NCBI GenBank assembly: GCA_030280995.1
Contig: JASXTE010000008.1
Location: 16,662,212 to 16,726,211, forward strand
Direction: 5' to 3'
From: Hemileia vastatrix
Lineage: Eukaryota > Basidiomycota > Pucciniomycetes > Pucciniales > Zaghouaniaceae
Length of the DNA: 64,000 nt
The translations under genes and the position numbers were made by a program. The notes below the pieces were generated by a model. That model did no database searches. It was not told the DNA's origin and saw only the letters and a list, made by a program, of their open reading frames with translations. The stretch's first letter is position 1, and every line of letters begins with the position of its first letter. This document shows, piece by piece, positions 1 through 64,000 of the stretch.

Positions 1-204
1 ATAGATTCTTCATCTTTCTCATAGTTGATTTTCATTTTTTTTTTATTTTCCTTTCTCCAACTGATCCTGTACTATAAGCTTGACTAACTTGTCTTTTTTT
101 GTGATTGTTTTCTTCCCATACTGGAATCACATATAAGTTGTGATTGTTTCCTAGTTATTAAATTATGTTTGTTGATCAGTATGACTTTTACATTTTATCA
201 GAAA

Positions 205-600
205 TATTTAAAATCACAAGGCTCTATACTTGAGATACCTTCTTCACTTGATTTATTATCATCAATCTCACTAGTTTGAGAATTTTTTGATCCAGTTATT
301 TGTGTTGGTCTGAGAGATTTCATTTTTAGTGCCTCTATAACATCCATAATAAAAAATATTGAACTTTCTCTTATGTTATCCTCTTCATTTCTTCATGAGC
401 CCAACATTTTTATAATTTAAAATGATTTAAAGGGTCTAGATTGACTTCAAGGACATCACATCTTATGTGTTTCCATTGACAGCTTTGACACCTTACACTA
501 TTCCACTGACTTGCTCTATTCTGAACACAATAGTAATCAGAAACTTCAAAAGGAGTGCATCTTTTGCTTTATTATTTAGTGAGCTATTAGCCTTGTGCTT
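205..600 (-). pseudogene. Possible Cys-rich zinc-cluster remnant
   Basis: Read on the minus strand, about 450-560 gives a short open stretch with a CxxCx6C arrangement (RCQSCQWKHIRC) and an upstream Cys, followed by a low-complexity Ser-rich stretch down to about 205. The pattern is like half of a fungal Zn2Cys6 cluster and like the antisense proteins of the LTR element at 15955-28806. There is no complete reading frame and no clear start, so this may be chance. I see no other gene in 1-1036, which is AT-rich with short poly-A runs. Confidence 0.22.
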
Positions 601-1036
601 TGTAATGTTTCCAAGTAGATGAAGAAGAGGTAGTACTCATTTAAATAAATACTAAAGAACTAGGTAAGGGTTTGAGAGTTGAAATATAACTTTTATCAAA
701 GAAAGGGAGGTGTTGGTTTCTAATTAAAGAATACCAATTCTTTTATTTACCAAATTTTATACACAAGAACATTTGTTTACTTGTACTTTTTTTTTGTTAA
801 CAAAATTTATTTAAGTATAATTAAAATCTAGTACATCATTGATATCATGTTTGTAATCTAAAATGCATGCATGTAAGTTCACAAACTTTTATTTATCTAA
901 TTTGTAAACTACATTCCTTTCAATTTTATATTTTCTAAAATTCCCAAGTCAAAAAAAAAAAAAAAAAGGCAATACCTTCCCCTGGATTTTGTTCTAGTAG
1001 GGAGTCCATACTGCTAAATTTCAATTACAATGCATA

Positions 1037-1286
1037 CACTATGCAATATAGGGGGTGGACTTGCTAGCAAGTCCTCAACCTGAACTCAGATGGAACTCAG
1101 ACTGAACTCATATTAAACCCATACTGAACTCTACTTGAACACCCACCTAAAACTGTTATTCTGAGTGGTATTCATCCCTGATTGTATGGTTCCTTTGTCA
1201 ATAGCTCAATGTGTGTTCAATATGTGGTAAGTTTAGGTCCAAGGTTTCAGACTTGCTAGCAAGTCCACCCCCCATATTGTGTGGTG
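1037..1286. mobile_element. 250-bp MITE, copy 1
   Basis: A non-coding 250-bp element with inverted termini: the left end carries CAATATAGGGGGTGGACTTG followed by CTAGCAAGTC, and the right end is the reverse complement with one or two differences. It is flanked by a 3-bp ATA duplication (1034-1036 and 1287-1289). An inverted copy of exactly the same length lies at 49985-50234, flanked by TAT. A 3-bp AT-only target duplication suggests mobilisation by a PIF/Harbinger-type transposase, but the termini differ from the large Harbinger elements of this window. Confidence 0.85.
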
Positions 1287-1525
1287 ATAGATAAGCAATA
1301 AACAGGTCATTCAGAGCAAGACACAATAATAAGCTACTTATAATTCAAGAAAATAAATGTGAATTAAAAATAAATTCAAGTAATTTTGTCACAAATTAAT
1401 GTAGACATGGTATCACAGAAGTATGGCTCAACAGTCTAAAACCTCAATTTAGTGAAGTGGATAAATGACTTGTATATATTAAGTTATGTCATTAAAAGAG
1501 AAAAATGACAACCTTTTTTTATAGA

Positions 1526-2715
1526 TCCCATAATTTTCAAGTCTACCTATATATTTTTTTTCAACATAAGATTCTTTTCTTACCTTAATTACATGATTTA
1601 TTAAGTCTTGATTTATATAAATTAAGCACCTGAAATGGGAGAAGTTATCACATGATTCTAAACCAGGGGGAGCTCTTGTTGTTTGATGGTTTTCCCTAGA
1701 AGTATTCCTGAATGTTTAAATGATTCTATTCCCTAAATAAAATTTGATAATACATTTGGGATCCAGAAAATATAAACCATGTCCTTTAACTAGTTTTGTA
1801 GATGGAATTGGGAAACCTGTAATAGGGTTTCTGTAAAAGAAGAGACAAAAGGTAAGTGAATTCAAGTCATTTATGTCTGTGTGAATCTTATTATTAAATG
1901 CTCCATCATTAATGACAAAATTAGAAGAGAGGATATTGCTTTCTTCCTGAATGATCCAATGAAAATCTGAACAGCTAGATAGTTCCATTTTTATTTCCAG
2001 TTCATTATTAGTTTGAAAAGAATAAATACATCATTTCTTCAAACAACTTGCCAAAAAAGAATTAAAAGAACCCAAAATATTTCACCTTTTCAAATCTTCT
2101 TTCATTTTTCAGAACTAATCTGTGTAAGAAAAGAATATATAACTAAAGAAATTAGTAAAAGAAGAGTGAGATTGAAAACATTTAATTAAAAATAAATAAA
2201 CATACCAAAAGAAATTCATTTCTCGTATCCTGCTCTCCATCCAAGCCCAATCATAATCCCCTTATACTTTCTTTTATTAATTAAAGGTTACCTAACCAAA
2301 AGCTATTTGATATAAAGTAGAGATAATAACTGAAAATAAATTAAATGTTTCTTCTTGAGCCCCATTAAATGAAGAAACCTGTGAAAAAATTGAGTTTTGA
2401 AGCCATTACTGATAACTGCTATAACATGATTGCCATCATCTTTTGGCAAGGCTTTGATATTTTCAGGTAAATGTTTAGGATATTATTTTTTACTAAAAAT
2501 ACTGGTTTTGAAAAATTTAATACCAGTTAAGTGACCAAAGAAAGATTCACATTGTTTTTCTCTTTCATACAAGTGTTTCTTCTACTTTTTTGATATTTTT
2601 TTAGAATTTATTGAAGATGGGACTGGTGATAGAGAGGAGAGTGATGAGGAAGAGAGTGAAATTAGAGAAGATAATGAAGAGGAAGTATATTTATCTTCAT
2701 TAATTTGAGTAGACA
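1526..2715 (-). pseudogene. Tet/JBP-like dioxygenase pseudogene (copy A)
   Basis: A decayed copy of the dioxygenase gene of the Harbinger elements. An ATG at 2715 opens a Ser-rich N-terminus; several stops and shifts follow. The core at 1716-1988 carries KIHTDIND, a proline-rich loop (PITGFPIP) and HGLYF, matching the other three copies. The putative metal-binding motif is His-Thr-Asp here (His codon 1881-1883, Asp codon 1875-1877), whereas the other copies have Asn at the third position. A tail resembling GRSKKYG is recognisable near 1526-1546. Assignment to the 2OG-Fe(II)/Tet-JBP fold rests on the HxD motif, the later conserved His (missing here) and the HFGCSFQIS signature seen in sister copies. 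No terminal repeats of its own were found, so the fragment is detached from its element. Confidence 0.6.
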
Positions 2716-2739
2716 TCTTTTTATAAATCCAAAAAAATA

Positions 2740-3110
2740 TATAAAAAAAATCTTTTAAAAATGCCTTATAAATGTCTAAAGAAACACCTGAAAGATATGC
2801 CAAAAACACATTAAAAATGTCTTCAAAATACACCCAAAATGCCTGAAAAATACAGAAAAACTAACCAAAAAAACACCTTTAATATGTCTAGGAAAAGACC
2901 AAAAATTCCAGTAAAAATGCTTTAAAAGTGCTTGCAAAATATGCCAATGAATTCCTGAAAACAATAGCAAAACACTCCTGCCAAAAATGCCTAAAAGATA
3001 TGCCAATATCTGCATAAGATACCTAAAAAATTCCTAAAAATTATAAGAAAACACAAACAAATACCAATATAGGTATAAAAACACTAAAAAAACCCAAAGA
3101 AGGACTTGAG
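2740..3110. repeat. Degenerate A-rich tandem repeat
   Basis: Irregular repetition of short units related to AAAATGCCTGAAAAATA and ATGCCAAAAACAC. The units are diverged and I could not fix a constant period. No coding capacity is supported here, and I see no gene in 3111-3389 either. Confidence 0.45.
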
Positions 3111-3389
3111 GGTTTGTGGTAACTGAGAAAGAAGGGATTGTCAAATTTTTGAGACATGGGGAGAGTGAATGAATGAAAAATTATGTGATAGGGGGAAATA
3201 TGTTATTTGAATTTGTGGAGGGAGGGGAAACAAATCAAGTAAGTAAACCAAAAATTTTGATGAAAAATGCAAAATTGCCATTGCAAATGTGCAATTTGAA
3301 GTGATGGAGAGGGGGAAATGAATATACTCAGTAAAAATGAGAATTTCATTGCAAATATGAGCCAACCATTACAAAAAAAAACAAATAAT

Positions 3390-5484
3390 GAATTAAAAAA
3401 GTCAATTAATTTTTTAATGTATTCATCAGATTGGCCATTTTTTATACATTTTGCAATGAATTGTTTTTTAAAAATTATTGTTCTTTCACCATTCGCAAAT
3501 TGCCACTTCTCTTTGAAATTCATGGCCTTTTTTTTTCTCCAAGAAAAGATGAACCCTTTCCATCTCTTCTGCCTCAAATTTGGCCTTTTTAAAGTTTTAT
3601 TGAAGCCAAAAAAAATTCCTCAAAATCTAAGGCCCTCTGATCTTTTATAAGCATATAATTAAACTTTATCTTCTTAAAATCTAGGGCATTTTTTGCAATA
3701 GAAGATTTTTCTAAGAGAAAAGTGAATACAAAAAATAAAATAAAAATGTTATTGAAGAAGCTATATAGTGAACAATTCTAACCTTTATCTTTTTTCTAAA
3801 ATTATTCATCAAGAAATCCCAAAGAGCTGGTTGAAGGATTACCAACTTTTAAAAGATGGTTCAAGTTCATTGTAATTGATGTTAAACACTTTAGTTTGGA
3901 GCTTGAGCTTGAGGGTTTAGGAAGTTCATGTAAAGCAGCTTCTAAAGAAGGAATCTCATTGCTTAAAATGTTATTAATTTTTGAAATTTTAGTTTAAGTA
4001 GGAGACTAGAAAAAAAATAATGAGTAATTCAGAAAGGAATTTATGAAAAAAGAAAAAGTAAACATAAAGTAATAAATTGGGGCTCTGATGACTTGGATTT
4101 TAAAGGGGTGTTTTTGGTCTAGAAGAATTTTTTTGGTGGTCTAACAGTGGTAAAAGGTGAGGAAGACTCAAGATTTCAAGATAGGTAAATATTTATTTCA
4201 TTATATTTTATTACTCAATAAAAATATAAAATATTATTATTATTATTACTTTAAAGACTTAGAAATAGGCAGTTGTAAATACTAAGGTGGTAATTGTAGT
4301 AATAGAGTGTGTTGGTAAATAAAATATTTGTTTGTAAAGTGAGCAAGAATGGAATGAATGAAAACAGCCAGATTAAGAGGCCTTATATAGACAAAAAGGA
4401 GATAAATTGCAGAACCACAACTCTATATACATGAGTATCAGAGAAAGAACAATTCCACAGATAGTAATTTTCAATAATTAAAGTTGTTCTATAAAGAATG
4501 TACTCATATGCAGTATTTTTCTGTATATGTCAATATTACTTATAATTTACTTGATTTATTTTAAGTTTCTGTAAATTTCAAAGTAAAAAAAATATTTGAT
4601 TTAATATTTAGTATTTTAATACTTTAGTTTACTTTTCAGCTGTCATGAGGATGCTGTCAAGGAATAATAAAAAAATGAGGAAACATTAGAATTATATATT
4701 TACTTCATTCTAATTATTAATTAGTTAAAAATATTATAAGTAGTTTATAAAGTGAGTATAACTAATAATATGAGAGGTAAAAGGCATAGCTCTACTCTAG
4801 TAAATAATTAATTATTTACTGGGTAAGTCCAGTAGCCTGGATGTCACAGATATTCTCTGAAATAATTGTTCTGCTTGATAATTGGGATCATCTTCAGCTG
4901 AGCTATGGTGAGAGGCTGAAGGGGATTGATGTCATTGAAGTACAATTGTTTCAAGAGGATAATTGGATGTTTGAGATCCATAGGGTATACCCTTAGTAGT
5001 ATCATGTAGAGACCAAGGGTTTAAATTAACTCACAAACCAAAAGGAATATCCATTTCATCATAGAAAAGACACATGACATCAAGCCTTTTAGAAACAGTC
5101 ATAATTTCAATATCCAAATCATCATCATCAATACCAAAACCTGTGGAATTAGAATATAAATGAGTCTTCTTATATTTCGATTGATAACTTTTGAACCTCT
5201 CACTCATTTGCTTAGGATTTATGTTGATTCCAACTCTTGTTTTCTTCTTTACTTCATTTCCCATAAACAAGAAGCCATTGAAATTTGAAGAGGATGAACA
5301 TCTCACATACAAAACATGCATTATAATTTGATTTTATTTTGAGGAAGTTGATAATGATGAGATAACCTTCCTTTTTCAGCTGTCCAGACTATCTTTTTAG
5401 GTGAGGGTCTTGCTTTTCAAGGAAACTTCTGTGATGAAGTATTTTTTGTGTTGCCTTTTGAATTTTGTATTTTCTGGGAGGCAT
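3390..5484 (-). pseudogene. SANT-like/coiled-coil Harbinger accessory pseudogene (copy A)
   Basis: Starts at an ATG at 5484 (MPPRKYKIQK) and reads toward lower coordinates. The conserved central domain at 5031-5321 contains NPKQMSERFKSYQSKYKK and STGFGIDDDDL, as in the sister gene at 42234-43550. The C-terminal part (about 3400-3580) carries FKKQFIAKCIKNGQS and the family's last helix, but the normal stop codon is lost. The gene is split by a solo LTR at about 4096-4846 and has further stops. In intact relatives this type of protein (Myb/SANT-like N-terminal domain, Ser/Pro-rich middle, charged coiled coil) is the DNA-binding partner of PIF/Harbinger transposases. A Harbinger terminal repeat follows it at about 5795-5836, the same arrangement as in H1 and H3. 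Confidence 0.6.
4096..4846. mobile_element. Solo LTR (family S2/S4) inside a pseudogene
   Basis: Interrupts the SANT-like pseudogene: the flanks GGGGCTCTGATGACTT and CAGATATTCTCTGAAATA are contiguous in the sister copies. The insert is homologous end to end with 10770-11567, sharing TTTTGGTCTAGAAG near one end, GGCCTTATATAG (a TATA box) inside, and AGTCCAGTAGCCTGG at the other end. Size, TATA box and lack of coding sequence fit a solo LTR. The exact ends and target duplication could not be fixed. Confidence 0.6.
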
Positions 5485-5794
5485 CATGAAACTACTAAGT
5501 TACAAAAAAAGATATTAAGAGGTTGAAAAAATAAAAAAACAAGGGAAAAAACATGTTTGGTTGAAATGTTGCAAATCTCAGAGAAGGGTGAGTGCCAAGG
5601 ATTGATGAGGGGATGTAGTTCATTGTGCCACATGTGACAGGGATGGGGTGAAAAAGGAAGGGATTTTGTGGCTGAAATGTGGTTTTTTAAAAAAAAGTGT
5701 GAAAAAGTGCTGATTTGAGGTCATAACTAACACCCATTTTTGAAATATGTGAATCTTTTGAAAAAATTAGTTACTGATTTGCTTTTAAATACAC

Positions 5795-5836
5795 ACTTAG
5801 TTGAATTTCAGATTTTACAGAACTGAAACACCCTTT
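5795..5836. mobile_element. Harbinger type-1 right terminal repeat, decayed
   Basis: The sequence ACTTAGTTGAATTTCAGATT followed by TTACAGAACTGAAACACCC aligns with the right end of H3 (43880-43920). It marks the right border of the decayed element that carried the SANT-like pseudogene at 3390-5484. No matching left end is visible. Confidence 0.6.
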
Positions 5837-5897
5837 TATAGGGGGGAGGAGGTCATAATCCAAGGGTTTTTTTAAAGCATATGTTTCACCATCAGGA

Positions 5898-5898
<1 letters not shown>

Positions 5899-5923
<25 letters not shown>
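5899..5923. repeat. (AT)n microsatellite
   Basis: Uninterrupted AT dinucleotide run of about 25 bp. The following interval 5924-6689 is AT-rich and holds nothing I can identify. Confidence 0.9.
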
Positions 5924-5929
<6 letters not shown>

Positions 5930-6689
5930 TCCCAAAAAAATAGGATTTACCTCTTGAGTATATATACACTTTAAGGTTAGTGTTTGATAATTTTAGTGAA
6001 GTCATGCATTAATATAACATAAAAAAGCTCAAAAATATTTCAGTTTTTTCATTTTACCAAAAATAAAGATGTTTCAAAAATCTTATTTATTTTTATTTTA
6101 TTTATCTATTTATTATTTTTGAAAGATGACACTCTATTTCATGCCCTATTTTCCAATTTTGGGTGTAAAACTTAATCTCTCTTTTTTTTTTCTAAAATCA
6201 CTAGTTTTTTAAAAAGTTCAATTTTTTATAACATTTAATGACATAAAAATGTTAATAAATACTTTATTGTATATTTTTGATATGATATTATGAATATAGA
6301 GACCATACATAATGACATTGCTGAGATTCAAGTCATTTTGAGTCATAATTTAGAGTTTAATAGAATTCTTAAATCATCATGAGGAACTATTTCCAGGAAC
6401 TGTACAGTGCCCTACCAAATGTCTCTGAATGGTCTTTTTATAATGTAACTCACTCAATATATCTCATAAAAATATTTAGTTTTGTACTCTGGTTCAAAAT
6501 CATGTCTCTAAACAACATAACCATTTACAAATACAAAAACACTATGATAACATAAAAAAAATTGAAATTCAAAAAGCAAATTCTTCAGCAACCAGAAATT
6601 ATTTTTTAAGCCAGAAAAAGTACATAACATAAGATTTCCCAGAAATTATAGAATGTTACCCCAAAAGGAAATTTCCAAATAAAATTAAA

Positions 6690-7650
6690 TTTAAAAAAAT
6701 GTCCCCCTCCTCCTCTATTCCTTGTAAGCTACCAACAAGTGGCTTCTCCATGGTTATCAATGACCATTTTCATCCTTAAAGGAATTGAGGTCGATTGGGT
6801 AGTAATCCCAAGCTTGTTTTAATGCTTCTTGAATTACAATTACATTTTTAGGCTCTGACTAATTTACTAATTTTATGTTCTTCTCAGAATTTTTGTGAAG
6901 CAACAGTTTTGAAGACAGGTGCATTGTCTTCCTTTAAAGCTATATTACGTCAGGGGTCTTTTTTCTTAAGGAAAGAAACAAGAGTATTCTTGTATACATT
7001 GTTGATGAAATCAGCTGATTTTCTCTATTTAGGAGGAAGGAAGTTGAGGGGAATTTTTGTTTTGTTGAATAATGCACCCCAAACCATTGTTGATTTTTTT
7101 CCACACTTTAATGTGGGTTGAAGGCATTAAAAAATATATTTCTCTTCTTTTCTACACCAAACCATAATAACAAATAAACTCTTTTTTATCTCTAATGAAT
7201 ATTAATCAAACCAGATGATCTTTCTCCAATCCCTAACAGTCCAGTGAGCATGATCTTTTGCAAATTTCAATTTTTTCTCTTAATGGGCCTTGTTAAAAAA
7301 AAGGCTTCTTTACAGAAACATGTTTATTTAAACCAAGAAAGTGGATATTTCATTGGATATGGCTAGAGAAAGCAGGATATGCTAGGGAATCAGTTATTTC
7401 TGAGAGTTTTTGTTTTTCTTTACTTGAGAGAACATCTGCAAGTTGACAGAGGTTGCAACTCTGAAGCTTGCAAGGACATACAAATTGAGGAGCTACTTCA
7501 ACAGGGCTTTTTCCCTTCCAATGTTTGAAAAGGTTAGACATGTTTGTAGGCCTCAAATCAAAAAATTTACAGATTCTCCAGTTTGGCATATCCCACTTAA
7601 ATAAACCAACAATAGGGGCAGATATTTCTGGACTAGTAGCTAGGTTCAAA
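6690..7650 (-). pseudogene. Tc1/mariner transposase pseudogene M2
   Basis: On the minus strand, pieces in shifting frames read as a Tc1/mariner transposase: a HTH-like N-terminal region (about 7350-7650, ending ITDSLAYPAFSSHIQ), the linker VSVKKPFFNKAH, then FAKDHAHWTVRDWRK followed by IIWFD at about 7180-7240 (first catalytic Asp region). Further down come KEDNAPVF (second Asp region, about 6925-6950) and a worn PxDLN box near 6790. Many stops and frameshifts make it non-functional. It lies head-on to the M1 transposase (7650 onward) and is a separate, older insertion. Terminal repeats were not found. Confidence 0.65.
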
Positions 7651-8434
7651 AAAATCTCACATTTTTACAAGCATATCCAACTTAATTACTTCATAGTGCA
7701 CAAAATTGGGCAAAAGTATCAAAAAACTGGTTTGGTCCAAAATGCACTAAAATTGGGACACCCTTGTAGAACCTCAGCCTGAGACCTCCACAAATTGGCT
7801 CAAAAATTCAAAGGGAATTGGAAGGACACTCTTAAAAATATTTCCACTTGTCTCACAACCCCTATTTATGCTTGTAATATTTATAGAAGAGCTCACAATT
7901 TGGGGTATCTCAACTGGGTGGCTGCAAAGAAGCCTTTTATCAACATAATCCAATATAAAAATAACTCACCATTGCTAAAAAGTATCTCAAATGGATGGTT
8001 TACAACTGGAAGAGGATCATTGGGTCTGATGATTCCTCTTTTTATCTAGGGAAGATTTCATCTCAAGTTAAGGTTTGGAGGCAAAATAATGAAAAATTCA
8101 ATAAATCATGCCATCAAACTACTTTCTGAAGCAGGCATTCTTCAATAATGATTCAAGTGGCCTTATTCAATGAAAAAAAGTTCCTGTTATTTTTCTACCA
8201 CCAAAAAAATGCTCTGCAACAGGTTTCATTCAAGAATTTTATGTCTCCAACCTCATTCCTTGGCTCAAAAATGCAGATCCTGAACAAAACCTGATGTTGA
8301 TGGAGGACAATGCACCTGTGCACACTGCCAAGGTTGGTCATGAGTATTAAAAGACAGTTGGGTTGCAAAAAATAAGTGATTGGACTCCTCCATCACCTGA
8401 TTTAAATGCCATTGAAAATTTCTGGGCTCAAGTC
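7650..8434 (+). pseudogene. Tc1/mariner transposase M1, 5' part
   Basis: The N-terminal HTH region reads IGQKYQKTGLVQNALKLGHP (about 7700-7760), followed by the second HTH and the linker LGYLNWVAAKKPF. The catalytic region shows SDDSSF (first Asp, about 8015-8035), MEDNAPVHTA (second Asp, about 8300-8330) and SPDLNAIENFW (third acidic residue, Glu, about 8395-8425). Spacing between the second and third residues is about 35 codons, as in Tc1-like enzymes. In-frame stops and small shifts occur. The reading stops at 8434, where a solo LTR was inserted, and resumes at 31302; the flanking AAGTC duplication proves that both parts were one gene. Confidence 0.8.
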
Positions 8435-8865
8435 TGTCACACAAAATGTGACACTCAAAGAAAAATCAGCTCACTATGACCATAATCCAGGGAATAATTA
8501 TATCAACTAAAACCATACATAAAGCACAGAAGTGAAATTTTGCTAGTGACTGTGTTTATTTTTATTCTCAATCCCAACTTGCTTATTCAACTGTGCTCTA
8601 TCTAAATTACTAAATATCAATTAGTCAATTAATTCAATTATGTGCTTTTACTTTTCAATTTAAGCAAATTGACAGACTATTAGCCCTACTTTTGATGTGA
8701 TATTCTAAATGTGGGTTATTGTGGGTCTATGATTAGGAACAGGTGTTAATTTTAGAGGTTCTGTGATATGGTGATGACATTTACTAAAGGAGTCAAAGAG
8801 AGGTGAAGTTGTCTATATAAATGGTGTTGTTTTTGATTCAAAATTCCCTAAAGTTAATTTATAAT
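8435..8865 (+). mobile_element. Solo LTR S1, left part
   Basis: Begins TGTCACAC immediately after AAGTC (8430-8434). It is homologous to the complete solo LTR at 48033-48828, with a TATA-like box CTATATAAATGG at about 8812-8823. It is cut at 8865 by Harbinger element H1 and continues at 30948-31296. Together the two parts give about 780 bp, against 796 bp for the uninterrupted copy. Confidence 0.8.
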
Positions 8866-9344
8866 AAGGTGTTTCAGTTCTGAAAAATCTGCACTTATCT
8901 AAGTTTATATTTCTGAAACAAACTAGCCCCAACACTGGTGGATTTCAAAACTGATATAAGTCACTTATTTCACTCAAATCCTCACATACTCAACCAAAAG
9001 TTCTTATTTCACCATATAGTCCCATTTCACTGACTTGTCAGAATCATCCCATTCATATTCAACACTCTGCAGCATAACACTCCACAACTCAAAGAATTTC
9101 ATAGTGGGTAGAAATATGTATATGGCACTTACTATTTGGCTAATATTTTTATCTCATATTTCTGGTAAGTGGTTTTTTTCATTTACAAAGTAAAATTAAC
9201 TTTTTTTCTCTCTTCCTTTTTTCTCTCTTTTTTTTCTCTTCATCCTACTTATTATCCCTCCTTGACCTGTTCATTTTCCCCCTTTCCCCCCCTCTTTGGT
9301 TATATTGAACCCCCCTTCCCCCCCTCCCCTCTGGCTCTTAGAAC

Positions 9345-9605
9345 TAGCTGGTATCACTTTTCCCCCCACCTTAAAAAACAGCTATTCAGCTTTTCTGCCT
9401 GGCTGGAGTCATTTAGACCCCCCCTCACCTCTCTTCCACCTCAAAAAACAGCCAGGAGGCTTTGCTGCCTAGCTTGTGTCTTTTGGACCCCTCCCCACCT
9501 CAAAAAACAGCAAGGAATTGAAGCTGCCAGGTTGGAATCATTTGGAACCCCACCCCTCCTCCACCTAAAATGACAGCTAATGATTGAAGCTTCAGCTTTG
9601 GACTC
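9345..9605. repeat. Minisatellite, about 4 x 64 bp
   Basis: Four imperfect tandem units built on CCACCTCAAAAAACAGC, a stretch ending in GGAGTCATTTGGA, and a C-run. Units start near 9361, 9430, 9492 and 9556. It lies in the C-rich part of H1; open frames here are by-products of the repeat. Confidence 0.75.
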
Positions 9606-10004
9606 AAAATATGCAAGTGGAAAGTACATTATACCTGCTTTCTGTGGTGAAACCTTGTAAAATGACCCCAAAACCACCTTTAATTATCACCTTTCCCAAT
9701 CAAGAGTACAGATTGAACATGCTATTGGGATTTTAAAGGGAAGATTTTATAGTCTCAGGGAGCTCAGAATCCATTTTCAAAAAAAATGGAAATAAAAACT
9801 GCAAATCATTGGATAATGACTTGCATTATACTCCACAATATCCTAGCTGATTTTAAGGATGAGTGGAATGATCTTTATGAAGAAGAGGGTCCTGAACCAG
9901 CACTGGCTCTCCCCTCCCTTGAAACACAGAACATTCATTCAACTGGCATACTCTCTGTCATTATGCCAATCACCCTCCACCATTTTGACACACAACCCTT
10001 TTAA
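9580..10004 (+). pseudogene. PIF/Harbinger transposase C-terminus of H2
   Basis: This reads as the last third of a Harbinger DDE transposase, closest to the copy at 57889-59182: YASGKYIIPAF (with shifts), QIEHAIGILKGRFYSLREL containing the catalytic Glu (Glu codon about 9716), and then TCIILHNILADFKDEWNDLYE to a stop at 10004. In H4 the same Glu codon is a stop. The N-terminal two thirds, with both catalytic Asp residues, and the left terminal repeat of H2 are missing; a deletion joins this piece to the H1 minisatellite. It is followed by the C-run/G-run switch region, as in intact elements. Confidence 0.75.
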
Positions 10005-10423
10005 TTTTTTGTTTTCATACTCTCCAAATGTGCAATTTGTATACTTTATTAACTTGGCTTGGTATTTTTGTTTGTTTCATATTCTTTTTTTTGAATTTAC
10101 AGTGAATATCTATTTTTTGGATGGCTCATTGGTTTTCTTTAACCAGCTCAACATGAAATCACATATTTTATAAAATCACATATTTTTTCAGTGTTTCTTT
10201 TTTTCATTCTTCACTCATATCCTTCTCCTCCTCTCCTCAAAAATCCCTCAAATTTTTAAGTTGCATTTTTTTTAACTCATCTCACCAAGCAAGTCATTTT
10301 TTCATTTTAGTTGATTTTTGATTTGCTAATCATGAATTTTTTTTTTTTGCATTTTTTTTTGTTTTTTTATTGTAAGTGCTTCACTTATTTTTTTTCAAGG
10401 TTAGACTAATTATTTTGTTTTTT

Positions 10424-11820
10424 CTCTCCCTCTTTTCTCTCTTGTCCTGCTCTTTTTCTCTCCTTTTCCCCCTTATTATCTTCCTCACCCCTCATTCCTC
10501 ACCTTTCCCCACCTTTCCTCCCTTTTTGTCCCCTTTAGATGTTCTTTTTTTTCCCTCTTTAGGCCCCTTACACCCCCCATTTTAGGCCTCCTCACCCATC
10601 ACCCCCCCTCATCCCCCTATCCCCTCCACCACTTCCTCCCCTCGCCCCACCCCTCTCACCTTGCTTCCATCCACCTTTTATCCCTAAAAAAATTGCTTAG
10701 TGATTTTTTTAGGGATTAAAGGGGGGGAGGGAAGGAAAGGGGGGAGGAGGGGGGAAAGTGATAAGGGGGGATGAGAAGTCCTTTTGGTCTAGAAGATTTT
10801 GATGAAGGTATAATGGCATTGGTAGGTGTATTTGAAGATTTCAAGGTCAAAGTATGTATGAAATTATCTTTTATTTTAATTAATCAATTTAAAGAGGTAA
10901 AATGTTTTATAATTATTATTATAACTTATGATTTAGAATTATGTTTTAGTAAATACTAAAAACAATAAATAATATTAATAATGAATTGATTGAAGTATTG
11001 GTATAATAAAATAATAAGTAAGTAAAGGATTATCCAAAACAACCAGAAAGGGGAGGCCTTATATAGGCAAAAGAGAGACAAAGCACTGGATTAAAGTCCT
11101 ATATACAGGAGTATGAGAGAAGGAAAAGAAAATTCCAGAAAAAATATTTTCAAATAATAAGATTGTTCTAGAAAGAATCTGTTTAAAATATGTATTTACT
11201 GTATATGTCAAAATAAATTGATTTATTTAAAAATTACTGTAAGTGTCATTTTTAAAAAAGTAATTTGATTCTTTTGTATATATTTATTTTTATTTAATTT
11301 TTATTTCAATATTAAAATTTATTTAAATATTAATTTTTATTTCTTTTAACCTGTTATTGAGCACAGTGTTAAGAAATAAAAATATAAGGGACATTTAATA
11401 TTATTTTTAATTATTTACTAAATTTGCTTTTTTGTAACTAGTTAATTTATTACATGTAAATTTAAAGTAAATATATTATAATTAATAATATATAAGAAAT
11501 AAAAAGGTGTGGCTTCATCCCAGTAAATAATTGATTATTTTACTGCATAAGTCTAGCAGCCTGGCTGACAGGGGGAGAGAGGAGAGGGGGATCAGGGGGA
11601 AGTGGTTGAGGGGTGAGGGGGATGAGGGGGGGTGGAAAGGGGTGCGGTGGCTTATAGGGGGGAAAAGATGTGTCTGAAGGGGGAAAAAGGCACCACAAGG
11701 AGGGAACAGGGAGGAGGAACTGGTGAAAAAGGGGGGTAAGGGGATTTTGAGGAGATCAAGAAGGGGGCGGGGGAGTTTGAGGACACCAAAAAGAGGGAAA
11801 TAAGGCAGAAAAGGAGGGGT
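10424..11820. repeat. C-run/G-run switch region of H2
   Basis: The top strand is C-rich at 10424-10680, then passes through a short inverted repeat (TCCCTAAAAAAATT...TTTTTTAGGGA, about 10680-10715) into a G-rich run (10717-10773). The G-run continues after the inserted solo LTR at 11567-11820 with many GGGG blocks. The same C-then-G layout sits between transposase and dioxygenase genes in H3 and H4. The following interval 11821-12334 is AT-rich and holds no gene. Confidence 0.75.
10770..11567. mobile_element. Solo LTR (family S2/S4)
   Basis: Homologous to 4096-4846, with TTTTGGTCTAGAAGATTTTG near one end, GGCCTTATATAGGC (TATA box, about 11046-11060) inside, and AGTCTAGCAGCCTGGCTGACA at the other. 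It interrupts the G-run of H2; flanks GGGGA and GGGGG are compatible with a 5-bp target duplication, but in a G-run this is weak. No internal retrotransposon sequence is present. Confidence 0.6.
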
Positions 11821-12334
11821 AATACTGGAGATTGTAAAATATAACTTTTATTATTTTTATTAACAATATTTTTTATTTATTTTTGTTTTTTTTACAGAAT
11901 ATCATTATTTTAAATTTTTTTTGTTTTTTTTACAGAATATTATAAAAAAATTTTTTTACAGTTCAAGCTGATTAAAAAATAAATTTGGTGGGTTCATAAT
12001 TTTGATTTTTTATTTTTGGGAATAATTTTTCTGATGCAATTTTTTTTTTAAATTTTTCAGTATAGTTTTTTTTATCATTTTTTTTCAAGAACTTTAGGTG
12101 GTATATCTAACACCAAATAACTTTAAAATTTATTTATTTGCCAAATAATTTTACTGATTTTTGTTTTTATTTTTTTAAATTTTTTTTTTGTTTCAATTTT
12201 TTTTTCAAGGACAGTTTTAGTAATTGATTTCTTTTCAAAAAAATTATTTGGATTATTTTTTATCAATAAAATTCACAAGGTTGAAGAAACAAACTAAATT
12301 TTGTGAGTTTTATTTTTTTGCCATTTTATTTTTT

Positions 12335-13534
12335 ATGTCTATTTTGTCAGAATCACCTCTTACTTCTCTATAATCATCCTCTTTATCATCTTTATCATCA
12401 TTTTAAAATTCAATTTCATTTCAATCATCATCCAAAATATCAAAAAAATAATGATTTTAAAATTCAGCAGAATAAAAGAAAATTAAAAAATAAATTTCAT
12501 TTGAATTGCTTCTTTGGTCATGTATCAAATATCAAGTACTATAAAACTAGAGTGGAGAAAAAGAATTCTTATCCGAAAAAGTTACCAGAAGATTTAATGT
12601 ATTTAACCAAATCAGGAAAGGATGAAATCAAAGAAGTTATCAGTAATTTTTCTAAACCTCAATTTATTTATGAAAATCATTCTTTTAATGGTTCAGAAGA
12701 TGAAACCTTTAATCAACTATCTGATCTCATAATAACACTATATCAAATGGCTTTGGTTTGCTTACCAATAAGGAATGCAAATTTTTTGGGTGGTATTATG
12801 ATTGGATTTGGTTGGAGACCAGGATTCAATAAAGGCTATTCTCTTGTTATGTCTGATAATATATTTTTCATTCTTAAAATCATGTCACTAATTTTATTTC
12901 CATAGGAATCTATTCTTTACTTAAAAATTTATCTAAAGCTGAAAAAGATGACAATTTTTGCTTGTGGGACACCTTACCTTCTTTCAATACTTTTATTGCT
13001 CTTTGCCTCAAAAAACTCTGCAATAAAGCTTTTGAAAAGAATCATCAACTTGCTACCAAAGTTGGAATACCAAATTGGTGTGACTCTGAATGGGAAGAAA
13101 TTAGCAACCAATATCTTTTATCTTCAAATGTTATTATTACTCATTCAGGATTCCATAATAAGATTCATATCAATAGGAATGACACCAATTATCTTACTTT
13201 TGGAATTTTCTCATATATCAATCCAATAACTGTCCAACCAATACCATCTCCAGCTAAAATCAAAAGACATGGCTTATATTTTCCAGACCATTAGTGCATG
13301 ATTGATTTTGGTTTGGGAAATGGTGTGATTGAAACAATTTGGAACTCTTCTCAGGATCATCACCAAATGACCAAAGCTCCACCTTGCTTGAAATCTTGTC
13401 AAGAGTTCACACATTTTGGATGTTCTTTTCAAATCAGTTAAAACTTAATCCACAAAATAAACAAGGTAAAAAAAGAAGGGAAGTTTAACAGATATAAAAA
13501 AGCCTTATGTAGATCAAAAAAGTATGGGTATTAG
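12335..13534 (+). pseudogene. Tet/JBP-like 2OG-Fe(II) dioxygenase of H2
   Basis: The ATG at 12335 opens a Ser-rich tail; a frameshift near 12375 leads into the long frame. This carries a conserved domain (NIKYYKTRVEKKN, YQMALVCLPIRN, FLGGIMIGFGWRPGF), then an intron at about 12850-12904 whose donor is mutated from GT to TT. Exon 2 carries NWCDSEWEEIS, KIHINRND (His codon 13166-13168, Asn where copy A has Asp), HGLYFPDH, a stop, IDFGLGNGVIETIWNSS, a conserved His before QMT, and THFGCSFQIS, ending SKKYGY. The HxD/N, distal His and FGC(S)CQIS-like block are what I recognise from fungal Tet-like dioxygenases that oxidise 5-methylcytosine. Stops and the lost splice donor make this copy inactive. 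Confidence 0.65.
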
Positions 13535-13621
13535 TAGAGCCATCACATATTTTTTATTTTTTCATAAATTTTTTATAGATAACTCTTATATCTCAAATTC
13601 CTAAAATAAAGTAATGGGCTA

Positions 13622-13770
13622 AAGACCCTGTGTTGTATAAATGGTAATCATGATAACATTAAATTTTTTCATGGGGTTCATCTTGCCTATACCTGTGGAA
13701 AGTCCCAAACTTAGTTTCTAGACTTGGTCCACATTTTGGCGGGATGAATTGTCATTACTTTAAAACTAGG
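13622..13770 (+). other. Conserved ~130-bp block downstream of the dioxygenase
   Basis: This block is nearly identical in all four Harbinger elements (also 28985-29115, 41610-41745 and, inverted, 54480-54612). The best core reads CCTATACCTGTGGAAAGTCC and then CTAGACTTGG...GAATTGTCATTAC. It is better conserved than the neighbouring pseudogenes. One frame reads VSRLxxHFGxxNCHYFK in every copy, so it may be a small coding exon; a structured 3' UTR is the alternative. Confidence 0.6.
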
Positions 13771-13825
13771 GATATTGATATATATTAGTTGTTTATATAT
13801 TAATTTATGTAATTATATTAAATTT

Positions 13826-13990
13826 TGGTGATTTTCATCCCTTACTTCAATAAAATGCAGGGGAGGGTATTTCCAAATTCTCAAATCGGACATGTGAAAT
13901 TGATGACTTAATGAAATTTTGGTGATACTCACCCCTTGCTTCAATAAAATGAAGGGGAGGGTATTTCTAAATTTTAAAAACAGATATAGA
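13826..13990 (+). repeat. Minisatellite with poly(A) signals, 2 units
   Basis: Two ~100-bp units, each with CCCCTTGCTTCAATAAAATG and AGGGGAGGGTATT. The CCCCTT..TTCA / TGAAGGGG arms can pair around AATAAAA. The array sits between the convergent dioxygenase and SANT-like genes, so it could supply 3' ends to both. I see no gene in 13991-14293. Confidence 0.65.
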
Positions 13991-14293
13991 GTTTTGTTGA
14001 CTTAGCTGTATTTAGAAAAGTAAATTTAATGATTTGAATGTAGAAAAGAAAAAAAGAATGAGTTTTTCAAATTTTTGCAAAAAAAATCATCTAGAATCAA
14101 GACCTTTAAAAAGTCAGTGCATATGAAATTATCGCCAAAAATAAATAAAACAAAATTAATTTAACCAAAAAAACAAATAATCTAAAATTTTGCAATCAAA
14201 TGTTTCAAATCTCAGTGAGGAGTGTGTTCCAAGGATTGATTATTAGCTTTAATGCATTCTATCAATAAACCTTTGTAAACAAAATAAAAAAAA

Positions 14294-15704
14294 CTAGTTA
14301 TCAAAAATTTTCATTAAGCGTTCAATTTCCTCAATAGATTTATTAGATTTTACACAATCTCTCAAGAAATATTTCTTGTTTGAACCTTCTTCAAGTTGAT
14401 ACTTGAGTTTCTTTTGATCCAATAGGAAATTATACTCAAGAGCCTTATCCTCTTTCTTTATCTTGAATTTCTTCTCCTCCAAATCATGTGCCCTCTCTCC
14501 CTCTTTAAATAAAGTTTAAATTTCTTCCCCTCCAAGTCATGTGCCCTCTCATCCCTCTGTAAAGAAAGCTCAAATTTCTTCTCCTCCAAGTCTTGTGCCC
14601 TATCATCCCTTCGTAAAGAAAGCTCAAATTTCTTCTCCTACAAGTCTTGTACCCTATCATCCCTTTGTAAAGAGAGCTCATATTGTTTCTTTTGAAAGTT
14701 GAGAGTATCTCTTGAAACTTTGACTTTAACTAGAGTGAATAGGAATATTAAAAAAAGAAAAGAAAATATCACTTAATTATTAAGAGGTATGCTATCATTT
14801 ACCAGATTCATGTTTATTCAGAAAATCATCAATGGAAGAAGAAGGGTTTTGGGAAAAACTATCTCTGTTTTTCTTTCTATGACTGTAGAGATTCAAAGTA
14901 GTTGATGGCCTTTTCTTTTTTTGGAGGTAAAATTTTCCTCTTCATCATTGATGCTAGCTTCAGACTCACTTGCTTGAGGATCCTGGGTTTGTTCATTGGC
15001 CTTTTTGAAAATAAAAAATAAAAAAACTAAACAAGAAATAAAAACTTACTGGAGTGGGATCACATTGGTTTATATCACCATAAGGATCTATTGAAAATCT
15101 ATCTAGATTCTTTGAATTTAGAACAGGGGAGGCTTGAGTGGAGGAAGAGGATGGGAAAGAAATTTCTTTTGACATCATGTTTGGAGATAGCATCTTCACC
15201 ATCCAACATGTTGGCAGGATTAACATCAGCTTTCTTTCCAAAAATAGCATCCATCTCTTTAAATTATGGACATAGATATTCAAGTTTATCATCTATGGAT
15301 TTTATGCCCTTACTGATATTGATGTTTATAATACCAAAACCAGTAGAAAATGAAAGAGTATTTGCCTTCTTGTATTTGTCTTGGTAATGCTTTAAATTTT
15401 CAGACATCTGTTTAGGCAAAAGATTAATCCTTCCTTTTATCTTATTTTGTAATTCATTTGCCATTAGAAGATAGTCATTGACTTTTGATGCAGGGGGACA
15501 TCCTACTTTAGTTGCATTCTCAGTACCAAAAAAAGAATCATAATTAGTTTTTATTTTTAGCCAGTTGATAAGTATGAGATGATAATCTTTTTTTATTTGA
15601 ACAGTCTTTGATTTCTCAGCTAAGCAGGGGAAAGAGGGAGTAATGGGATTTGAAGAACAACTCGGGGAAGGCTGCCTTTGAGAAGATCTATGATTATGGG
15701 GCAT
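14294..15704 (-). pseudogene. SANT-like/coiled-coil accessory protein of H2
   Basis: Start ATG at 15704 (MPHNHRSSQRQPSPS), preferred over an earlier in-frame ATG because the sister gene at 52507 starts with the same motif. Exon 1 has the SANT-like region LKKDYHLILINWLKIKTNYDS (spelled with IK at its start), then GCPPASKVNDYLLMANE, LPKQMSENLKHYQDKYKKA and STGFGI. A stop follows at LEYLCP and a frameshift lies near 15150. A Ser/acidic middle follows after an intron near 15000-15050. The C-terminal coiled coil contains four 18-residue repeats (about 14475-14690; consensus FELSLRRDDRAQDLEEKK) and ends IKSNKSIEEIERLMKIFDN-like at 14294. It is the likely DNA-binding partner of the transposase. It converges on the dioxygenase gene. 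Confidence 0.65.
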
Positions 15705-15950
15705 GTTGAGATATTTGAAGATAAAAAGGAGAAGAAAAAATAGATGAGATGGAGAGGGGTTTTGAATGGAAATGAATAGACAGGATGGGAGTGCGCAGCA
15801 AGGTAGGGAGGCTGGCACATCCAGAAAGTTTTCCAAGATGTGGTTATGAAAAATTGAGGATAAAAATGTCAGATAGAGGTGAACATTGACATGTAAAAGG
15901 TCTAATACCCCAATTATTAGCAAAAATAATTGGGGTATAATTATTTTTAT

Positions 15951-15954
15951 CCGC
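15951..15954. repeat. Retro1 target duplication, left
   Basis: CCGC before the 5' LTR pairs with CCAC (28807-28810) after the 3' LTR, one difference. In the uninterrupted relative at 52190 the sequence is ATCCGCAATTATT-like, consistent with insertion here. Confidence 0.6.
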
Positions 15955-17045
15955 TGTGGTCTTCCAACATTGGCAGGGGCCTCTGTTGTGTTGTTTGGCG
16001 CTGTTTGTGCATGTCTTAATTGGCATCTGTTGAAGAATTGGGTGTTTTTCTGGTTTTATTCCGTGAATATTGGGACTGCAGCTATGTGGGTACTATCATT
16101 GGATAGCCCTGGTTTTTTTCTATATTTCAAGTCTTGATGATATTTTTCATATTCTAAGTTTTAAGGGATCATTTCCTCATTTTTCAGTTACAAAAGATAG
16201 CTGTTTAATTTTGTTTTTTGCATTTTACGGGCTAACCTTAAGTCTTAGGGTTAAGTGCTTAGTACCATTAGATAGGGCTAATTTAGCTCTATATTTCATG
16301 TCTCAATGTTGTTATAGCGTAATTTTGTGTTTTAAGGGTTTTAGTAGTTGTAGTGAATTTTTCTAAGTAGATTAGATGTTTTTATTGGTTTTCTGGCTTC
16401 AGGGAGGCCCGGCCGTTTCAGGCGGCACCTCCGACATTGGGCGGCCCTCCTGCCTCTGTTTTAGAAGGTTGGGGAGTGCTTCTGGAGGGTTTTTATTCAA
16501 TTTGGCTGGTACAGGTGCCAAATTTGTTGGTGTGCATGGGCTCTTAGATAGTGGTCTGTGTGTACATACTGAATAAGACAGTTTGTGTAAACTTTAATTA
16601 TCATACAACCATCCGGAGGTGATATCCTTTTTCCTCACTCAGTTTTCACTGTTTTTTGGCCACAATTGGCTGTGTTTGTTGCAAGGTTAGTTCTTCATTT
16701 AACTCAACTTTAGAAACAGGTTCTCTGGTATAGTCTTGCAAGCTATATCAAGTATTATTGCTGTCTCTGGTGTGGATTTGCAGCCTACATCAAGTATCTT
16801 TGCTTTCTCTGGTGTGGACATTGGTCTACATTTCAGTTCTTTGGTCTGGTAGTCTGTCTGGGGACTACTTTCTTGGCTCATAAAAGGTCAAGTGTGTTGA
16901 AAAAGGGGCTTTAGCAAACAGGAACCAACTTACTTTAGCAAGTAAATCTCACTCTATTTTTCTAAAGGGAAAGGGGATTTTCTCTCTGGTTTTTCTCCAA
17001 CTCCCTTGGTCAAGGCCTATAGCTAGTACTATAGGATTGTCTACA
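15955..17045 (+). repeat. Retro1 5' LTR
   Basis: 1091 bp, starting TGTGGTCTTCCAACATTGGC and ending GGATTGTCTACA. Followed at once by the primer-binding site. Short open frames inside it also occur in the 3' LTR and are not genes. Confidence 0.92.
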
Positions 17046-17048
17046 TTT

Positions 17049-17066
17049 CTGGCGCCCAATGTGGGG
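17049..17066 (+). promoter_or_regulatory. Retro1 primer-binding site
   Basis: CTGGCGCCCAATGTGGGG lies three bases after the 5' LTR; a TGGCGCCC start is typical of tRNA primer-binding sites in gypsy elements. Which tRNA is used was not determined. Confidence 0.7.
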
Positions 17067-17072
17067 TAGAAC

Positions 17073-18812
17073 TTGCTAGTTCTTTGGAATCTCTGTTTTC
17101 TTTGGTTGGCTCTTTTTGGTTTTTTGGTCTGGAGGAATGGCTTTTGGTTCCTCTATTCCTGTGGTGACTGTCAGTGGGGGGATGGTCCTCCTGCTGTGAT
17201 GGTCAGGGAGTGTGTTAGGATTAAAACTTGGGATGGTACCAAGTTTAATGGGGAGGATGTCAAGTGGTTTCTGGAGAAGTATGAAACTGATGCTGGAGTG
17301 GATGGTGCTTCTTACCTGGACATGGTGAAGCAGATTATCTTCTTCATTGGTGATAGGGCAGTGGAGAAGGAGGTTGTGGCCATGCCTGGCTACAAGAAGA
17401 GGGATTGGAAGTTATTGTGTAGGGAGATGGTAGATAGATAGGGTGTCAGGTTCACTATGGTGGATCTGAACAAGGTTGTCAGTGAATGGCAATCTTATGG
17501 TTGTGATGGTAGCTTGCATAGTTACAGAAAGTTTCTGCTACAGTTTAATCCTGTGGTGGAAGTGGAGGAGCTGGCACATGAAAATGCTTCCAAGGATGTT
17601 TTTTGGTCTGCCCTGGCTAGAGATTTCAGGATGGATGTGTTGAAGGAGCTGTCAAGGAAGGACTTGATGAAGACTCTTTCTAATGGGGACCAGAAGTTAC
17701 CTGCCTTGGATAAGGTGAAGGAGGCTGTTGAGGCCCATTTGAAGTTATTAGCTGTGGACACCTATCAGGAGGGGTGTGCCAAATATGTCAGCAAAGTCAG
17801 TGAGGCTTTGGCTGAAGAGGAATTTAGGGTGAAGAAGGAGGAGTAAAATATGGTGCAGGTTCCCAAACAGGAGAGAGACCCAGTGGTGGAGCAGTTGGCT
17901 GATCTCACAAAGCAGCTTCATATTTTTGTTCAGGAGGCTAAGAAGGTCAATAAGGCACCTTCTCAGCCTAGAGATTTTGATAGGAGGGCTGGTAGGAGTG
18001 ATCCTTGGGTCTTCTCTTATTGCAGAAGGAGGGGGCACAGGTCCAATGATTTTTGGGCTTTGAACAGGGATGTGTCTGAAGGAAAGGTGGAATTTGATGG
18101 CAGGGTTTTCAAGTTCCCTGATGGTTCATTTGTGAAGCCCAGTGAGGGGCAGGCTCCTGTTGATTTGGTCAGGAGAAGGGGTGGTCTCAATCAAAGGAAG
18201 CCAAGGTTTGAGGAGATTCCTGATCAGGGAAAGTCTTCTGGTAAGGAAGATGATGATGTCAAGGGAAAGGGGAAGGAGGTCAATAAGGTCTCTTTTTCTA
18301 CTTCCTTTGGTGGTTTGGAGTTGTATTCCTGTGGTGGACAGTCAAGTGGAGAATGCTTGGCTGGTTTTTATGATGTGGAAGAAAGGAAGGTGGGAAGGCC
18401 TAAGAGCAGTTCTCAGGCCCAACCAAAACCAAAGGTTTCAAAGGTGGATCCTAAGCTGAGTGCAGCTAGGAAGAGGTACAGCAAAGAGGAGCTGTACAAG
18501 ATGCAGAAGGGTATGGCTGACATGGGCCCCCCTAGTTTTGGTGCATTGGACATGAATGGTGATCCAATGCCAATGGAGGTTGATTCTGACTCTGAGGAGG
18601 AGTTCCCTTTGTCTTCATTGCCAAAGCCTGCAGGAGTTAGAGGTTCTGGTGAGGGATCTGGTTTGGTTCCTGTTGACAGTAAATCTGTTGGTGGTGCTGG
18701 TCCTCAAGAAGCTTCTAGGACCAAGGTAGTGAAGCCAAGGGCTCACTTTGAGAGGCCAGTGGTTTCTGGTCAATCTAATGTTATGTACTCTGTTCTTGAA
18801 AGGACGAATTAG
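17073..18812 (+). pseudogene. Retro1 gag
   Basis: One continuous frame broken only by stops at 17439-17441 (TAG) and 17844-17846 (TAA), and ended by TAG at 18810-18812. Residues encoded around 17210-17440 (RIKTWDGTKFNGEDVKWFLE) look like the start of a capsid-type gag domain. A worn zinc knuckle (SYCRRRGHRSNDFW) near 18020-18060 keeps one Cys and the His but has lost other ligands. A basic, acidic and Ser-rich C-terminus follows. Gag would form the particle in which reverse transcription occurs. The start is not certain: an ATG at 17073 lies very close to the primer site and its first 45 codons do not look conserved; the frame from about 17200 is more gag-like. Confidence 0.65.
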
Positions 18813-18839
18813 GGTCAGGTTTCCCTTTCTTATGGGGAA

Positions 18840-19505
18840 TTGTATGCTATCAGTCCAGGGTTGGCTGATAGACAGAAAAAGTTGTTGACCAGGAGAATAG
18901 TTTCTTCTGGGGAGGTGGAATACATTTGTGATTCTGCTGAAAAGTTTGGTGAGGGGTTGGAAACAAATTTTTCTGCTCCTCTGGGTTATGCCAATGTCAC
19001 TCTGAATGGAAGGGAGGCAAGGGCATTGGTGGATTCAGGTTCTCAGATAAACCTGATATCTTTGTTTGAGGCTACTCATTTGGGCCTCCCCATCAAAACT
19101 GGTATTGGTGGTAATTTGAGAGGGATTGGTTGCCATGTCACTGAATTGGTTGGAACTTCTGAGTTTGTGAAGTTAGATGTTGGTGGAGCCTCAGGGAAGG
19201 TTCATTTTTATATTGCTAAGGGAACAGTTAAAGCTGTTTTGGGTGGGCCATTCTTGATGGATTTTCAGGCAAGAATTGGTTATCAATTTGATTTGGGAAT
19301 CAGTTTGGAGTTGACTGGTGAAGATGAAAGGAGACTTCACATGAGGTTATCATCCCCTGGAGAGGATGGTTGGGAGACCAGGCCTGGTTTATCTTCAATG
19401 TGCCAGTGCATGGATTGTTGTAGGAGAATAAGAGAAGTGGGTGCTGCCTCTGGTTTTTTGGAGTGTGGCTCAGGCTCTAGTGAGAGTCTGTCTTTTTTAG
19501 AATGA
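18840..19505 (+). pseudogene. Retro1 aspartic protease domain
   Basis: In the same frame as gag after the TAG at 18810. ALVDSGSQINLIS (about 19023-19062) is the retropepsin active-site motif with Asp-Ser-Gly, preceded by a hydrophobic strand; a second hydrophobic motif AVLGGPFLMDF (about 19230-19265) fits the ILG-type loop. This enzyme would cleave Gag-Pol. The frame runs to a stop at 19503-19505 after a Cys-rich tail. It is not separated from gag by any frameshift, only by the stop. Confidence 0.75.
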
Positions 19506-19742
19506 GGAGGGCTGATCACCATAGTGCTACAACCTCTCCCCAAGATGAAGAAATCCCAGGTTGTAGTAGGTCAGCTCCCTTGGAGATATACCAAGTGGAT
19601 TTTCAACTTTCTCTTTTTAATGTTTCTCTTCTCTGCAAGTATTCATCAAATTTTTTATCAAGTCTCTGTTCTCTCTCAAGATTCTCAATTATTTTTAATT
19701 CAAGCTCAAGGAAGAAGATTGGTTATATATCTTTATTGAAAG

Positions 19743-20290
19743 ATATGCAGAAAATTTTTGGAGTGGTGAGATTGGGGTCTAAAAGTAAGTCCTCCCAATT
19801 GTGCACCGCTAGGGTTTCTTCTACACCTTTTAAAAACATTACCTGGGCCACACCTGTGAGCTTTGGTGAAACCCCTTGTTATTTTTGTAGGTCAAAAGAA
19901 AACTCAAGAAAAGAAGATAAAAATTTCAAGATAAATTAAGAAAATCAAAAAAAAAATCTGAAGATAATGAAGAAAGAAGATCATCAAGATCAATTTTTGG
20001 GCCTCCAACATGAGGCTAAACTGCAGAAAATTATGAAGAAAGAAGATCATCAAGATCAATTTTTGGGCCTCCAGCATGAGGATAAACTGCACAATTTTAA
20101 AAGAGTTGATTCTGAAGATGAATCAAGATTTGAAGATTTGGAAGACGGAAGTGAAGATGAAGATTTGGAATTGCCGAAAAGTTTTGGAGTGGTGAGATTG
20201 GGGTCTAAAAGTAAGTCCTCCCAATTTTGCACCGCTAGGGTTTCTTCTACACCTTTCAAGAACATTACCTTGGCCACACATGTGAGCAAT
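19743..20290 (+). repeat. Internal duplications in Retro1 pol leader
   Basis: A ~110-bp block (TTTGGAGTGGTGAGATTGGG through CCCTTGGTTTTTG-like sequence) occurs at about 19755-19880 and 20183-20310. Between them a ~68-bp unit starting GAAGAAAGAAGATCATCAAG is repeated in tandem (about 19969-20035 and 20037-20090), encoding KKEDHQDQFLGLQHE twice. Confidence 0.8.
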
Positions 20291-20756
20291 TGGGAAACCC
20301 TTGGTTTTTGTTCCAGGTCTGGCGGTGAAGATCTCCTGAAGATCCCTCAAGTCAAAGGTGGAGCGGCAAAGTATAAGAAGGTAGCGCAGAAGATTAGGCC
20401 TGTCAATGAGCCTATGCCTGTGGGTTTGAATCCACCCTTGAGGAGACCTCTTTTGTAAAGAGATCCGTACTGTACTCCTTTGGTGAAGAATCCTCAAGAA
20501 TTTGTAGAGATGGCTAGAGTGACTGTGGAAAGGTTGAAAGTTGTTAATTTTGGTCCTGATGGGTGGTTGTCTGAAGAAGAAAAGAAGTTGTTGTTGCACG
20601 TTATTGTGCTAAGGGAAAAAAGCTGTGGCTTTTGTTGAGGAGAAAAGGGGTGTGTTGAAGCACTCTTATGGGGAACCTTACTTGATTCCTGTGGTTTGTC
20701 ATGAACCTTGGTAAATCAATTCTATTCTGATTCCAGCTTCTATCAGAGAGGATTTT
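19967..20756 (+). pseudogene. Retro1 pol N-terminal region
   Basis: After the internal duplications a frame encodes an acidic stretch, then PVNEPMPVGLNPPLRRPLL and, after a stop, a region with FGPDGWLSEEEKKLLLHVIV and EKRGVLKHSYGEPYLIPVV. This kind of segment leads into the reverse transcriptase in basidiomycete gypsy elements, where it is followed by a proline-rich entry and the fingers domain. Stops at 20456-20458 and near 20636 and frame changes show decay. Its boundary with the protease is obscured by the duplications. Confidence 0.55.
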
Positions 20757-22388
20757 TTGGAGATTGTTAGGGAAAGGTTCAGGACTGGGTTATATGAACA
20801 ATTGACATCCAGTTACTCAAGTCCGGTTTTCTGTGTAAAGAAGCAGAATGGAAAGTTGAGGGTGTTTCATGATCTTAGAGCTTTGAATAGAGTCACTATC
20901 AAGGACGCTGGTATGCCACCAAGTGCAGCGGATTTTGTTGAATGTTTTGCTGGAAGGGTGTGTTATGTTTTGGGTGATATTATGGGTGGTTATGATGAGA
21001 GGGAACTTCATACAGATTCAAGGCCTCTCAAAACTTTTGAGACTCCTTTGGGAAGATTTCAGCTCACTAGGTTGCCTCAAGGAGCAACTAATTCAGTGGC
21101 AGTATATCAAGCACAGATGGCTTGGATTTTGCAGGATGAGGTTCCTACTCATGCTGGTATTTTTATTGATGATGGTGGAATTAAAGGACCATCCACTGAT
21201 TATGGTAATGAGGTTTTAACGGAGAACCCTGGAATAAGGAGGCTTGTTTGGGAATATGCAATAATTCTAGAGAGAGTGCTGTTTAGGATTGAAGAGGCTG
21301 GTTTGACCATTTCAGGGTCAAAATTCTGTTGTTGTGTTCCTGCTTTGGAAATTCTGGGTCATGTGGTTTGTAAAGAGGGAAGGATTATGGCAAAGAAAAA
21401 GATTAATAAAATTCAGTCATGGCCAAGGCCTAAAAATACTACTGAAGTCAGGGGATTTTTGGGTGTGTGTGTATATGTCAGGATTTTTATTAAGGATTTT
21501 TCTTTGTTGGCTTCACCTTTAAGGAGGTTGATCAGGAAAGATGCAGATTGGGAATGGACTGAAGAGTGTGAAGAGACTTTTCAGAATTTGAAAAAGGTTG
21601 TTGGGGAAGACATTGTTCTTCACAAGTTGGATTGTGGTGTTGGCGCTGGAAAAATTTATCTGGCAGTGGACTTAAGCTATATTGCTGCTGGTGCTGTTTT
21701 TTCTCAGGAAGATAAAACTGGGATGGTCAGGCCAGTAAGATATGAGTCTGTGGTGTTTAATGAGGTGGAATCTAGGTATTCTCAACCTAAGTTGGAATTG
21801 TGTGGTGTAGCCAAAATTTTAAAGAAGCTACAGACTGTTTTGTGGGGGAAGCATTTTGAGCTGCAGGTGGATGCAAAATCTTTAGTTCAGATGATCAATA
21901 CACCTAGTCTTCCAAATGCTCCAATGACTAGGTGGGTGGCATTTATTCAACATTTTTCTTTTGACCTGGTACACAAACCAGGCAAAACTTTTACAATGCC
22001 TGATGGATTATCAAGGAGGCCACCTACAGATGAAGATTCTGAGGCTGAAGAGTTTGATGAAGATGTTCCAGTGGTTAGGGCCAGCGCAAAGGGTGCTGAA
22101 GATGTTTCTGACCTCCCCCAAGAGGCTAAACTGGCTGGATCTGATCTTGATTCTGGTGATCAGGATGTTTTTGTTGATGAAGATGGAGTTGTTGTTTGGG
22201 ACAGCTCAAATTTGGAAAATGGTGTTTTTTTTAGTGAACTGGATTCTCACAAGATTCAGTGGAAAGGGAAGGATGTGCCAAAATTTAAGGATTGGTATCC
22301 TGGTTGGGCTGGTCAATTGGCTCATGTTCCCACTGGTGATTTTGATGACAGAGTTGTACCCTTGGATTTTGTTTTGTTGGATTTTTAA
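20757..22388 (+). pseudogene. Retro1 reverse transcriptase and RNase H
   Basis: A 543-codon open frame. Fingers/palm motifs: SPVFCVKKQNGKLRVFHDLR (about 20820-20880), LGDIMGGYDE (first catalytic Asp, about 20970-21000), LPQGATNS (about 21073-21096), and FIDDGG (about 21157-21180), the YxDD box with Phe in place of Tyr. RNase H follows with LAVDLSYIAAGAVFSQ, KLELCGVAKIL and VDAKSLVQMI, ending FTMPDGLSRRP, the usual end of the gypsy RNase H. It is listed as a pseudogene because the whole polyprotein is broken, though this segment itself is open. An acidic spacer closes the frame. Confidence 0.85.
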
Positions 22389-22477
22389 GATGAGACCTGG
22401 GGTCAGTCTGGGTTTTATTTTATTATGGTGGAATATCTGTTGACCTTGGAGAGGCCAGATAGTTGTGATGATGATAC

Positions 22478-23669
22478 TTGGTTGGAAATCAAAATAAGAG
22501 TCCTGGATTTTATGTGTCAGGAAGAAGGTTGATGAGGAGGAGACATCCTAATTCTCAAGTTGTGGTGACTCAGAAGAAGGTTCAAGAAGTTGTGTTGAAG
22601 TCTTTGCATGAAGACCTTGGTTATAGAGGCTTTAGGGAGACTTATAGAAGAGTAGCTGACAGATTTTGGTGGCCAGGTATGAAGTTGGCTGTGCAGGGTT
22701 GGGTTCAATCTTGTGAAGAATGTCAAAGAAGAAGTCACTTGAAACCTAAAGAGGTCGGCCGTGCTACTGGTGAATCAACTGTTTTTAAGAAGAGTCAGTC
22801 TGGATGCTTTCCACATTAAAGAGGGCAGGTATAAATACTAAATGGTTTCCAGGGATGATTTTTCTGGTTGGGTTGAGGCAGTGCCTCTGGTTAATTTGAC
22901 TGCCAAGAATGTGGCACAGTTTTTGAAGAAGGAGTGGATTTATAGGTATGGGTTGATGAAGTTGGTGACTGTTGATGGCAGGCCAGAGTTTGGTGCCAAA
23001 TTTAAAGAATCTGTGGCAAGTGTTGGTTCTAAAGTTAGAGTGGCTACACCTTATTATCCTGAAGCTGAAGGCATGGTTGAAAGAGGCCATCAAGTTATCA
23101 AGAATGCTTTGGTAAAAATGTGTGGGGATAGTGCTGAAAAGTGGAGGCATTATTTACCCTTGATGTTATTTGCTGATAGGGTCACTGTGAAGAGAACAAC
23201 TGGCTATTCTCCTTATGAGTTAATGTTTGGTCAGAAAGCTGTTCTACCAGTGGACTTGGAAGCTGTCTCTTATCTTGGAATTGATTGGGATGAGGTGCAC
23301 TCAACAGAAGAATTGCTCCGTGCCACAATGCAACAGTTGGAATGTAGAGAGGAATGTCAAGAGAAGGCATACTCTAGAATGATGAAGATTAGGAATAAAT
23401 CAGTCAGATACTGGGACAAGAAGTTGGCTCATAGACTCAGGAATCCCTTGAAACCTGGTTGTTTGGTTTTGGTTTATAATAGAAGTTTGGAGAGTCAGTG
23501 GGGAAAAATGTTTTCTGACAGATGGAATGGACCTTACAGAGTCAGATCTCAGGTGTCTGGAGGTTCTTATGTTTTGGAAGAGTTGGATGGTGCAGTCTTA
23601 AAGAAGAGAGTGGCTGCAGATCAGGTGAAGAGATTTTATCCCAGAGGAACTAGACATGAAGAAGATTGA
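22478..23669 (+). pseudogene. Retro1 integrase
   Basis: The N-terminal zinc-binding part (22600-22740) reads LHEDLGYRGFRETYRRV...CEECQRRS: the first His and both Cys are present, while the second His position appears as Tyr. A stop/shift at 22817-22841 leads into the catalytic core: SRDDFSGW (first Asp), VTVDGRPEFG (second Asp, about 22966-22995) and EGMVERGHQVI (Glu, about 23065-23100), followed by TGYSPYELMFG. The C-terminal part (about 23455-23640) is the small DNA-binding beta domain, KPGCLVLVYNRS to VKRFYPRG. It would insert the cDNA. No chromodomain is seen, in contrast to Retro2. Confidence 0.85.
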
Positions 23670-23757
23670 CTCCGCAATGAGGATAAACTATGGAACACTC
23701 TTTAAAATTTGGAATTTTTGGTGTTACAGAGCAACTTTTGTGTTGGAAACTTTTTGT

Positions 23758-24130
23758 TAGAAGGTACCCATGGGTGGGGCTTCTATATTTGATCTTGGCA
23801 AGTGTAGGGGTAACTGATGGGCTGGCTGATCTAACAACAGTTACCCCAGATTGTCTGTTTCCAACCCCTTCTCTTAATTTTGTTGAATTCTAGTATTGAT
23901 TTTTTTTCTTTAACAGGTTTTTAGTCCTCTATGACTTTAAACTGGAATTTCCTTTGGTTCTCAAGTGCTGGACTCTTCACTCTTATTGGTTTTGGTTTAT
24001 TGTGTTGGATGTTGTGTTTTTGTTAGAAGGTACCCAGGAGGGGCTTCTAGATTTTATTTTGGCAAGTGTGGGAGTAACTGATGAGCTAGCTGCTCTGGAG
24101 AACAGTTACCCCAGAATGTCTGTCTCAAGT
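23758..24130 (+). repeat. Retro1 hairpin repeat, copies 1 and 2
   Basis: Two ~110-bp units (23758-23870 and 24025-24130), both starting AGAAGGTACCCA; a third lies at 26742-26840. Copy 1 has the 10-bp stem GGGGTAACTG (23807-23816) / CAGTTACCCC (23838-23847). Copy 2 keeps a 7-bp core of it. Eight copies of the motif GACTTTAAACTG (or one change) accompany the units, two here at 23933 and 24194. Confidence 0.8.
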
Positions 24131-24491
24131 CTTTTGTTTTTCCTAGTTGAATTCTAGTTCTGTTGTTTATTATTCATGTTTTAAGTCCACAATGACTTTA
24201 AACTGGTTTGGGACTGGCTTCTTTATCTTTGGTTTTTTTGGGTTGGTGGTGGATCACTGGTGGTCTCCCATCATTTTTACTTATTGGAGGGAGCCCACCC
24301 AGTGATCATTTCTATGGACTGGACTTTCTCTTACTGGACCTTCTCTTAATCTAGACCATCCATGGAGCTGGACTTTCTTTGATTTTTTAGTTATGGTTTT
24401 GCTAGATAGTAGTTTCAGATTATTTTCTTTTTTCTTTTTTTTCTTTTAATTTTTTATTGGGGTTGTTAAAATTATAAAATCAAAAATATAG

Positions 24492-24770
24492 GGTGTTACC
24501 ACATCAGGGTCACCTGGATGTGGGCAAGCATTGGTGGGGAAAGGCTCATCAATTGGCCAGGCAATGCTATTTATCATTTTATTTTATTTTATTTTTATTT
24601 TCATTAATGTCATTTTTTATTTTTTATTCTCATTATTACCCTTAATTTATGTTTCTTATTTCAAATCATTCAAATTATTTAAGATGTATCCACATCAAGG
24701 TGCACTTGGATGTGGGCAAGGTATCAGGGGATTAGCTCATCAATTGGCTGGGGGATACCATTTGTATTAT
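24492..24770 (+). repeat. Retro1 double-hairpin repeat, 2 copies
   Basis: Two ~85-bp units (24492-24575 and 24682-24770). Each has CCACATC...GATGTGG and then a second stem: AGCATTG/CAATGCT in the first (24527-24533, 24562-24568), GGTATC/GATACC in the second (24720-24725, 24754-24759). The loop element GCTCATCAATTGGC is shared. Between and after the units the DNA is T-rich and has no gene. Confidence 0.75.
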
Positions 24771-24925
24771 TTTTTCATCTTTTATTTTATTTCATTTATT
24801 TTTATTTGATTTATCAATTTTTAATTTTAGTATGTTGGTAGACTGTTACAAAAAAAAAATTAGAATTTATAGTTATTAATTTTTTTATTTTTTTATTATT
24901 ATGTTTTTAATCTTTTTGCAGGAGC

Positions 24926-26475
24926 TCAATGTCTGGATGGTGAAGTTTCTGGAGGTTGGTCCAGGTTATGATGTCGTTTTTGTTTTTTGTTGGGTTTGTG
25001 GGAAGCACTGTGTTCTTTGAAGTGCATCCTGCTGGAGAGATTATATGGATTATAATGGGCAGGAATGGGTTTGGATGGAAGTTCAGAAGAGGAAGAAGAA
25101 GAGGCAGGAATGGATTGTTGGAAGGTGTGCTTAATGATCCTAGACATCTTCCAGTGGTTGTCCAATAGTTGTTTCCTCAAGGATTTCTCAAAGTCATTTA
25201 AAGGTCCATGGAGGGCAAAGGCTTTCAGCATGTTTGAACACATGGTGCTGAGGTGTTGTTTCATGTCTCCATAATCCAGGGTTAAAGAAGTTTCTAGAGG
25301 TTGGCCAACTCCAATAGTAGATTCAGGAGGAGGGGTTTCAACTAGACAAGAAGAATTGGATCAGTAAATATTTTTGTTGAAGAAATTGGATGAATTAATG
25401 TGGTACTTACAGATTGGAAGCTTATCAAATTTGTAAGCGGCCAGAATTTGGACTTCTGAAGATTTTGGAATGGTGATAGTAGGTGGATCAATAAGGGAAA
25501 GATATGTATTCTCTTGGTCTTCCTCTGAAAGGTTTTGAGAAGGAGAACTAGGAGGATGATGTTCCTGGGGCCTAGTTGGAGAAGCAGGCCTGTTGTTGCT
25601 GTTGTTAATATTTCTGCTTGATTCAGTTGGATGAGGTGCTGGTGATGGAGTACCAGGGTTGTTATAAGATGGGGCAGGAGAGGGTGATCTGGAAGCGGAT
25701 TGATCTCTTCTGGATGGAGCTCTTGAAGGAATGGAACTGTCAGAAGAATAGTTGGCTGGCAGAGGAGAGGTGTAGTTTTGTTGCCTTAACTGGGGGCAAA
25801 GTTGCTGTTTTGGTGCAGTGTTGGGTGCTCTGGTGTATTCCTGGGGTCCTCTGGCAGGTCTCCTAGAAGTTTGGGAAATTTTGGAGTTTTTGGACCTTAG
25901 AAAGTTTGGCTGCATTGCTCTGGGAGCAGTGGGAGGTGGCTGCGTGGAGTTGTTTTTGTTGATTGGAGGAATTTGGCTGTTTTCTGGTTGTTTTTGGAAG
26001 TTTTGAGCCTGATTTTAACTGTCTAGTGAGGCGGGCAGGCAGCCTGGACGTGGTCTAGTAGCCTAGGAGCTGATTTTGAAGCTTTTGGAGCTAAATTAGC
26101 AGAGATAAAAGCTGTTTCTTGGGGAGTTAAAGCAGGCCTTTTTGGGAGAGTTCTGGAAACTGAGTTCTGGGATCTTCTGGATGGTGCTGAGGATAAAGAT
26201 GAAGAGTTTGGACCAAGCTCTGGGGATCTGGTAGGGGATCTGGAGAGTTATTTATGAGAAGGTGATGGAGGAGGAACAGGGTAGTTGGCATCTCTGTCAC
26301 ATTTCTTCTTTTTGGAGTAGCAAGAATCACAGGCCCTGTTGTAGAATTTGGCTTCAGGAGTTGGAAGAGTGAATGTGCAAGGTCTGCACATGTGGATGCA
26401 CTGTTTGCAGGCATAGTCCTTGGGAGCAGTGAAGCAAGGAAGATTGTAGGGGTCAAAATCAGGGGATCCAGCCAT
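24926..26475 (-). pseudogene. Antisense Cys-cluster gene B of Retro1
   Basis: Read against the retrotransposon. The ATG at 26475 (MAGSPDFDPYNLP) is followed by CKQCIHMCRPC and RACDSCYSKKKKCDRD, a CxxCx6C cluster like half of a fungal Zn2Cys6 domain. A stop at 26248-26250 and a frameshift near 25920-26000 interrupt a long Ser/Pro/Gln-rich middle (to 25411). An intron follows (25342-25410, GTAAGT...CTAG, 69 nt) that joins in frame to a basic C-terminal domain with HLSTMCSNMLKAFALHGP and a Lys/Arg-rich end at 24926. The good intron and long open frames argue for a real antisense gene rather than a shadow. Function unknown; DNA binding is inferred from the Cys cluster and basic residues. Confidence 0.55.
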
Positions 26476-26637
26476 GATCTGTGGTGAGAAAAGATGATGG
26501 AAAGAGATAAGAAGGAGATTTTTGTCAGTGATGGGTAGATGATGAAGTGAAGGTGGAAGTTCAGCAGGTTGGCTGTAGGTGTATTCTGTATGAAATTGGC
26601 TGGGTCTATTTTATGCAAAATTCTTGTAGTCCATCAA

Positions 26638-26986
26638 GACTTTAAACTGAACACTGTGTTAGTCCCCCAAGACTTTAAACTGAGGATTGTTTGATGGTGT
26701 AGTCCCCCAAGACTATAAACTGAGGAATGGGTTTGAAAGATTGGAAGAGGGTATCCACAGGGGGAGCCTCTGAATTTAGCAAAGGCAAGTTTGGGGGTAA
26801 TTTATGGGCTGGCAGCTCTATTCACAATTACCCCAGAATTTTAGTTTTTTCTCTGTGTCTTAATGTGGTTGATCTCTGGTTCTGGGTTTATGATTTAGGT
26901 TTTTGAGTCCCCCAAGACTTTAAACTGAGGGTTTTTGAGTCCCCCAAGACTATAAAATGAGGATGTTCCCCCAAGACTTAAAACTG
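26638..26986 (+). repeat. Motif array and third hairpin repeat of Retro1
   Basis: Six copies of GACTTTAAACTG or a one- or two-base variant (26638, 26671, 26711, 26916, 26948, 26975), mostly preceded by AGTCCCCCAA. The third copy of the 110-bp hairpin unit lies at 26742-26840, with stem GGGGTAATT (26794-26802) / AATTACCCC (26826-26834). Confidence 0.8.
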
Positions 26987-27047
26987 ATTGTTGTTTGTGG
27001 TTACATCCTATAGAGGGTGTGGTCAATTTTTCTTTTCTGAATCATGC

Positions 27048-27719
27048 TCAAGTACTAGTGGAAATACAGAGGGAATCAAGAGATGAAATGAAGTTTTCAG
27101 AATTAGCCTTGAACTGGTGAATGAGGTGTCTTCTGTTCTCAATGTCCTGTGAATCTCTAGCAGGAGTGGATTGGAAGTAGTTTAGCAGAAGGTGTTTCTG
27201 TTGAGATTTGTGTTGTTGGAACTTGGCCTTAATTGCGGGCAAGTGGTTTGGTGTTGGTGGTTCAATGGATCCTTCATTGTTATCATCACTGTCAGAAGAT
27301 GGAGGAACTGAGAAGTCATCAGTTTTATAAAGTGGAAAGAAGAAATGGAAGTTTTTACCATCAGATGGACCAGGGATGGTGGAACTTGTTGTTTTAGTGG
27401 TTTTGGAAGTCTTCTGGGAAGGGTGTAGCTTTTTGATTAATCTGGGAATCAAGATGGATGGCCTAGATCTTTTGGTGCTGGTAGAAGATGGACTAGTTTG
27501 AGGTGGAGGTGAAGCTGTTGCAGAAGATAATGGACCAGGTCTGTAGCAGGTCTTCTTTCTGGAGTGGCAGACATTACGGGACGTTCTGTATGGATGGACA
27601 GGAGGTGTGATGGTGCAGATTAGATTATTGTCAATGCAGTATTGGCAAGGACCCATTTCAGAGGCAGATTTGGGAAGAAGGTTGAACATGGTGGTATGAT
27701 GAAGAAAGAATGTAGACAT
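27048..27719 (-). CDS. Antisense Cys-cluster gene A of Retro1
   Basis: A 223-codon open frame on the strand opposite to gag-pol, ending just short of the 3' LTR. The probable start is Met-22 (MGPCQYC), since the Cys cluster begins there and the sister protein B starts shortly before its own cluster. The cluster reads CQYCIDNNLICTIT...RNVCHSRKKTCYRP, paralogous to that of protein B with one Cys replaced. It is followed by a Ser/Thr/Pro-rich linker, a basic stretch (KKLHPSQKTSKTTK) and an acidic-to-helical C-terminus (AIKAKFQQHKSQQKHLLLNY). No named family is recognised. The 3' LTR could provide an antisense promoter for it. Possibly a regulator that binds the repeats beside it; this is speculation. 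Confidence 0.5.
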   Translation of the reverse strand: MSTFFLHHTTMFNLLPKSASEMGPCQYCIDNNLICTITPPVHPYRTSRNVCHSRKKTCYRPGPLSSATASPPPQTSPSSTSTKRSRPSILIPRLIKKLHPSQKTSKTTKTTSSTIPGPSDGKNFHFFFPLYKTDDFSVPPSSDSDDNNEGSIEPPTPNHLPAIKAKFQQHKSQQKHLLLNYFQSTPARDSQDIENRRHLIHQFKANSENFISSLDSLCISTST

Positions 27720-27726
27720 TCTTAAT

Positions 27727-27737
27727 TGGAGGGAGGA
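27727..27737 (+). promoter_or_regulatory. Retro1 polypurine tract
   Basis: GGAGGGAGGA lies immediately before the TG of the 3' LTR, the usual place for the plus-strand primer. Confidence 0.7.
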
Positions 27738-28806
27738 TGTGGTCTTCCAAGATTGGCAGGGGCCTTTGTTGTGTTGTTTGGCACTGTTTGTGCATGTCTT
27801 AATTGGAATCTGTTGAAGAATTGGGTGTTTTTCTGGTTTTATTCCGTGAATATTGGGACTGCGGCTATGTGAATTCTATCATTGGATAGCCCCGGTTTTT
27901 CTCTATATTTCAAGTCTTGATGATATTTTTCATATTCTAAGTTTTAAGGGGTCAATTCCTCATTCTTCAGTTACAAAAGATAGCTGTTTAATTTTTTTTT
28001 GTTTTACGGGCTAACCTTAAGTCTTAGGGTTAAGTGCTTAGTACCGTTGGATAGAGCTAATTTTTCTCTATATTTCATGTCTCAATGTTGTTATAGTGTA
28101 ATTTTGTGTTTTAAGGGTTTTAGTAGTTGTAGTGAATTTTTCTAAGTAGATTAGATGTTTTTATTGGTTTTCTGGCTTCAGGGAGGCTGGGCCGCTTCGG
28201 GTAGCCCGCCTGACTCTGTTTTAGAAGGTTGGGGAGCGCTTCTGGAGAGTTTTTATTCAATTTGGCTGGTACAGGTGCCAAATTTGTTGGTGTGCATGGG
28301 CTCTTAGATAGTGGTCTATGTGTACATACTGAATAAGACAGTTTGGGGCAACTTTAATTATCATACAACCATCCGGAGGTGATATCCTTTTTCCTCACTC
28401 AGTTTTCACTGTTTTTTGGCCACAATTGGCTGTGTTTGTTGCAAGGTTAGTTCTTCATTTAACTCAACTTTAGCAACAGGTTCTCTGGTATTGTCTTGCA
28501 AGATATATCAAGTATTATTGCTGTCTCTGGTGTGGATTTGCAGCCTACATCAAGTATCTTTGCTTTCTCTGGTGTGGACATTGGTCAACATTTCAGTTCT
28601 TTGGTCTGGTAGTCTGTCTGGGGACTACTTTCTTGGCTCATCAAGCAGTCAAGTGTGTTGAAAAAGGGGCTTTAGCAAACAGGAACCAACTTACTTTAGC
28701 AAGTAAATCTCACTCTATTTTTCTAAAGGGATGGGGGATTTTCTCTCTGGTTTTTCTCCAACTCCCTTGGTCAAGGCCTATAGCTAGTACTATAGGATTG
28801 TCTACA
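27738..28806 (+). repeat. Retro1 3' LTR
   Basis: 1069 bp, same termini as the 5' LTR, followed by the target copy CCAC and the last 40 bp of Harbinger H2. Confidence 0.92.
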
Positions 28807-28850
28807 CCACAATTAATTTATTTGCTGATCGGTCAGCATTGATACCCCCT
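28807..28850. mobile_element. Harbinger H2 right terminus (type 2)
   Basis: CAATTAATTTATTTGCTGAT followed by CAGCATTGATACCCCCT is the reverse complement of the left end of H4 (52141-52190), with few differences. It completes H2, whose preceding sequence stops at 15954. The base triplet AAT follows at 28851-28853. The left end of H2 is not preserved. Confidence 0.8.
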
Positions 28851-29250
28851 AATAAAACTTTAGGTAGATCAAAAAAGTATGGGAATTTTTAGAGTCACCA
28901 AATATTTGTTTTTCTTTCATTAATTTTTAATAAATTAATCTGATATTTCAATTTACTAAGCTAAAGTGATTGGCCAAAGACATTTGTGTTGTATAAATGG
29001 TGATCATGACAAAATCAAATTGTTTCATGGGGTTCCTCTAGCCTATACCTGTGGAAAGTCCCAAACTTAGTTTCTAGACTTGATCTCCATTTTGGCTTGA
29101 GGAATTGTCATTACTTCAAAACTATTAAATTTTACATATCTTATTTATTTATTAGTTTATGTAATTATACTAATTTTTGTTGACTTGCACCCCTTACTTC
29201 AATAAGATGCAGGGGAGGGTATTGCCAAATTTTTTAAACAGATAAAAAGT
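28851..29250 (+). pseudogene. Dioxygenase tail and 3' block of H1
   Basis: 28857-28892 reads as the last codons of the dioxygenase (GRSKKYG), continuing directly into the conserved 3' block (28985-29115) and a single minisatellite unit with CTTCAATAAGATGCAGGGG (29176-29240). The upstream gene body is missing, removed together with the left end of H2. The stretch 29270-29488 has an open minus frame (starting MPNGWGMTLIV) that I do not recognise. Confidence 0.6.
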
Positions 29251-29500
29251 TTTGTTGACTTAGCTGTATTTAGAAATGCAAATTGATAGTGAGGTGATAA
29301 AAGTATGTTGGTGATGAGGATGGTGAAGAGATAGAAATTAAGATGGTGGTGAAGAGTCGATGAGGGTTTTGCACAGGTGTAAGTATTATCTCACCATCTA
29401 AAAATCCTAAAGTTAAATATTTTAGAGTCCAGTAAGGACAAATGTTGTTATCAGTAACTATTAAAGTCATTCCCCAGCCATTAGGCAAAAAATCAATGAA

Positions 29501-30581
29501 TCAATTAAAAAAGTCAAGTAATTTTTAATGTTCTCATAATATTGGTGATTTTTTACACATTCCATAATAATTTTTTTTAATTTTCTTGCTTTTACAAATC
29601 ACGAATTGCCATTTCTCTTTGAAAATCACAGTCTTTTGTTTTCTCTGAGAAAATATGACCTCTTTCAATCTCCTCAGCATTGAATCTGGCCTTTTAAAAA
29701 TTTGATTGAAGCAAAAAAAATTTCCTTCAAATCTAAGGCCTGTTGATCTTTCATTAGCATATGATCAAACTTCATCTTCTCAAAGTCAATGGCATTTTTT
29801 GAAATAGAGGATTTTGATGAGAAAATTGAATAGAAATAATAAATAAATATTTTATAGAAAAGATATATGGTGAACAATTCTTACTTATATCTTTTTTCTC
29901 AAAATAATCATCAAGGGAGCCCAAAGAGCTGGTTGAAGTATTACCACGTTTTAAAAGATGGTTCAAGTTCATTGAAGTTGAGGCTTGACACTTTAGCTTG
30001 GAGTTTGAGATAGAGGGTTCAGGTAGTTCATCTAAAGCAGCTTCCAAAGCAGGATTCTCATTTCCAGAATTGTTAATATTTTTTGAAATTTTTGTTTGAG
30101 TAGGAGGAGACTAGAAAAAAAAGAATGATAAATTTAGAAAAGAATTGAATAAAGAAGAAAAAGTAAAAATACATCAAAAAATTGGGGCTCTGAGGACTCA
30201 GATATGCTCAGAAATAATTGTTCTTCTTGATAGTCAGGATCATCTTCAGCTGAACTATGGTGAGAGGCTTCAATGTATTTATGTCCTTGAAGGAAAGGTG
30301 TGTCTAGAGGATTATTGGATGGTTGAGATCCAGAGGCTATATCCTTAGTAGTATTGTGTAGAAACCAAGGGTTGACATCAACTTGGGAACAAAAAAAATA
30401 TCCATATGCTCATAGAGAGGACACATGACATTGAGCCTTTTGGAAACAGTAGTAATTACATTCTTCAAATCATTATCATCAATTTCAAAGCCAGTGGAAG
30501 TGGAAGAAAAATGAGCCTTTTTATACTTTGATTGGTAAATTTTTAACCTGCCTTTTGAGTCTTGTATTTTCCAGGAGGCAT
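29501..30581 (-). pseudogene. SANT-like accessory pseudogene of H1
   Basis: ATG at 30581 (MPPGKYK), then an internal deletion near 30550 that removed the SANT-like domain. The remaining part keeps YQSKYKKAH and STGFEIDDNDL (30337-30530), an intron remnant, the domain with ALDELPEPS, STSMNLNHLL and SLGSLDDYFEKKD (29890-30047), and the coiled-coil end near the stop at 29501-29503. Compared with 42234-43550 it lacks about 300 bp. It lies next to the right terminus of H1, as in H3. Confidence 0.65.
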
Positions 30582-30947
30582 TATGAAGCTGGTATGTTAT
30601 AGGAAAAGATACTAAGAGGTTGAAAACATTAAAAAAACAAGGGAAAAAACATGCCTGGTTAAAATGTTGCAATAAAATGTTTCAAATTTCAGTGAGGGGT
30701 GTGTACCAAGGATTGATGAGGGGATGGTGGTCTGGGTGTCACATGTGACAGGAGCAGGGTGGGCAAGGAAGGCATAATGTGGACAAAATGTGGTTGTGAA
30801 AAAAAAATCTGTAAGAAAGTGCTGACTTGAGGTCATAACTGACACCCATTTTTGAAATAAGTGACTTTTTTTGCAAAATTTAAGTGCTGATTTGCTTTGA
30901 AATCCACACTTAAGTTAAGTGTGGATTTGCCAAAACTGATACTCTTT

Positions 30948-31296
30948 AATATCATTGTGATAGTAGTTGAATTTATAGTAATATATATTGGGCTATTATT
31001 GTTTCCTTCCTTTTCTTAATAATCAATTTTGAATCAATTCTAAATCCTTTAAATTATTTCCCTTGATTGTTAAGTCATCAACCCTTTGTGAGAATTCTTG
31101 GAATATTAGTATCACCTTGAAATCCATATTAATATTCCCCTCAAACATATCTCAAAGAAGGATAAGTTCCTTCAACATATCTTTGGACCACTTCTTAAAG
31201 GTATTCCTCTGTACCTCAAAGAAGTTTTGAGCTTACCTTTACAGTCTCACTTACTCAGGAACACCCTCAACCCTGTGCATAAGTTGTCCAGTGGCA
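30948..31296 (+). mobile_element. Solo LTR S1, right part
   Basis: Continues 8435-8865. CAACCCTTTGTGAGA and GGAACACCCTCAACCCTGTG match the solo LTR at 48033-48828. It ends GTGGCA at 31296, followed by AAGTC (31297-31301), identical to the duplication at 8430-8434. Confidence 0.8.
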
Positions 31297-31301
31297 AAGT
31301 C

Positions 31302-31472
31302 AAGTGCAACGTATCTCAAAATTATCAGCCTAGAACAGTTTCAGAGCTTCATGAAGCCATTCTACAAGCTTGGGTTGACATTCCTCAAGCTTTCTTAAAA
31401 GGCTTGGTGACATCAATTCCTCAAAGAATGGAGGAAGTCATCAAAAATGATGGTGGGTCCTGCCATTGGTGA
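31302..31472 (+). pseudogene. Tc1/mariner transposase M1, 3' part
   Basis: The C-terminal part of the transposase resumes in frame: YQPRTVSELHEAILQAWVDI, then MEEVIKNDGGSCHW and a stop at 31470-31472, the normal end of Tc1-like transposases. It is the direct continuation of 7650-8434 across 22.9 kb of nested insertions. The interval 31473-32038 holds no gene I can identify, and no terminal repeat of M1 was found. Confidence 0.8.
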
Positions 31473-32038
31473 AAAATGGAAAAAAACAATTTTTTTCTTT
31501 TTGTGAAATCCATTAATGAAGAGGAGCTAAATAATTGTTAAAAGTGATGGATTTTTCATCTCTTTGCTTAGGGAATGTCAAAAATTTTCTATTTTTGAAA
31601 AGAATTATAAAAAATAATTTGTTTTGCAAAATTTTGATTTAGTGTTACCAAAACAAGATCAAAATTCTGAAGATTCTGAATATTAAGTTTGAGACATATC
31701 TGATTATTATTGGAAGAGTAATTTGAATTTGAAGACTATCACTTACATTTTTCTGGTCACTGTACATACATCCAAGTCACAAAATCTTGAAGAATTTTTT
31801 ATGGAGAAAACAAAAATCAAAGTTTCCCTCACCAAAGAATTATCTGTCTATCCAGAAGGGACAAACTCTGACCCTTATAGGAGATTTTTTTAAATTTTTT
31901 TTTGGTGAGATTAACTTTGAATTTTTCTTCAAAAGTTCAGCGAATGTTAATAACATGGCTGTATCAGACTTCTCAACAATGTCTAATTTATTTAGATGTT
32001 TAGTTATAAATTTTACTTATTTATTTTGGTGATCAAAT

Positions 32039-32756
32039 ATGTGTAACACAGACCCTAGCAATAGAGCACAGACCTTCTGAGTATATAAAGTGACACTTGT
32101 CATTTCATATCATAAGTGGCCTTAATCTATTGCTAGGTGAAGTACCTTTCCTTTCATCTCTTATAAATCTTTCTTGTTTCTAATGAAAGTATTGTTTGCG
32201 CTACATTCAGGTTGGTAGCGCACTCATAGATTTAAGGCTTGTGAGAAATACTCACAAGACTATATGGTATTTTTAAAGGTTCTTCGGTGACTTCAGACCT
32301 CAAAACCTTAATAATTGAAGCAGTCCACCCATTGGGAGATCATACGACTTTCAAAAATGGAGTAATAGAGATGATTGTAAATGTTCCAAGAAGATTTTTA
32401 TAATAGATCCTTGCACCTCTTTCCGTAAAATAGTCGACTCTATTCCCGAATGCACTTGAAATTTCTCATTCAACTATGGTTTTAGGATCTTTGCTACTGT
32501 TTTAGGTTGTCTTGGTTCATGTATCAGATATTAAGGAGGTCTTATGATAAGAATATATTGGGACGATATTAGGACACACCGGCACACTCAACCAAAAGTG
32601 TTAGGTGCACGCCGGTGATGCTATTTTTGTCTGTTTTCAATTCAAATTTTTTCGATGTCTCATACTATGTAACAACATCCCTTAGATATATACATAATTC
32701 TTACGCTTGGTGTGCAAGTGTGATATTATTACCGAATAGGGAAAAAAACACCCACT
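32039..32756. mobile_element. Possible solo LTR
   Basis: The interval begins TGTGTAACACAG just after AAATA, holds a TATA box (GAGTATATAAAG, about 32077-32088) and an inverted repeat CTAGCAATAGA/TCTATTGCTAG, and AAATA recurs at about 32757. These are LTR-like traits, but the end is not CA and there is no second copy in the window. An imperfect palindrome around CACCGGC/GCCGGTG lies at about 32577-32620. 32757-33790 has no supported gene. Confidence 0.3.
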
Positions 32757-33790
32757 ACTACAAATACATATGGTGTGCAAGTTAGATACTACTGCATTAT
32801 GGGGCAACAAAAATATGTTGCCGGGCACTGTACAATCCTTTGTTAAATATGCAAGTATTACTTCAGAACAGGCTCAGTTTGTGAACACTGAACTATTATA
32901 TTTGAAAGCCTTTTTCTTTCCCAAGTGAGCTGAATAGGCAAATTAAGCATGGTGGGTATTAGCTTAATGTAGTATATAAAAACACAATAATGATATGTTA
33001 AGGTTGTTATTATGAAAGTAGTTAGATTGAATTCATGTCTAAAACAAATACAATGCTGAAAATGTTTATATCAAATAAGGGTGATCCCATCTCTGACGCA
33101 GTTGCTACAATCATTTGTAATCTAAAATGAACATAACATAATTGTACGGAAACAGAAATGAGAACAAGAAAACTATGGGCACCTAATATAAAAAGGGTAA
33201 CTACTAAGACGTTAATCACAGATAAAACGGTATGAAAACGACGAACAATTAGATCAAATTGTCTCATGCGATATTGAGACCTGTTTAGAAACCCGTAGTG
33301 TTTGAGTGGTTTTTCTACTAGGCAGACCCCCCTCCACCCCCCCCCTCCCCCCGAAAAAAAAAACAAGAGAGTCAAACTCGAAATGATTAAATGTTTCTAA
33401 CCGTCTGCTGATATTAAATAATAAAATTTTGGTAAGTAGCTGTTGAAACAAGCTCTCAGAAGCATCTCTTTCAATAAATAATTTCATTTTCCATTCCTTT
33501 TGTTTATTTTACTAAATATTTAAAACCTTCACAGGAATAAAATTTGACTTGAGCTTCCTGTAGAGTGTTTTTCAATTTTCTAATTTGACTTTCTCTACAA
33601 TATTTTTATGATAAAGACATAAAATTCATCTTTAATCATTGCTATAAGGTAAGCTTTTTCAAAAGCCAAACTGTTTGGATACTTCTCGAAATTTAAATTA
33701 ACTTTTGTCTTGAATTTTTGCCAGACGCCCGAAACTTGAATTTAAAAAAATAAATTCCGATACTACCTTTCCAAACGTCAAAGGCTTTAG

Positions 33791-34837
33791 GTGTTCATTT
33801 ACATGGCGGAAATGTGTAAAAACTTTCCAAGAAGAATTCAGAAAGCTAAAGGTCTACGGTTTCAATTATTTTCGATCATCTTCATTTGGATTTCATCAAA
33901 ACAGGTAGTTACTGGTGCTTCAATACCTACAAAGATAGAACAAGGTGTCAATAGTGCCAAAGAATTCTCTATTGCTAAAGATAATCCGAATAGTTTTATA
34001 AAAGCTACAACTAAATTTCAAGATGTTCAACCAGTCCAAGACACTACCAACATCCCTAAGATAACCGATGAAACTATTTCTGCTGCAAAACAGGAAGCAT
34101 TACCCCCCAAAAAATCGTCTCTTTTCTCAAGACTTAAAGGGGAAGCACAAATTCATGCCTATGTGTCACTATTGTCACAAGAAAAACTTGTTTATCAAAA
34201 AGCACCTACTTGGTTAACTCCAGCAGCGCGGAACAGAGCAGCCAGGCTATTAGAACCACATAGTCTTACCGACCCATATAAGGAAGCTCGTATGATGGTT
34301 CAGAAAGATTCGACCCTTGATATTATAAAAGCCAAATATTCAGACATGTTTTCGTCAACCACAAGCTTAGAGAGTAATAACGTAAAATCGCAGCACGCCT
34401 TGGGTGAGGCGGATAAATCACTACCAGCTCGCGTGAAAAACAAGGAAGTAAGTATACCGAGTGGTAGCACCCTTTCAAAAAATGGAAATAAAGAATCAGA
34501 AACAGCTAGAAACTTTGCATCAACACATGAGGCAGCTAATCAAGTTAAGAGCGTTGAAATGGAAGTTAAAATAGGAGAAACCACCAACAAATCATTATTT
34601 TTGAAAAAGGCTGCATCATTTTTTAAAAATTTATTCAAATTTCCTGGAAGATATTTTAAAAGACTAAGCATGATGGGTATGTTGATTAACTTGGACAAAA
34701 TAGGAAGCGTGTCTCGCGAGGGGTTGGAGGTTTTGGAACAATTAGGTAAAAAAGGTATTTTCAGGTCGAGTTGGGGCAGGCCATCTTGGATGTATCTGGA
34801 TGCCTCTGAAGCTGGAGAAAAGGTAAAAAAATCTTAA
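33791..34837 (+). CDS. Hypothetical protein, possible secreted/effector-like
   Basis: An intact 348-codon frame without recognisable domains. A hydrophobic segment at residues 22-42 (FQLFSIIFIWISS, then VVTGASI) after a basic stretch could be a signal peptide; starts at Met-1, Met-5 or Met-8 are all possible. The mature part is Lys/Ser/Thr-rich with predicted-looking helices (APTWLTPAARNRAARLLEP, AEAGEKVKKS-like end) and a basic amphipathic region LKKAASFFKNLFKFPGRYFK at about residues 275-295. Only one Cys is seen, near the N-terminus. Codon use is less AT-driven than in the repeats, and this is one of the few non-repetitive stretches, which supports a host gene. Function unknown; rust effectors often look like this, but that is only a suggestion. 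Confidence 0.65.
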   Translation: MFIYMAEMCKNFPRRIQKAKGLRFQLFSIIFIWISSKQVVTGASIPTKIEQGVNSAKEFSIAKDNPNSFIKATTKFQDVQPVQDTTNIPKITDETISAAKQEALPPKKSSLFSRLKGEAQIHAYVSLLSQEKLVYQKAPTWLTPAARNRAARLLEPHSLTDPYKEARMMVQKDSTLDIIKAKYSDMFSSTTSLESNNVKSQHALGEADKSLPARVKNKEVSIPSGSTLSKNGNKESETARNFASTHEAANQVKSVEMEVKIGETTNKSLFLKKAASFFKNLFKFPGRYFKRLSMMGMLINLDKIGSVSREGLEVLEQLGKKGIFRSSWGRPSWMYLDASEAGEKVKKS

Positions 34838-35071
34838 GAGACTGTGAAATAAGTATCATTGTACCAAAGCTAGCCCACGTAAGCCTTCTCTCTTCATTCT
34901 TTTGTAAAAAAAACTCGAGCCTAATGCAAAAATGTAAAACCCACAGATCATTTGGATGAATATAATTGGGGGGGGGGGAGGGGGGGTTACTCAGAGGATT
35001 CTATTTTCACAAATAATTTTCTTTTTTTTTTTAATTACAAAAAACACCTGGCACTTCCTATCTGATAAATA

Positions 35072-35666
35072 CAGCTAGATGCAAAAATATTGTGACACAA
35101 TCACAAAATTTTGAACTTATTTTAACAAGTCAAAAATTTGAGCTGTATATTTTTTCAAGACAACTTCAGTTTATTCCATGGCTCTGAATTGATGTACTCC
35201 CACATTTTTCCACATTTCTAAACTCCCCCCCCCTTCCCCATTTTCTGATTAAATCACAAAATTTTGAACTTTTTTTAACAAGTCAAAAATTTGAGCAGTA
35301 TATTTTTTCAAGACAATTCATTTTATTCCATGGCTCTGAATTAATGTACTCCCACATTTTGCCACATTTCTAAACTCTTCCCCCTTCCTCATTTTCTGAT
35401 TAAAGCATTGTCAGAAAACAACCCAATCAATCCAAAAAGAAAAAAAAGAAAAAAAAGCAAAAAAAGAAAAAAAAGAAAAAAAAGAAAAAAAAGAAAAAAA
35501 AGAAAAAAAAGAAAAAAAAGAAAAAAAAAGAAAAAAAAGAAAAAAAATGAAAAAATGAAAAAAATGAAAAAAAATGAAAAAAAATGAAAAAAAATGAAAA
35601 AAAATGAAAAAAATGAAAAAGAGAACTTTGTGATTTTGTTCCTCTCAATATTTTTGGATCTAGTTG
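35072..35666. mobile_element. Tc1/mariner-type MITE
   Basis: Inverted ends CAGCTAGATGCAAAAATATT and, at the other side, AATATTTTTGGATCTAGTTG, flanked by TA on both sides (35070-35071, 35667-35668). The interior is non-coding: a tandem duplication of ~155 bp (35097-35251 and 35252-35405) and a long A-run microsatellite. Confidence 0.8.
35432..35630. repeat. (A7-9 G)n / (A5-8 TG)n microsatellite
   Basis: Roughly 200 bp of AAAAAAAAG units shifting to AAAAAAATG units, inside the Tc1-type MITE. It yields a poly-Phe open frame on the minus strand that is not a gene. The interval 35669-36220 is AT-rich without a supported gene. Confidence 0.9.
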
Positions 35667-36224
35667 TATTAATCCCTCACCTTGTTTTTTTTTTACCCAA
35701 AATGGAGCCCAGTTAATACTTGGTTGAAAACATGTTTTTGTCTTAATTTAAAAAATTTAAAAATTTAGTTTTCTTTGCACTCAAACAATTTCAAACTGGG
35801 TCCAATGAATGCATCAAATGAGTTGTCAAACAAGTGATCAGCAATGAGAATTGTTACCAAGTTCCCTCCACTCTCGAGTTTCTTCCAATAAATAGTTGTA
35901 TGAGATATTGTCTGATCACATAAATATGGACCATAAGTTTTAACATTACATTCCTACCTGTTTACAGCTTTTTTTTTTAAAGTTTGAAAGCATTTTAAAA
36001 AGGTGCTTGAATTGTTTGGGATCAAAAAATATGACATTTCCCTATCTCAATTAAATACTTTCTGTAAAGGATTGACATCTAAAAATTTAAGGAATAAAAC
36101 CTAAATCTTCAAGTGTTGAGCTAAACCCCTTCACTTAATTAATGTAAATTCAATTCAGCCTCCTTTCCCTCTCTTGGAAAACCTGAATTGAAGTCACCTT
36201 AAGTGAAGCAGTGTTTAGATTGAG

Positions 36225-36346
36225 GCTTGTGAAGGCTCTTAGCACATATACAACTAATCCTGGAAAGCTTGCGGTTGTCTTGCCTCTCATTCCCCACCAA
36301 ATGTGTAGGTCATCTGACCTAAACTTATGGTTTTGGCAAGGGAAGG
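36225..36346. repeat. Host duplication unit 1, left half, with Retro2 TSD
   Basis: GAGGCTTGTGAAGGCTCTTAG to GGCAAGGGAAGG matches 60936-61060. The last five bases GAAGG (36342-36346) are the Retro2 target duplication; the second copy is at 60760-60764, where the unit continues. Confidence 0.85.
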
Positions 36347-37726
36347 TTTCAGCCTGGATATACCCAGGACTGAGTAAAAATTACTTATAAGTTATGCTAA
36401 ACATATGGACTATACATGGGAACAATAAATTAAAGTACACAAGTTGCATACATAAGTAAAAATTATAATAAAATACAATATATGCCATTGTAACACCTTA
36501 TATACACACATATATCCACATTTTATAAGTCTTATGTACTTAATATTAAGTTGGAATATGTTAGGGTAATCTTAAGAACCTTAAATATAAGGCTATATAA
36601 TTTTTAAGTAGATTTAAAGCTGTTGTTTTCATTGTTTTATGTAAAAAATCAATAAATGCGCTTTGACAGATAAATTTGTTTTAATTAGAGCTATTGATTT
36701 AACTACTCATATGCATAAAAAAACACTATTCAATTTTGGTGTTTTTTATGCCAGAAATGGCTTCTGTGTACTGGCCACATACTGCCTGCATTTTTCCCAT
36801 ATGAATAGCTTCATTTTTAGCAAAGTAAGCTTTTTCACACTATAATTACCCCCACCATTCTACACCCACTGTGGGGAAACATGCTAAAATAGGAAACAGG
36901 TGCTTATTTAGTGTCCTCATTTAATTATAGGTGCATTGAACCTTATTATATGCACTAATTTCATTAATAAGCTCAAGCTTGGTGCTTTAATTCACTAACA
37001 TGCTTAAATTTGCCTAAATTAGTCAAGACTTTACCTGTGCAAGCACCTGCCAAGGACTGCATGTAGTTACCCCACATCTCATGCCCTTTTTTGGGTTTTT
37101 AAGTGGTTTCTCAGTCAATTTTGGTTATTTTTGAATGGTGATTTCACGTAGTACAATGTCATGATTAGCCCCATAATTTCTACTTTTAATCCCCCTTAAT
37201 ATTGTGTAATGATTAGTCTTAATTTTCCCTTTCTAGTCTTTTATTTTAATGTATTACACACATATACTCTCTTTTTTGCTTATTCTTTATTTTTGATGGA
37301 ATATCCCTATTACTGCAGGATTTTGGCAGTTGATATCATTCTAATTATGTTACTGGTCACTCTTTATCTTGTTGGTCATGTCTATTAGTTGGAATGAGGC
37401 GTCATTAACCATGTATATAGCTGGTAAAACAAGGGGTTTATTGGGGAAGTTATTAGGGGGTGTCAGTTCTGGCAAATCCGCACTTAAATAAGTGCGTATT
37501 TCCAAAACACACTAGCCCCAATACTGGTGGACTGCAAAATGAAATAAGTCACTTATTTCACTCAAATCCGCACTTTCTAAACCAAAAGTGCTGATTTCAC
37601 CATCAAGTCCCATTTCACTGAATTGTCAGCATCATCCCATTCATACGCAGCACTCCGCAGAACAACACTTCATAACTCAAAACATCGTACATCATTTACA
37701 TCTTCATATCATATCATATAAGAGTT

Positions 37727-38986
37727 ATGCCTTCCTCACTTTCAAATCGTGATAAATTACATAAAGCAATGACTTTCATGGCTCTTGAACTGCTCTTTGA
37801 CTCTGATTCCGATTCTGATCTAGAAAAAGATTTTGTCATTTTATCAAAAATGGCCACGAAACGTTACCTTCTTCCCAGAAAGCCTCAAGTACTTCATACT
37901 CCCAAGTACACCATCCAAACACTTCTTAACCTATCTACACCCAGTTTTAGACAGCTGTTCAGGACTTCTCAGGAATGTTTCCTTAAATTGCTTGAGCTTA
38001 TTCAGGATCATCCCATATTTCACAATAATTCTCAAAAAGAACAAAGACATCCTTCAATTCAATTGGACATCACACTATGTTGTTTGGGTTCAAATGGTAA
38101 TGGAGCCGCTTTGAAATGTTTAGAAAATGTCTTTGATTTAGGGTATGGTTCAGTTAACACTTATACCAAACAATGTATCACTGCCATCAACTCCTTGGAA
38201 TCTCAACTTCTCACCTGGCCAACAAAAGAAGAGCGACTTGAATCATCTCAGGTTATGCAAGCAGAGGGCTTCCCAGGATGTATTGGTTTTGTTGATGGTA
38301 CTACTATTCCTTTGAGCCAGAAACCTGCTCAAGGTGGAAACAATTACTTTGACCATAAAAAGAGGTAGATTATTTTTAACTCCTGTCATTCTCTTTGAAA
38401 GTAACACAAACAAACATATCTTCTTTCTAGATATTCAATTAACGTTCAGCTTATATGTGACGTAAACAAAAAATTTATATCATTCTTTGCTGGCTATCCT
38501 GGCTCATGTCATGGCTCCTACGTCTTCCAAAGAATGTAAATTTCAAATGAACCTGAAAAATTCTTTGATGAAGATCAGTATCTTCTTGCAGATTCTGCTT
38601 ATGTGAATTGAAAGTATGTACTTCCTGCTTTTTGGGGAGCAGCTTCAGAAGACAGTCAAAATGCCAAATTCAACAATCATTTGGCAAAGTCAAGAGTCCG
38701 TATTGAACATTCTATTGGAATCTTTAAAGGCCGTTTCTTTATTTTAAGGGAATTAAGAAGTCCTCTTAGTAATAAATCTGAAATGGAGGCGGTGATCAAC
38801 TGGATTCTGTGTTGCACTATACTTCATAACCTACTTGCTGACCTCAAAGATCAATGGTTAGAGCTGTATGAAGATGAACAAGTTGATTCACCTCCGACTA
38901 TATCCAACACTTCTATTTCTCAATCAACTAGTATAAGGGCGAAAATTCTTCCAATAACACTCCAACATTTTTCAATGCAATTTTAA
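37727..38986 (+). pseudogene. PIF/Harbinger DDE transposase of H3
   Basis: Exon 1 starts at 37727 (MPSSLSNRDKLHKAMTF) and ends at KKR; an intron (about 38367-38430, GTAGAT...TTTCTAG) leads to YSINVQLICDVNKKF. The DDE domain shows GCIGFVDGTTIPLSQ (first Asp), YLLADSAY (second Asp, about 38580-38605) and VRIEHSIGIFKGRF (Glu, about 38700-38740), then the family end ILCCTILHNLLADLKDQW and a stop at 38986. Nonsense changes are seen after FQRM (TAA) and in the codon before KYVLPAF (TGA), so the copy is inactive though otherwise complete. Length would be about 390 residues, typical of PIF transposases. It cuts and joins the element, usually together with a SANT-domain partner. Confidence 0.88.
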
Positions 38987-39429
38987 TTTTTTTTTCTTTC
39001 TCTTCAAATGATCAATTTGCATGTGTTATTCACTGAGAATGGTAAATTTTTTTGCATATTTTTTTGGTTTTTGAATTTGCTGTTAAAGTCTTATTTTTTT
39101 TTCTCTCTGTGTTTTCTTTCATCAACTCAACATGAAATCGCATATTTTCAGCAAACACATATTTTTTCAGTCACTCTCTTTTTTTCTTCACTCATATCCC
39201 TTTTCTCCTCTCTTCCTACATCACTCAATCAATTTCACTTATATTTCTTTTTTCTCAACTCATCTCTCCAGGTAAGTCATTTTTTTTTACTTAATTTTTT
39301 GCTAATTCTTTTTTTTTTTTGGTTTTTTGGTTTTTTGTTTTTTTTTTTTTTTTTTTTTTGTAAGTGGTTGTTTTTATATTTATAGGTAAAATTAACCTTT
39401 TTTTTTTCTCTCTCTCTCTCTCCCTCTTT

Positions 39430-40110
39430 TCTCTCTTTATCCCCCCTTGGCCTGGGATTTTTCCCACCTTTACCCTTTCCTTTGAATAGATACATCCCCC
39501 TTTTCCCCCCTTTGGCTGCCTTATTCCCCCCTCCTTGGCTCACTCTAACCTCCCTTTTCTCCCTCTTTGGTCTCATCTCTCCCTTTCTCCCCCTTGTTGG
39601 TCTCCTCATTTCCTCCCCTCATTCCACTCCACCCCCCACCAAATCCCCCAAATCCCCCCACAAAATCCCCTCCAAACCTGCCTCTAACCCCCCCTCCTAT
39701 CCCCCTCAAAACACCCCCAAATCCACCCTCAAATCCCTCCTACCCCCCCCTTAAACATCACTTAACGATTGGAGGTATTGGGGGGGTTTGGAGGGGGATT
39801 TGGAGGGGGATTTGGAGGGGGGTTAGGGGGGGTTAGGGGGGGCTAAAAGAGGTGGTTTGGAGGGGGCGAAAAGAGGTGGATTGAAGGGGGTGTTGGGGAT
39901 GGGGGTTGCAGGGGGTTTGGAGGGGGATTTGCAGGGGGGTTTGGAGGGGGGTTTGGAGGGTGATTTGGAGGTGGAATTGAAGGGGGGATTTGGGGGATTT
40001 GGAGGGGGGATTTGGGGGATTTTGTGGGGGGTAGAGGGGGGGTTTTACAAGGGTTTTGGGGAGGTGGGAGAGGGGTTTGGAGAGGGGAATTTAGGGGAAT
40101 GGGGAAGTGA
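39430..40110. repeat. C-run/G-run switch region of H3
   Basis: The top strand is dominated by CT/CCCC blocks at 39430-39752 and, after a short link (CATCACTTAACGATTGGAGG), by GGGG blocks at 39773-40110, with a TTTGGAGGGGG repeat. The two halves are partly complementary. Proline- or glycine-rich open frames here follow from composition and are not genes. 38987-39429 and 40111-40325 hold no gene. Confidence 0.85.
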
Positions 40111-40325
40111 TAAAAAAATTTAACAGTTTTTTGATTTTTTTTTTTTTTGATTTTTGATTTTTTTTTTAATTTTAGAGAAAAATATTCATCAAGTTCAAGT
40201 GAAATAAAAAAAATTCTTATTATTCATTTTAGGATTTTTATTTTTTAATTTAAATTAAGTGAGTTTTTTTTAAATGTATAATTTTGGGTGATTGAAAAGT
40301 AACAAATTTTTAAGTAGAAAAATAC

Positions 40326-41516
40326 ATGTCTTTAACTTCAGATTCACCACTTACCTCACTCTCATCTTCTTTAACTTCATTATCATCTTCAAATTCAACT
40401 TCTTTTCAATCATCATCTAAAACATTGACAAAAAATGAACAGTATCAAAATAAAAGAAATTTAAAAAAGGAAATTCACTTGGATCAAATATTTGGCCATA
40501 TTTCAAAAATCAAGTACTATAAAACTAAAGTTGAAAAAAAAAATCCAAAAATGTTACCTGAAAATATACATTATTTAACTGAAACTGGAGGTGATGAAGT
40601 TAAAGCTGTTATTAATAATAGTTTCAAACCTCAACTTATTTACAAAAACCTTTCTTTTAATGGTTTAAAAGATGAATCATTTAATCAACTCTGTGATCTC
40701 ATCATAACACTCTATCAAATGGCTTTGGTTCACTTATCTTTAAGGAATAAGAATTTTTTGGGTGGAATCATGATTGGAATTGGATAGAGACCAGGATTTG
40801 AAAAAGGTTTTTCTCTTGGTATGTTTAAAAACTTTTCTTGATTTTTTAATATCATTTTACTGAATTTAATTCAAATAGGCATATATTTTCTTTACTCAGA
40901 TCTTTATCTAAAGCTGAATTAGATAATGATTTTCAAAAATGGAATACATTACCTTCATTTAATTCATTTCTTGCTCTTTGACTTAAAAAACTCTTCAATA
41001 AAGCTTTTGAAAAAAATCATGAAGTTGCTACAAGACTTGGAATACCAAATTGGTGCGACTCTGAATGGGAAGATATTAGCAGTGATTATCTAATGTTTTC
41101 AAATGTTATAATCACTCATTCTGGACTTCATAACCAAATTCACACCAACTCAAATGATGCCAACTACCTCACTTATGGAATTTTCACATATATATATTAT
41201 TCCTATCACTGGACAACCTATTCCATCACCTACAAAAATTAAAGTACATGGATTATATTTCCCAGATCGTAGATGTATAATCAAATTTGGATTAGGAAAT
41301 GGATTCATCGAAACAGTTTGGAATTCTTCTTACAATAATCACCAAACCACAAAGGCTCCTCCAGGTTTGGAATCTTGTCAAGACTTCACGCATTTCGGTT
41401 GCTCTTTCCAGATCAGTCAAAAGTTAATCCAACAAATAAACAAGTTAAAAAAAGAAGAAAAAGGTAATAAATTTAAAAATTCTTTAGGTAGATCTAAAAA
41501 GTATGGGGATTTGTAG
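40326..41516 (+). pseudogene. Tet/JBP-like 2OG-Fe(II) dioxygenase of H3
   Basis: The best preserved start: ATG 40326 with a Ser-rich tail, then IFGHISKIKYYKTKVEKKN, YQMALVHLSLRN and GGIMIGIG, where Trp of GWRPGF has become a stop (about 40786). Intron 40819-40878 (GTATGT...AAATAG). Exon 2 has LAL-stop-LKKLFNKAFEKNHE (a TGA also found in H4), NWCDSEWEDIS, QIHTNSND (His 41141-41143), a frameshift in a TA run near 41190, then HGLYFPDRRCIIKFGLGNGF, ETVWNSS, NHQTT and THFGCSFQISQKLI, ending at the stop 41514-41516. If active, such an enzyme would oxidise 5-methylcytosine using 2-oxoglutarate and Fe(II) in the nucleus. The putative iron-binding Asp is Asn here. Confidence 0.68.
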
Positions 41517-41609
41517 AGTCACCAAATATTTAATATTCTTCCATAAATTTTTAATAAATAAATATGATATTTCAATTTATGAATTTGAAGTAATGGGCCA
41601 ACAACCTTG

Positions 41610-41745
41610 TGTTGTATAAAAGGTAATCATTATAACATTAATTTGTTTCATGAGGTTCCTCTAGCCTATACCTGTGGAAAGTCCCAAACCTAGTTTCTAG
41701 ACTTGATCTGCATTTTGGCATGAGGAATTGTCATTACTTTAAAAG
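41610..41745 (+). other. Conserved 3' block of H3
   Basis: The same ~130-bp sequence as at 13622-13770: CCTATACCTGTGGAAAGTCC through GAATTGTCATTAC, about 100 bp after the dioxygenase stop. Frame reads VSRLDLHFGMRNCHYFK. Confidence 0.6.
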
Positions 41746-41804
41746 TAGTAAATTTGACATATCTTATTTATATATTAATTAATTTATGTAATTATATTAA
41801 ATTT

Positions 41805-41980
41805 TGATGACTTTCACCCTTTACTTCAATAAAATGCAGGGGAGGGTATTGCCAATTTTTTAAATCTGACATGTGAAATTGATGACTTAGAAAAATTTGG
41901 TGGTACCCACCCCTTGTTTCAATAAAATGCAGGGGAGGGTATTGCCAAATTTTCAAAAGAGATATTGAATTTTATTGACT
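41805..41980 (+). repeat. Minisatellite with poly(A) signals in H3, 2 units
   Basis: Two units with CTTCAATAAAATGCAGGGGA and GGGTATTGCC, located between the convergent dioxygenase and SANT-like genes. 41981-42233 is AT-rich with a short direct repeat (GCAAACTTA.TGACTTGAA.GT twice) and no gene. Confidence 0.7.
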
Positions 41981-42233
41981 TAGAAGTATTTAGATAAGCA
42001 AACTTACTGACTTGAAAGTAAAGATAGAAAATTTTTATTATTTTTTCAAATTTTTGTCAAAATAAAAGTATAAGCAAACTTATTGACTTGAATGTAAAGA
42101 TAGAAAAAATGTATGATATTTTCAAAAATTTGTCAAAAATAATGTACTATATTCAAGACCTTTTATAAGTCAGCATATAAGAAAATATTACCAAAAAGAA
42201 ATAAAACAAAATTAAATTAACTAGAAAAACAAT

Positions 42234-43550
42234 TTATCGATTGAAAAGGTCAAGTAATTTTTTAATGTTCTCATAAGATTGGCCATTTTTTACACATTCC
42301 ATAATGAAATATTTTTTTTAAAACTCTCTTGTTTTTCCAATTCACAAGTAGCCATTTCTCTTTGAAATTTATGGTCATTTACTCTTTCCATCTGCTCTGC
42401 CTCAAATTATTTTTCTTCCAAATCTAAGGCTTGCTGATCTTTACTTACCATATGATCAAACTTCATCTTCTCAAAGTCAAGGGCATTTTTCGCAATAGTT
42501 GCTTTTGCTGAGAAAATTAAATTGAAATAAATAAATAAATGAGTTAATGATTAAGATATATAGTAAATGAATCTTACTTATATCTTTTTTTTTAAAATAA
42601 TCCTCAAGGGAGCCAAATGAGCTTGTTGAAGAATTACCACATTTTAATAGATGGTTCAAGTTCATTGAAGTTGAGGCTCGATGCTTTAGTTTGGAGTTTG
42701 AACAAGAGGCTTCAGGAAGTTCATCTAAAGCAGCTTCTAAAGTGGGATTCACATTTCCAGAATTGAGATTATTTAATGGAGATTGAGTTTGAGTAGGAGG
42801 AGACTAGAAAGAAAGAGAAATTCAGAGAAGAATTGAAGAAAAAACAAAAAGTAAACATACATTTAAATTTTGGGCCTCTGAGGATTCAGATCTGCTGCGA
42901 TATAATTGTTCTGCTTGATAGTCAGGATCATCTTCAGCTGAACTATGGTTAGAAGGTGGAGGGGATTGATCCTGTTGATGTACAGGTATTTCAGGAGGAT
43001 TAATTGATGGTTGAGATCCAGAGGGTATATTCTTAGTAGTATCATGTAGAAACCAAGGGTTTACATCAACTCGGGAGCCAAAAAGATTATCCATTTCCTC
43101 ATAGAAAGGACACATGACATTGAGCTTTTTGGAAACAGTAGTAATTCCAATCTCCAAATCATCATTGTCAATACCAAAGCCAGTTTCATTTGCAGCATGA
43201 TGAGCCTTTTTATATTTTGATTGGTAACTCTTAAATCTCTCCTTCATTTGTTTAGGATTGATATTGATTCTCCCCCTTGTTTTCTTCCTTACTTAATTGG
43301 CCATCAATAAGTAGCCATTAACCTTTGAAGAAGGTGGACCTCCAATACGAGTGGACTTTTCACATCCAAAACATGCTTCAAAATTTGATTTTATTTTAAG
43401 GAAGTTGATTATGATGAGATAATCATCCTTTTTAAGCTGACCTGAACCTGCCTTTGATTTTTCAGGTGTATGGCTTGCTTTACAAGGAGAATTTTGTGAC
43501 AAAGCAGATTTTTGAGTTACCTTTTTAGATTTGGAATGTCTAGGAGGCAT
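42234..43550 (-). pseudogene. SANT-like/coiled-coil accessory protein of H3
   Basis: ATG at 43550 (MPPRHSKSKKVTQ) is chosen because sister genes start with MPPR/MPH at this point. Basic N-terminus, SANT-like segment QLKKDDYLIIINFLKIKSNF, TRIGGPPSSKVNGYLLMAN, a stop at 43293-43295, NPKQMKERFKSYQSKYKKAH, TGFGIDNDDL and a conserved MCPFYEEMDNLFG. An acidic Ser/Pro region precedes an intron (about 42806-42862, GTATGT...CTAG). Then come ALDELPEASCSNSKLKH, SFGSLEDYFKKKD, another intron, and a charged coiled coil with one more stop, ending LLDLFNR-stop at 42234. Its likely role is to bind the element ends and bring in the transposase, as Myb/SANT-like proteins do for Harbinger elements. Confidence 0.7.
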
Positions 43551-44848
43551 TATGAAACTGGAAAATAACAAGAAAAAAGATTAAGAGGTAGAAGAAATAA
43601 GTAAAAAAGAATGTAAACATGCCTGGTCAAAATGTTGAAAATGTCAGGAAGGGGTGTGTGCCAAGGATTGATGGGTAGGTAGCGAGGAAGGTCAGTGTGT
43701 CACATGTGACAGGGATGAGGTAAGAAAGAAAGGGATGTTTTGTGGCCAACATGTGGTTGTGAAAAAAACAGGAAAAAAGTGCTGATTTGAGGTCATAACT
43801 GACACCCATTTTTGAAATAAGTGACTTTTTTGCAAAATTTAAGTGCTGATTTGTAAGTGCTGATTTGGTTTGAAATCCACACTTAAGTTAAGTGCAGATT
43901 TTCCAGAACTGACACCCCCTAATTGTATAAAAGGAGGGGATTTTCGGTCTTGTTTTCTACATTCTTATCATTACAATCAAACATATAACCAATACAAATT
44001 ACAATACATATCAATAGTACTTATAAATTCTTTGAATAGTATCTGAATTATAAAATCTATTTTTCAACCAACTATAATATTGTAAGCCATATATAATTAG
44101 AGAGATTTTAAATTACTGAGATCCTTATATTGAGTGATATTTTAATACTTATTGGATTTGTACTACAGTATCCATACAGGACCATATAAATCTTCTAGAA
44201 AAATGACCATTCAAGCTAGTTCATGTCTCTGTACTTGATCTCAACCTGAAAATTGGGGACCTTTCCTCAAGAATTCTGTTGGTTATCTTCCAGTAAGTAA
44301 AAACTCAAAAAGAGGCTACAAGTAAATAAAATCCTTATAGAAATATTTGGATAATTACAAAAGGTTGGGGTCACTTATATAGTGATTTCAGAAAAAGAAG
44401 CCCTGTTATATAATAAAATTGTGATATTGAATCAACAATTTTACCACTAATTTAACATAAAATTGTTCTTAGTGGGAGTCTGTCAATAGACCAATTAATT
44501 TTGTGACCTTTGCAGATAATAAAACAGATAATATAAACTGATTAATTTTTTTCTTTTAAACAGGACTCTTAATCCCTTTTTATAGGTTTATAAAACTCAT
44601 TTAATATTTAGAAAGAATATTACTGACAAATTTTCTTTTTTAAATATAAAACACAGCTACATATTGTAGACCAGTTAAATCAAGTGACCACATAAAAGCA
44701 TATTTGAATTTTGGCACTTATAAATTCACTTAATACCAACAAGTAAGCAATAAAATTGTCTCCAGTAGTATTTATTAATACTGATAAAACTCCTTTTGAA
44801 GTTTTAATATTTCAATTTTCAATTTTTTGATTTTAATTCCATGTAAAA

Positions 44849-46655
44849 ATGTGTGAAAACAACAATGATATTGTGAGTAATAAGGCAAAACCTTATAACT
44901 TAAAACCTAGAGTTGAAAGACCTGTTACAGGACGTTCAAATAGAGGGCAAGGATTCTCCCACCAACAGCAACACTCCACAGATGTCTCTGGAGGAAAGGG
45001 AAAGACTTTTAAAACAAGTATCAATAAAGAAAACAAAAAATACTTTGCAAGAACAAACTCACTCCCTATCCACTCTTATAAACACCCTAACAATAAGAGT
45101 GAACAATATAGTAGACCAGATGAACAATCTGGAGGAAAGAACAGAACAGGATTTCATAGAAGTAAACCAGGCTCTAGTGGAAATAAAAGTTCAACCAACA
45201 ACAGTTGCAACCAACAATTCCACGGTGGTAACAGCCACACCTCCAGCCAAAGAGGAGGACCAAAAGATTACAGTAAGCAAATGGAAATGTGACTGGTATT
45301 CCCAAAAATACAACAACTCTGCACAGCAGGGCTCCAGCAGTCACCCTTGCAGGGGAAAGGCAAGGAGAGGCAGGGGAAATGGAATAAGACATTGGTAAGT
45401 CATCCATCTTCTCATGATCAATTATATAATACTAAAAATGAATTACTTATAAGTAATGAGATTTCTAGGGAGTTAATGGATATAATTGATAAAGATTTAA
45501 AAAATTATTCATTTGAAAAAAAGCGTGTTAAACTTTTCTTTACATGATGACAATGTACATAGTTTTATTGATCACCAGGATAACACTAGTCACATTAAAA
45601 TGGAACCAAATGAAGTAAATCTTGAGACTGATTATGAGTCTTCTGAATTGGACACAGAAAAAATTGAATATTTTTTAAAAGAGAATCCAATGGAATCAAA
45701 AATCATTAGCAAATTGTTATTAAGAATTGAAATATTGGAAGAATTCTCTAGAGAGTCAAACAATAATACAGAAAGTGTATTATTAAACCTCACCTGATCA
45801 TTGAGTACCACAGCCAATAAATTAAAGATCATTGAAAATTCAAATAATGAATTAGTCAATGAAAATAAAAGATTAAACTCTGAGATTAAGAGTTTACAAG
45901 ATAAATTAGAACATTCTCAAAATATTATCGCAACCATTTAGGGACATGTAAAATTGTCTTTTTCAAATGTGAATGATACTTTAACTCATGTAACTTTAAT
46001 AAAGGATAGGTTAAAAAGAGTAGAAATTGAAATAGCTAACATTTTGAAAAATACTGATAAATTAAAGGACAATACCTCCTATGTGGAAAGAGTACCAGTT
46101 TCTATCAAACACTCAGATGATAAAACAATGATCGAACATAAAAATAGTTTCATGGGCTCTGAGAATATAAAATCAGTAAAGGATTAAAAAAATGATCATC
46201 TTTCTAAAGTAAGTCAATTACTTAATATTTCTCAGGTTAGGGAAGCAAAAACTAACCAAAAGAACTGGCCTAAGTTAGATCAGTACTTTTATTTTGACAG
46301 GGATTCAAAGTCAGATTGGCAACAATTCATTCAAAGAATTGATAAATTGAAATTTTCATACAAATTACCTGATGAAGAAATTACATCAGAACTGATATCT
46401 TTATTTACAGATGTGGCCTTATTATGGTTTGAATCTGTATTGAGTGAGGGAATTAACTACTCCTGGAATGAATGGAAGGCACTAATTGAAAGGCAATTTG
46501 GTGGCCCAAAATTTAAAATCACTCAACAAAGATTGTATGAGAAAACTAGATATAATCCAAATGCTGGAGATAAACCCATGGTATTTTTAATGAATTTAAT
46601 AAAAATCATGAAAGCCATGGATCCAAAAATGGATTATGATGAGTGGAAAGAGTAA
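44849..46655 (+). pseudogene. Retro2 gag
   Basis: Begins at ATG 44849 (MCENNNDIVSNKAKPYNLKP), shifts frame near 44975 into a coiled-coil part (SLEERERLLKQVSIKK, LINTLTIRVNNIVDQMNNLE), and continues through two further frames with long helical stretches (45513-46187, LRIEILEEFSRESNNN and others). The capsid domain is at 46260-46655: WPKLDQYFYFDRDSKSDWQQ, ALLWFESVLSEGINYSWNEW and ERQFGGPKFKITQQRLYEKT, typical of the retrotransposon gag family. Stops at 45785, 45940, 46186 and 46653 show decay. The coiled-coil N-terminus is longer than usual for gypsy elements. Confidence 0.75.
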
Positions 46656-46832
46656 ATAATATACAAGTTGCCTATATCAGTTAGAGACATTATTGTAGCT
46701 AGAACTGAAACCATCAGAGATTACTCTGGGTTTATTAATATATGCAATGAAATATTATTAAACCACAAATATGATACCAAGTATAATAATTAAAAACAAA
46801 GTGTTGATGTAGTAAAACCTGCTACAAGTAAA

Positions 46833-47312
46833 TTGCCTGTGGAGAAGAAAAAACCTTCAGCTCCCCTTGTCCCTAAAAGAAAAGAAAGTAACACTTGCTA
46901 CAGATGTAATGAGCCTTGGGCTAAAGGTCATACTTGTAAGAAAAGAATAAATGTTATTGAAAACTCACAAGATTCTGAACCAAGTAATCATGAAGATGAA
47001 AATGAGGAATCTAGTGAGGATTGTAAAAGTAACATTTCTTACAGTGATGATGAAAATGAGATATATGTATTAGAACAGGATATTATGTTCCTGAATGATG
47101 CTATACCTCAGACAGATACATCTTTAACTTCCATTGAAGAAGATGAAATAATTAAAGATGTATCTCATGATACTTACAAAATAACACCTATTAGAGAACC
47201 TGTTATTATATGTGGAAAAGAAATGAATTCCATTCTTGACACTGGGGCTGCAGGTAGTGTAGTTTCTATTAACACATTAATGAAACTTGATAGTAAGAAT
47301 AAAAAAAACTAG
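46833..47312 (+). pseudogene. Retro2 zinc knuckle and aspartic protease
   Basis: NTCYRCNEPWAKGHTCKKR (46885-46945) is a CCHC knuckle with CX2CX7HXC spacing, which packages RNA. An acidic linker follows. CGKEMNSILDTGAAGSVVS (about 47212-47268) is the retropepsin motif with Asp-Thr-Gly-Ala. A frameshift near 47310 interrupts the domain; its remainder (IGNDLLTKFGIKIYP-like, about 47475-47515) is in another frame. Confidence 0.85.
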
Positions 47313-47543
47313 AACCTGTACAGACAAGGAGCTGGAGGGGTTTTGGCTCAGTATTAAATCCAATTGGCAAATACAAAACTGCTGTATTCTTTAAATATAA
47401 TATTTGATATGTAAGAGTAGTTTTTGAATTTGTAGTAATGGATAATAATAATTGTAGTGATTGTTTTATTATTGGAAATGACTTATTGACCAAATTCGGC
47501 ATCAAAATATATCCTGCCAATAGTTGCTTCACCATATGAGTAA

Positions 47544-49163
47544 ATGGGAAAGGAAAATTCAGTTTATTCCATTGCTCCTAAAGAAGAACAACTGCAAGGT
47601 GGAAGAGCCACCTCTGAAGTGGTAGAATTGGAAAATGAAATCCAAAAAGCCTCTTTCAGTCCTCAACTCTCAAAAATTGAAGAAAATAATATTTTGGGAT
47701 TGATAAAATCTTATCCTATGGAATTTGCTCATGGTTCAAATGAACTAGGATGGGTCAAAGACCATGAGATAAAAATCTCTTTAAGTTGTGATTTGGAATA
47801 TATTCCTGGCAGCTTGAAAAAGAAACCTTACCCAGCTTCTCCTGCAAAAAGGAAAGACATTGAAGACAAAATTAAAATTTTGTTAGAAATGGGTATTGTT
47901 GAAAAGGTGGACACAACACCTAAGTATTGTGTTATTTCAACAGTTTTAATCTCTTATGAAAAGGATAAGGCAAGATTATCTGGTGATTACAGAGCTCTGA
48001 ATACATTCACTGTAGATGATATTTACCCTATATGTCACACTCCATGTGACACTCGAGGCAAAAGCAGCTCATTAAATCAATAATAAAGAGGTCTAAATCC
48101 ATATTTGAAGTGCAGAAAGTGATTCTACATAGCAACTGCAACTTTCCTTTGTGTACTCACTATTCAACCACGCTAATCTAAAATTTAAATCTAAATTAGT
48201 TAATCTCTCAATAGTGTGTTTAGTCTATTCCTCAATAAGCAATGCACAGCGCAAAAGTCAATGCAATATTCCGCTAAAAGGTTTATTAAGTGTCTGTGGG
48301 TTATTATCAGGGGTAGTGAGCATGGACGGGATGGTTAGTGGAGGTTCAAAGAGTTAACGGATGTTAGTGAGGAGGTTTCAGGTGTAACAAGTGTATTTTT
48401 GGAGGTCTGTGGTGTGTGGAATGATGGATGGGTATGAGGTCAATGCAAGGAGGAGTAGTGGATATAAAAAGGATTGGATTTTGGTTTGACATTCTTTAGA
48501 ATAAAATTATAAAACGTATATATAGTTAATAGTGGTAAAACTTCAGGTTAAATCATTATTATTGTACATTTCCTTATTTTCTCAGTAATCATTTCTAAAA
48601 CTTAAATCTTTGATTATTGAGTTTACAACCCTTTGTGAGATCCTAAGAATTTTAATATTACCTTTAAATTATATTGAGATTCTTATTTAACATATCTCAA
48701 AGAAGCAGCTCTTCCTTCAAATCACTTCCTCAAACATTTCCTCTGTACTTTGGAGAAGTTTCTAAACTCCTCCCTCCATCTCACTTTCAGGAACACCCTC
48801 GACCTTGTGCGTAAGTCGTCCGGTGACACTCTACCAAGGATATCTTCTATACATGCTATCTTAAAAGGTGCAAAATATATTTCCTGTCTGGATGGAAACA
48901 AAGGTTACCACCAGATCCCTGTGGAAAAGAATTCTCATAATTTCTTACTCATAACCACACACATGGGGATATATAAATATGTGAGAATGCCTTTTGGCCC
49001 AAAGAATGCACCTTCAGTCTTCCAAAAATTGATGGATAGTGTTTTCCATCAGGAAATGGTTCAAGGATGGCTTTTAGTTTATATTGATGACATCATAGTG
49101 TTTTCAAAAACATATGATGAAAATTTAATTCACCTGAAAAGAGTATTTCAAAAAAATGGATGA
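47544..49163 (+). pseudogene. Retro2 reverse transcriptase, split by a solo LTR
   Basis: The N-terminal part (47544-48027) has LLEMGIVEKVDTTPKYC, LSGDYRALNTFTVDDIYP. At 48033-48828 a solo LTR interrupts; the frame resumes with LPRISSIHAILKGAKYISCL (48830 on), then DGNKGYHQIPVEKN (first Asp), MPFGPKNAPSVFQKLMD and VYIDDIIVFSK (49078-49110), the intact YxDD box. It ends in a 1-base overlap/shift at about 49156 into the RNase H part. Motif order and sequence are standard for chromodomain gypsy elements. Confidence 0.88.
48033..48828 (+). mobile_element. Solo LTR S3 in Retro2 reverse transcriptase
   Basis: TGTCACACTCCATGTGACAC at the start, GTCCGGTGACA at the end, 796 bp, TATA-like GATATAAAAAGG at about 48457-48468. 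The flanking 5-bp copies are CTATA (48028-48032) and CTCTA (48829-48833); removing the insert and one copy restores the codons for IYPLPR. It is the complete reference for the split copy S1. Confidence 0.9.
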
Positions 49164-49984
49164 AATTAATATGATGATTGAATTAAAGAAATGTAAGTTT
49201 GGGTTTCAATCCTTGAAAGTACTTGGACATGTTATATCTGGATTACAAATTTGTGTTGACCAGAAAAAAGTGGCAGCAATAAAAAAAATTAGTATACCTA
49301 AGAATGTGAAAGATGTTCAAAGTTTTTTAGGTATGTGTGGATATTATAGGCAGTATATAAAAAACTACCAATCTGTTTCAGCTCCTTTAACAACATTAAT
49401 CAGGAAAAATGAGGGTTTCATTTGGAATAATGAAAGACAGAATGCCTTTGATAAATTGAAGGAATTTTTAATGTCAGCTCCAATATTGGGACTTCCAGAT
49501 TTTAACCTCCCTTTTATCTTGTATACTGATGCATGCTTCACCGGGTTATGTGCTGCTTTACAGCAAAAGTAGATAATAAATGATAAATAATGTGATATAT
49601 ATCCAGAACCTTAAGAAAGACAGAATTAAGGTAAGTTGCCACCCAACTGAAATGTTCAGCCATTTTAGGGGCCCTGGAGAAACTTCATTACTATCTGGAA
49701 GACCAGAAGTTTGAATTAATAACAGATTTCAGTGCAGTGAAATCATTACTAAACATGAAAACACCTAATAGGCACATGTTTAGATGGAACTTAGCTGTAC
49801 AAGAGTACAGAGGAAAAATGACAATCATGCATAGAGCAGGAATGTAACATTATAATGTGGATTTATTATCCATAAGCCCTTTGCCAAATGATACTGACAA
49901 CCCAGCTTATGTACCTAAATATGAGGTAATACATATATTTGGGATTTATATAGTGGATTTAGAGGAAGAATTTATGCAAACTAT
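49156..49984 (+). pseudogene. Retro2 RT thumb and RNase H
   Basis: KKCKFGFQSLKVLGHVISGL, then DVQSFLGMCGYYRQYIKNYQ (RT thumb/connection), NAFDKLKEFLMSAPILGLPD and the RNase H start LYTDACFTGLCAALQQK. A stop follows at 49570. Shifted frames carry on the RNase H domain (about 49660-49860: FSAILGALEKLHYYLEDQKF, then SAVKSLLNMKTPNRHMFRW). The MITE at 49985 ends the continuity. Confidence 0.8.
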
Positions 49985-50234
49985 CACCACACAATATGGG
50001 GGGCGGACTTGCTAGTGAGTCTGCAACCTTGGACCCAAACTCACCACAGATTAAACACACATTGAGCTATTGATAAAGGAGCCATACAATCAGGGATGAA
50101 CACCACTCAGAAGAACAGTTTTAGGTGGGTGTTCAAGTAAAGTTCAGTATGAGTTCAGTATGAGTTCAGTCTGAGTTCCATCTGAGTTCAGGTTGAGGAC
50201 TTGCTAGCAAGTCCACCCCCTATATTGTGTAGTG
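49985..50234. mobile_element. 250-bp MITE, copy 2 (inverted)
   Basis: Ends CACCACACAATATGGGGGGC and, on the right, CCCCCTATATTGTGTAGTG, flanked by TAT at 49982-49984 and 50235-50237. It has the same length as the copy at 1037-1286 and is in the opposite orientation. A short repeat GAGTTCAGTATGAGTTCAGT lies inside. Confidence 0.88.
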
Positions 50235-50369
50235 TATATTGGAAAATTATTCATCTGATAAAGATTTTTCTAAATTATCTACAATTTTAAATGATCTAAC
50301 TAATGCCTCTATGAGTGCATTAATTAAAACCCTACCTCCAAAGTTTAAAACTGCATTGGAAAAGGTAAA

Positions 50370-51250
50370 TTGTCAATTGAAGACAGATACATATATTACA
50401 GGAAAAAGCTAAGAAATTTAATAGTTATACCACCTTCAATGAAAGAGTTAATGTTAAGTACTTGTCATGATGACATTTTAGCTGGTCATTTTAATTTAAA
50501 GAAAACATTAACTAGAGTTAAGAATACAGCCTGGTGGATAAACATGAAAGAAGATGTAAAAAAATACATTGAAACATGTGACTCTTTTCAGAAATATAAA
50601 ATATTAACTGGAAAGAGAGCTGGGTTGTTACAAAAAATAGAGCATCCAAAAGCTCCATAGGAAATTATAAAAATGGATTTTGTCACTGGCTTTCCATTAG
50701 CAGGAAAATAAAGTTTCAATTCTTGCTCAGTAATTGTAGATAGATTAACAAAAATGTGTAAATTTATCCCTACCCATAAAGAGGTATCTGAAAAGGACTT
50801 GTAATTACTATGGTAGAATCAAATGATGAATACTGCTGGGTTTCCCAAAGCCTTAATCTCTGAAAGAGACCCTAAATTTACTTCAGAGTTCTGGACATCT
50901 TTGATGGAAGTATCAGGTTGCCAATTGAAATTGTCTACAGCACATCATCCACAAACTGATGGGCTGGCTGAGAGAATGATACAGAAACTGGAAGATATGA
51001 TCAGAAGATATTGTGCCTTTGGATTAGATTACAAAGACAATGAGAAATTTCACACATGACTGGGTAACATAAATTCCTGGCCTTGAATTTGCTAATAATA
51101 GCACAACTCATTCTGTAACAGAGAAAAAACCATTTGAACTCTGGCTGGGATATGTACCAAATACCCCAGTAAATCATTTAAATAAATTACCAAGGTTAGA
51201 TATACACCCTGGTACTAAATCCTTTATTCATATGCAACAAATGTGTAGAA
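50370..51250 (+). pseudogene. Retro2 integrase
   Basis: Zinc-binding N-terminus: STCHDDILAGHFNLKKTL, AWWINMKEDVKKYIETC and DSFQKYK, where the second Cys of the pair is Ser. The core begins MDFVTGFPLAG (first Asp, about 50670), with VIVDRLTKMCKFIPTH; then ALISERDPKFTSEFW (second Asp, about 50860-50890) and TAHHPQTDGLAERM (Glu, about 50940-50975). Stops at 50658, 50709, 50801 and 51057 interrupt it. It is continued by a segment with KPFELWLGYVPNTP (about 51125-51170). Confidence 0.85.
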
Positions 51251-51253
51251 AGC

Positions 51254-51773
51254 ATGCAGAAGAATACATCCAAAGAGAACTTGAAGATGAAAGAAAAGAA
51301 AAGGTGGGATAAATCTCATAAAGAATTTGAATTCAAAAAGGGAGATGAAGTCCTAATATCAACACTACATTTTAACTTACAAGGTAATGTTAAATTGAAG
51401 GATCCCTTTGTAGGACCTTTTGTAGTCAACAAAATGGTTGAAAATAATGCTGTGGAAGTCATATTATATGCCCCATATGATAGGAAACATCCAGTTTTCC
51501 CTATCTCATTATTAAAACCTTACCATGCAAATGATCCTGACTTATTTCTAAAAAGAAGAGGAAGGCCTAAAAAGCAACCTGAAGAAATTGTGGAAAAAGT
51601 AGAAATTGAAAAAATACTCAAGAATAGAATCCTTACTAAAGAGAAAGGAAATTGAGTATTTATTAAGATTTAAGGGGAAATCAAATGAATTTGATAAATG
51701 GATACCTGAAAAAGAAATTTCAAATCTATCCTCCCTTCTTAAAAAATTTAAACAGAAATCAATTTCTGTTTAA
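51254..51773 (+). pseudogene. Retro2 integrase C-terminus with chromodomain
   Basis: FKKGDEVLISTLHFNLQ and KLKDPFVGPFVVNKMVENNA are the small beta-barrel part. A basic stretch KRRGRPKKQPEE follows, then VEKVEIEKILKNR and, after a 1-base shift near 51653, YLLRFKGKSNEFDKWIPEKE, the core of a chromodomain (aromatic, KGK..xxxxW.P). Chromodomains direct integration to heterochromatin in this clade. Stop at 51771-51773. 51774-51942 has no gene; a purine-rich GGGTGGGCAAG just before the 3' LTR may be the polypurine tract. Confidence 0.8.
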
Positions 51774-52506
51774 CCAGCTGAGGGGCTCAAAACCAGTACT
51801 CAAAATATTTTATTATGTTTCATTTCTTTAAAGAAATCATCTTTAATGCGACAGAATTTTCTAAAAGCCTGAAAAAGAAAAATAAAGTAAAAAAAAGTGT
51901 ATAACTTATCATTTTTTTAATTGTTTTTTTTGGGTGGGCAAGTGTCAGCCTGGATATCCCCATGACTGATTAAAAAGTACTTATAAGTTATTTTAAACAT
52001 ATGAACTATACATGGGAACAATAAATTAAAGTACACAAGTTGCATACATAAGTAAAAATTATGATAAAATACAATATATGCCATTATAACACCTTATATA
52101 CACATATATATCCACCTTTTATAAGTCTTACGTACTTAATAGGGGGTATCAATGTTCATGGATCAGCAATTAAATTAATTGCGGATAAAAATCCTTATAC
52201 CCCAATTATCTTCCGCAATTATTTTTGCTAATAATTGGGTTATTAGACACTTTACGTGTCAATGTTCACCTCTTATACGACATTTTTTTACTCAATTTTT
52301 CATAACCACATCTTGGACAACCTTCTGTCATAACCACATCTTGACCTACTTTCTGCCATAACCACATCTTGGACTACTCCCTGGATATGCCTTCTACCTT
52401 GCTGCGCACTTCCATTCTCATCCCATCCTGTTCATTCTATCTGCTCAGAGCCCCTCACCATCTCATCTGCTTGTTTCTGCTCCTTTTAATCTTCATTTAT
52501 AATAAC

Positions 52507-53855
52507 ATGCCTTGTCATCCTAGATCTTCTCAAAGGCAGCCATCACCCAGTTGTTCTTCAATTCCCACTACTTCCTCTTTCCCCCGCTCAGCCAAGAAAT
52601 CAAAGAACGTTCAATTAAAAAAAGATGACCATCTCATTCTTATCAACTGGCTGAAAACCAAATCTAACTATGATTCTTGTTTTGGTACTGAGTATGCCAC
52701 TAAAGTAGGACGGCCCCCGCATCAAAAGTTAATGGCTATCTTCTAATGGCAAATGAATTACGCAATAAGACCTAGGGAAGGATTAATCTTTTGCCTAAAC
52801 AGATGTCTGAATGCTTCAAGTATTACCGAGCAAAATACAGGAAGGCAAAGGCTCTTTCATCTTCCACTGGTTTTGGGATTACCAACAACAATATAACTAA
52901 GGGCATAAAATCCATAGACAATAAACTTGATTCTTTATGTCCTTACTTTAAAGAGATGGATGCAATTTTTGGAGAGTGAGCCGATGTTAATCCTGTAAAC
53001 ATGTTGGATGGTGAAGATCCTATCTTTGAACATGATGTCGAAGCAAATCTTTTCCCATCCTCTTCCTCCACTCAAACCTCCCCTCATTTGAATGAGACAT
53101 ATCTAGATAGCTTTTAGGTAGATCCTATAGGTGATTTAACCCAACCAAATCTAACTCAGGTCTGTTTCTTTTTTCTTTTATCTTATCATTTCTATTTTTT
53201 ATTTACTTATCTTTTTCTTATTTCTTAAAAGGCTGATGAACAAACCCAGGATCCTCAATCAACTGAGTCTGAAGCTAGTGAAAATGATGAGGAGGAAAAT
53301 GCTACGTTGAAAAAAAAGCAAAGGGCTTCAAGTAGTCTAAATTTCCTCTCCCAAAGAAGACAAAAAAGTGATACTTCATGACAAACACCTTTTTCTTTGA
53401 TGGAACAGTTTTTAGAGACATGTGATGCTGGTAAGTGATACCATACCTCTTATTACTTTACTCTACTTTTCTTCCACTTTATATTAATTTTTATTATCAC
53501 TCTAGAACAAGTGGAAATTGCTAAAGAGACTCTAAGCTTTGAAAAGAAGAAATAAGAGCTCTCTTTAAGGAGGGATGACAGAGTACAAGATTTGGAAGAG
53601 AGGAAGTACGAGCTCTCCTTACGGAAGGATGATCGGGTCCAAGATTTGGAGGAGAAGAAGTTTGAGTTAACTCTTAGTATTGAAAAATCCAAAAAAGAGG
53701 AAAAAACACTCGAGCATCAAAACTTAATGGAACAGATGAAGTATAAGCATGATCTTCAAGAAAGTTTTAAAAAGAAAGATTTCTTGATCGAATGCATTAA
53801 AGCAAAAAAATCTGTTGAAGAAATAGAACATTTAATGAAATTTTTTTTTGACTAG
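52507..53855 (+). pseudogene. SANT-like/coiled-coil accessory protein of H4
   Basis: ATG 52507 (MPCHPRSSQRQPSPS). QLKKDDHLILINWLKTKSNY and TEYATKVGRPP are followed by a frameshift at about 52722. The reading continues with LPKQMSECFKYYRAKYRKAK, STGFGITNNNITKGIKSI and YFKEMDAIFGE, then a stop where the relatives have Lys/Arg. An acidic exon lies after an intron at 53160-53231. A second intron is at about 53431-53504 (GTAAGT...CTAG). The coiled coil has two to three copies of an 18-residue repeat (consensus YELSLRKDDRVQDLEEKK), against four in H2, and ends KKSVEEIEHLMKFFFD at 53855. Probably the DNA-binding partner of the transposase. Confidence 0.68.
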
Positions 53856-53989
53856 TTTCTTTTATTTCTTTCACACTTCATGTGTTCATATTTATTTGTA
53901 CATAAATTTTACAATTATTTTCTGTATTTCTTGAAATTTTGTATTTTAATGTTAAATATTCTTTTTTTAAATAAAATTTTCAAGTCTCC

Positions 53990-54420
53990 TTTGAAAATTT
54001 GACAATCTCCCACCCCTGGATTTTTTTGAAGTAAGGGGTGGGTATCACAAAAATTCTTTCATGTCATGAATCTTGAAAGTCTTATATTAAAATTCGGCTT
54101 TACTACCCCCTGCATTTTACCGGTATCCCCAAAATTCTTACAAGTCAAGAATTTCACAAGTCTTATAAGAAAATTTTGGCAATACCCCCCCTGGATTTTA
54201 TTGAAGTAAGGGACGGGTATCACCAAAATATTTACAAGTCAAAAAAATTCTATATCTGTTTTAAAAAATTGGCAATACTCTCCCCTGGATTTTATTGAAG
54301 TAAGGGACGGGTATCACCAAAATATTTACAAGTCAAAAAAATTCTATATCTGTTTTAAAAAATTGGCAATACCCCCCCCCCTGCATTTTATTGAAGTGAG
54401 GGGTGGAAGTCATCTAAATT
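53990..54420 (-). repeat. Minisatellite with poly(A) signals in H4, 4-5 units
   Basis: Units of ~105 bp, each containing (minus strand) CTTCAATAAAATCCAGGGG or a variant and GGTATTGCCAA, and TTGACTTGTAAATATTTTGG. Two of the units are nearly identical (54175-54370), indicating recent expansion. Located between the convergent genes, as in H2 and H3. Confidence 0.75.
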
Positions 54421-54479
54421 TAATATAATTACATAAATTATTAAATAAATATCTAATATATATCAATTTCCCTAGTTTA

Positions 54480-54612
54480 AAGTAATGACAATTCCCCAAG
54501 CCAAAATGCAGACCAAGTCGAGAAACAAAAGTTTGGGACTTTCCACAGGTATAGGCAAGAGGAACCCCATGAAACAAATAAATGTTATCATGATTACCTG
54601 TTATAAAACACA
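54480..54612 (-). other. Conserved 3' block of H4
   Basis: Inverted copy of the ~130-bp block; core CCTATACCTGTGGAAAGTCC on the minus strand. Here one frame stays open through the block (LAYTCGKSQTFVSRLGLHFG, then NCHYFK), because the TAG present in the other three copies is TTG. Confidence 0.6.
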
Positions 54613-54706
54613 AGGTCGTTGGCCCATTACTTTAGTTGAGGAAATTGATATATAAAAAATATTTATTAAAAAGTTATGAAAAAATATAAAATTTTTGATG
54701 ACAACT

Positions 54707-55955
54707 CTAATCCCCATACTTTTTGGATCTAGATAAAGTTTTTTTAAATTGATTAACTTTACCTTCTTTCTTTACCTTGTTGATTCTTTGAATCAACTTT
54801 TGACTTATTTGAAAAGAACAACCGAAATGAGTGAAATCTTGACAGGATTCCAAACCAGGAGAAGCTTTGGTTGTTTGATGATTATCCTTAGAAGAATTCA
54901 AAATAGTTTCAATGATACCATTTCCCAAACCAAAATCAATGATGCACCAGTGGTCTGGAAAATATAAACCATGTCCTTTGATTTTAGCTGGAGATGGTAT
55001 TGGTTTCCCAGTAATTGGTTTGATATATGAGAATATACCAAAAGTAAGAAAATTGGTGTCATTGGTGTTGGTGTGAATTTTATTGTGAAATCCAGAATGA
55101 GTGATAATAAGATTAGAAAATAAAAGATATTTGTGGCTGATATCTTCCCATTTGGAGTCACACCAATTCAGTATTCCAACTTTGGTTGCAAGTTCATGAT
55201 TTTTTTCAAATGCCTTATTAAAGAGCTTTTTGAGTCAAAGAGCAAGAAAAGAATTAAAGGAAGGTAGAGTGTCCCATAAGCAAAAATCTTCATCTTTTTG
55301 TGCTTTAGTGATATTCTTGAGCAATGAATATATGCCTATATAATTGAAATAAGTGAAATGATATTAAGAATGGAACAAAAGTTATTAGACATACCAAGAG
55401 AATATCCTTTGAAAAAACCAGGTCTCCAACCAAAACCAATCATGATACCACCCAACAAATTCTTATTCCTTATAGGTAACCAAACCAAAGCCATTTGATA
55501 AAGAGTTATGATAAGATCGGATAGTTGATTAAAAGCTTCATCTTTTACACCATTGAATGAATGAACTTCCAAAATGAATTGAGGCTTAAAAGTATTGCTG
55601 ATAACTGCAACAACTCAATCATCTCCAAATTCTGTTAGATATTTGATATCTTCTGGTAATTTTTTCGGATATTGATTTTTTTTATCTACTTTAGTTTTAT
55701 AAAAAAAATGTTTGGGATATGCCTAAAATATCTTTTGCAGAGAATCTTTTTTTTTAAATATCTTTTCTTCTGATGAGACTGATTATCATTAATTTTTTTT
55801 GATGATTTAGAAGATGATTGTATGGAAGTTGATTTCAAAGAAGATGATAGAGTTTATTACAAAGAAGATGATAGAGAAGATAAAGATGAAGCTGATAAAG
55901 AAGATAAAGATGAAGATGAGAGAGAAGTAAGGGGTGAATCTGAAGAAGAAGACAT
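54707..55955 (-). pseudogene. Tet/JBP-like 2OG-Fe(II) dioxygenase of H4
   Basis: Start ATG at 55955 with a Ser-rich tail; frameshifts occur near 55800 and 55690. 55336-55572 encodes FNGVKDEAFNQLSDLIITLY, MALVWLPIRNKNLLGGIMIG and FGWRPGFFKGYSLG. An intron follows (about 55335-55398, GTATGT...TATAG). Exon 2 has DEDFCLWDTLPSFNSFLAL, a TGA at the same codon as in H3, NKAFEKNHELATKVG, HSGFHNKIHTNTND (His 55073-55075; Asn at the metal position), HGLYFPDH, IDFGLGNGIIETILNSS, DNHQTTKASPGLESCQDF and HFGCSFQISQKLIQ, ending SKKYGD at 54707. The C-terminal half is open over 70 codons and is the cleanest in the window. Confidence 0.68.
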
Positions 55956-56571
55956 TTTTTTGATCTGAAAAAAAATTAATTGTCAATAAAATTTCAACTC
56001 AATTTTTTTTTTAAAAAAAATTCCTACCTAATAATAAAAAAATCTGTTTTTTTATTTGAAAAATAAAATTGAAAAAAAAACCCCCCAAAAAATCAGTAAA
56101 AATTTTTCGAAAAAAAAAATTATAAAAAAGAAAAACCTGAGGTTTTATTTTAAAAAACACAATAAAAGCAAAATCCTATAAAAAAAAATTAATAATTAAA
56201 TTCATTCAAAAAAGAAAATTTCAGTGAAAATTAAATTTAAAAAAAAAATTAAAATTAAAAGTGAACCTGAAGATTGGTTATTAAAAACCTTCTCACAAGA
56301 TCCTGAAAAAAAAAAAAAAAAAATTAGTAAAATAAAAATAAAAAACAAAAAAATTATTAAAATAAAAAAAAACCAAAAAATTATTTACCAGAAAAATTAA
56401 TTTTTAATTTAAAAACCTTTTTTGATTTGTAAATAAGAGAGACAGTCCTTAACAGAAAGAAATTTTTTTTTATTTCTATAATACTGCCAGCCAAAAAAAT
56501 TAAAAAATTAATCAAATTTACTAAAAAAAATTTGTTAGTATATTTATTTGAAAGTAGGTAACCCCTCTTTA

Positions 56572-57400
56572 TCTTCCATAATTTTCCCCTATTCCACTCC
56601 TTTATTTATGTGAAATCCCCTTACAAATCCCTCCCTCCTTTCCTCAATAGTCCCCTCAAATCCTCTCCTTGCCTGCCTCAAAAACCCCCTGAATACCCCT
56701 GCTTAATACTCTCAAAACCCCCCAAAATTCCCCCCCCTTAGTTACCTTAATACCCCCCCAAATCCCCTCCCTTAGTTACCTTAATCCCCCCCTTTACCCT
56801 TCTTTATATCTCCCAACCACCCCCCTTCACCTCTCTTTAGCCGCCTCAAACCCCCCTTTCCCCCCCCCCCTTAACATCTTTCCTCCCCCCCTTCCACTCC
56901 CTTACCTCCTCCTCTACCCCCCCCCTCCTTCTTAATGAACGATCGCTAACAATTGTTCATTAAGTAATCGAATTGCTATTGATTTGATTACTTAGTGAAC
57001 GATCGTTAGCGATCGTTCATTAAGAAGGAGTGGGGGGGGTAGAGGAGGAGGTAAGGGAGTGGGTAGGGGGGGAAGGGGGGGTGTTTGAGGCGCCTAATGA
57101 GAGGGAAAGGGGGGGTTTGAGGTGGGTAAAGAGAGATGAAGGGGGGATTTGAGGCAGCAAAAGAGAGGTGAAGGGGGGGTTTGAGGCGGCAAAACAGAGG
57201 TGAACAGGGGGGGTTGAGGGACATAAAGAGAGGGGAAGGGGGGAGTATTGAAGCACCTAAAAAGAGGGGAAGGGGGGTGATGAGGGACCTAAAGAGGGGG
57301 GAAAGGGGGATTTGAGGCAGCTAAAAAGGGGGTAAAAAGGGGGTATTGAGACAGGTAAAGAGAGGGAAAAAGGGGGGCCTTGAGGATGATAAAGAGAGGT
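56572..57400. repeat. C-run/G-run switch with long palindrome in H4
   Basis: C-rich at 56572-56935, G-rich at 57021-57400. At the switch two arms of about 56 bp (56895-56950 and 57005-57061) are inverted repeats of each other with one or two mismatches, e.g. CTTCTTAATGAACGATCGCT against the reverse complement. A second inverted pair (about 56948-56969 and 56986-57007) is nested inside. 55956-56571 and 57401-57888 are A/T-rich runs without genes. Confidence 0.85.
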
Positions 57401-57888
57401 GAAGGAGAGAAAAAAAAACAAAAAAAAAGAGAAAAAAGAGAAAAAAACAAAAAAAAAATTAGTTTACCCTAGAACAAAAATTAATGAAGCACTTACAAAA
57501 AAAAAAACAAAAAAAAAAAAAAGCAAAAAAAAAAAAAAAATCATGATTAGCAAATAAAAAACCAAGAAAAAAGAAAAAAAAATGACCTACCTGGTGAGTT
57601 GAGTTGAGAAAATAAATGCAACCAAAAAAAAACTGAGTGATGTTTGAGGAGAGGATGAAAAGGATATGAGTGATGAAAGAAAAAAAATCATTGACAAAAT
57701 ATGCGATAAAAGAAAATATGTGATTTCATGTTGAGGAGGTGAAAGAAAACCAATGAGCCATCCAAAAAAAAGATATTCACTGTAAATTCAAAAAAAAAAT
57801 GAATATGCAACAAACAAAAATACAAAACCAAGTGAATAAAGTACACAAAGAGGACATTTGGAAAGTATGAAAACATAAAAATTAAAAA

Positions 57889-59182
57889 TTAAAAGGGTGG
57901 TGAAGAGAAATGTTGGAGAGTAATTGGCATTATAATGGGGCGTATGCCGGTTGATTGAATGATTTGTGAATCAAGGGAGGGGAGTGCCGGTGGTGGTTCA
58001 GGATCCTCTTCTTCATAAAGATCATTCCACTCATCCTTTAAATCAGCTAGAATATTGTGGAGTATTACGCAAGTCAAGATCCAATGATTTGCAGTTTTGA
58101 TCTCCAATTTTATTTGAAATTGGATTCTGAGCTCCCGAAGACTAGAAAATTGTCCCTTTAAAATACCTATAGCATGTTAAATTTGTACTCTTGATTGTGC
58201 AAGGTGATAATTAAAGGCAGTTTTGGGGTCATTTTCTGAAGTTGCACCACGGAAAGCAGGTATAATGTACTTTCCACTTGCATATGCTGAGTCTGCAAGG
58301 AGGTACTGAGATTCGTCAAAGTATGAGTCAGGGGATTGAGAAATCCTCATTCTTTGGAAGACGGAAGAGTCATGACATGATCCAGGGCAGCCACTGTGAA
58401 AAGCAATAAATTTTTTATTGACATTGCATACAAGTTGAACGGCAATAGAGTATCTAGAAAGAAGATAAAAAGTTAGATTGTGAAAGATGAGAACTTGGAG
58501 AAGATTTTGAAGAAACCTTTTTTTGCGATCCAAATAATGGTTGCCATCATGAGCAGGATTTTGACTCAAGGGGATGGTTGTGCCATCAACAAAACCTATA
58601 CAGCCAGGGAAACCTTCAGCTTTCATTACTTGAGAGGATTCAAGTCGCTGTTCTGGAGTTGGCCAAGCAAGAGTTTGAGACTTGAGGGAAAGGATAGCAA
58701 TCATACAGCGCTTGGTGTATAATATCACGATACCATATCCTATGTTAAAGAGATTATCCAAACGTCTTACGGCAGCACCATTTCCATTTGAGCCAAAGCG
58801 ACATAGAGCAACAGCAAGTTGGATGGCAGGATTACGCTGTTTGTTATGAGAATTGTTATGGAAGATAGGATGTTCAGAAATGAGTTGATAAAGTTTGAAG
58901 AAAGAATTGGGTGAAGTTTAAATGAGGAATGTTGAGAATGGAGGCCAGATCATATCAGGGATCATGATAAAGATTTGGCCCCCTGGTGATGATGTAACGC
59001 TTTTTGGAAAGAAAACACATATAAGCTAAATCATCTTCCAAATCAGAGTCAGATTTATAGTAAAGAACTAAAAGAAAAGTGATAGCATTCATTGTTGAGT
59101 GAAGTAGCTTCCTAGTAGAGAGGTGTTTCATTGTTGCCGGTGGAAGGGTTATGTGATGAGGGAAGTGGGAATTCACCACCAA
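57889..59182 (-). pseudogene. PIF/Harbinger DDE transposase of H4
   Basis: The N-terminal part (59182-58960) is open, then frameshifts/stops occur at 58800-58960. The central part 58761-58177 is open: GCIGFVDGTTIPLSQ (first Asp, about 58580-58600), an unspliced intron read through in frame because its donor is changed to GTTTCT, CPGSCHDSSVFQRM, YLLADSAYASG (second Asp, about 58290-58310). The third residue is lost: the codon of the catalytic Glu in VQIEHAIG is TAA at about 58175-58177. The end (58107-57889) has TCVILHNILADLKDEWNDLY. The copy at 9580-10004 keeps GAA at that codon, so the change is specific to this element. Confidence 0.85.
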
Positions 59183-59395
59183 ATGTGCAGTTGGGGTGTG
59201 TAGATAGAAAAAAAACTTAAGTGTTCACCACCAAAATTAAGTAGCATAGAGTGAGGAAAGACTTAAGGATGGCATCAGCAATTATGAGTCATGTGACTTT
59301 CTTGCAAATCCATCATGGATGAGATGAGTTTGGGATCAGGAATTAGGAATGGAAATTGGGGTATAAGAGGCGGGATAATGCATTATCATGGATTC

Positions 59396-59427
59396 CTTAT
59401 CCACTAGCCCTGGGGCTAGTGGATAAG
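59396..59427. repeat. Perfect 15-bp-arm hairpin near the H4 right end
   Basis: CTTATCCACTAGCCC, two bases (TG), and GGGCTAGTGGATAAG form a perfect inverted repeat about 85 bp inside the terminus, upstream of the transposase start. It could be a binding site for the element's own proteins. The rest of 59183-59510 has no gene. Confidence 0.85.
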
Positions 59428-60759
59428 AATCTTCTGCAATTAATAATGTCTGATCCTGGAAAAAAAATTCCTGATCCCTAATTGTGGATCCCTGAACATT
59501 GATACCCCCTAATATTAAGTTGGAATATGTTAGGGTGATCTTAAGAACCTTAAATATAAGGCTACATAGTTTTTAAGTAGACTTAAAGCTGTTGTTTTCA
59601 TTGTTTTATGTAAAAAATCAATAAATGTGCTTTGAGAGATAAATTTGTCTTAATTAGAGCTATTGATTTAACTACTCAAATGCATAAAAATAACACAATT
59701 CAATTTTGGTGTTTTTTTATACCAGAAATGGCTTCTGTGTACTGACCACATACTGACTGCATTTTAAGCCATGTGAATAGCTTCATTTTTAGCAAAGTTA
59801 GCTTTTTCACACTATAATTACCCCCACCATTCTACACCCACTGGGGGGAAACATGCTAAAATAGGCAACAGGTGCTTATTTAGTGTCCTCATTTAATTAT
59901 AGGTGCATTGAACCTTATTATATGCACTAATTTCATTAATAAGCTCAAGCTTGGTGCTTTAATTCACTAACATGCTTAAATTTGCCTAAATTAGTCAAGA
60001 CTTTACCTGTGCAAGCGCCTGCCAAGGACTGCATGTCGTTACCCCCACATCTCACACCCTTTTTTTGGGTTTTTAAGTGGTTTCTCAGTCAATGTTGGTT
60101 ATTTTTGAATGGTGATTTCATGTAGTATAATGTCATGATTAGCCCCATAACTTCTACTGTTCATCCCCCTTAATATTGTGAAATCATTAGTCTTAATTTT
60201 CCCTTTCTAGTCTTTTATTTTAATGTATTACACCCATATACTCTCTTTTTTGCTTATTCTTTATTTTTGATGGATTATCCCTATTACTGCAGGATTTTGG
60301 CAGGTGATATCATTCTAATTATGTTACTGGTCACTCTTTATCTTGTTGGACATGTCTATTAGCTGGAATGAGGCGTCATTAACCATATATAGAGCTGGTA
60401 AAACAAGTGGTTCATTGGGGAAGTTATTGTGTATAAAAGGAGGGTGTTTTTGGTCTTGTTTTCTACATTCTTTATCATTACAATCAAACTTATAACCAAT
60501 ACAAATTACAATACATATCAATAGTACTTATAAAGTCTTTGAATAGTATCTGAATTATAAAATCTATTTTTTCAACCAACTATAAGATTGTAAGCTATAT
60601 ATAATTAGAGAGATTTTAAATTACTGAGACCCTTATATTGGGTGATATTTTAATACTTATTGGATTTGTACTACAGTATTCATACAGGACCATAAAAATC
60701 TTCTGGACAACTGACCATTCAAGCTAGTTCACGTCTCTGTACTTGATCTCAGCCTGACA

Positions 60760-61205
60760 GAAGGGATACAAAACCACCACAAGCTTTCCAGGAATAGCTG
60801 GATAATTGATTGCAATAACTCTGAATGTAACATAAATGGTTCCAACTCAATTTTTTTTTTTTTTTCAATTTTATTTTTATTTTTAAAACAACTCCCAGAA
60901 AATAAGAAAAAGGTAGCCCCTTTGGCATCATCTTGAGGCTTGTGAAGGCTCTTAGAACATATACAATTAATCCTGGAAAGCTTGCGGTTGTCTTGCCTTT
61001 CATTCCCCACCAACCAAATGCGTAGGTCAGCTGACCTAAACTCATGATGTTGGCGAGGGAAGGGATACAAAACCACCACAAGCTTTCCAGGAATAGCTGG
61101 ATAATTGATTGCAATAACTCTGAATGTAACATAAATGGTTCCAACTCATTTTTTTTTTTTTAAAAAAAACAACCCCCAGAAAATGAGAAAAACGTAGCCC
61201 CTTTG
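60760..61205. repeat. Host tandem duplication, ~295-bp unit
   Basis: The first unit is split by Retro2: its left half is at 36225-36346 and its right half at 60760-60935 (GGGATACAAAACCACCACAA to TTTGGCATCAT). The second unit is complete at 60936-61205. Both contain a poly-T/A run and the phrase CATTCCCCACCAA. Open minus-strand frames across the repeat are not supported as a gene. 61206-61579 holds nothing identified. Confidence 0.85.
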
Positions 61206-61579
61206 GCATCATACATGTTTACTAAAAAGCGCCATAAAAAACTCTATATTTCAATTAGTATATACTTGGACTACATAATAATGTAAACTAACTTTACACA
61301 AAATAATTATAGCAAAGAGACCTTGATATTTAACCACATACTATACAAATTTTCCCAAGAAAGACATCAAAAATAAAACTTCTTTTTGGTAAGAGGATCA
61401 AATCCAGATAAATTACGGCATGGATAAACAATTTATTAGCAATTAAAAATTAAAAAATTAATTTTTTTTGTGTGAATAATCGCAAAATCTAAGCTTGGCA
61501 TTAAAGTTGAAATGTGTAAAATTATTAAGACAAATTAGTTAGCATATTCATAGAGATGCCTGGTCCATCGCTTCAAGAT

Positions 61580-62049
61580 TCAGCGGATCGCGATAATATA
61601 AACGAGAGTATTCCTACATGTTGGGGGAATATATAACATATATTCAATTCTGAGATCAACAGGTCGCATGCGAACATTGGAGAATAATTCACTCACAAGT
61701 AAGAGGCGATACATATAAGCTTGCATGTCTTCTATTCGCCAGTATTCTTTGGTCCAATCGCTACCAGCTTGACCCATTTGCTTTGCGATATGGTCATTCC
61801 CACCTTTTCCTTGGAGGTCTCCCATAAAAAATGCCATTCTGTGATTCAATAGAAAACATTATATAAGAAACAACAAACTGATTTGCATTCACACCAGAAG
61901 TAAAAAGAATACATACATATCATAGAGATCATGGTAATCTACCCTAACAGGTACATAGCTGGGTAAAAAGAATTTAGCACCGTTCTCACTTCAAATCAAC
62001 AATTAAAAACACTTACTGATACCAGGGCTGTATTCGATCGGCGTACCTT

Positions 62050-62084
<35 letters not shown>

Positions 62085-64000
62085 GCTTGAGCTCTAATTT
62101 CTTGGGTTTATTTCGAGGAAAATGAGATAAAATTCACCATTCCTTAAAAATTGTACTAAACTCGAATCCATCAAATTAATTGGCCAGTGATGGGTGATCA
62201 AATTGTTCTGGATTAAAGGTTATTAAGATAAATAAAGCCAACCTTTTTAAGACCAAGCCTCTAGAGAGCATCAGCCGATGAAAGCGTCCTGACCACCCGT
62301 TACCATCAACATCGATCAGATATCTACAGTTAATCAGCAATAAAAAAAAAGGTCAGGAGGCACTCCGAGCATATGCCATGTGGTTAAAGGATTTACTTGT
62401 ATGTATTAGTTTCATCCGCGAAAACGGGGTCCTTGAATGTATAAGAATTTATCAAAGCATCACAGTCTCCTTCAATGGTCTAAAATTTTGTGATTCAGGG
62501 TCTGACTTTATGCAATAAAAACATTTAAGTTGACCAAAACCAACATTACATTGTTCAGGCCTACCAACAAATCCGATGTCGAAATATCTATGGTTGAGTT
62601 CTTCGGAAGAAGCTTGAAAATACTTCAATTCCTTACTTTCTCCAGAGGCACGGACTGTAAGTTTTCCTCGTGGTGAATTCGCCACTATAATCCGAACCAA
62701 TGTCTTGATTCAACAAAAGTTGTAGCAAGATGTAAAAATAATATGGTTGGACAGATAAGACATCCATACTTTTTACAAGTCTGGTCCTTTGACTTTCCTT
62801 CCAGTTGGCTAGATTATGAAATTCAATGCCGGTAGTGCTGCCTCGCCAAAACAATCCGTTGGACGTCTTTTCTTCCCAGGTGGGATCAATACCTAGATCT
62901 TGTTTATATTGTGACATTGGAGTCACTGGTAGCTCAGCAAACCCATGTGGTTTGGAGAAGGAAAAGAGCGGATAAAATGCATGCACTTTGGGGCGTGTTC
63001 TGTACAATAATAACAACCAGGGGGTTGATAAGGTTTTTATTCCTAAGTGTAAAAAATACAAGCTCACATAGAAAGGAATCCAATCTTTTGATGAATATCA
63101 GGATGGTCACAAATGCTCATCGAAGCTACATGGTCAACTATGAAGCTACTCGATTTGGAGAAGGAAGGTTTTTCTAAACCTTCCATCTCAAGGCGCAGTT
63201 CAGAGTCGGCAGGACAAGTGTTAGGCCATCCAGCTAATCCGGGTTCATGCCATGTCTTGTCCAATTCTGATTGTTTGATGTCTAGAGTTCATTTATGGCA
63301 ATTCCTAACGTCAATAAGTAAACAACTGGCTTTAGTCGATTCAACATACATCGGCCTTTCCGAGCAGCCTGTACGTGTCGGTCGAAGTTTACGGAAGCAA
63401 CAGAAACCGCTGGCCAAAGAATCAACCATGATTACCTAATAAGCAATGCATCATGGTGAATTTAGAAGTTGATGCACTTACCTGGAAGATCATGGATCGA
63501 AAATGGAATATCAAGATCTGGTAACAGATGAGCAATCCCTTTTATTAAAGTAATCATCTCTTGAGGCCGATGGCCCACTTGATGGTTGATTCCCGATAAA
63601 GAAAGTTTTCCAGATTTGATCGAAACTACAAAAATGTCCTGGGAAAGTAAGATTCGAGCAAAAAAGTCAAATGCACAATGATGATTCAGTTGCACCATAG
63701 ACGAAGTTCTGGAAGTCTGAATGAAAACCCCACGTCTTTCCATTTAGTTTGGTCATCAACCAATGCCCGAGCACGCTTTCTAAAAACGTCTGGCGGCACA
63801 GCAAAAAATGGCTCTACAGCACTGTAAATGGAATCATACTCGTCAAGAAGTTTTACGTTTCTTTCTGTGCACCATTTCCACCATGAATCAAAATTCTTGG
63901 GAGGATTACGTCCATTACGGCGTTTGTATTCACGAATGGCAGAAGATAAATTTGGCGATTGGCTTTTCAGTTTTCTTGACCAAGACTCCGAGGCGTTTTT
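61580..64000 (-). CDS. Glycosyltransferase family 90 (CAP10-type), 3' part
   Basis: The gene continues beyond the right edge. Exons that join in phase (transcript order): about 63482-63620, 63350-63409, 63068-63281, 62770-62999, 62545-62684, 62397-62479, 62243-62323, 62138-62155, 62017-62046, 61917-61958, 61580-61838; introns 58-91 nt. The outermost coding part (about 63760-64000) reads WWKWCTERNVKLLDEYDSIY; its junction to the next exon is not resolved. Further motifs: RPQEMITLIKGIAHLLPDLD, PGLAGWPNTCPADSE, FIVDHVASMSICDHPDIHQ, GLFWRGSTTG, YFDIGFVGRPEQC, YLIDVDGNGWSGRFHRLM (donor-binding core), ADRIQPWYHYVPV and EDMQAYMYRLLL. These are diagnostic of CAP10/GT90 enzymes, Golgi-type transferases that in basidiomycetes add xylose or related sugars to glycans. 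No stop or frameshift interrupts the resolved part. Confidence 0.9.
62051..62080. repeat. A30 run in a GT90 intron
   Basis: Thirty A on the plus strand, i.e. a T30 pyrimidine tract directly upstream of the acceptor GAAG of the 30-nt exon (62017-62046). Confidence 0.9.

What the first reader, a model, noticed from the sequence alone, without database searches (positions are those of the whole stretch)
37455..43920. Harbinger-type transposons that carry a Tet/JBP-like DNA dioxygenase and a SANT-like gene
Seen: H3 (37455-43920) and H4 (52141-59510) have matching inverted ends and empty sites, and contain the same three genes in the same order and orientations. Remnants of the set occur at 1526-5836, 9580-15954 and 28851-30581. 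Known: Tet/JBP expansions in fungi have been linked to KDZ-type transposons (work of Iyer, Aravind and colleagues, 2014, as I recall it). Here the carrier has a PIF/Harbinger DDE transposase instead. Inference: the element may bring its own 5-methylcytosine oxidase to escape silencing.
Basis: partly seen in the sequence, partly recalled or inferred. Interest (0 to 1): 0.88.

Follow-up and report, generated by a model that had tools for sequence, protein, structure and literature searches.

The report
Rust transposons carrying a Tet-like dioxygenase
These are decayed copies of a recently described kind of rust-fungus jumping gene that carries its own Tet-like DNA-oxidising enzyme, probably to escape silencing; the kind is already in print, but these copies add signs of past selection on the enzyme and a conserved hairpin behind its gene.

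Summary
H3 and H4 (6.5 and 7.4 kb) have 36-nt inverted ends (94%, 89%) and sit in the two long terminal repeats of one retrotransposon, so each repeat shows the other's empty site. Both carry a DDE_Tnp_4 transposase, a Tet-like 2OG-Fe(II) oxygenase (PF20515, E 5e-20 in H4) and a third gene, in the same order and orientations. The central claim is already published: Kojima 2025 (PMC12730594) calls TET-carrying Harbinger elements with TA target sites PHISTA, in Puccinia and Austropuccinia psidii, and proposes escape from methylation silencing. TA flanks 7 of 8 ends here. Added here: low dN/dS of the oxygenase (0.07-0.16, C-terminal part), signs that the gene and about 450 bp behind it moved as a block between subfamilies, and a 76-nt hairpin conserved in 4 of 4 copies. 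The third protein has only sub-threshold Myb/SANT matches. Every oxygenase copy seen is broken, and 3 of 4 have Asn where 6 of 6 outside relatives have the iron-ligand Asp. Both structure predictions failed (pLDDT 44.5, 39.0). The genome-wide test was not run: 17 requests did not complete. No methylation data were examined.

The parts
37453..43922 (+). Element H3, PHISTA-like, H3-type ends
   Evidence: inverted ends and empty site
37676..38986 (+). H3 transposase gene, broken (pieces 37676-38368 and 38612-38986)
   Evidence: PF13359 on 38612-38986, E 2e-9; 63% identical to H4 piece, with stops
40327..41516 (+). H3 Tet-like oxygenase gene, broken
   Evidence: PF20515 on the 41112-41516 piece, E 3.3e-4, below gathering score; 77-80% identical to H4 pieces
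41653..41729 (+). Conserved hairpin behind the H3 oxygenase gene
   Evidence: folds, pair counts and model search
42270..43550 (-). H3 third gene, broken; sub-threshold Myb/SANT-like match; low-coordinate limit approximate
   Evidence: PF13837 E 0.0083 on 42825-43292; homologous to H4 and E9 third gene
52139..59512 (-). Element H4, PHISTA-like, H4-type ends
   Evidence: inverted ends and empty site
52507..53850 (+). H4 third gene, broken; high-coordinate limit approximate
   Evidence: 73-75% identical to the E9 third-gene piece
54489..54566 (-). Conserved hairpin behind the H4 oxygenase gene
54707..55955 (-). H4 Tet-like oxygenase gene, broken
   Evidence: PF20515 on 54707-55234, E 4.7e-20, 72.9 bits
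58177..58917 (-). H4 transposase piece
   Evidence: PF13359 E 5.8e-14
9601..15954 (+). E9: H4-type copy without its transposase-side end; its other end lies at about 28807-28852 behind a retrotransposon
28850..30949 (+). E29: right part of an H3-type copy (3' oxygenase block, third gene)
   Evidence: 75-87% identical to H3; end at 30949
1526..5836 (-). E1: rearranged remnant with a divergent oxygenase (keeps Asp in HxD) and an H3-like third gene
36340..60757 (+). Host retrotransposon: one LTR (36340-37452 and 43923-44249) holds H3, the other (51936-52138 and 59513-60757) holds H4
   Evidence: LTR match; reverse transcriptase at 48681-49160, E 6.6e-18

Best explanation
H3, H4 and the remnants are decayed copies of at least two subfamilies of PHISTA-type (Harbinger-superfamily) DNA transposons of a rust fungus, most likely Austropuccinia psidii (species inferred, not tested). 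Shown: inverted ends, TA flanks, a DDE_Tnp_4 transposase, a Tet-like oxygenase gene in the middle, a third gene running the other way, and a codon pattern of past purifying selection on the oxygenase. Inferred: while active, the element used its oxygenase to oxidise methylated cytosine on its own DNA and so delay CpG-methylation silencing; the oxygenase gene with its 3' block passed between subfamilies as a unit; after silencing, CpG decay and small mutations broke the copies seen here.
For: Ends, empty sites, order of genes. TA at 7 of 8 ends, P about 9e-8 at window TA frequency. PF13359 and PF20515. dN/dS 0.07-0.16 in 5 of 5 comparisons among H3, H4, E9 for the C-terminal oxygenase and 0.25-0.36 in 3 of 3 for the N-terminal part; transversions concentrate at third codon positions in 3 of 3 C-terminal pairs, not in the 3' flank (0 of 3). 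Same architecture and TA sites published for rusts including A. psidii. CpG o/e 0.178 in the window, as expected of a methylating host; A. psidii papers report such decay and 5mCpG in young elements.
Against: No copy in the window has an open oxygenase gene, and 3 of 4 copies have Asn in place of the iron-ligand Asp. The copies are strongly CpG-depleted (0.275 to 0.033), so the oxygenase did not protect them in the end. Substrate unknown: 6mA, thymine or another product are not excluded (Kojima's own caveat). Third-position-free tests are weak for the N-terminal part (1 of 3 below 0.05) and third gene (0 of 3). Structure models failed. Genome-wide consistency untested.
Confidence: 0.66

Rival explanations
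1. The oxygenase is a passive passenger, picked up once and carried without benefit.
For: Every oxygenase copy in the window is broken.
Against: dN/dS 0.07-0.16 between subfamilies and third-position bias in 3 of 3 C-terminal pairs; a comparable value for the transposase (0.09, 0.13).
Confidence: 0.06
2. The oxygenase is needed for something other than lifting silencing: marking the element's ends or newly made DNA with an oxidised base so that the transposase or third protein recognises it, or altering a base other than 5mC.
For: It is kept next to the transposase under similar selection; product and substrate are untested in the PU type.
Against: No direct evidence; TET+ and TET- relatives of the same transposase lineage exist according to Kojima, so the transposase itself does not need it.
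Confidence: 0.2
3. In these subfamilies an Asn variant of the HxD motif was inherited and kept, so the protein works as a binder of modified DNA without oxidation.
For: Asn in H3, H4 and E9 (3 of 4 window copies) although they differ by dS about 0.6-1.5 and dN/dS is low.
Against: 6 of 6 outside relatives keep Asp. The change is of the kind CpG decay makes, and decay is heavy: CpG kept 10 of 36 against 777 of 1101 other C, each site counted from both sides. H3 and H4 also share a stop at a codon that is Arg in 4 of the 5 outside relatives that cover it (Trp in the fifth), again of that kind.
Confidence: 0.07

Closest known systems
TET+ PHISTA (Harbinger superfamily) of Pucciniales, Kojima 2025, PMC12730594
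   Same: Harbinger-type transposase, PU-type Tet-like oxygenase, a third gene, TA target sites, in rusts including A. psidii
   Different: Third protein here has weak Myb/SANT matches where Kojima reports none; whether H3 and H4 are among his families could not be checked (supplement not available)
Canonical PIF/Harbinger (two genes: DDE transposase and Myb/SANT protein)
   Same: DDE_Tnp_4 transposase; a second gene running the other way
   Different: Extra oxygenase gene; TA rather than 3-bp duplications
KDZ elements with TET/JBP (Iyer et al. 2014; recalled and as cited by Kojima, paper not held)
   Same: A DNA transposon carrying a TET/JBP gene in basidiomycetes
   Different: Different transposase; 8-bp duplications reported for Zisupton and Dileera

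Membership tests
PHISTA (TET+) | Harbinger-superfamily DDE transposase | tested here: met
   PF13359 E 5.8e-14 and 2e-9; no tree was made
PHISTA (TET+) | TA target-site duplication | tested here: met
   TA directly outside 7 of 8 ends; exception H3 right end; empty sites need small indels
PHISTA (TET+) | TET/JBP gene inside the terminal repeats | tested here: met
   PF20515 between the ends of H3 and H4
PHISTA (TET+) | Third protein without Myb/SANT (as Kojima states) | tested here: inconclusive
   PF13837 in 2 of 8 pieces and PF12776 in 1 of these 2, all below gathering scores; open E9 piece matches neither
TET/JBP dioxygenase | Match to the Tet-like 2OG-Fe(II) family | tested here: met
   PF20515, 72.9 and 59.3 bits against cut-off 27 in H4 and E9; H3 and E1 pieces below cut-off
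TET/JBP dioxygenase | HxD...H iron triad | tested here: not met
   Asn for Asp in H3, H4, E9; Asp only in E1; second His kept in H3 and H4. This lowers activity of these copies, not family descent
TET/JBP dioxygenase | Double-stranded beta-helix fold | tested here: inconclusive
   model mean pLDDT 39.0
TET/JBP dioxygenase | Oxidation of 5-methylcytosine | not testable with these tools
   none
Canonical Harbinger | 3-bp target duplications | tested here: not met
   TA at 7 of 8 ends; no 3-bp duplication common to H3 and H4
KDZ | KDZ-type transposase | tested here: not met
   transposase pieces match PF13359 and, weaker, PF01609 and PF04827

The most novel reading that the evidence does not exclude
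The oxygenase travels between transposon subfamilies as a cassette: the gene plus a constrained 3' block that holds a structured hairpin. The hairpin controls the oxygenase message (stability, export or translation) or is a working RNA of its own, so this anti-silencing module has a protein part and an RNA part.
Probability: 0.2. Interest if true: 0.6.

Novelty: already known. Interest (0 to 1): 0.38.

Why it matters
If the oxygenase lifts silencing, these elements are a natural test of an arms race between CpG methylation and mobile DNA in very large rust genomes, for which methylation data exist. The window adds evidence that the gene was under selection while the elements diverged, not mere cargo, and a concrete new lead, the conserved hairpin behind the gene, that can be looked for in any TET-carrying family.

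Tried and rejected
Structure predictions of the third protein (A3) and of the oxygenase domain (A4) were too poor (pLDDT 44.5 and 39.0), so no fold search was run. PDB sequence searches gave nothing meaningful (best E 0.11 to unrelated chains; 0 chains at E up to 10). Protein search with the open third-gene piece: 12 candidates, none at E up to 1; the tool's length limit probably shuts out full-length relatives. Viral contigs: 0 matches for the hairpin core (24 of its 26 bases given) and none for P0002. Rfam: 0 matches at gathering scores in the window; at E up to 1, 5 sub-threshold matches in 41400-42200, all outside the hairpin.

A selenoprotein was considered, since H3 and H4 share an in-frame TGA where E9 has Cys and a hairpin lies behind the gene. 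Rejected: Arg at this place in 4 of the 5 outside relatives that cover it, other stops and frameshifts in the same genes, and, from recall only, neither the SECIS core nor the fungal distribution of selenoproteins fits. A TCG-specific hypermutation signature was looked for: remaining TCG is not rarer than the other CpG contexts in H3 or H4, so general CpG decay fits better. Longer folds of the 3' region are mixed: z -3.5 for 221 nt of H3; -0.8, -1.9 and -1.2 for 141-146 nt of H3, H4 and E9, and +0.75 for an E29 stretch that cut off part of the hairpin; opposite strands -0.2 to -2.3. Covariation in the hairpin is slight: one compensatory pair, and 119 of 500 shuffles as high.
Full report
What is there. 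The window is a nest of transposable elements with strong CpG depletion (CpG o/e 0.178). H3 (37453-43922) and H4 (52139-59512, reverse orientation) have inverted arms of 36 nt at 94% and 89%. They lie in the two long terminal repeats of one retrotransposon, whose reverse transcriptase is at 48681-49160. Because H3 broke one repeat and H4 the other, each repeat is the empty site of the other's element. The repeats are 94.3% identical, with 34 transitions and 37 transversions, which bounds the age of both insertions.

Ends and target site. One search listed 23 matches to the two end patterns at up to 6 mismatches; I accepted 8 distinct ends that also fit the alignments. Written as TTAGGGGGTRTCA (H4's left end reads ATAGGGGG), TA lies directly outside 7 of these 8; the exception is H3's right end. 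At the window's TA frequency that has P of about 9e-8, and 8e-5 at a deliberately high frequency of 0.2. The choice of end base favours this count, so it is support, not proof. The empty sites fit a TA duplication only if small indels are allowed. In both elements the order is transposase, oxygenase in the same direction, third gene in the opposite direction.

Genes. Transposase pieces match PF13359 (E 5.8e-14 in H4, 2e-9 in H3). The oxygenase matches PF20515, 'Tet-like 2OG-Fe(II) oxygenase superfamily', with 72.9 bits in H4 and 59.3 bits in E9 (cut-off 27); the H3 and E1 pieces are below the cut-off. Protein searches found three unnamed relatives and, starting from one of those, three Puccinia proteins, all marked PF20515. 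The third protein gave only sub-threshold matches: PF13837 in 2 of 8 scanned pieces (H3, E1) and PF12776 in one of these two; the open E9 piece matched neither. Kojima states that the third proteins of TET+ Harbinger elements contain no Myb/SANT domain. I count the point as open.

Condition of the copies. Each oxygenase copy in the window is broken by stops or frameshifts. Where 6 of 6 outside relatives have Asp in the HxD iron motif, H3, H4 and E9 have Asn, and the divergent E1 piece has Asp. CpG o/e falls from 0.275 (H4) and 0.187 (H3) to 0.08 (E9) and 0.033 (E1), with GpC at 0.72-0.91. Between H3 and H4, 10 of 36 CpG are kept against 777 of 1101 other C, each site counted from both sides in turn. 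So these copies underwent methylation-type decay whatever their oxygenase once did.

Selection on the oxygenase. Among H3, H4 and E9 the C-terminal part has dN/dS 0.07-0.16 in 5 of 5 comparisons (H3 counted on either side of its frameshift), the N-terminal part 0.25-0.36 (3 of 3), the transposase 0.09 and 0.13, and the third gene 0.20-0.39 where dS could be computed (3 of 5). One row compares non-homologous transposase parts and is dropped. Rows with the rearranged E1 and with E29 are looser: oxygenase against E1 0.20-0.58 with one not computable; third gene against E1 or E29 0.13-0.84, some not computable. Synonymous rates are near saturation, so values are rough. A cruder test free of CpG transitions agrees for the C-terminal part: transversions concentrate at third codon positions in 3 of 3 pairs (P 2e-4 to 2.4e-3), against 1 of 3 pairs below 0.05 for the N-terminal part, 0 of 3 for the third gene, 1 of 2 for the transposase parts and 0 of 3 for the 3' flank. 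I read this as usefulness of the gene to the elements while they diverged.

A block that moved. H3 and H4 are 72-87% identical per 150-bp step from 40303 to 41952, but 45-78% in the transposase side and 38-65% in the third-gene side. E9 is much closer to H4 than H3 is in the transposase end and third-gene parts, yet only slightly closer in the oxygenase block (80.1% against 77.6%). The simplest reading is exchange of the oxygenase gene with about 450 bp of 3' DNA between two subfamilies. Selection on coding sequence could explain part of this, but not the noncoding 3' flank, 84-87.5% identical in 3 of 3 pairs. Tandem repeats lie near the 3' border in both elements. Kojima reports such transfers between superfamilies and saw no special structure at the borders.

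A conserved hairpin. In this 3' flank a stretch of 76-77 nt folds alike in H3, H4, E9 and E29 (z -2.7, -3.7, -4.6, -2.0). Of 100 pair cells 99 pair, against 30-46% when the partner is slid. A 26-nt core is identical in 4 of 4 copies, with 0 expected in shuffles, and a model of the hairpin finds these four and no other convincing place in the window (they are its training set). The 3' flank changes more slowly than third codon positions of the gene (transversions P 0.0014, 0.062, 0.014; transitions P below 3e-5 in 3 of 3). Covariation is slight (one compensatory pair; 119 of 500 shuffles as high), so stability and conservation carry the case. Longer stretches fold less remarkably. Rfam has no match. 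The words hairpin and UTR do not occur in the main text of PMC12730594; I made no wider literature search for the hairpin.

What is known. Kojima 2025 (PMC12730594; abstract, sections 5 and 23, part 1 of 2 of section 24, and found passages seen) describes TET/JBP genes in many fungal transposons, including 15 TET+ Harbinger families with TA duplications in six rust species, one of them A. psidii, and proposes escape from methylation silencing. The main claim of the finding is therefore in print. A search for PHISTA, transposon and TET gave only this paper; a wider search listed 7 papers with this one first. A 2026 review, seen as passages, calls the transposon-encoded TET/JBP enzymes yet to be functionally characterised. 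Papers on A. psidii, seen as passages, report 33.8% GC, CpG decay and higher 5mCpG in young elements; this and the window's composition are why I favour that species, but no test named it.

Mechanism. Shown: element structure, gene content, the mark of past selection, decay. Inferred: oxidation of methylcytosine on the element lifts silencing for a time. Not shown: activity, substrate, expression. Not tested: whether the gene is consistently between the ends genome-wide, because the genome search did not answer in 17 requests.

Noticed in passing
41653-41729 (+), 54489-54566 (-), 13675-13750 (+), 29030-29106 (+): A 76-77-nt hairpin behind the oxygenase gene, same fold in 4 of 4 copies, 26-nt invariant core, no Rfam match.
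   Followed up: yes
40303-41952 against 54226-55901: Oxygenase gene plus 3' flank is much more alike between H3 and H4 than the rest of the elements, a sign of block exchange between subfamilies.
   Followed up: partly
15955-28806: A 12.9-kb LTR retrotransposon (LTRs 94% identical; reverse transcriptase and RNase H matches), Gypsy-like by my reading, has split the E9 transposon near its end.
   Followed up: partly
39400-40100 and 56560-57400: Long C-rich then G-rich inverted stretches between transposase and oxygenase genes of H3 and H4; in H4 with a 57-nt palindrome at 56917-57038, 91%.
   Followed up: no
1526-5836: Rearranged remnant: oxygenase part inverted relative to an H3-like third gene; the one window copy with Asp in the HxD motif.
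   Followed up: partly
33803-34834 (+): An open frame of 344 codons without a significant Pfam match, possibly a host gene.
   Followed up: no
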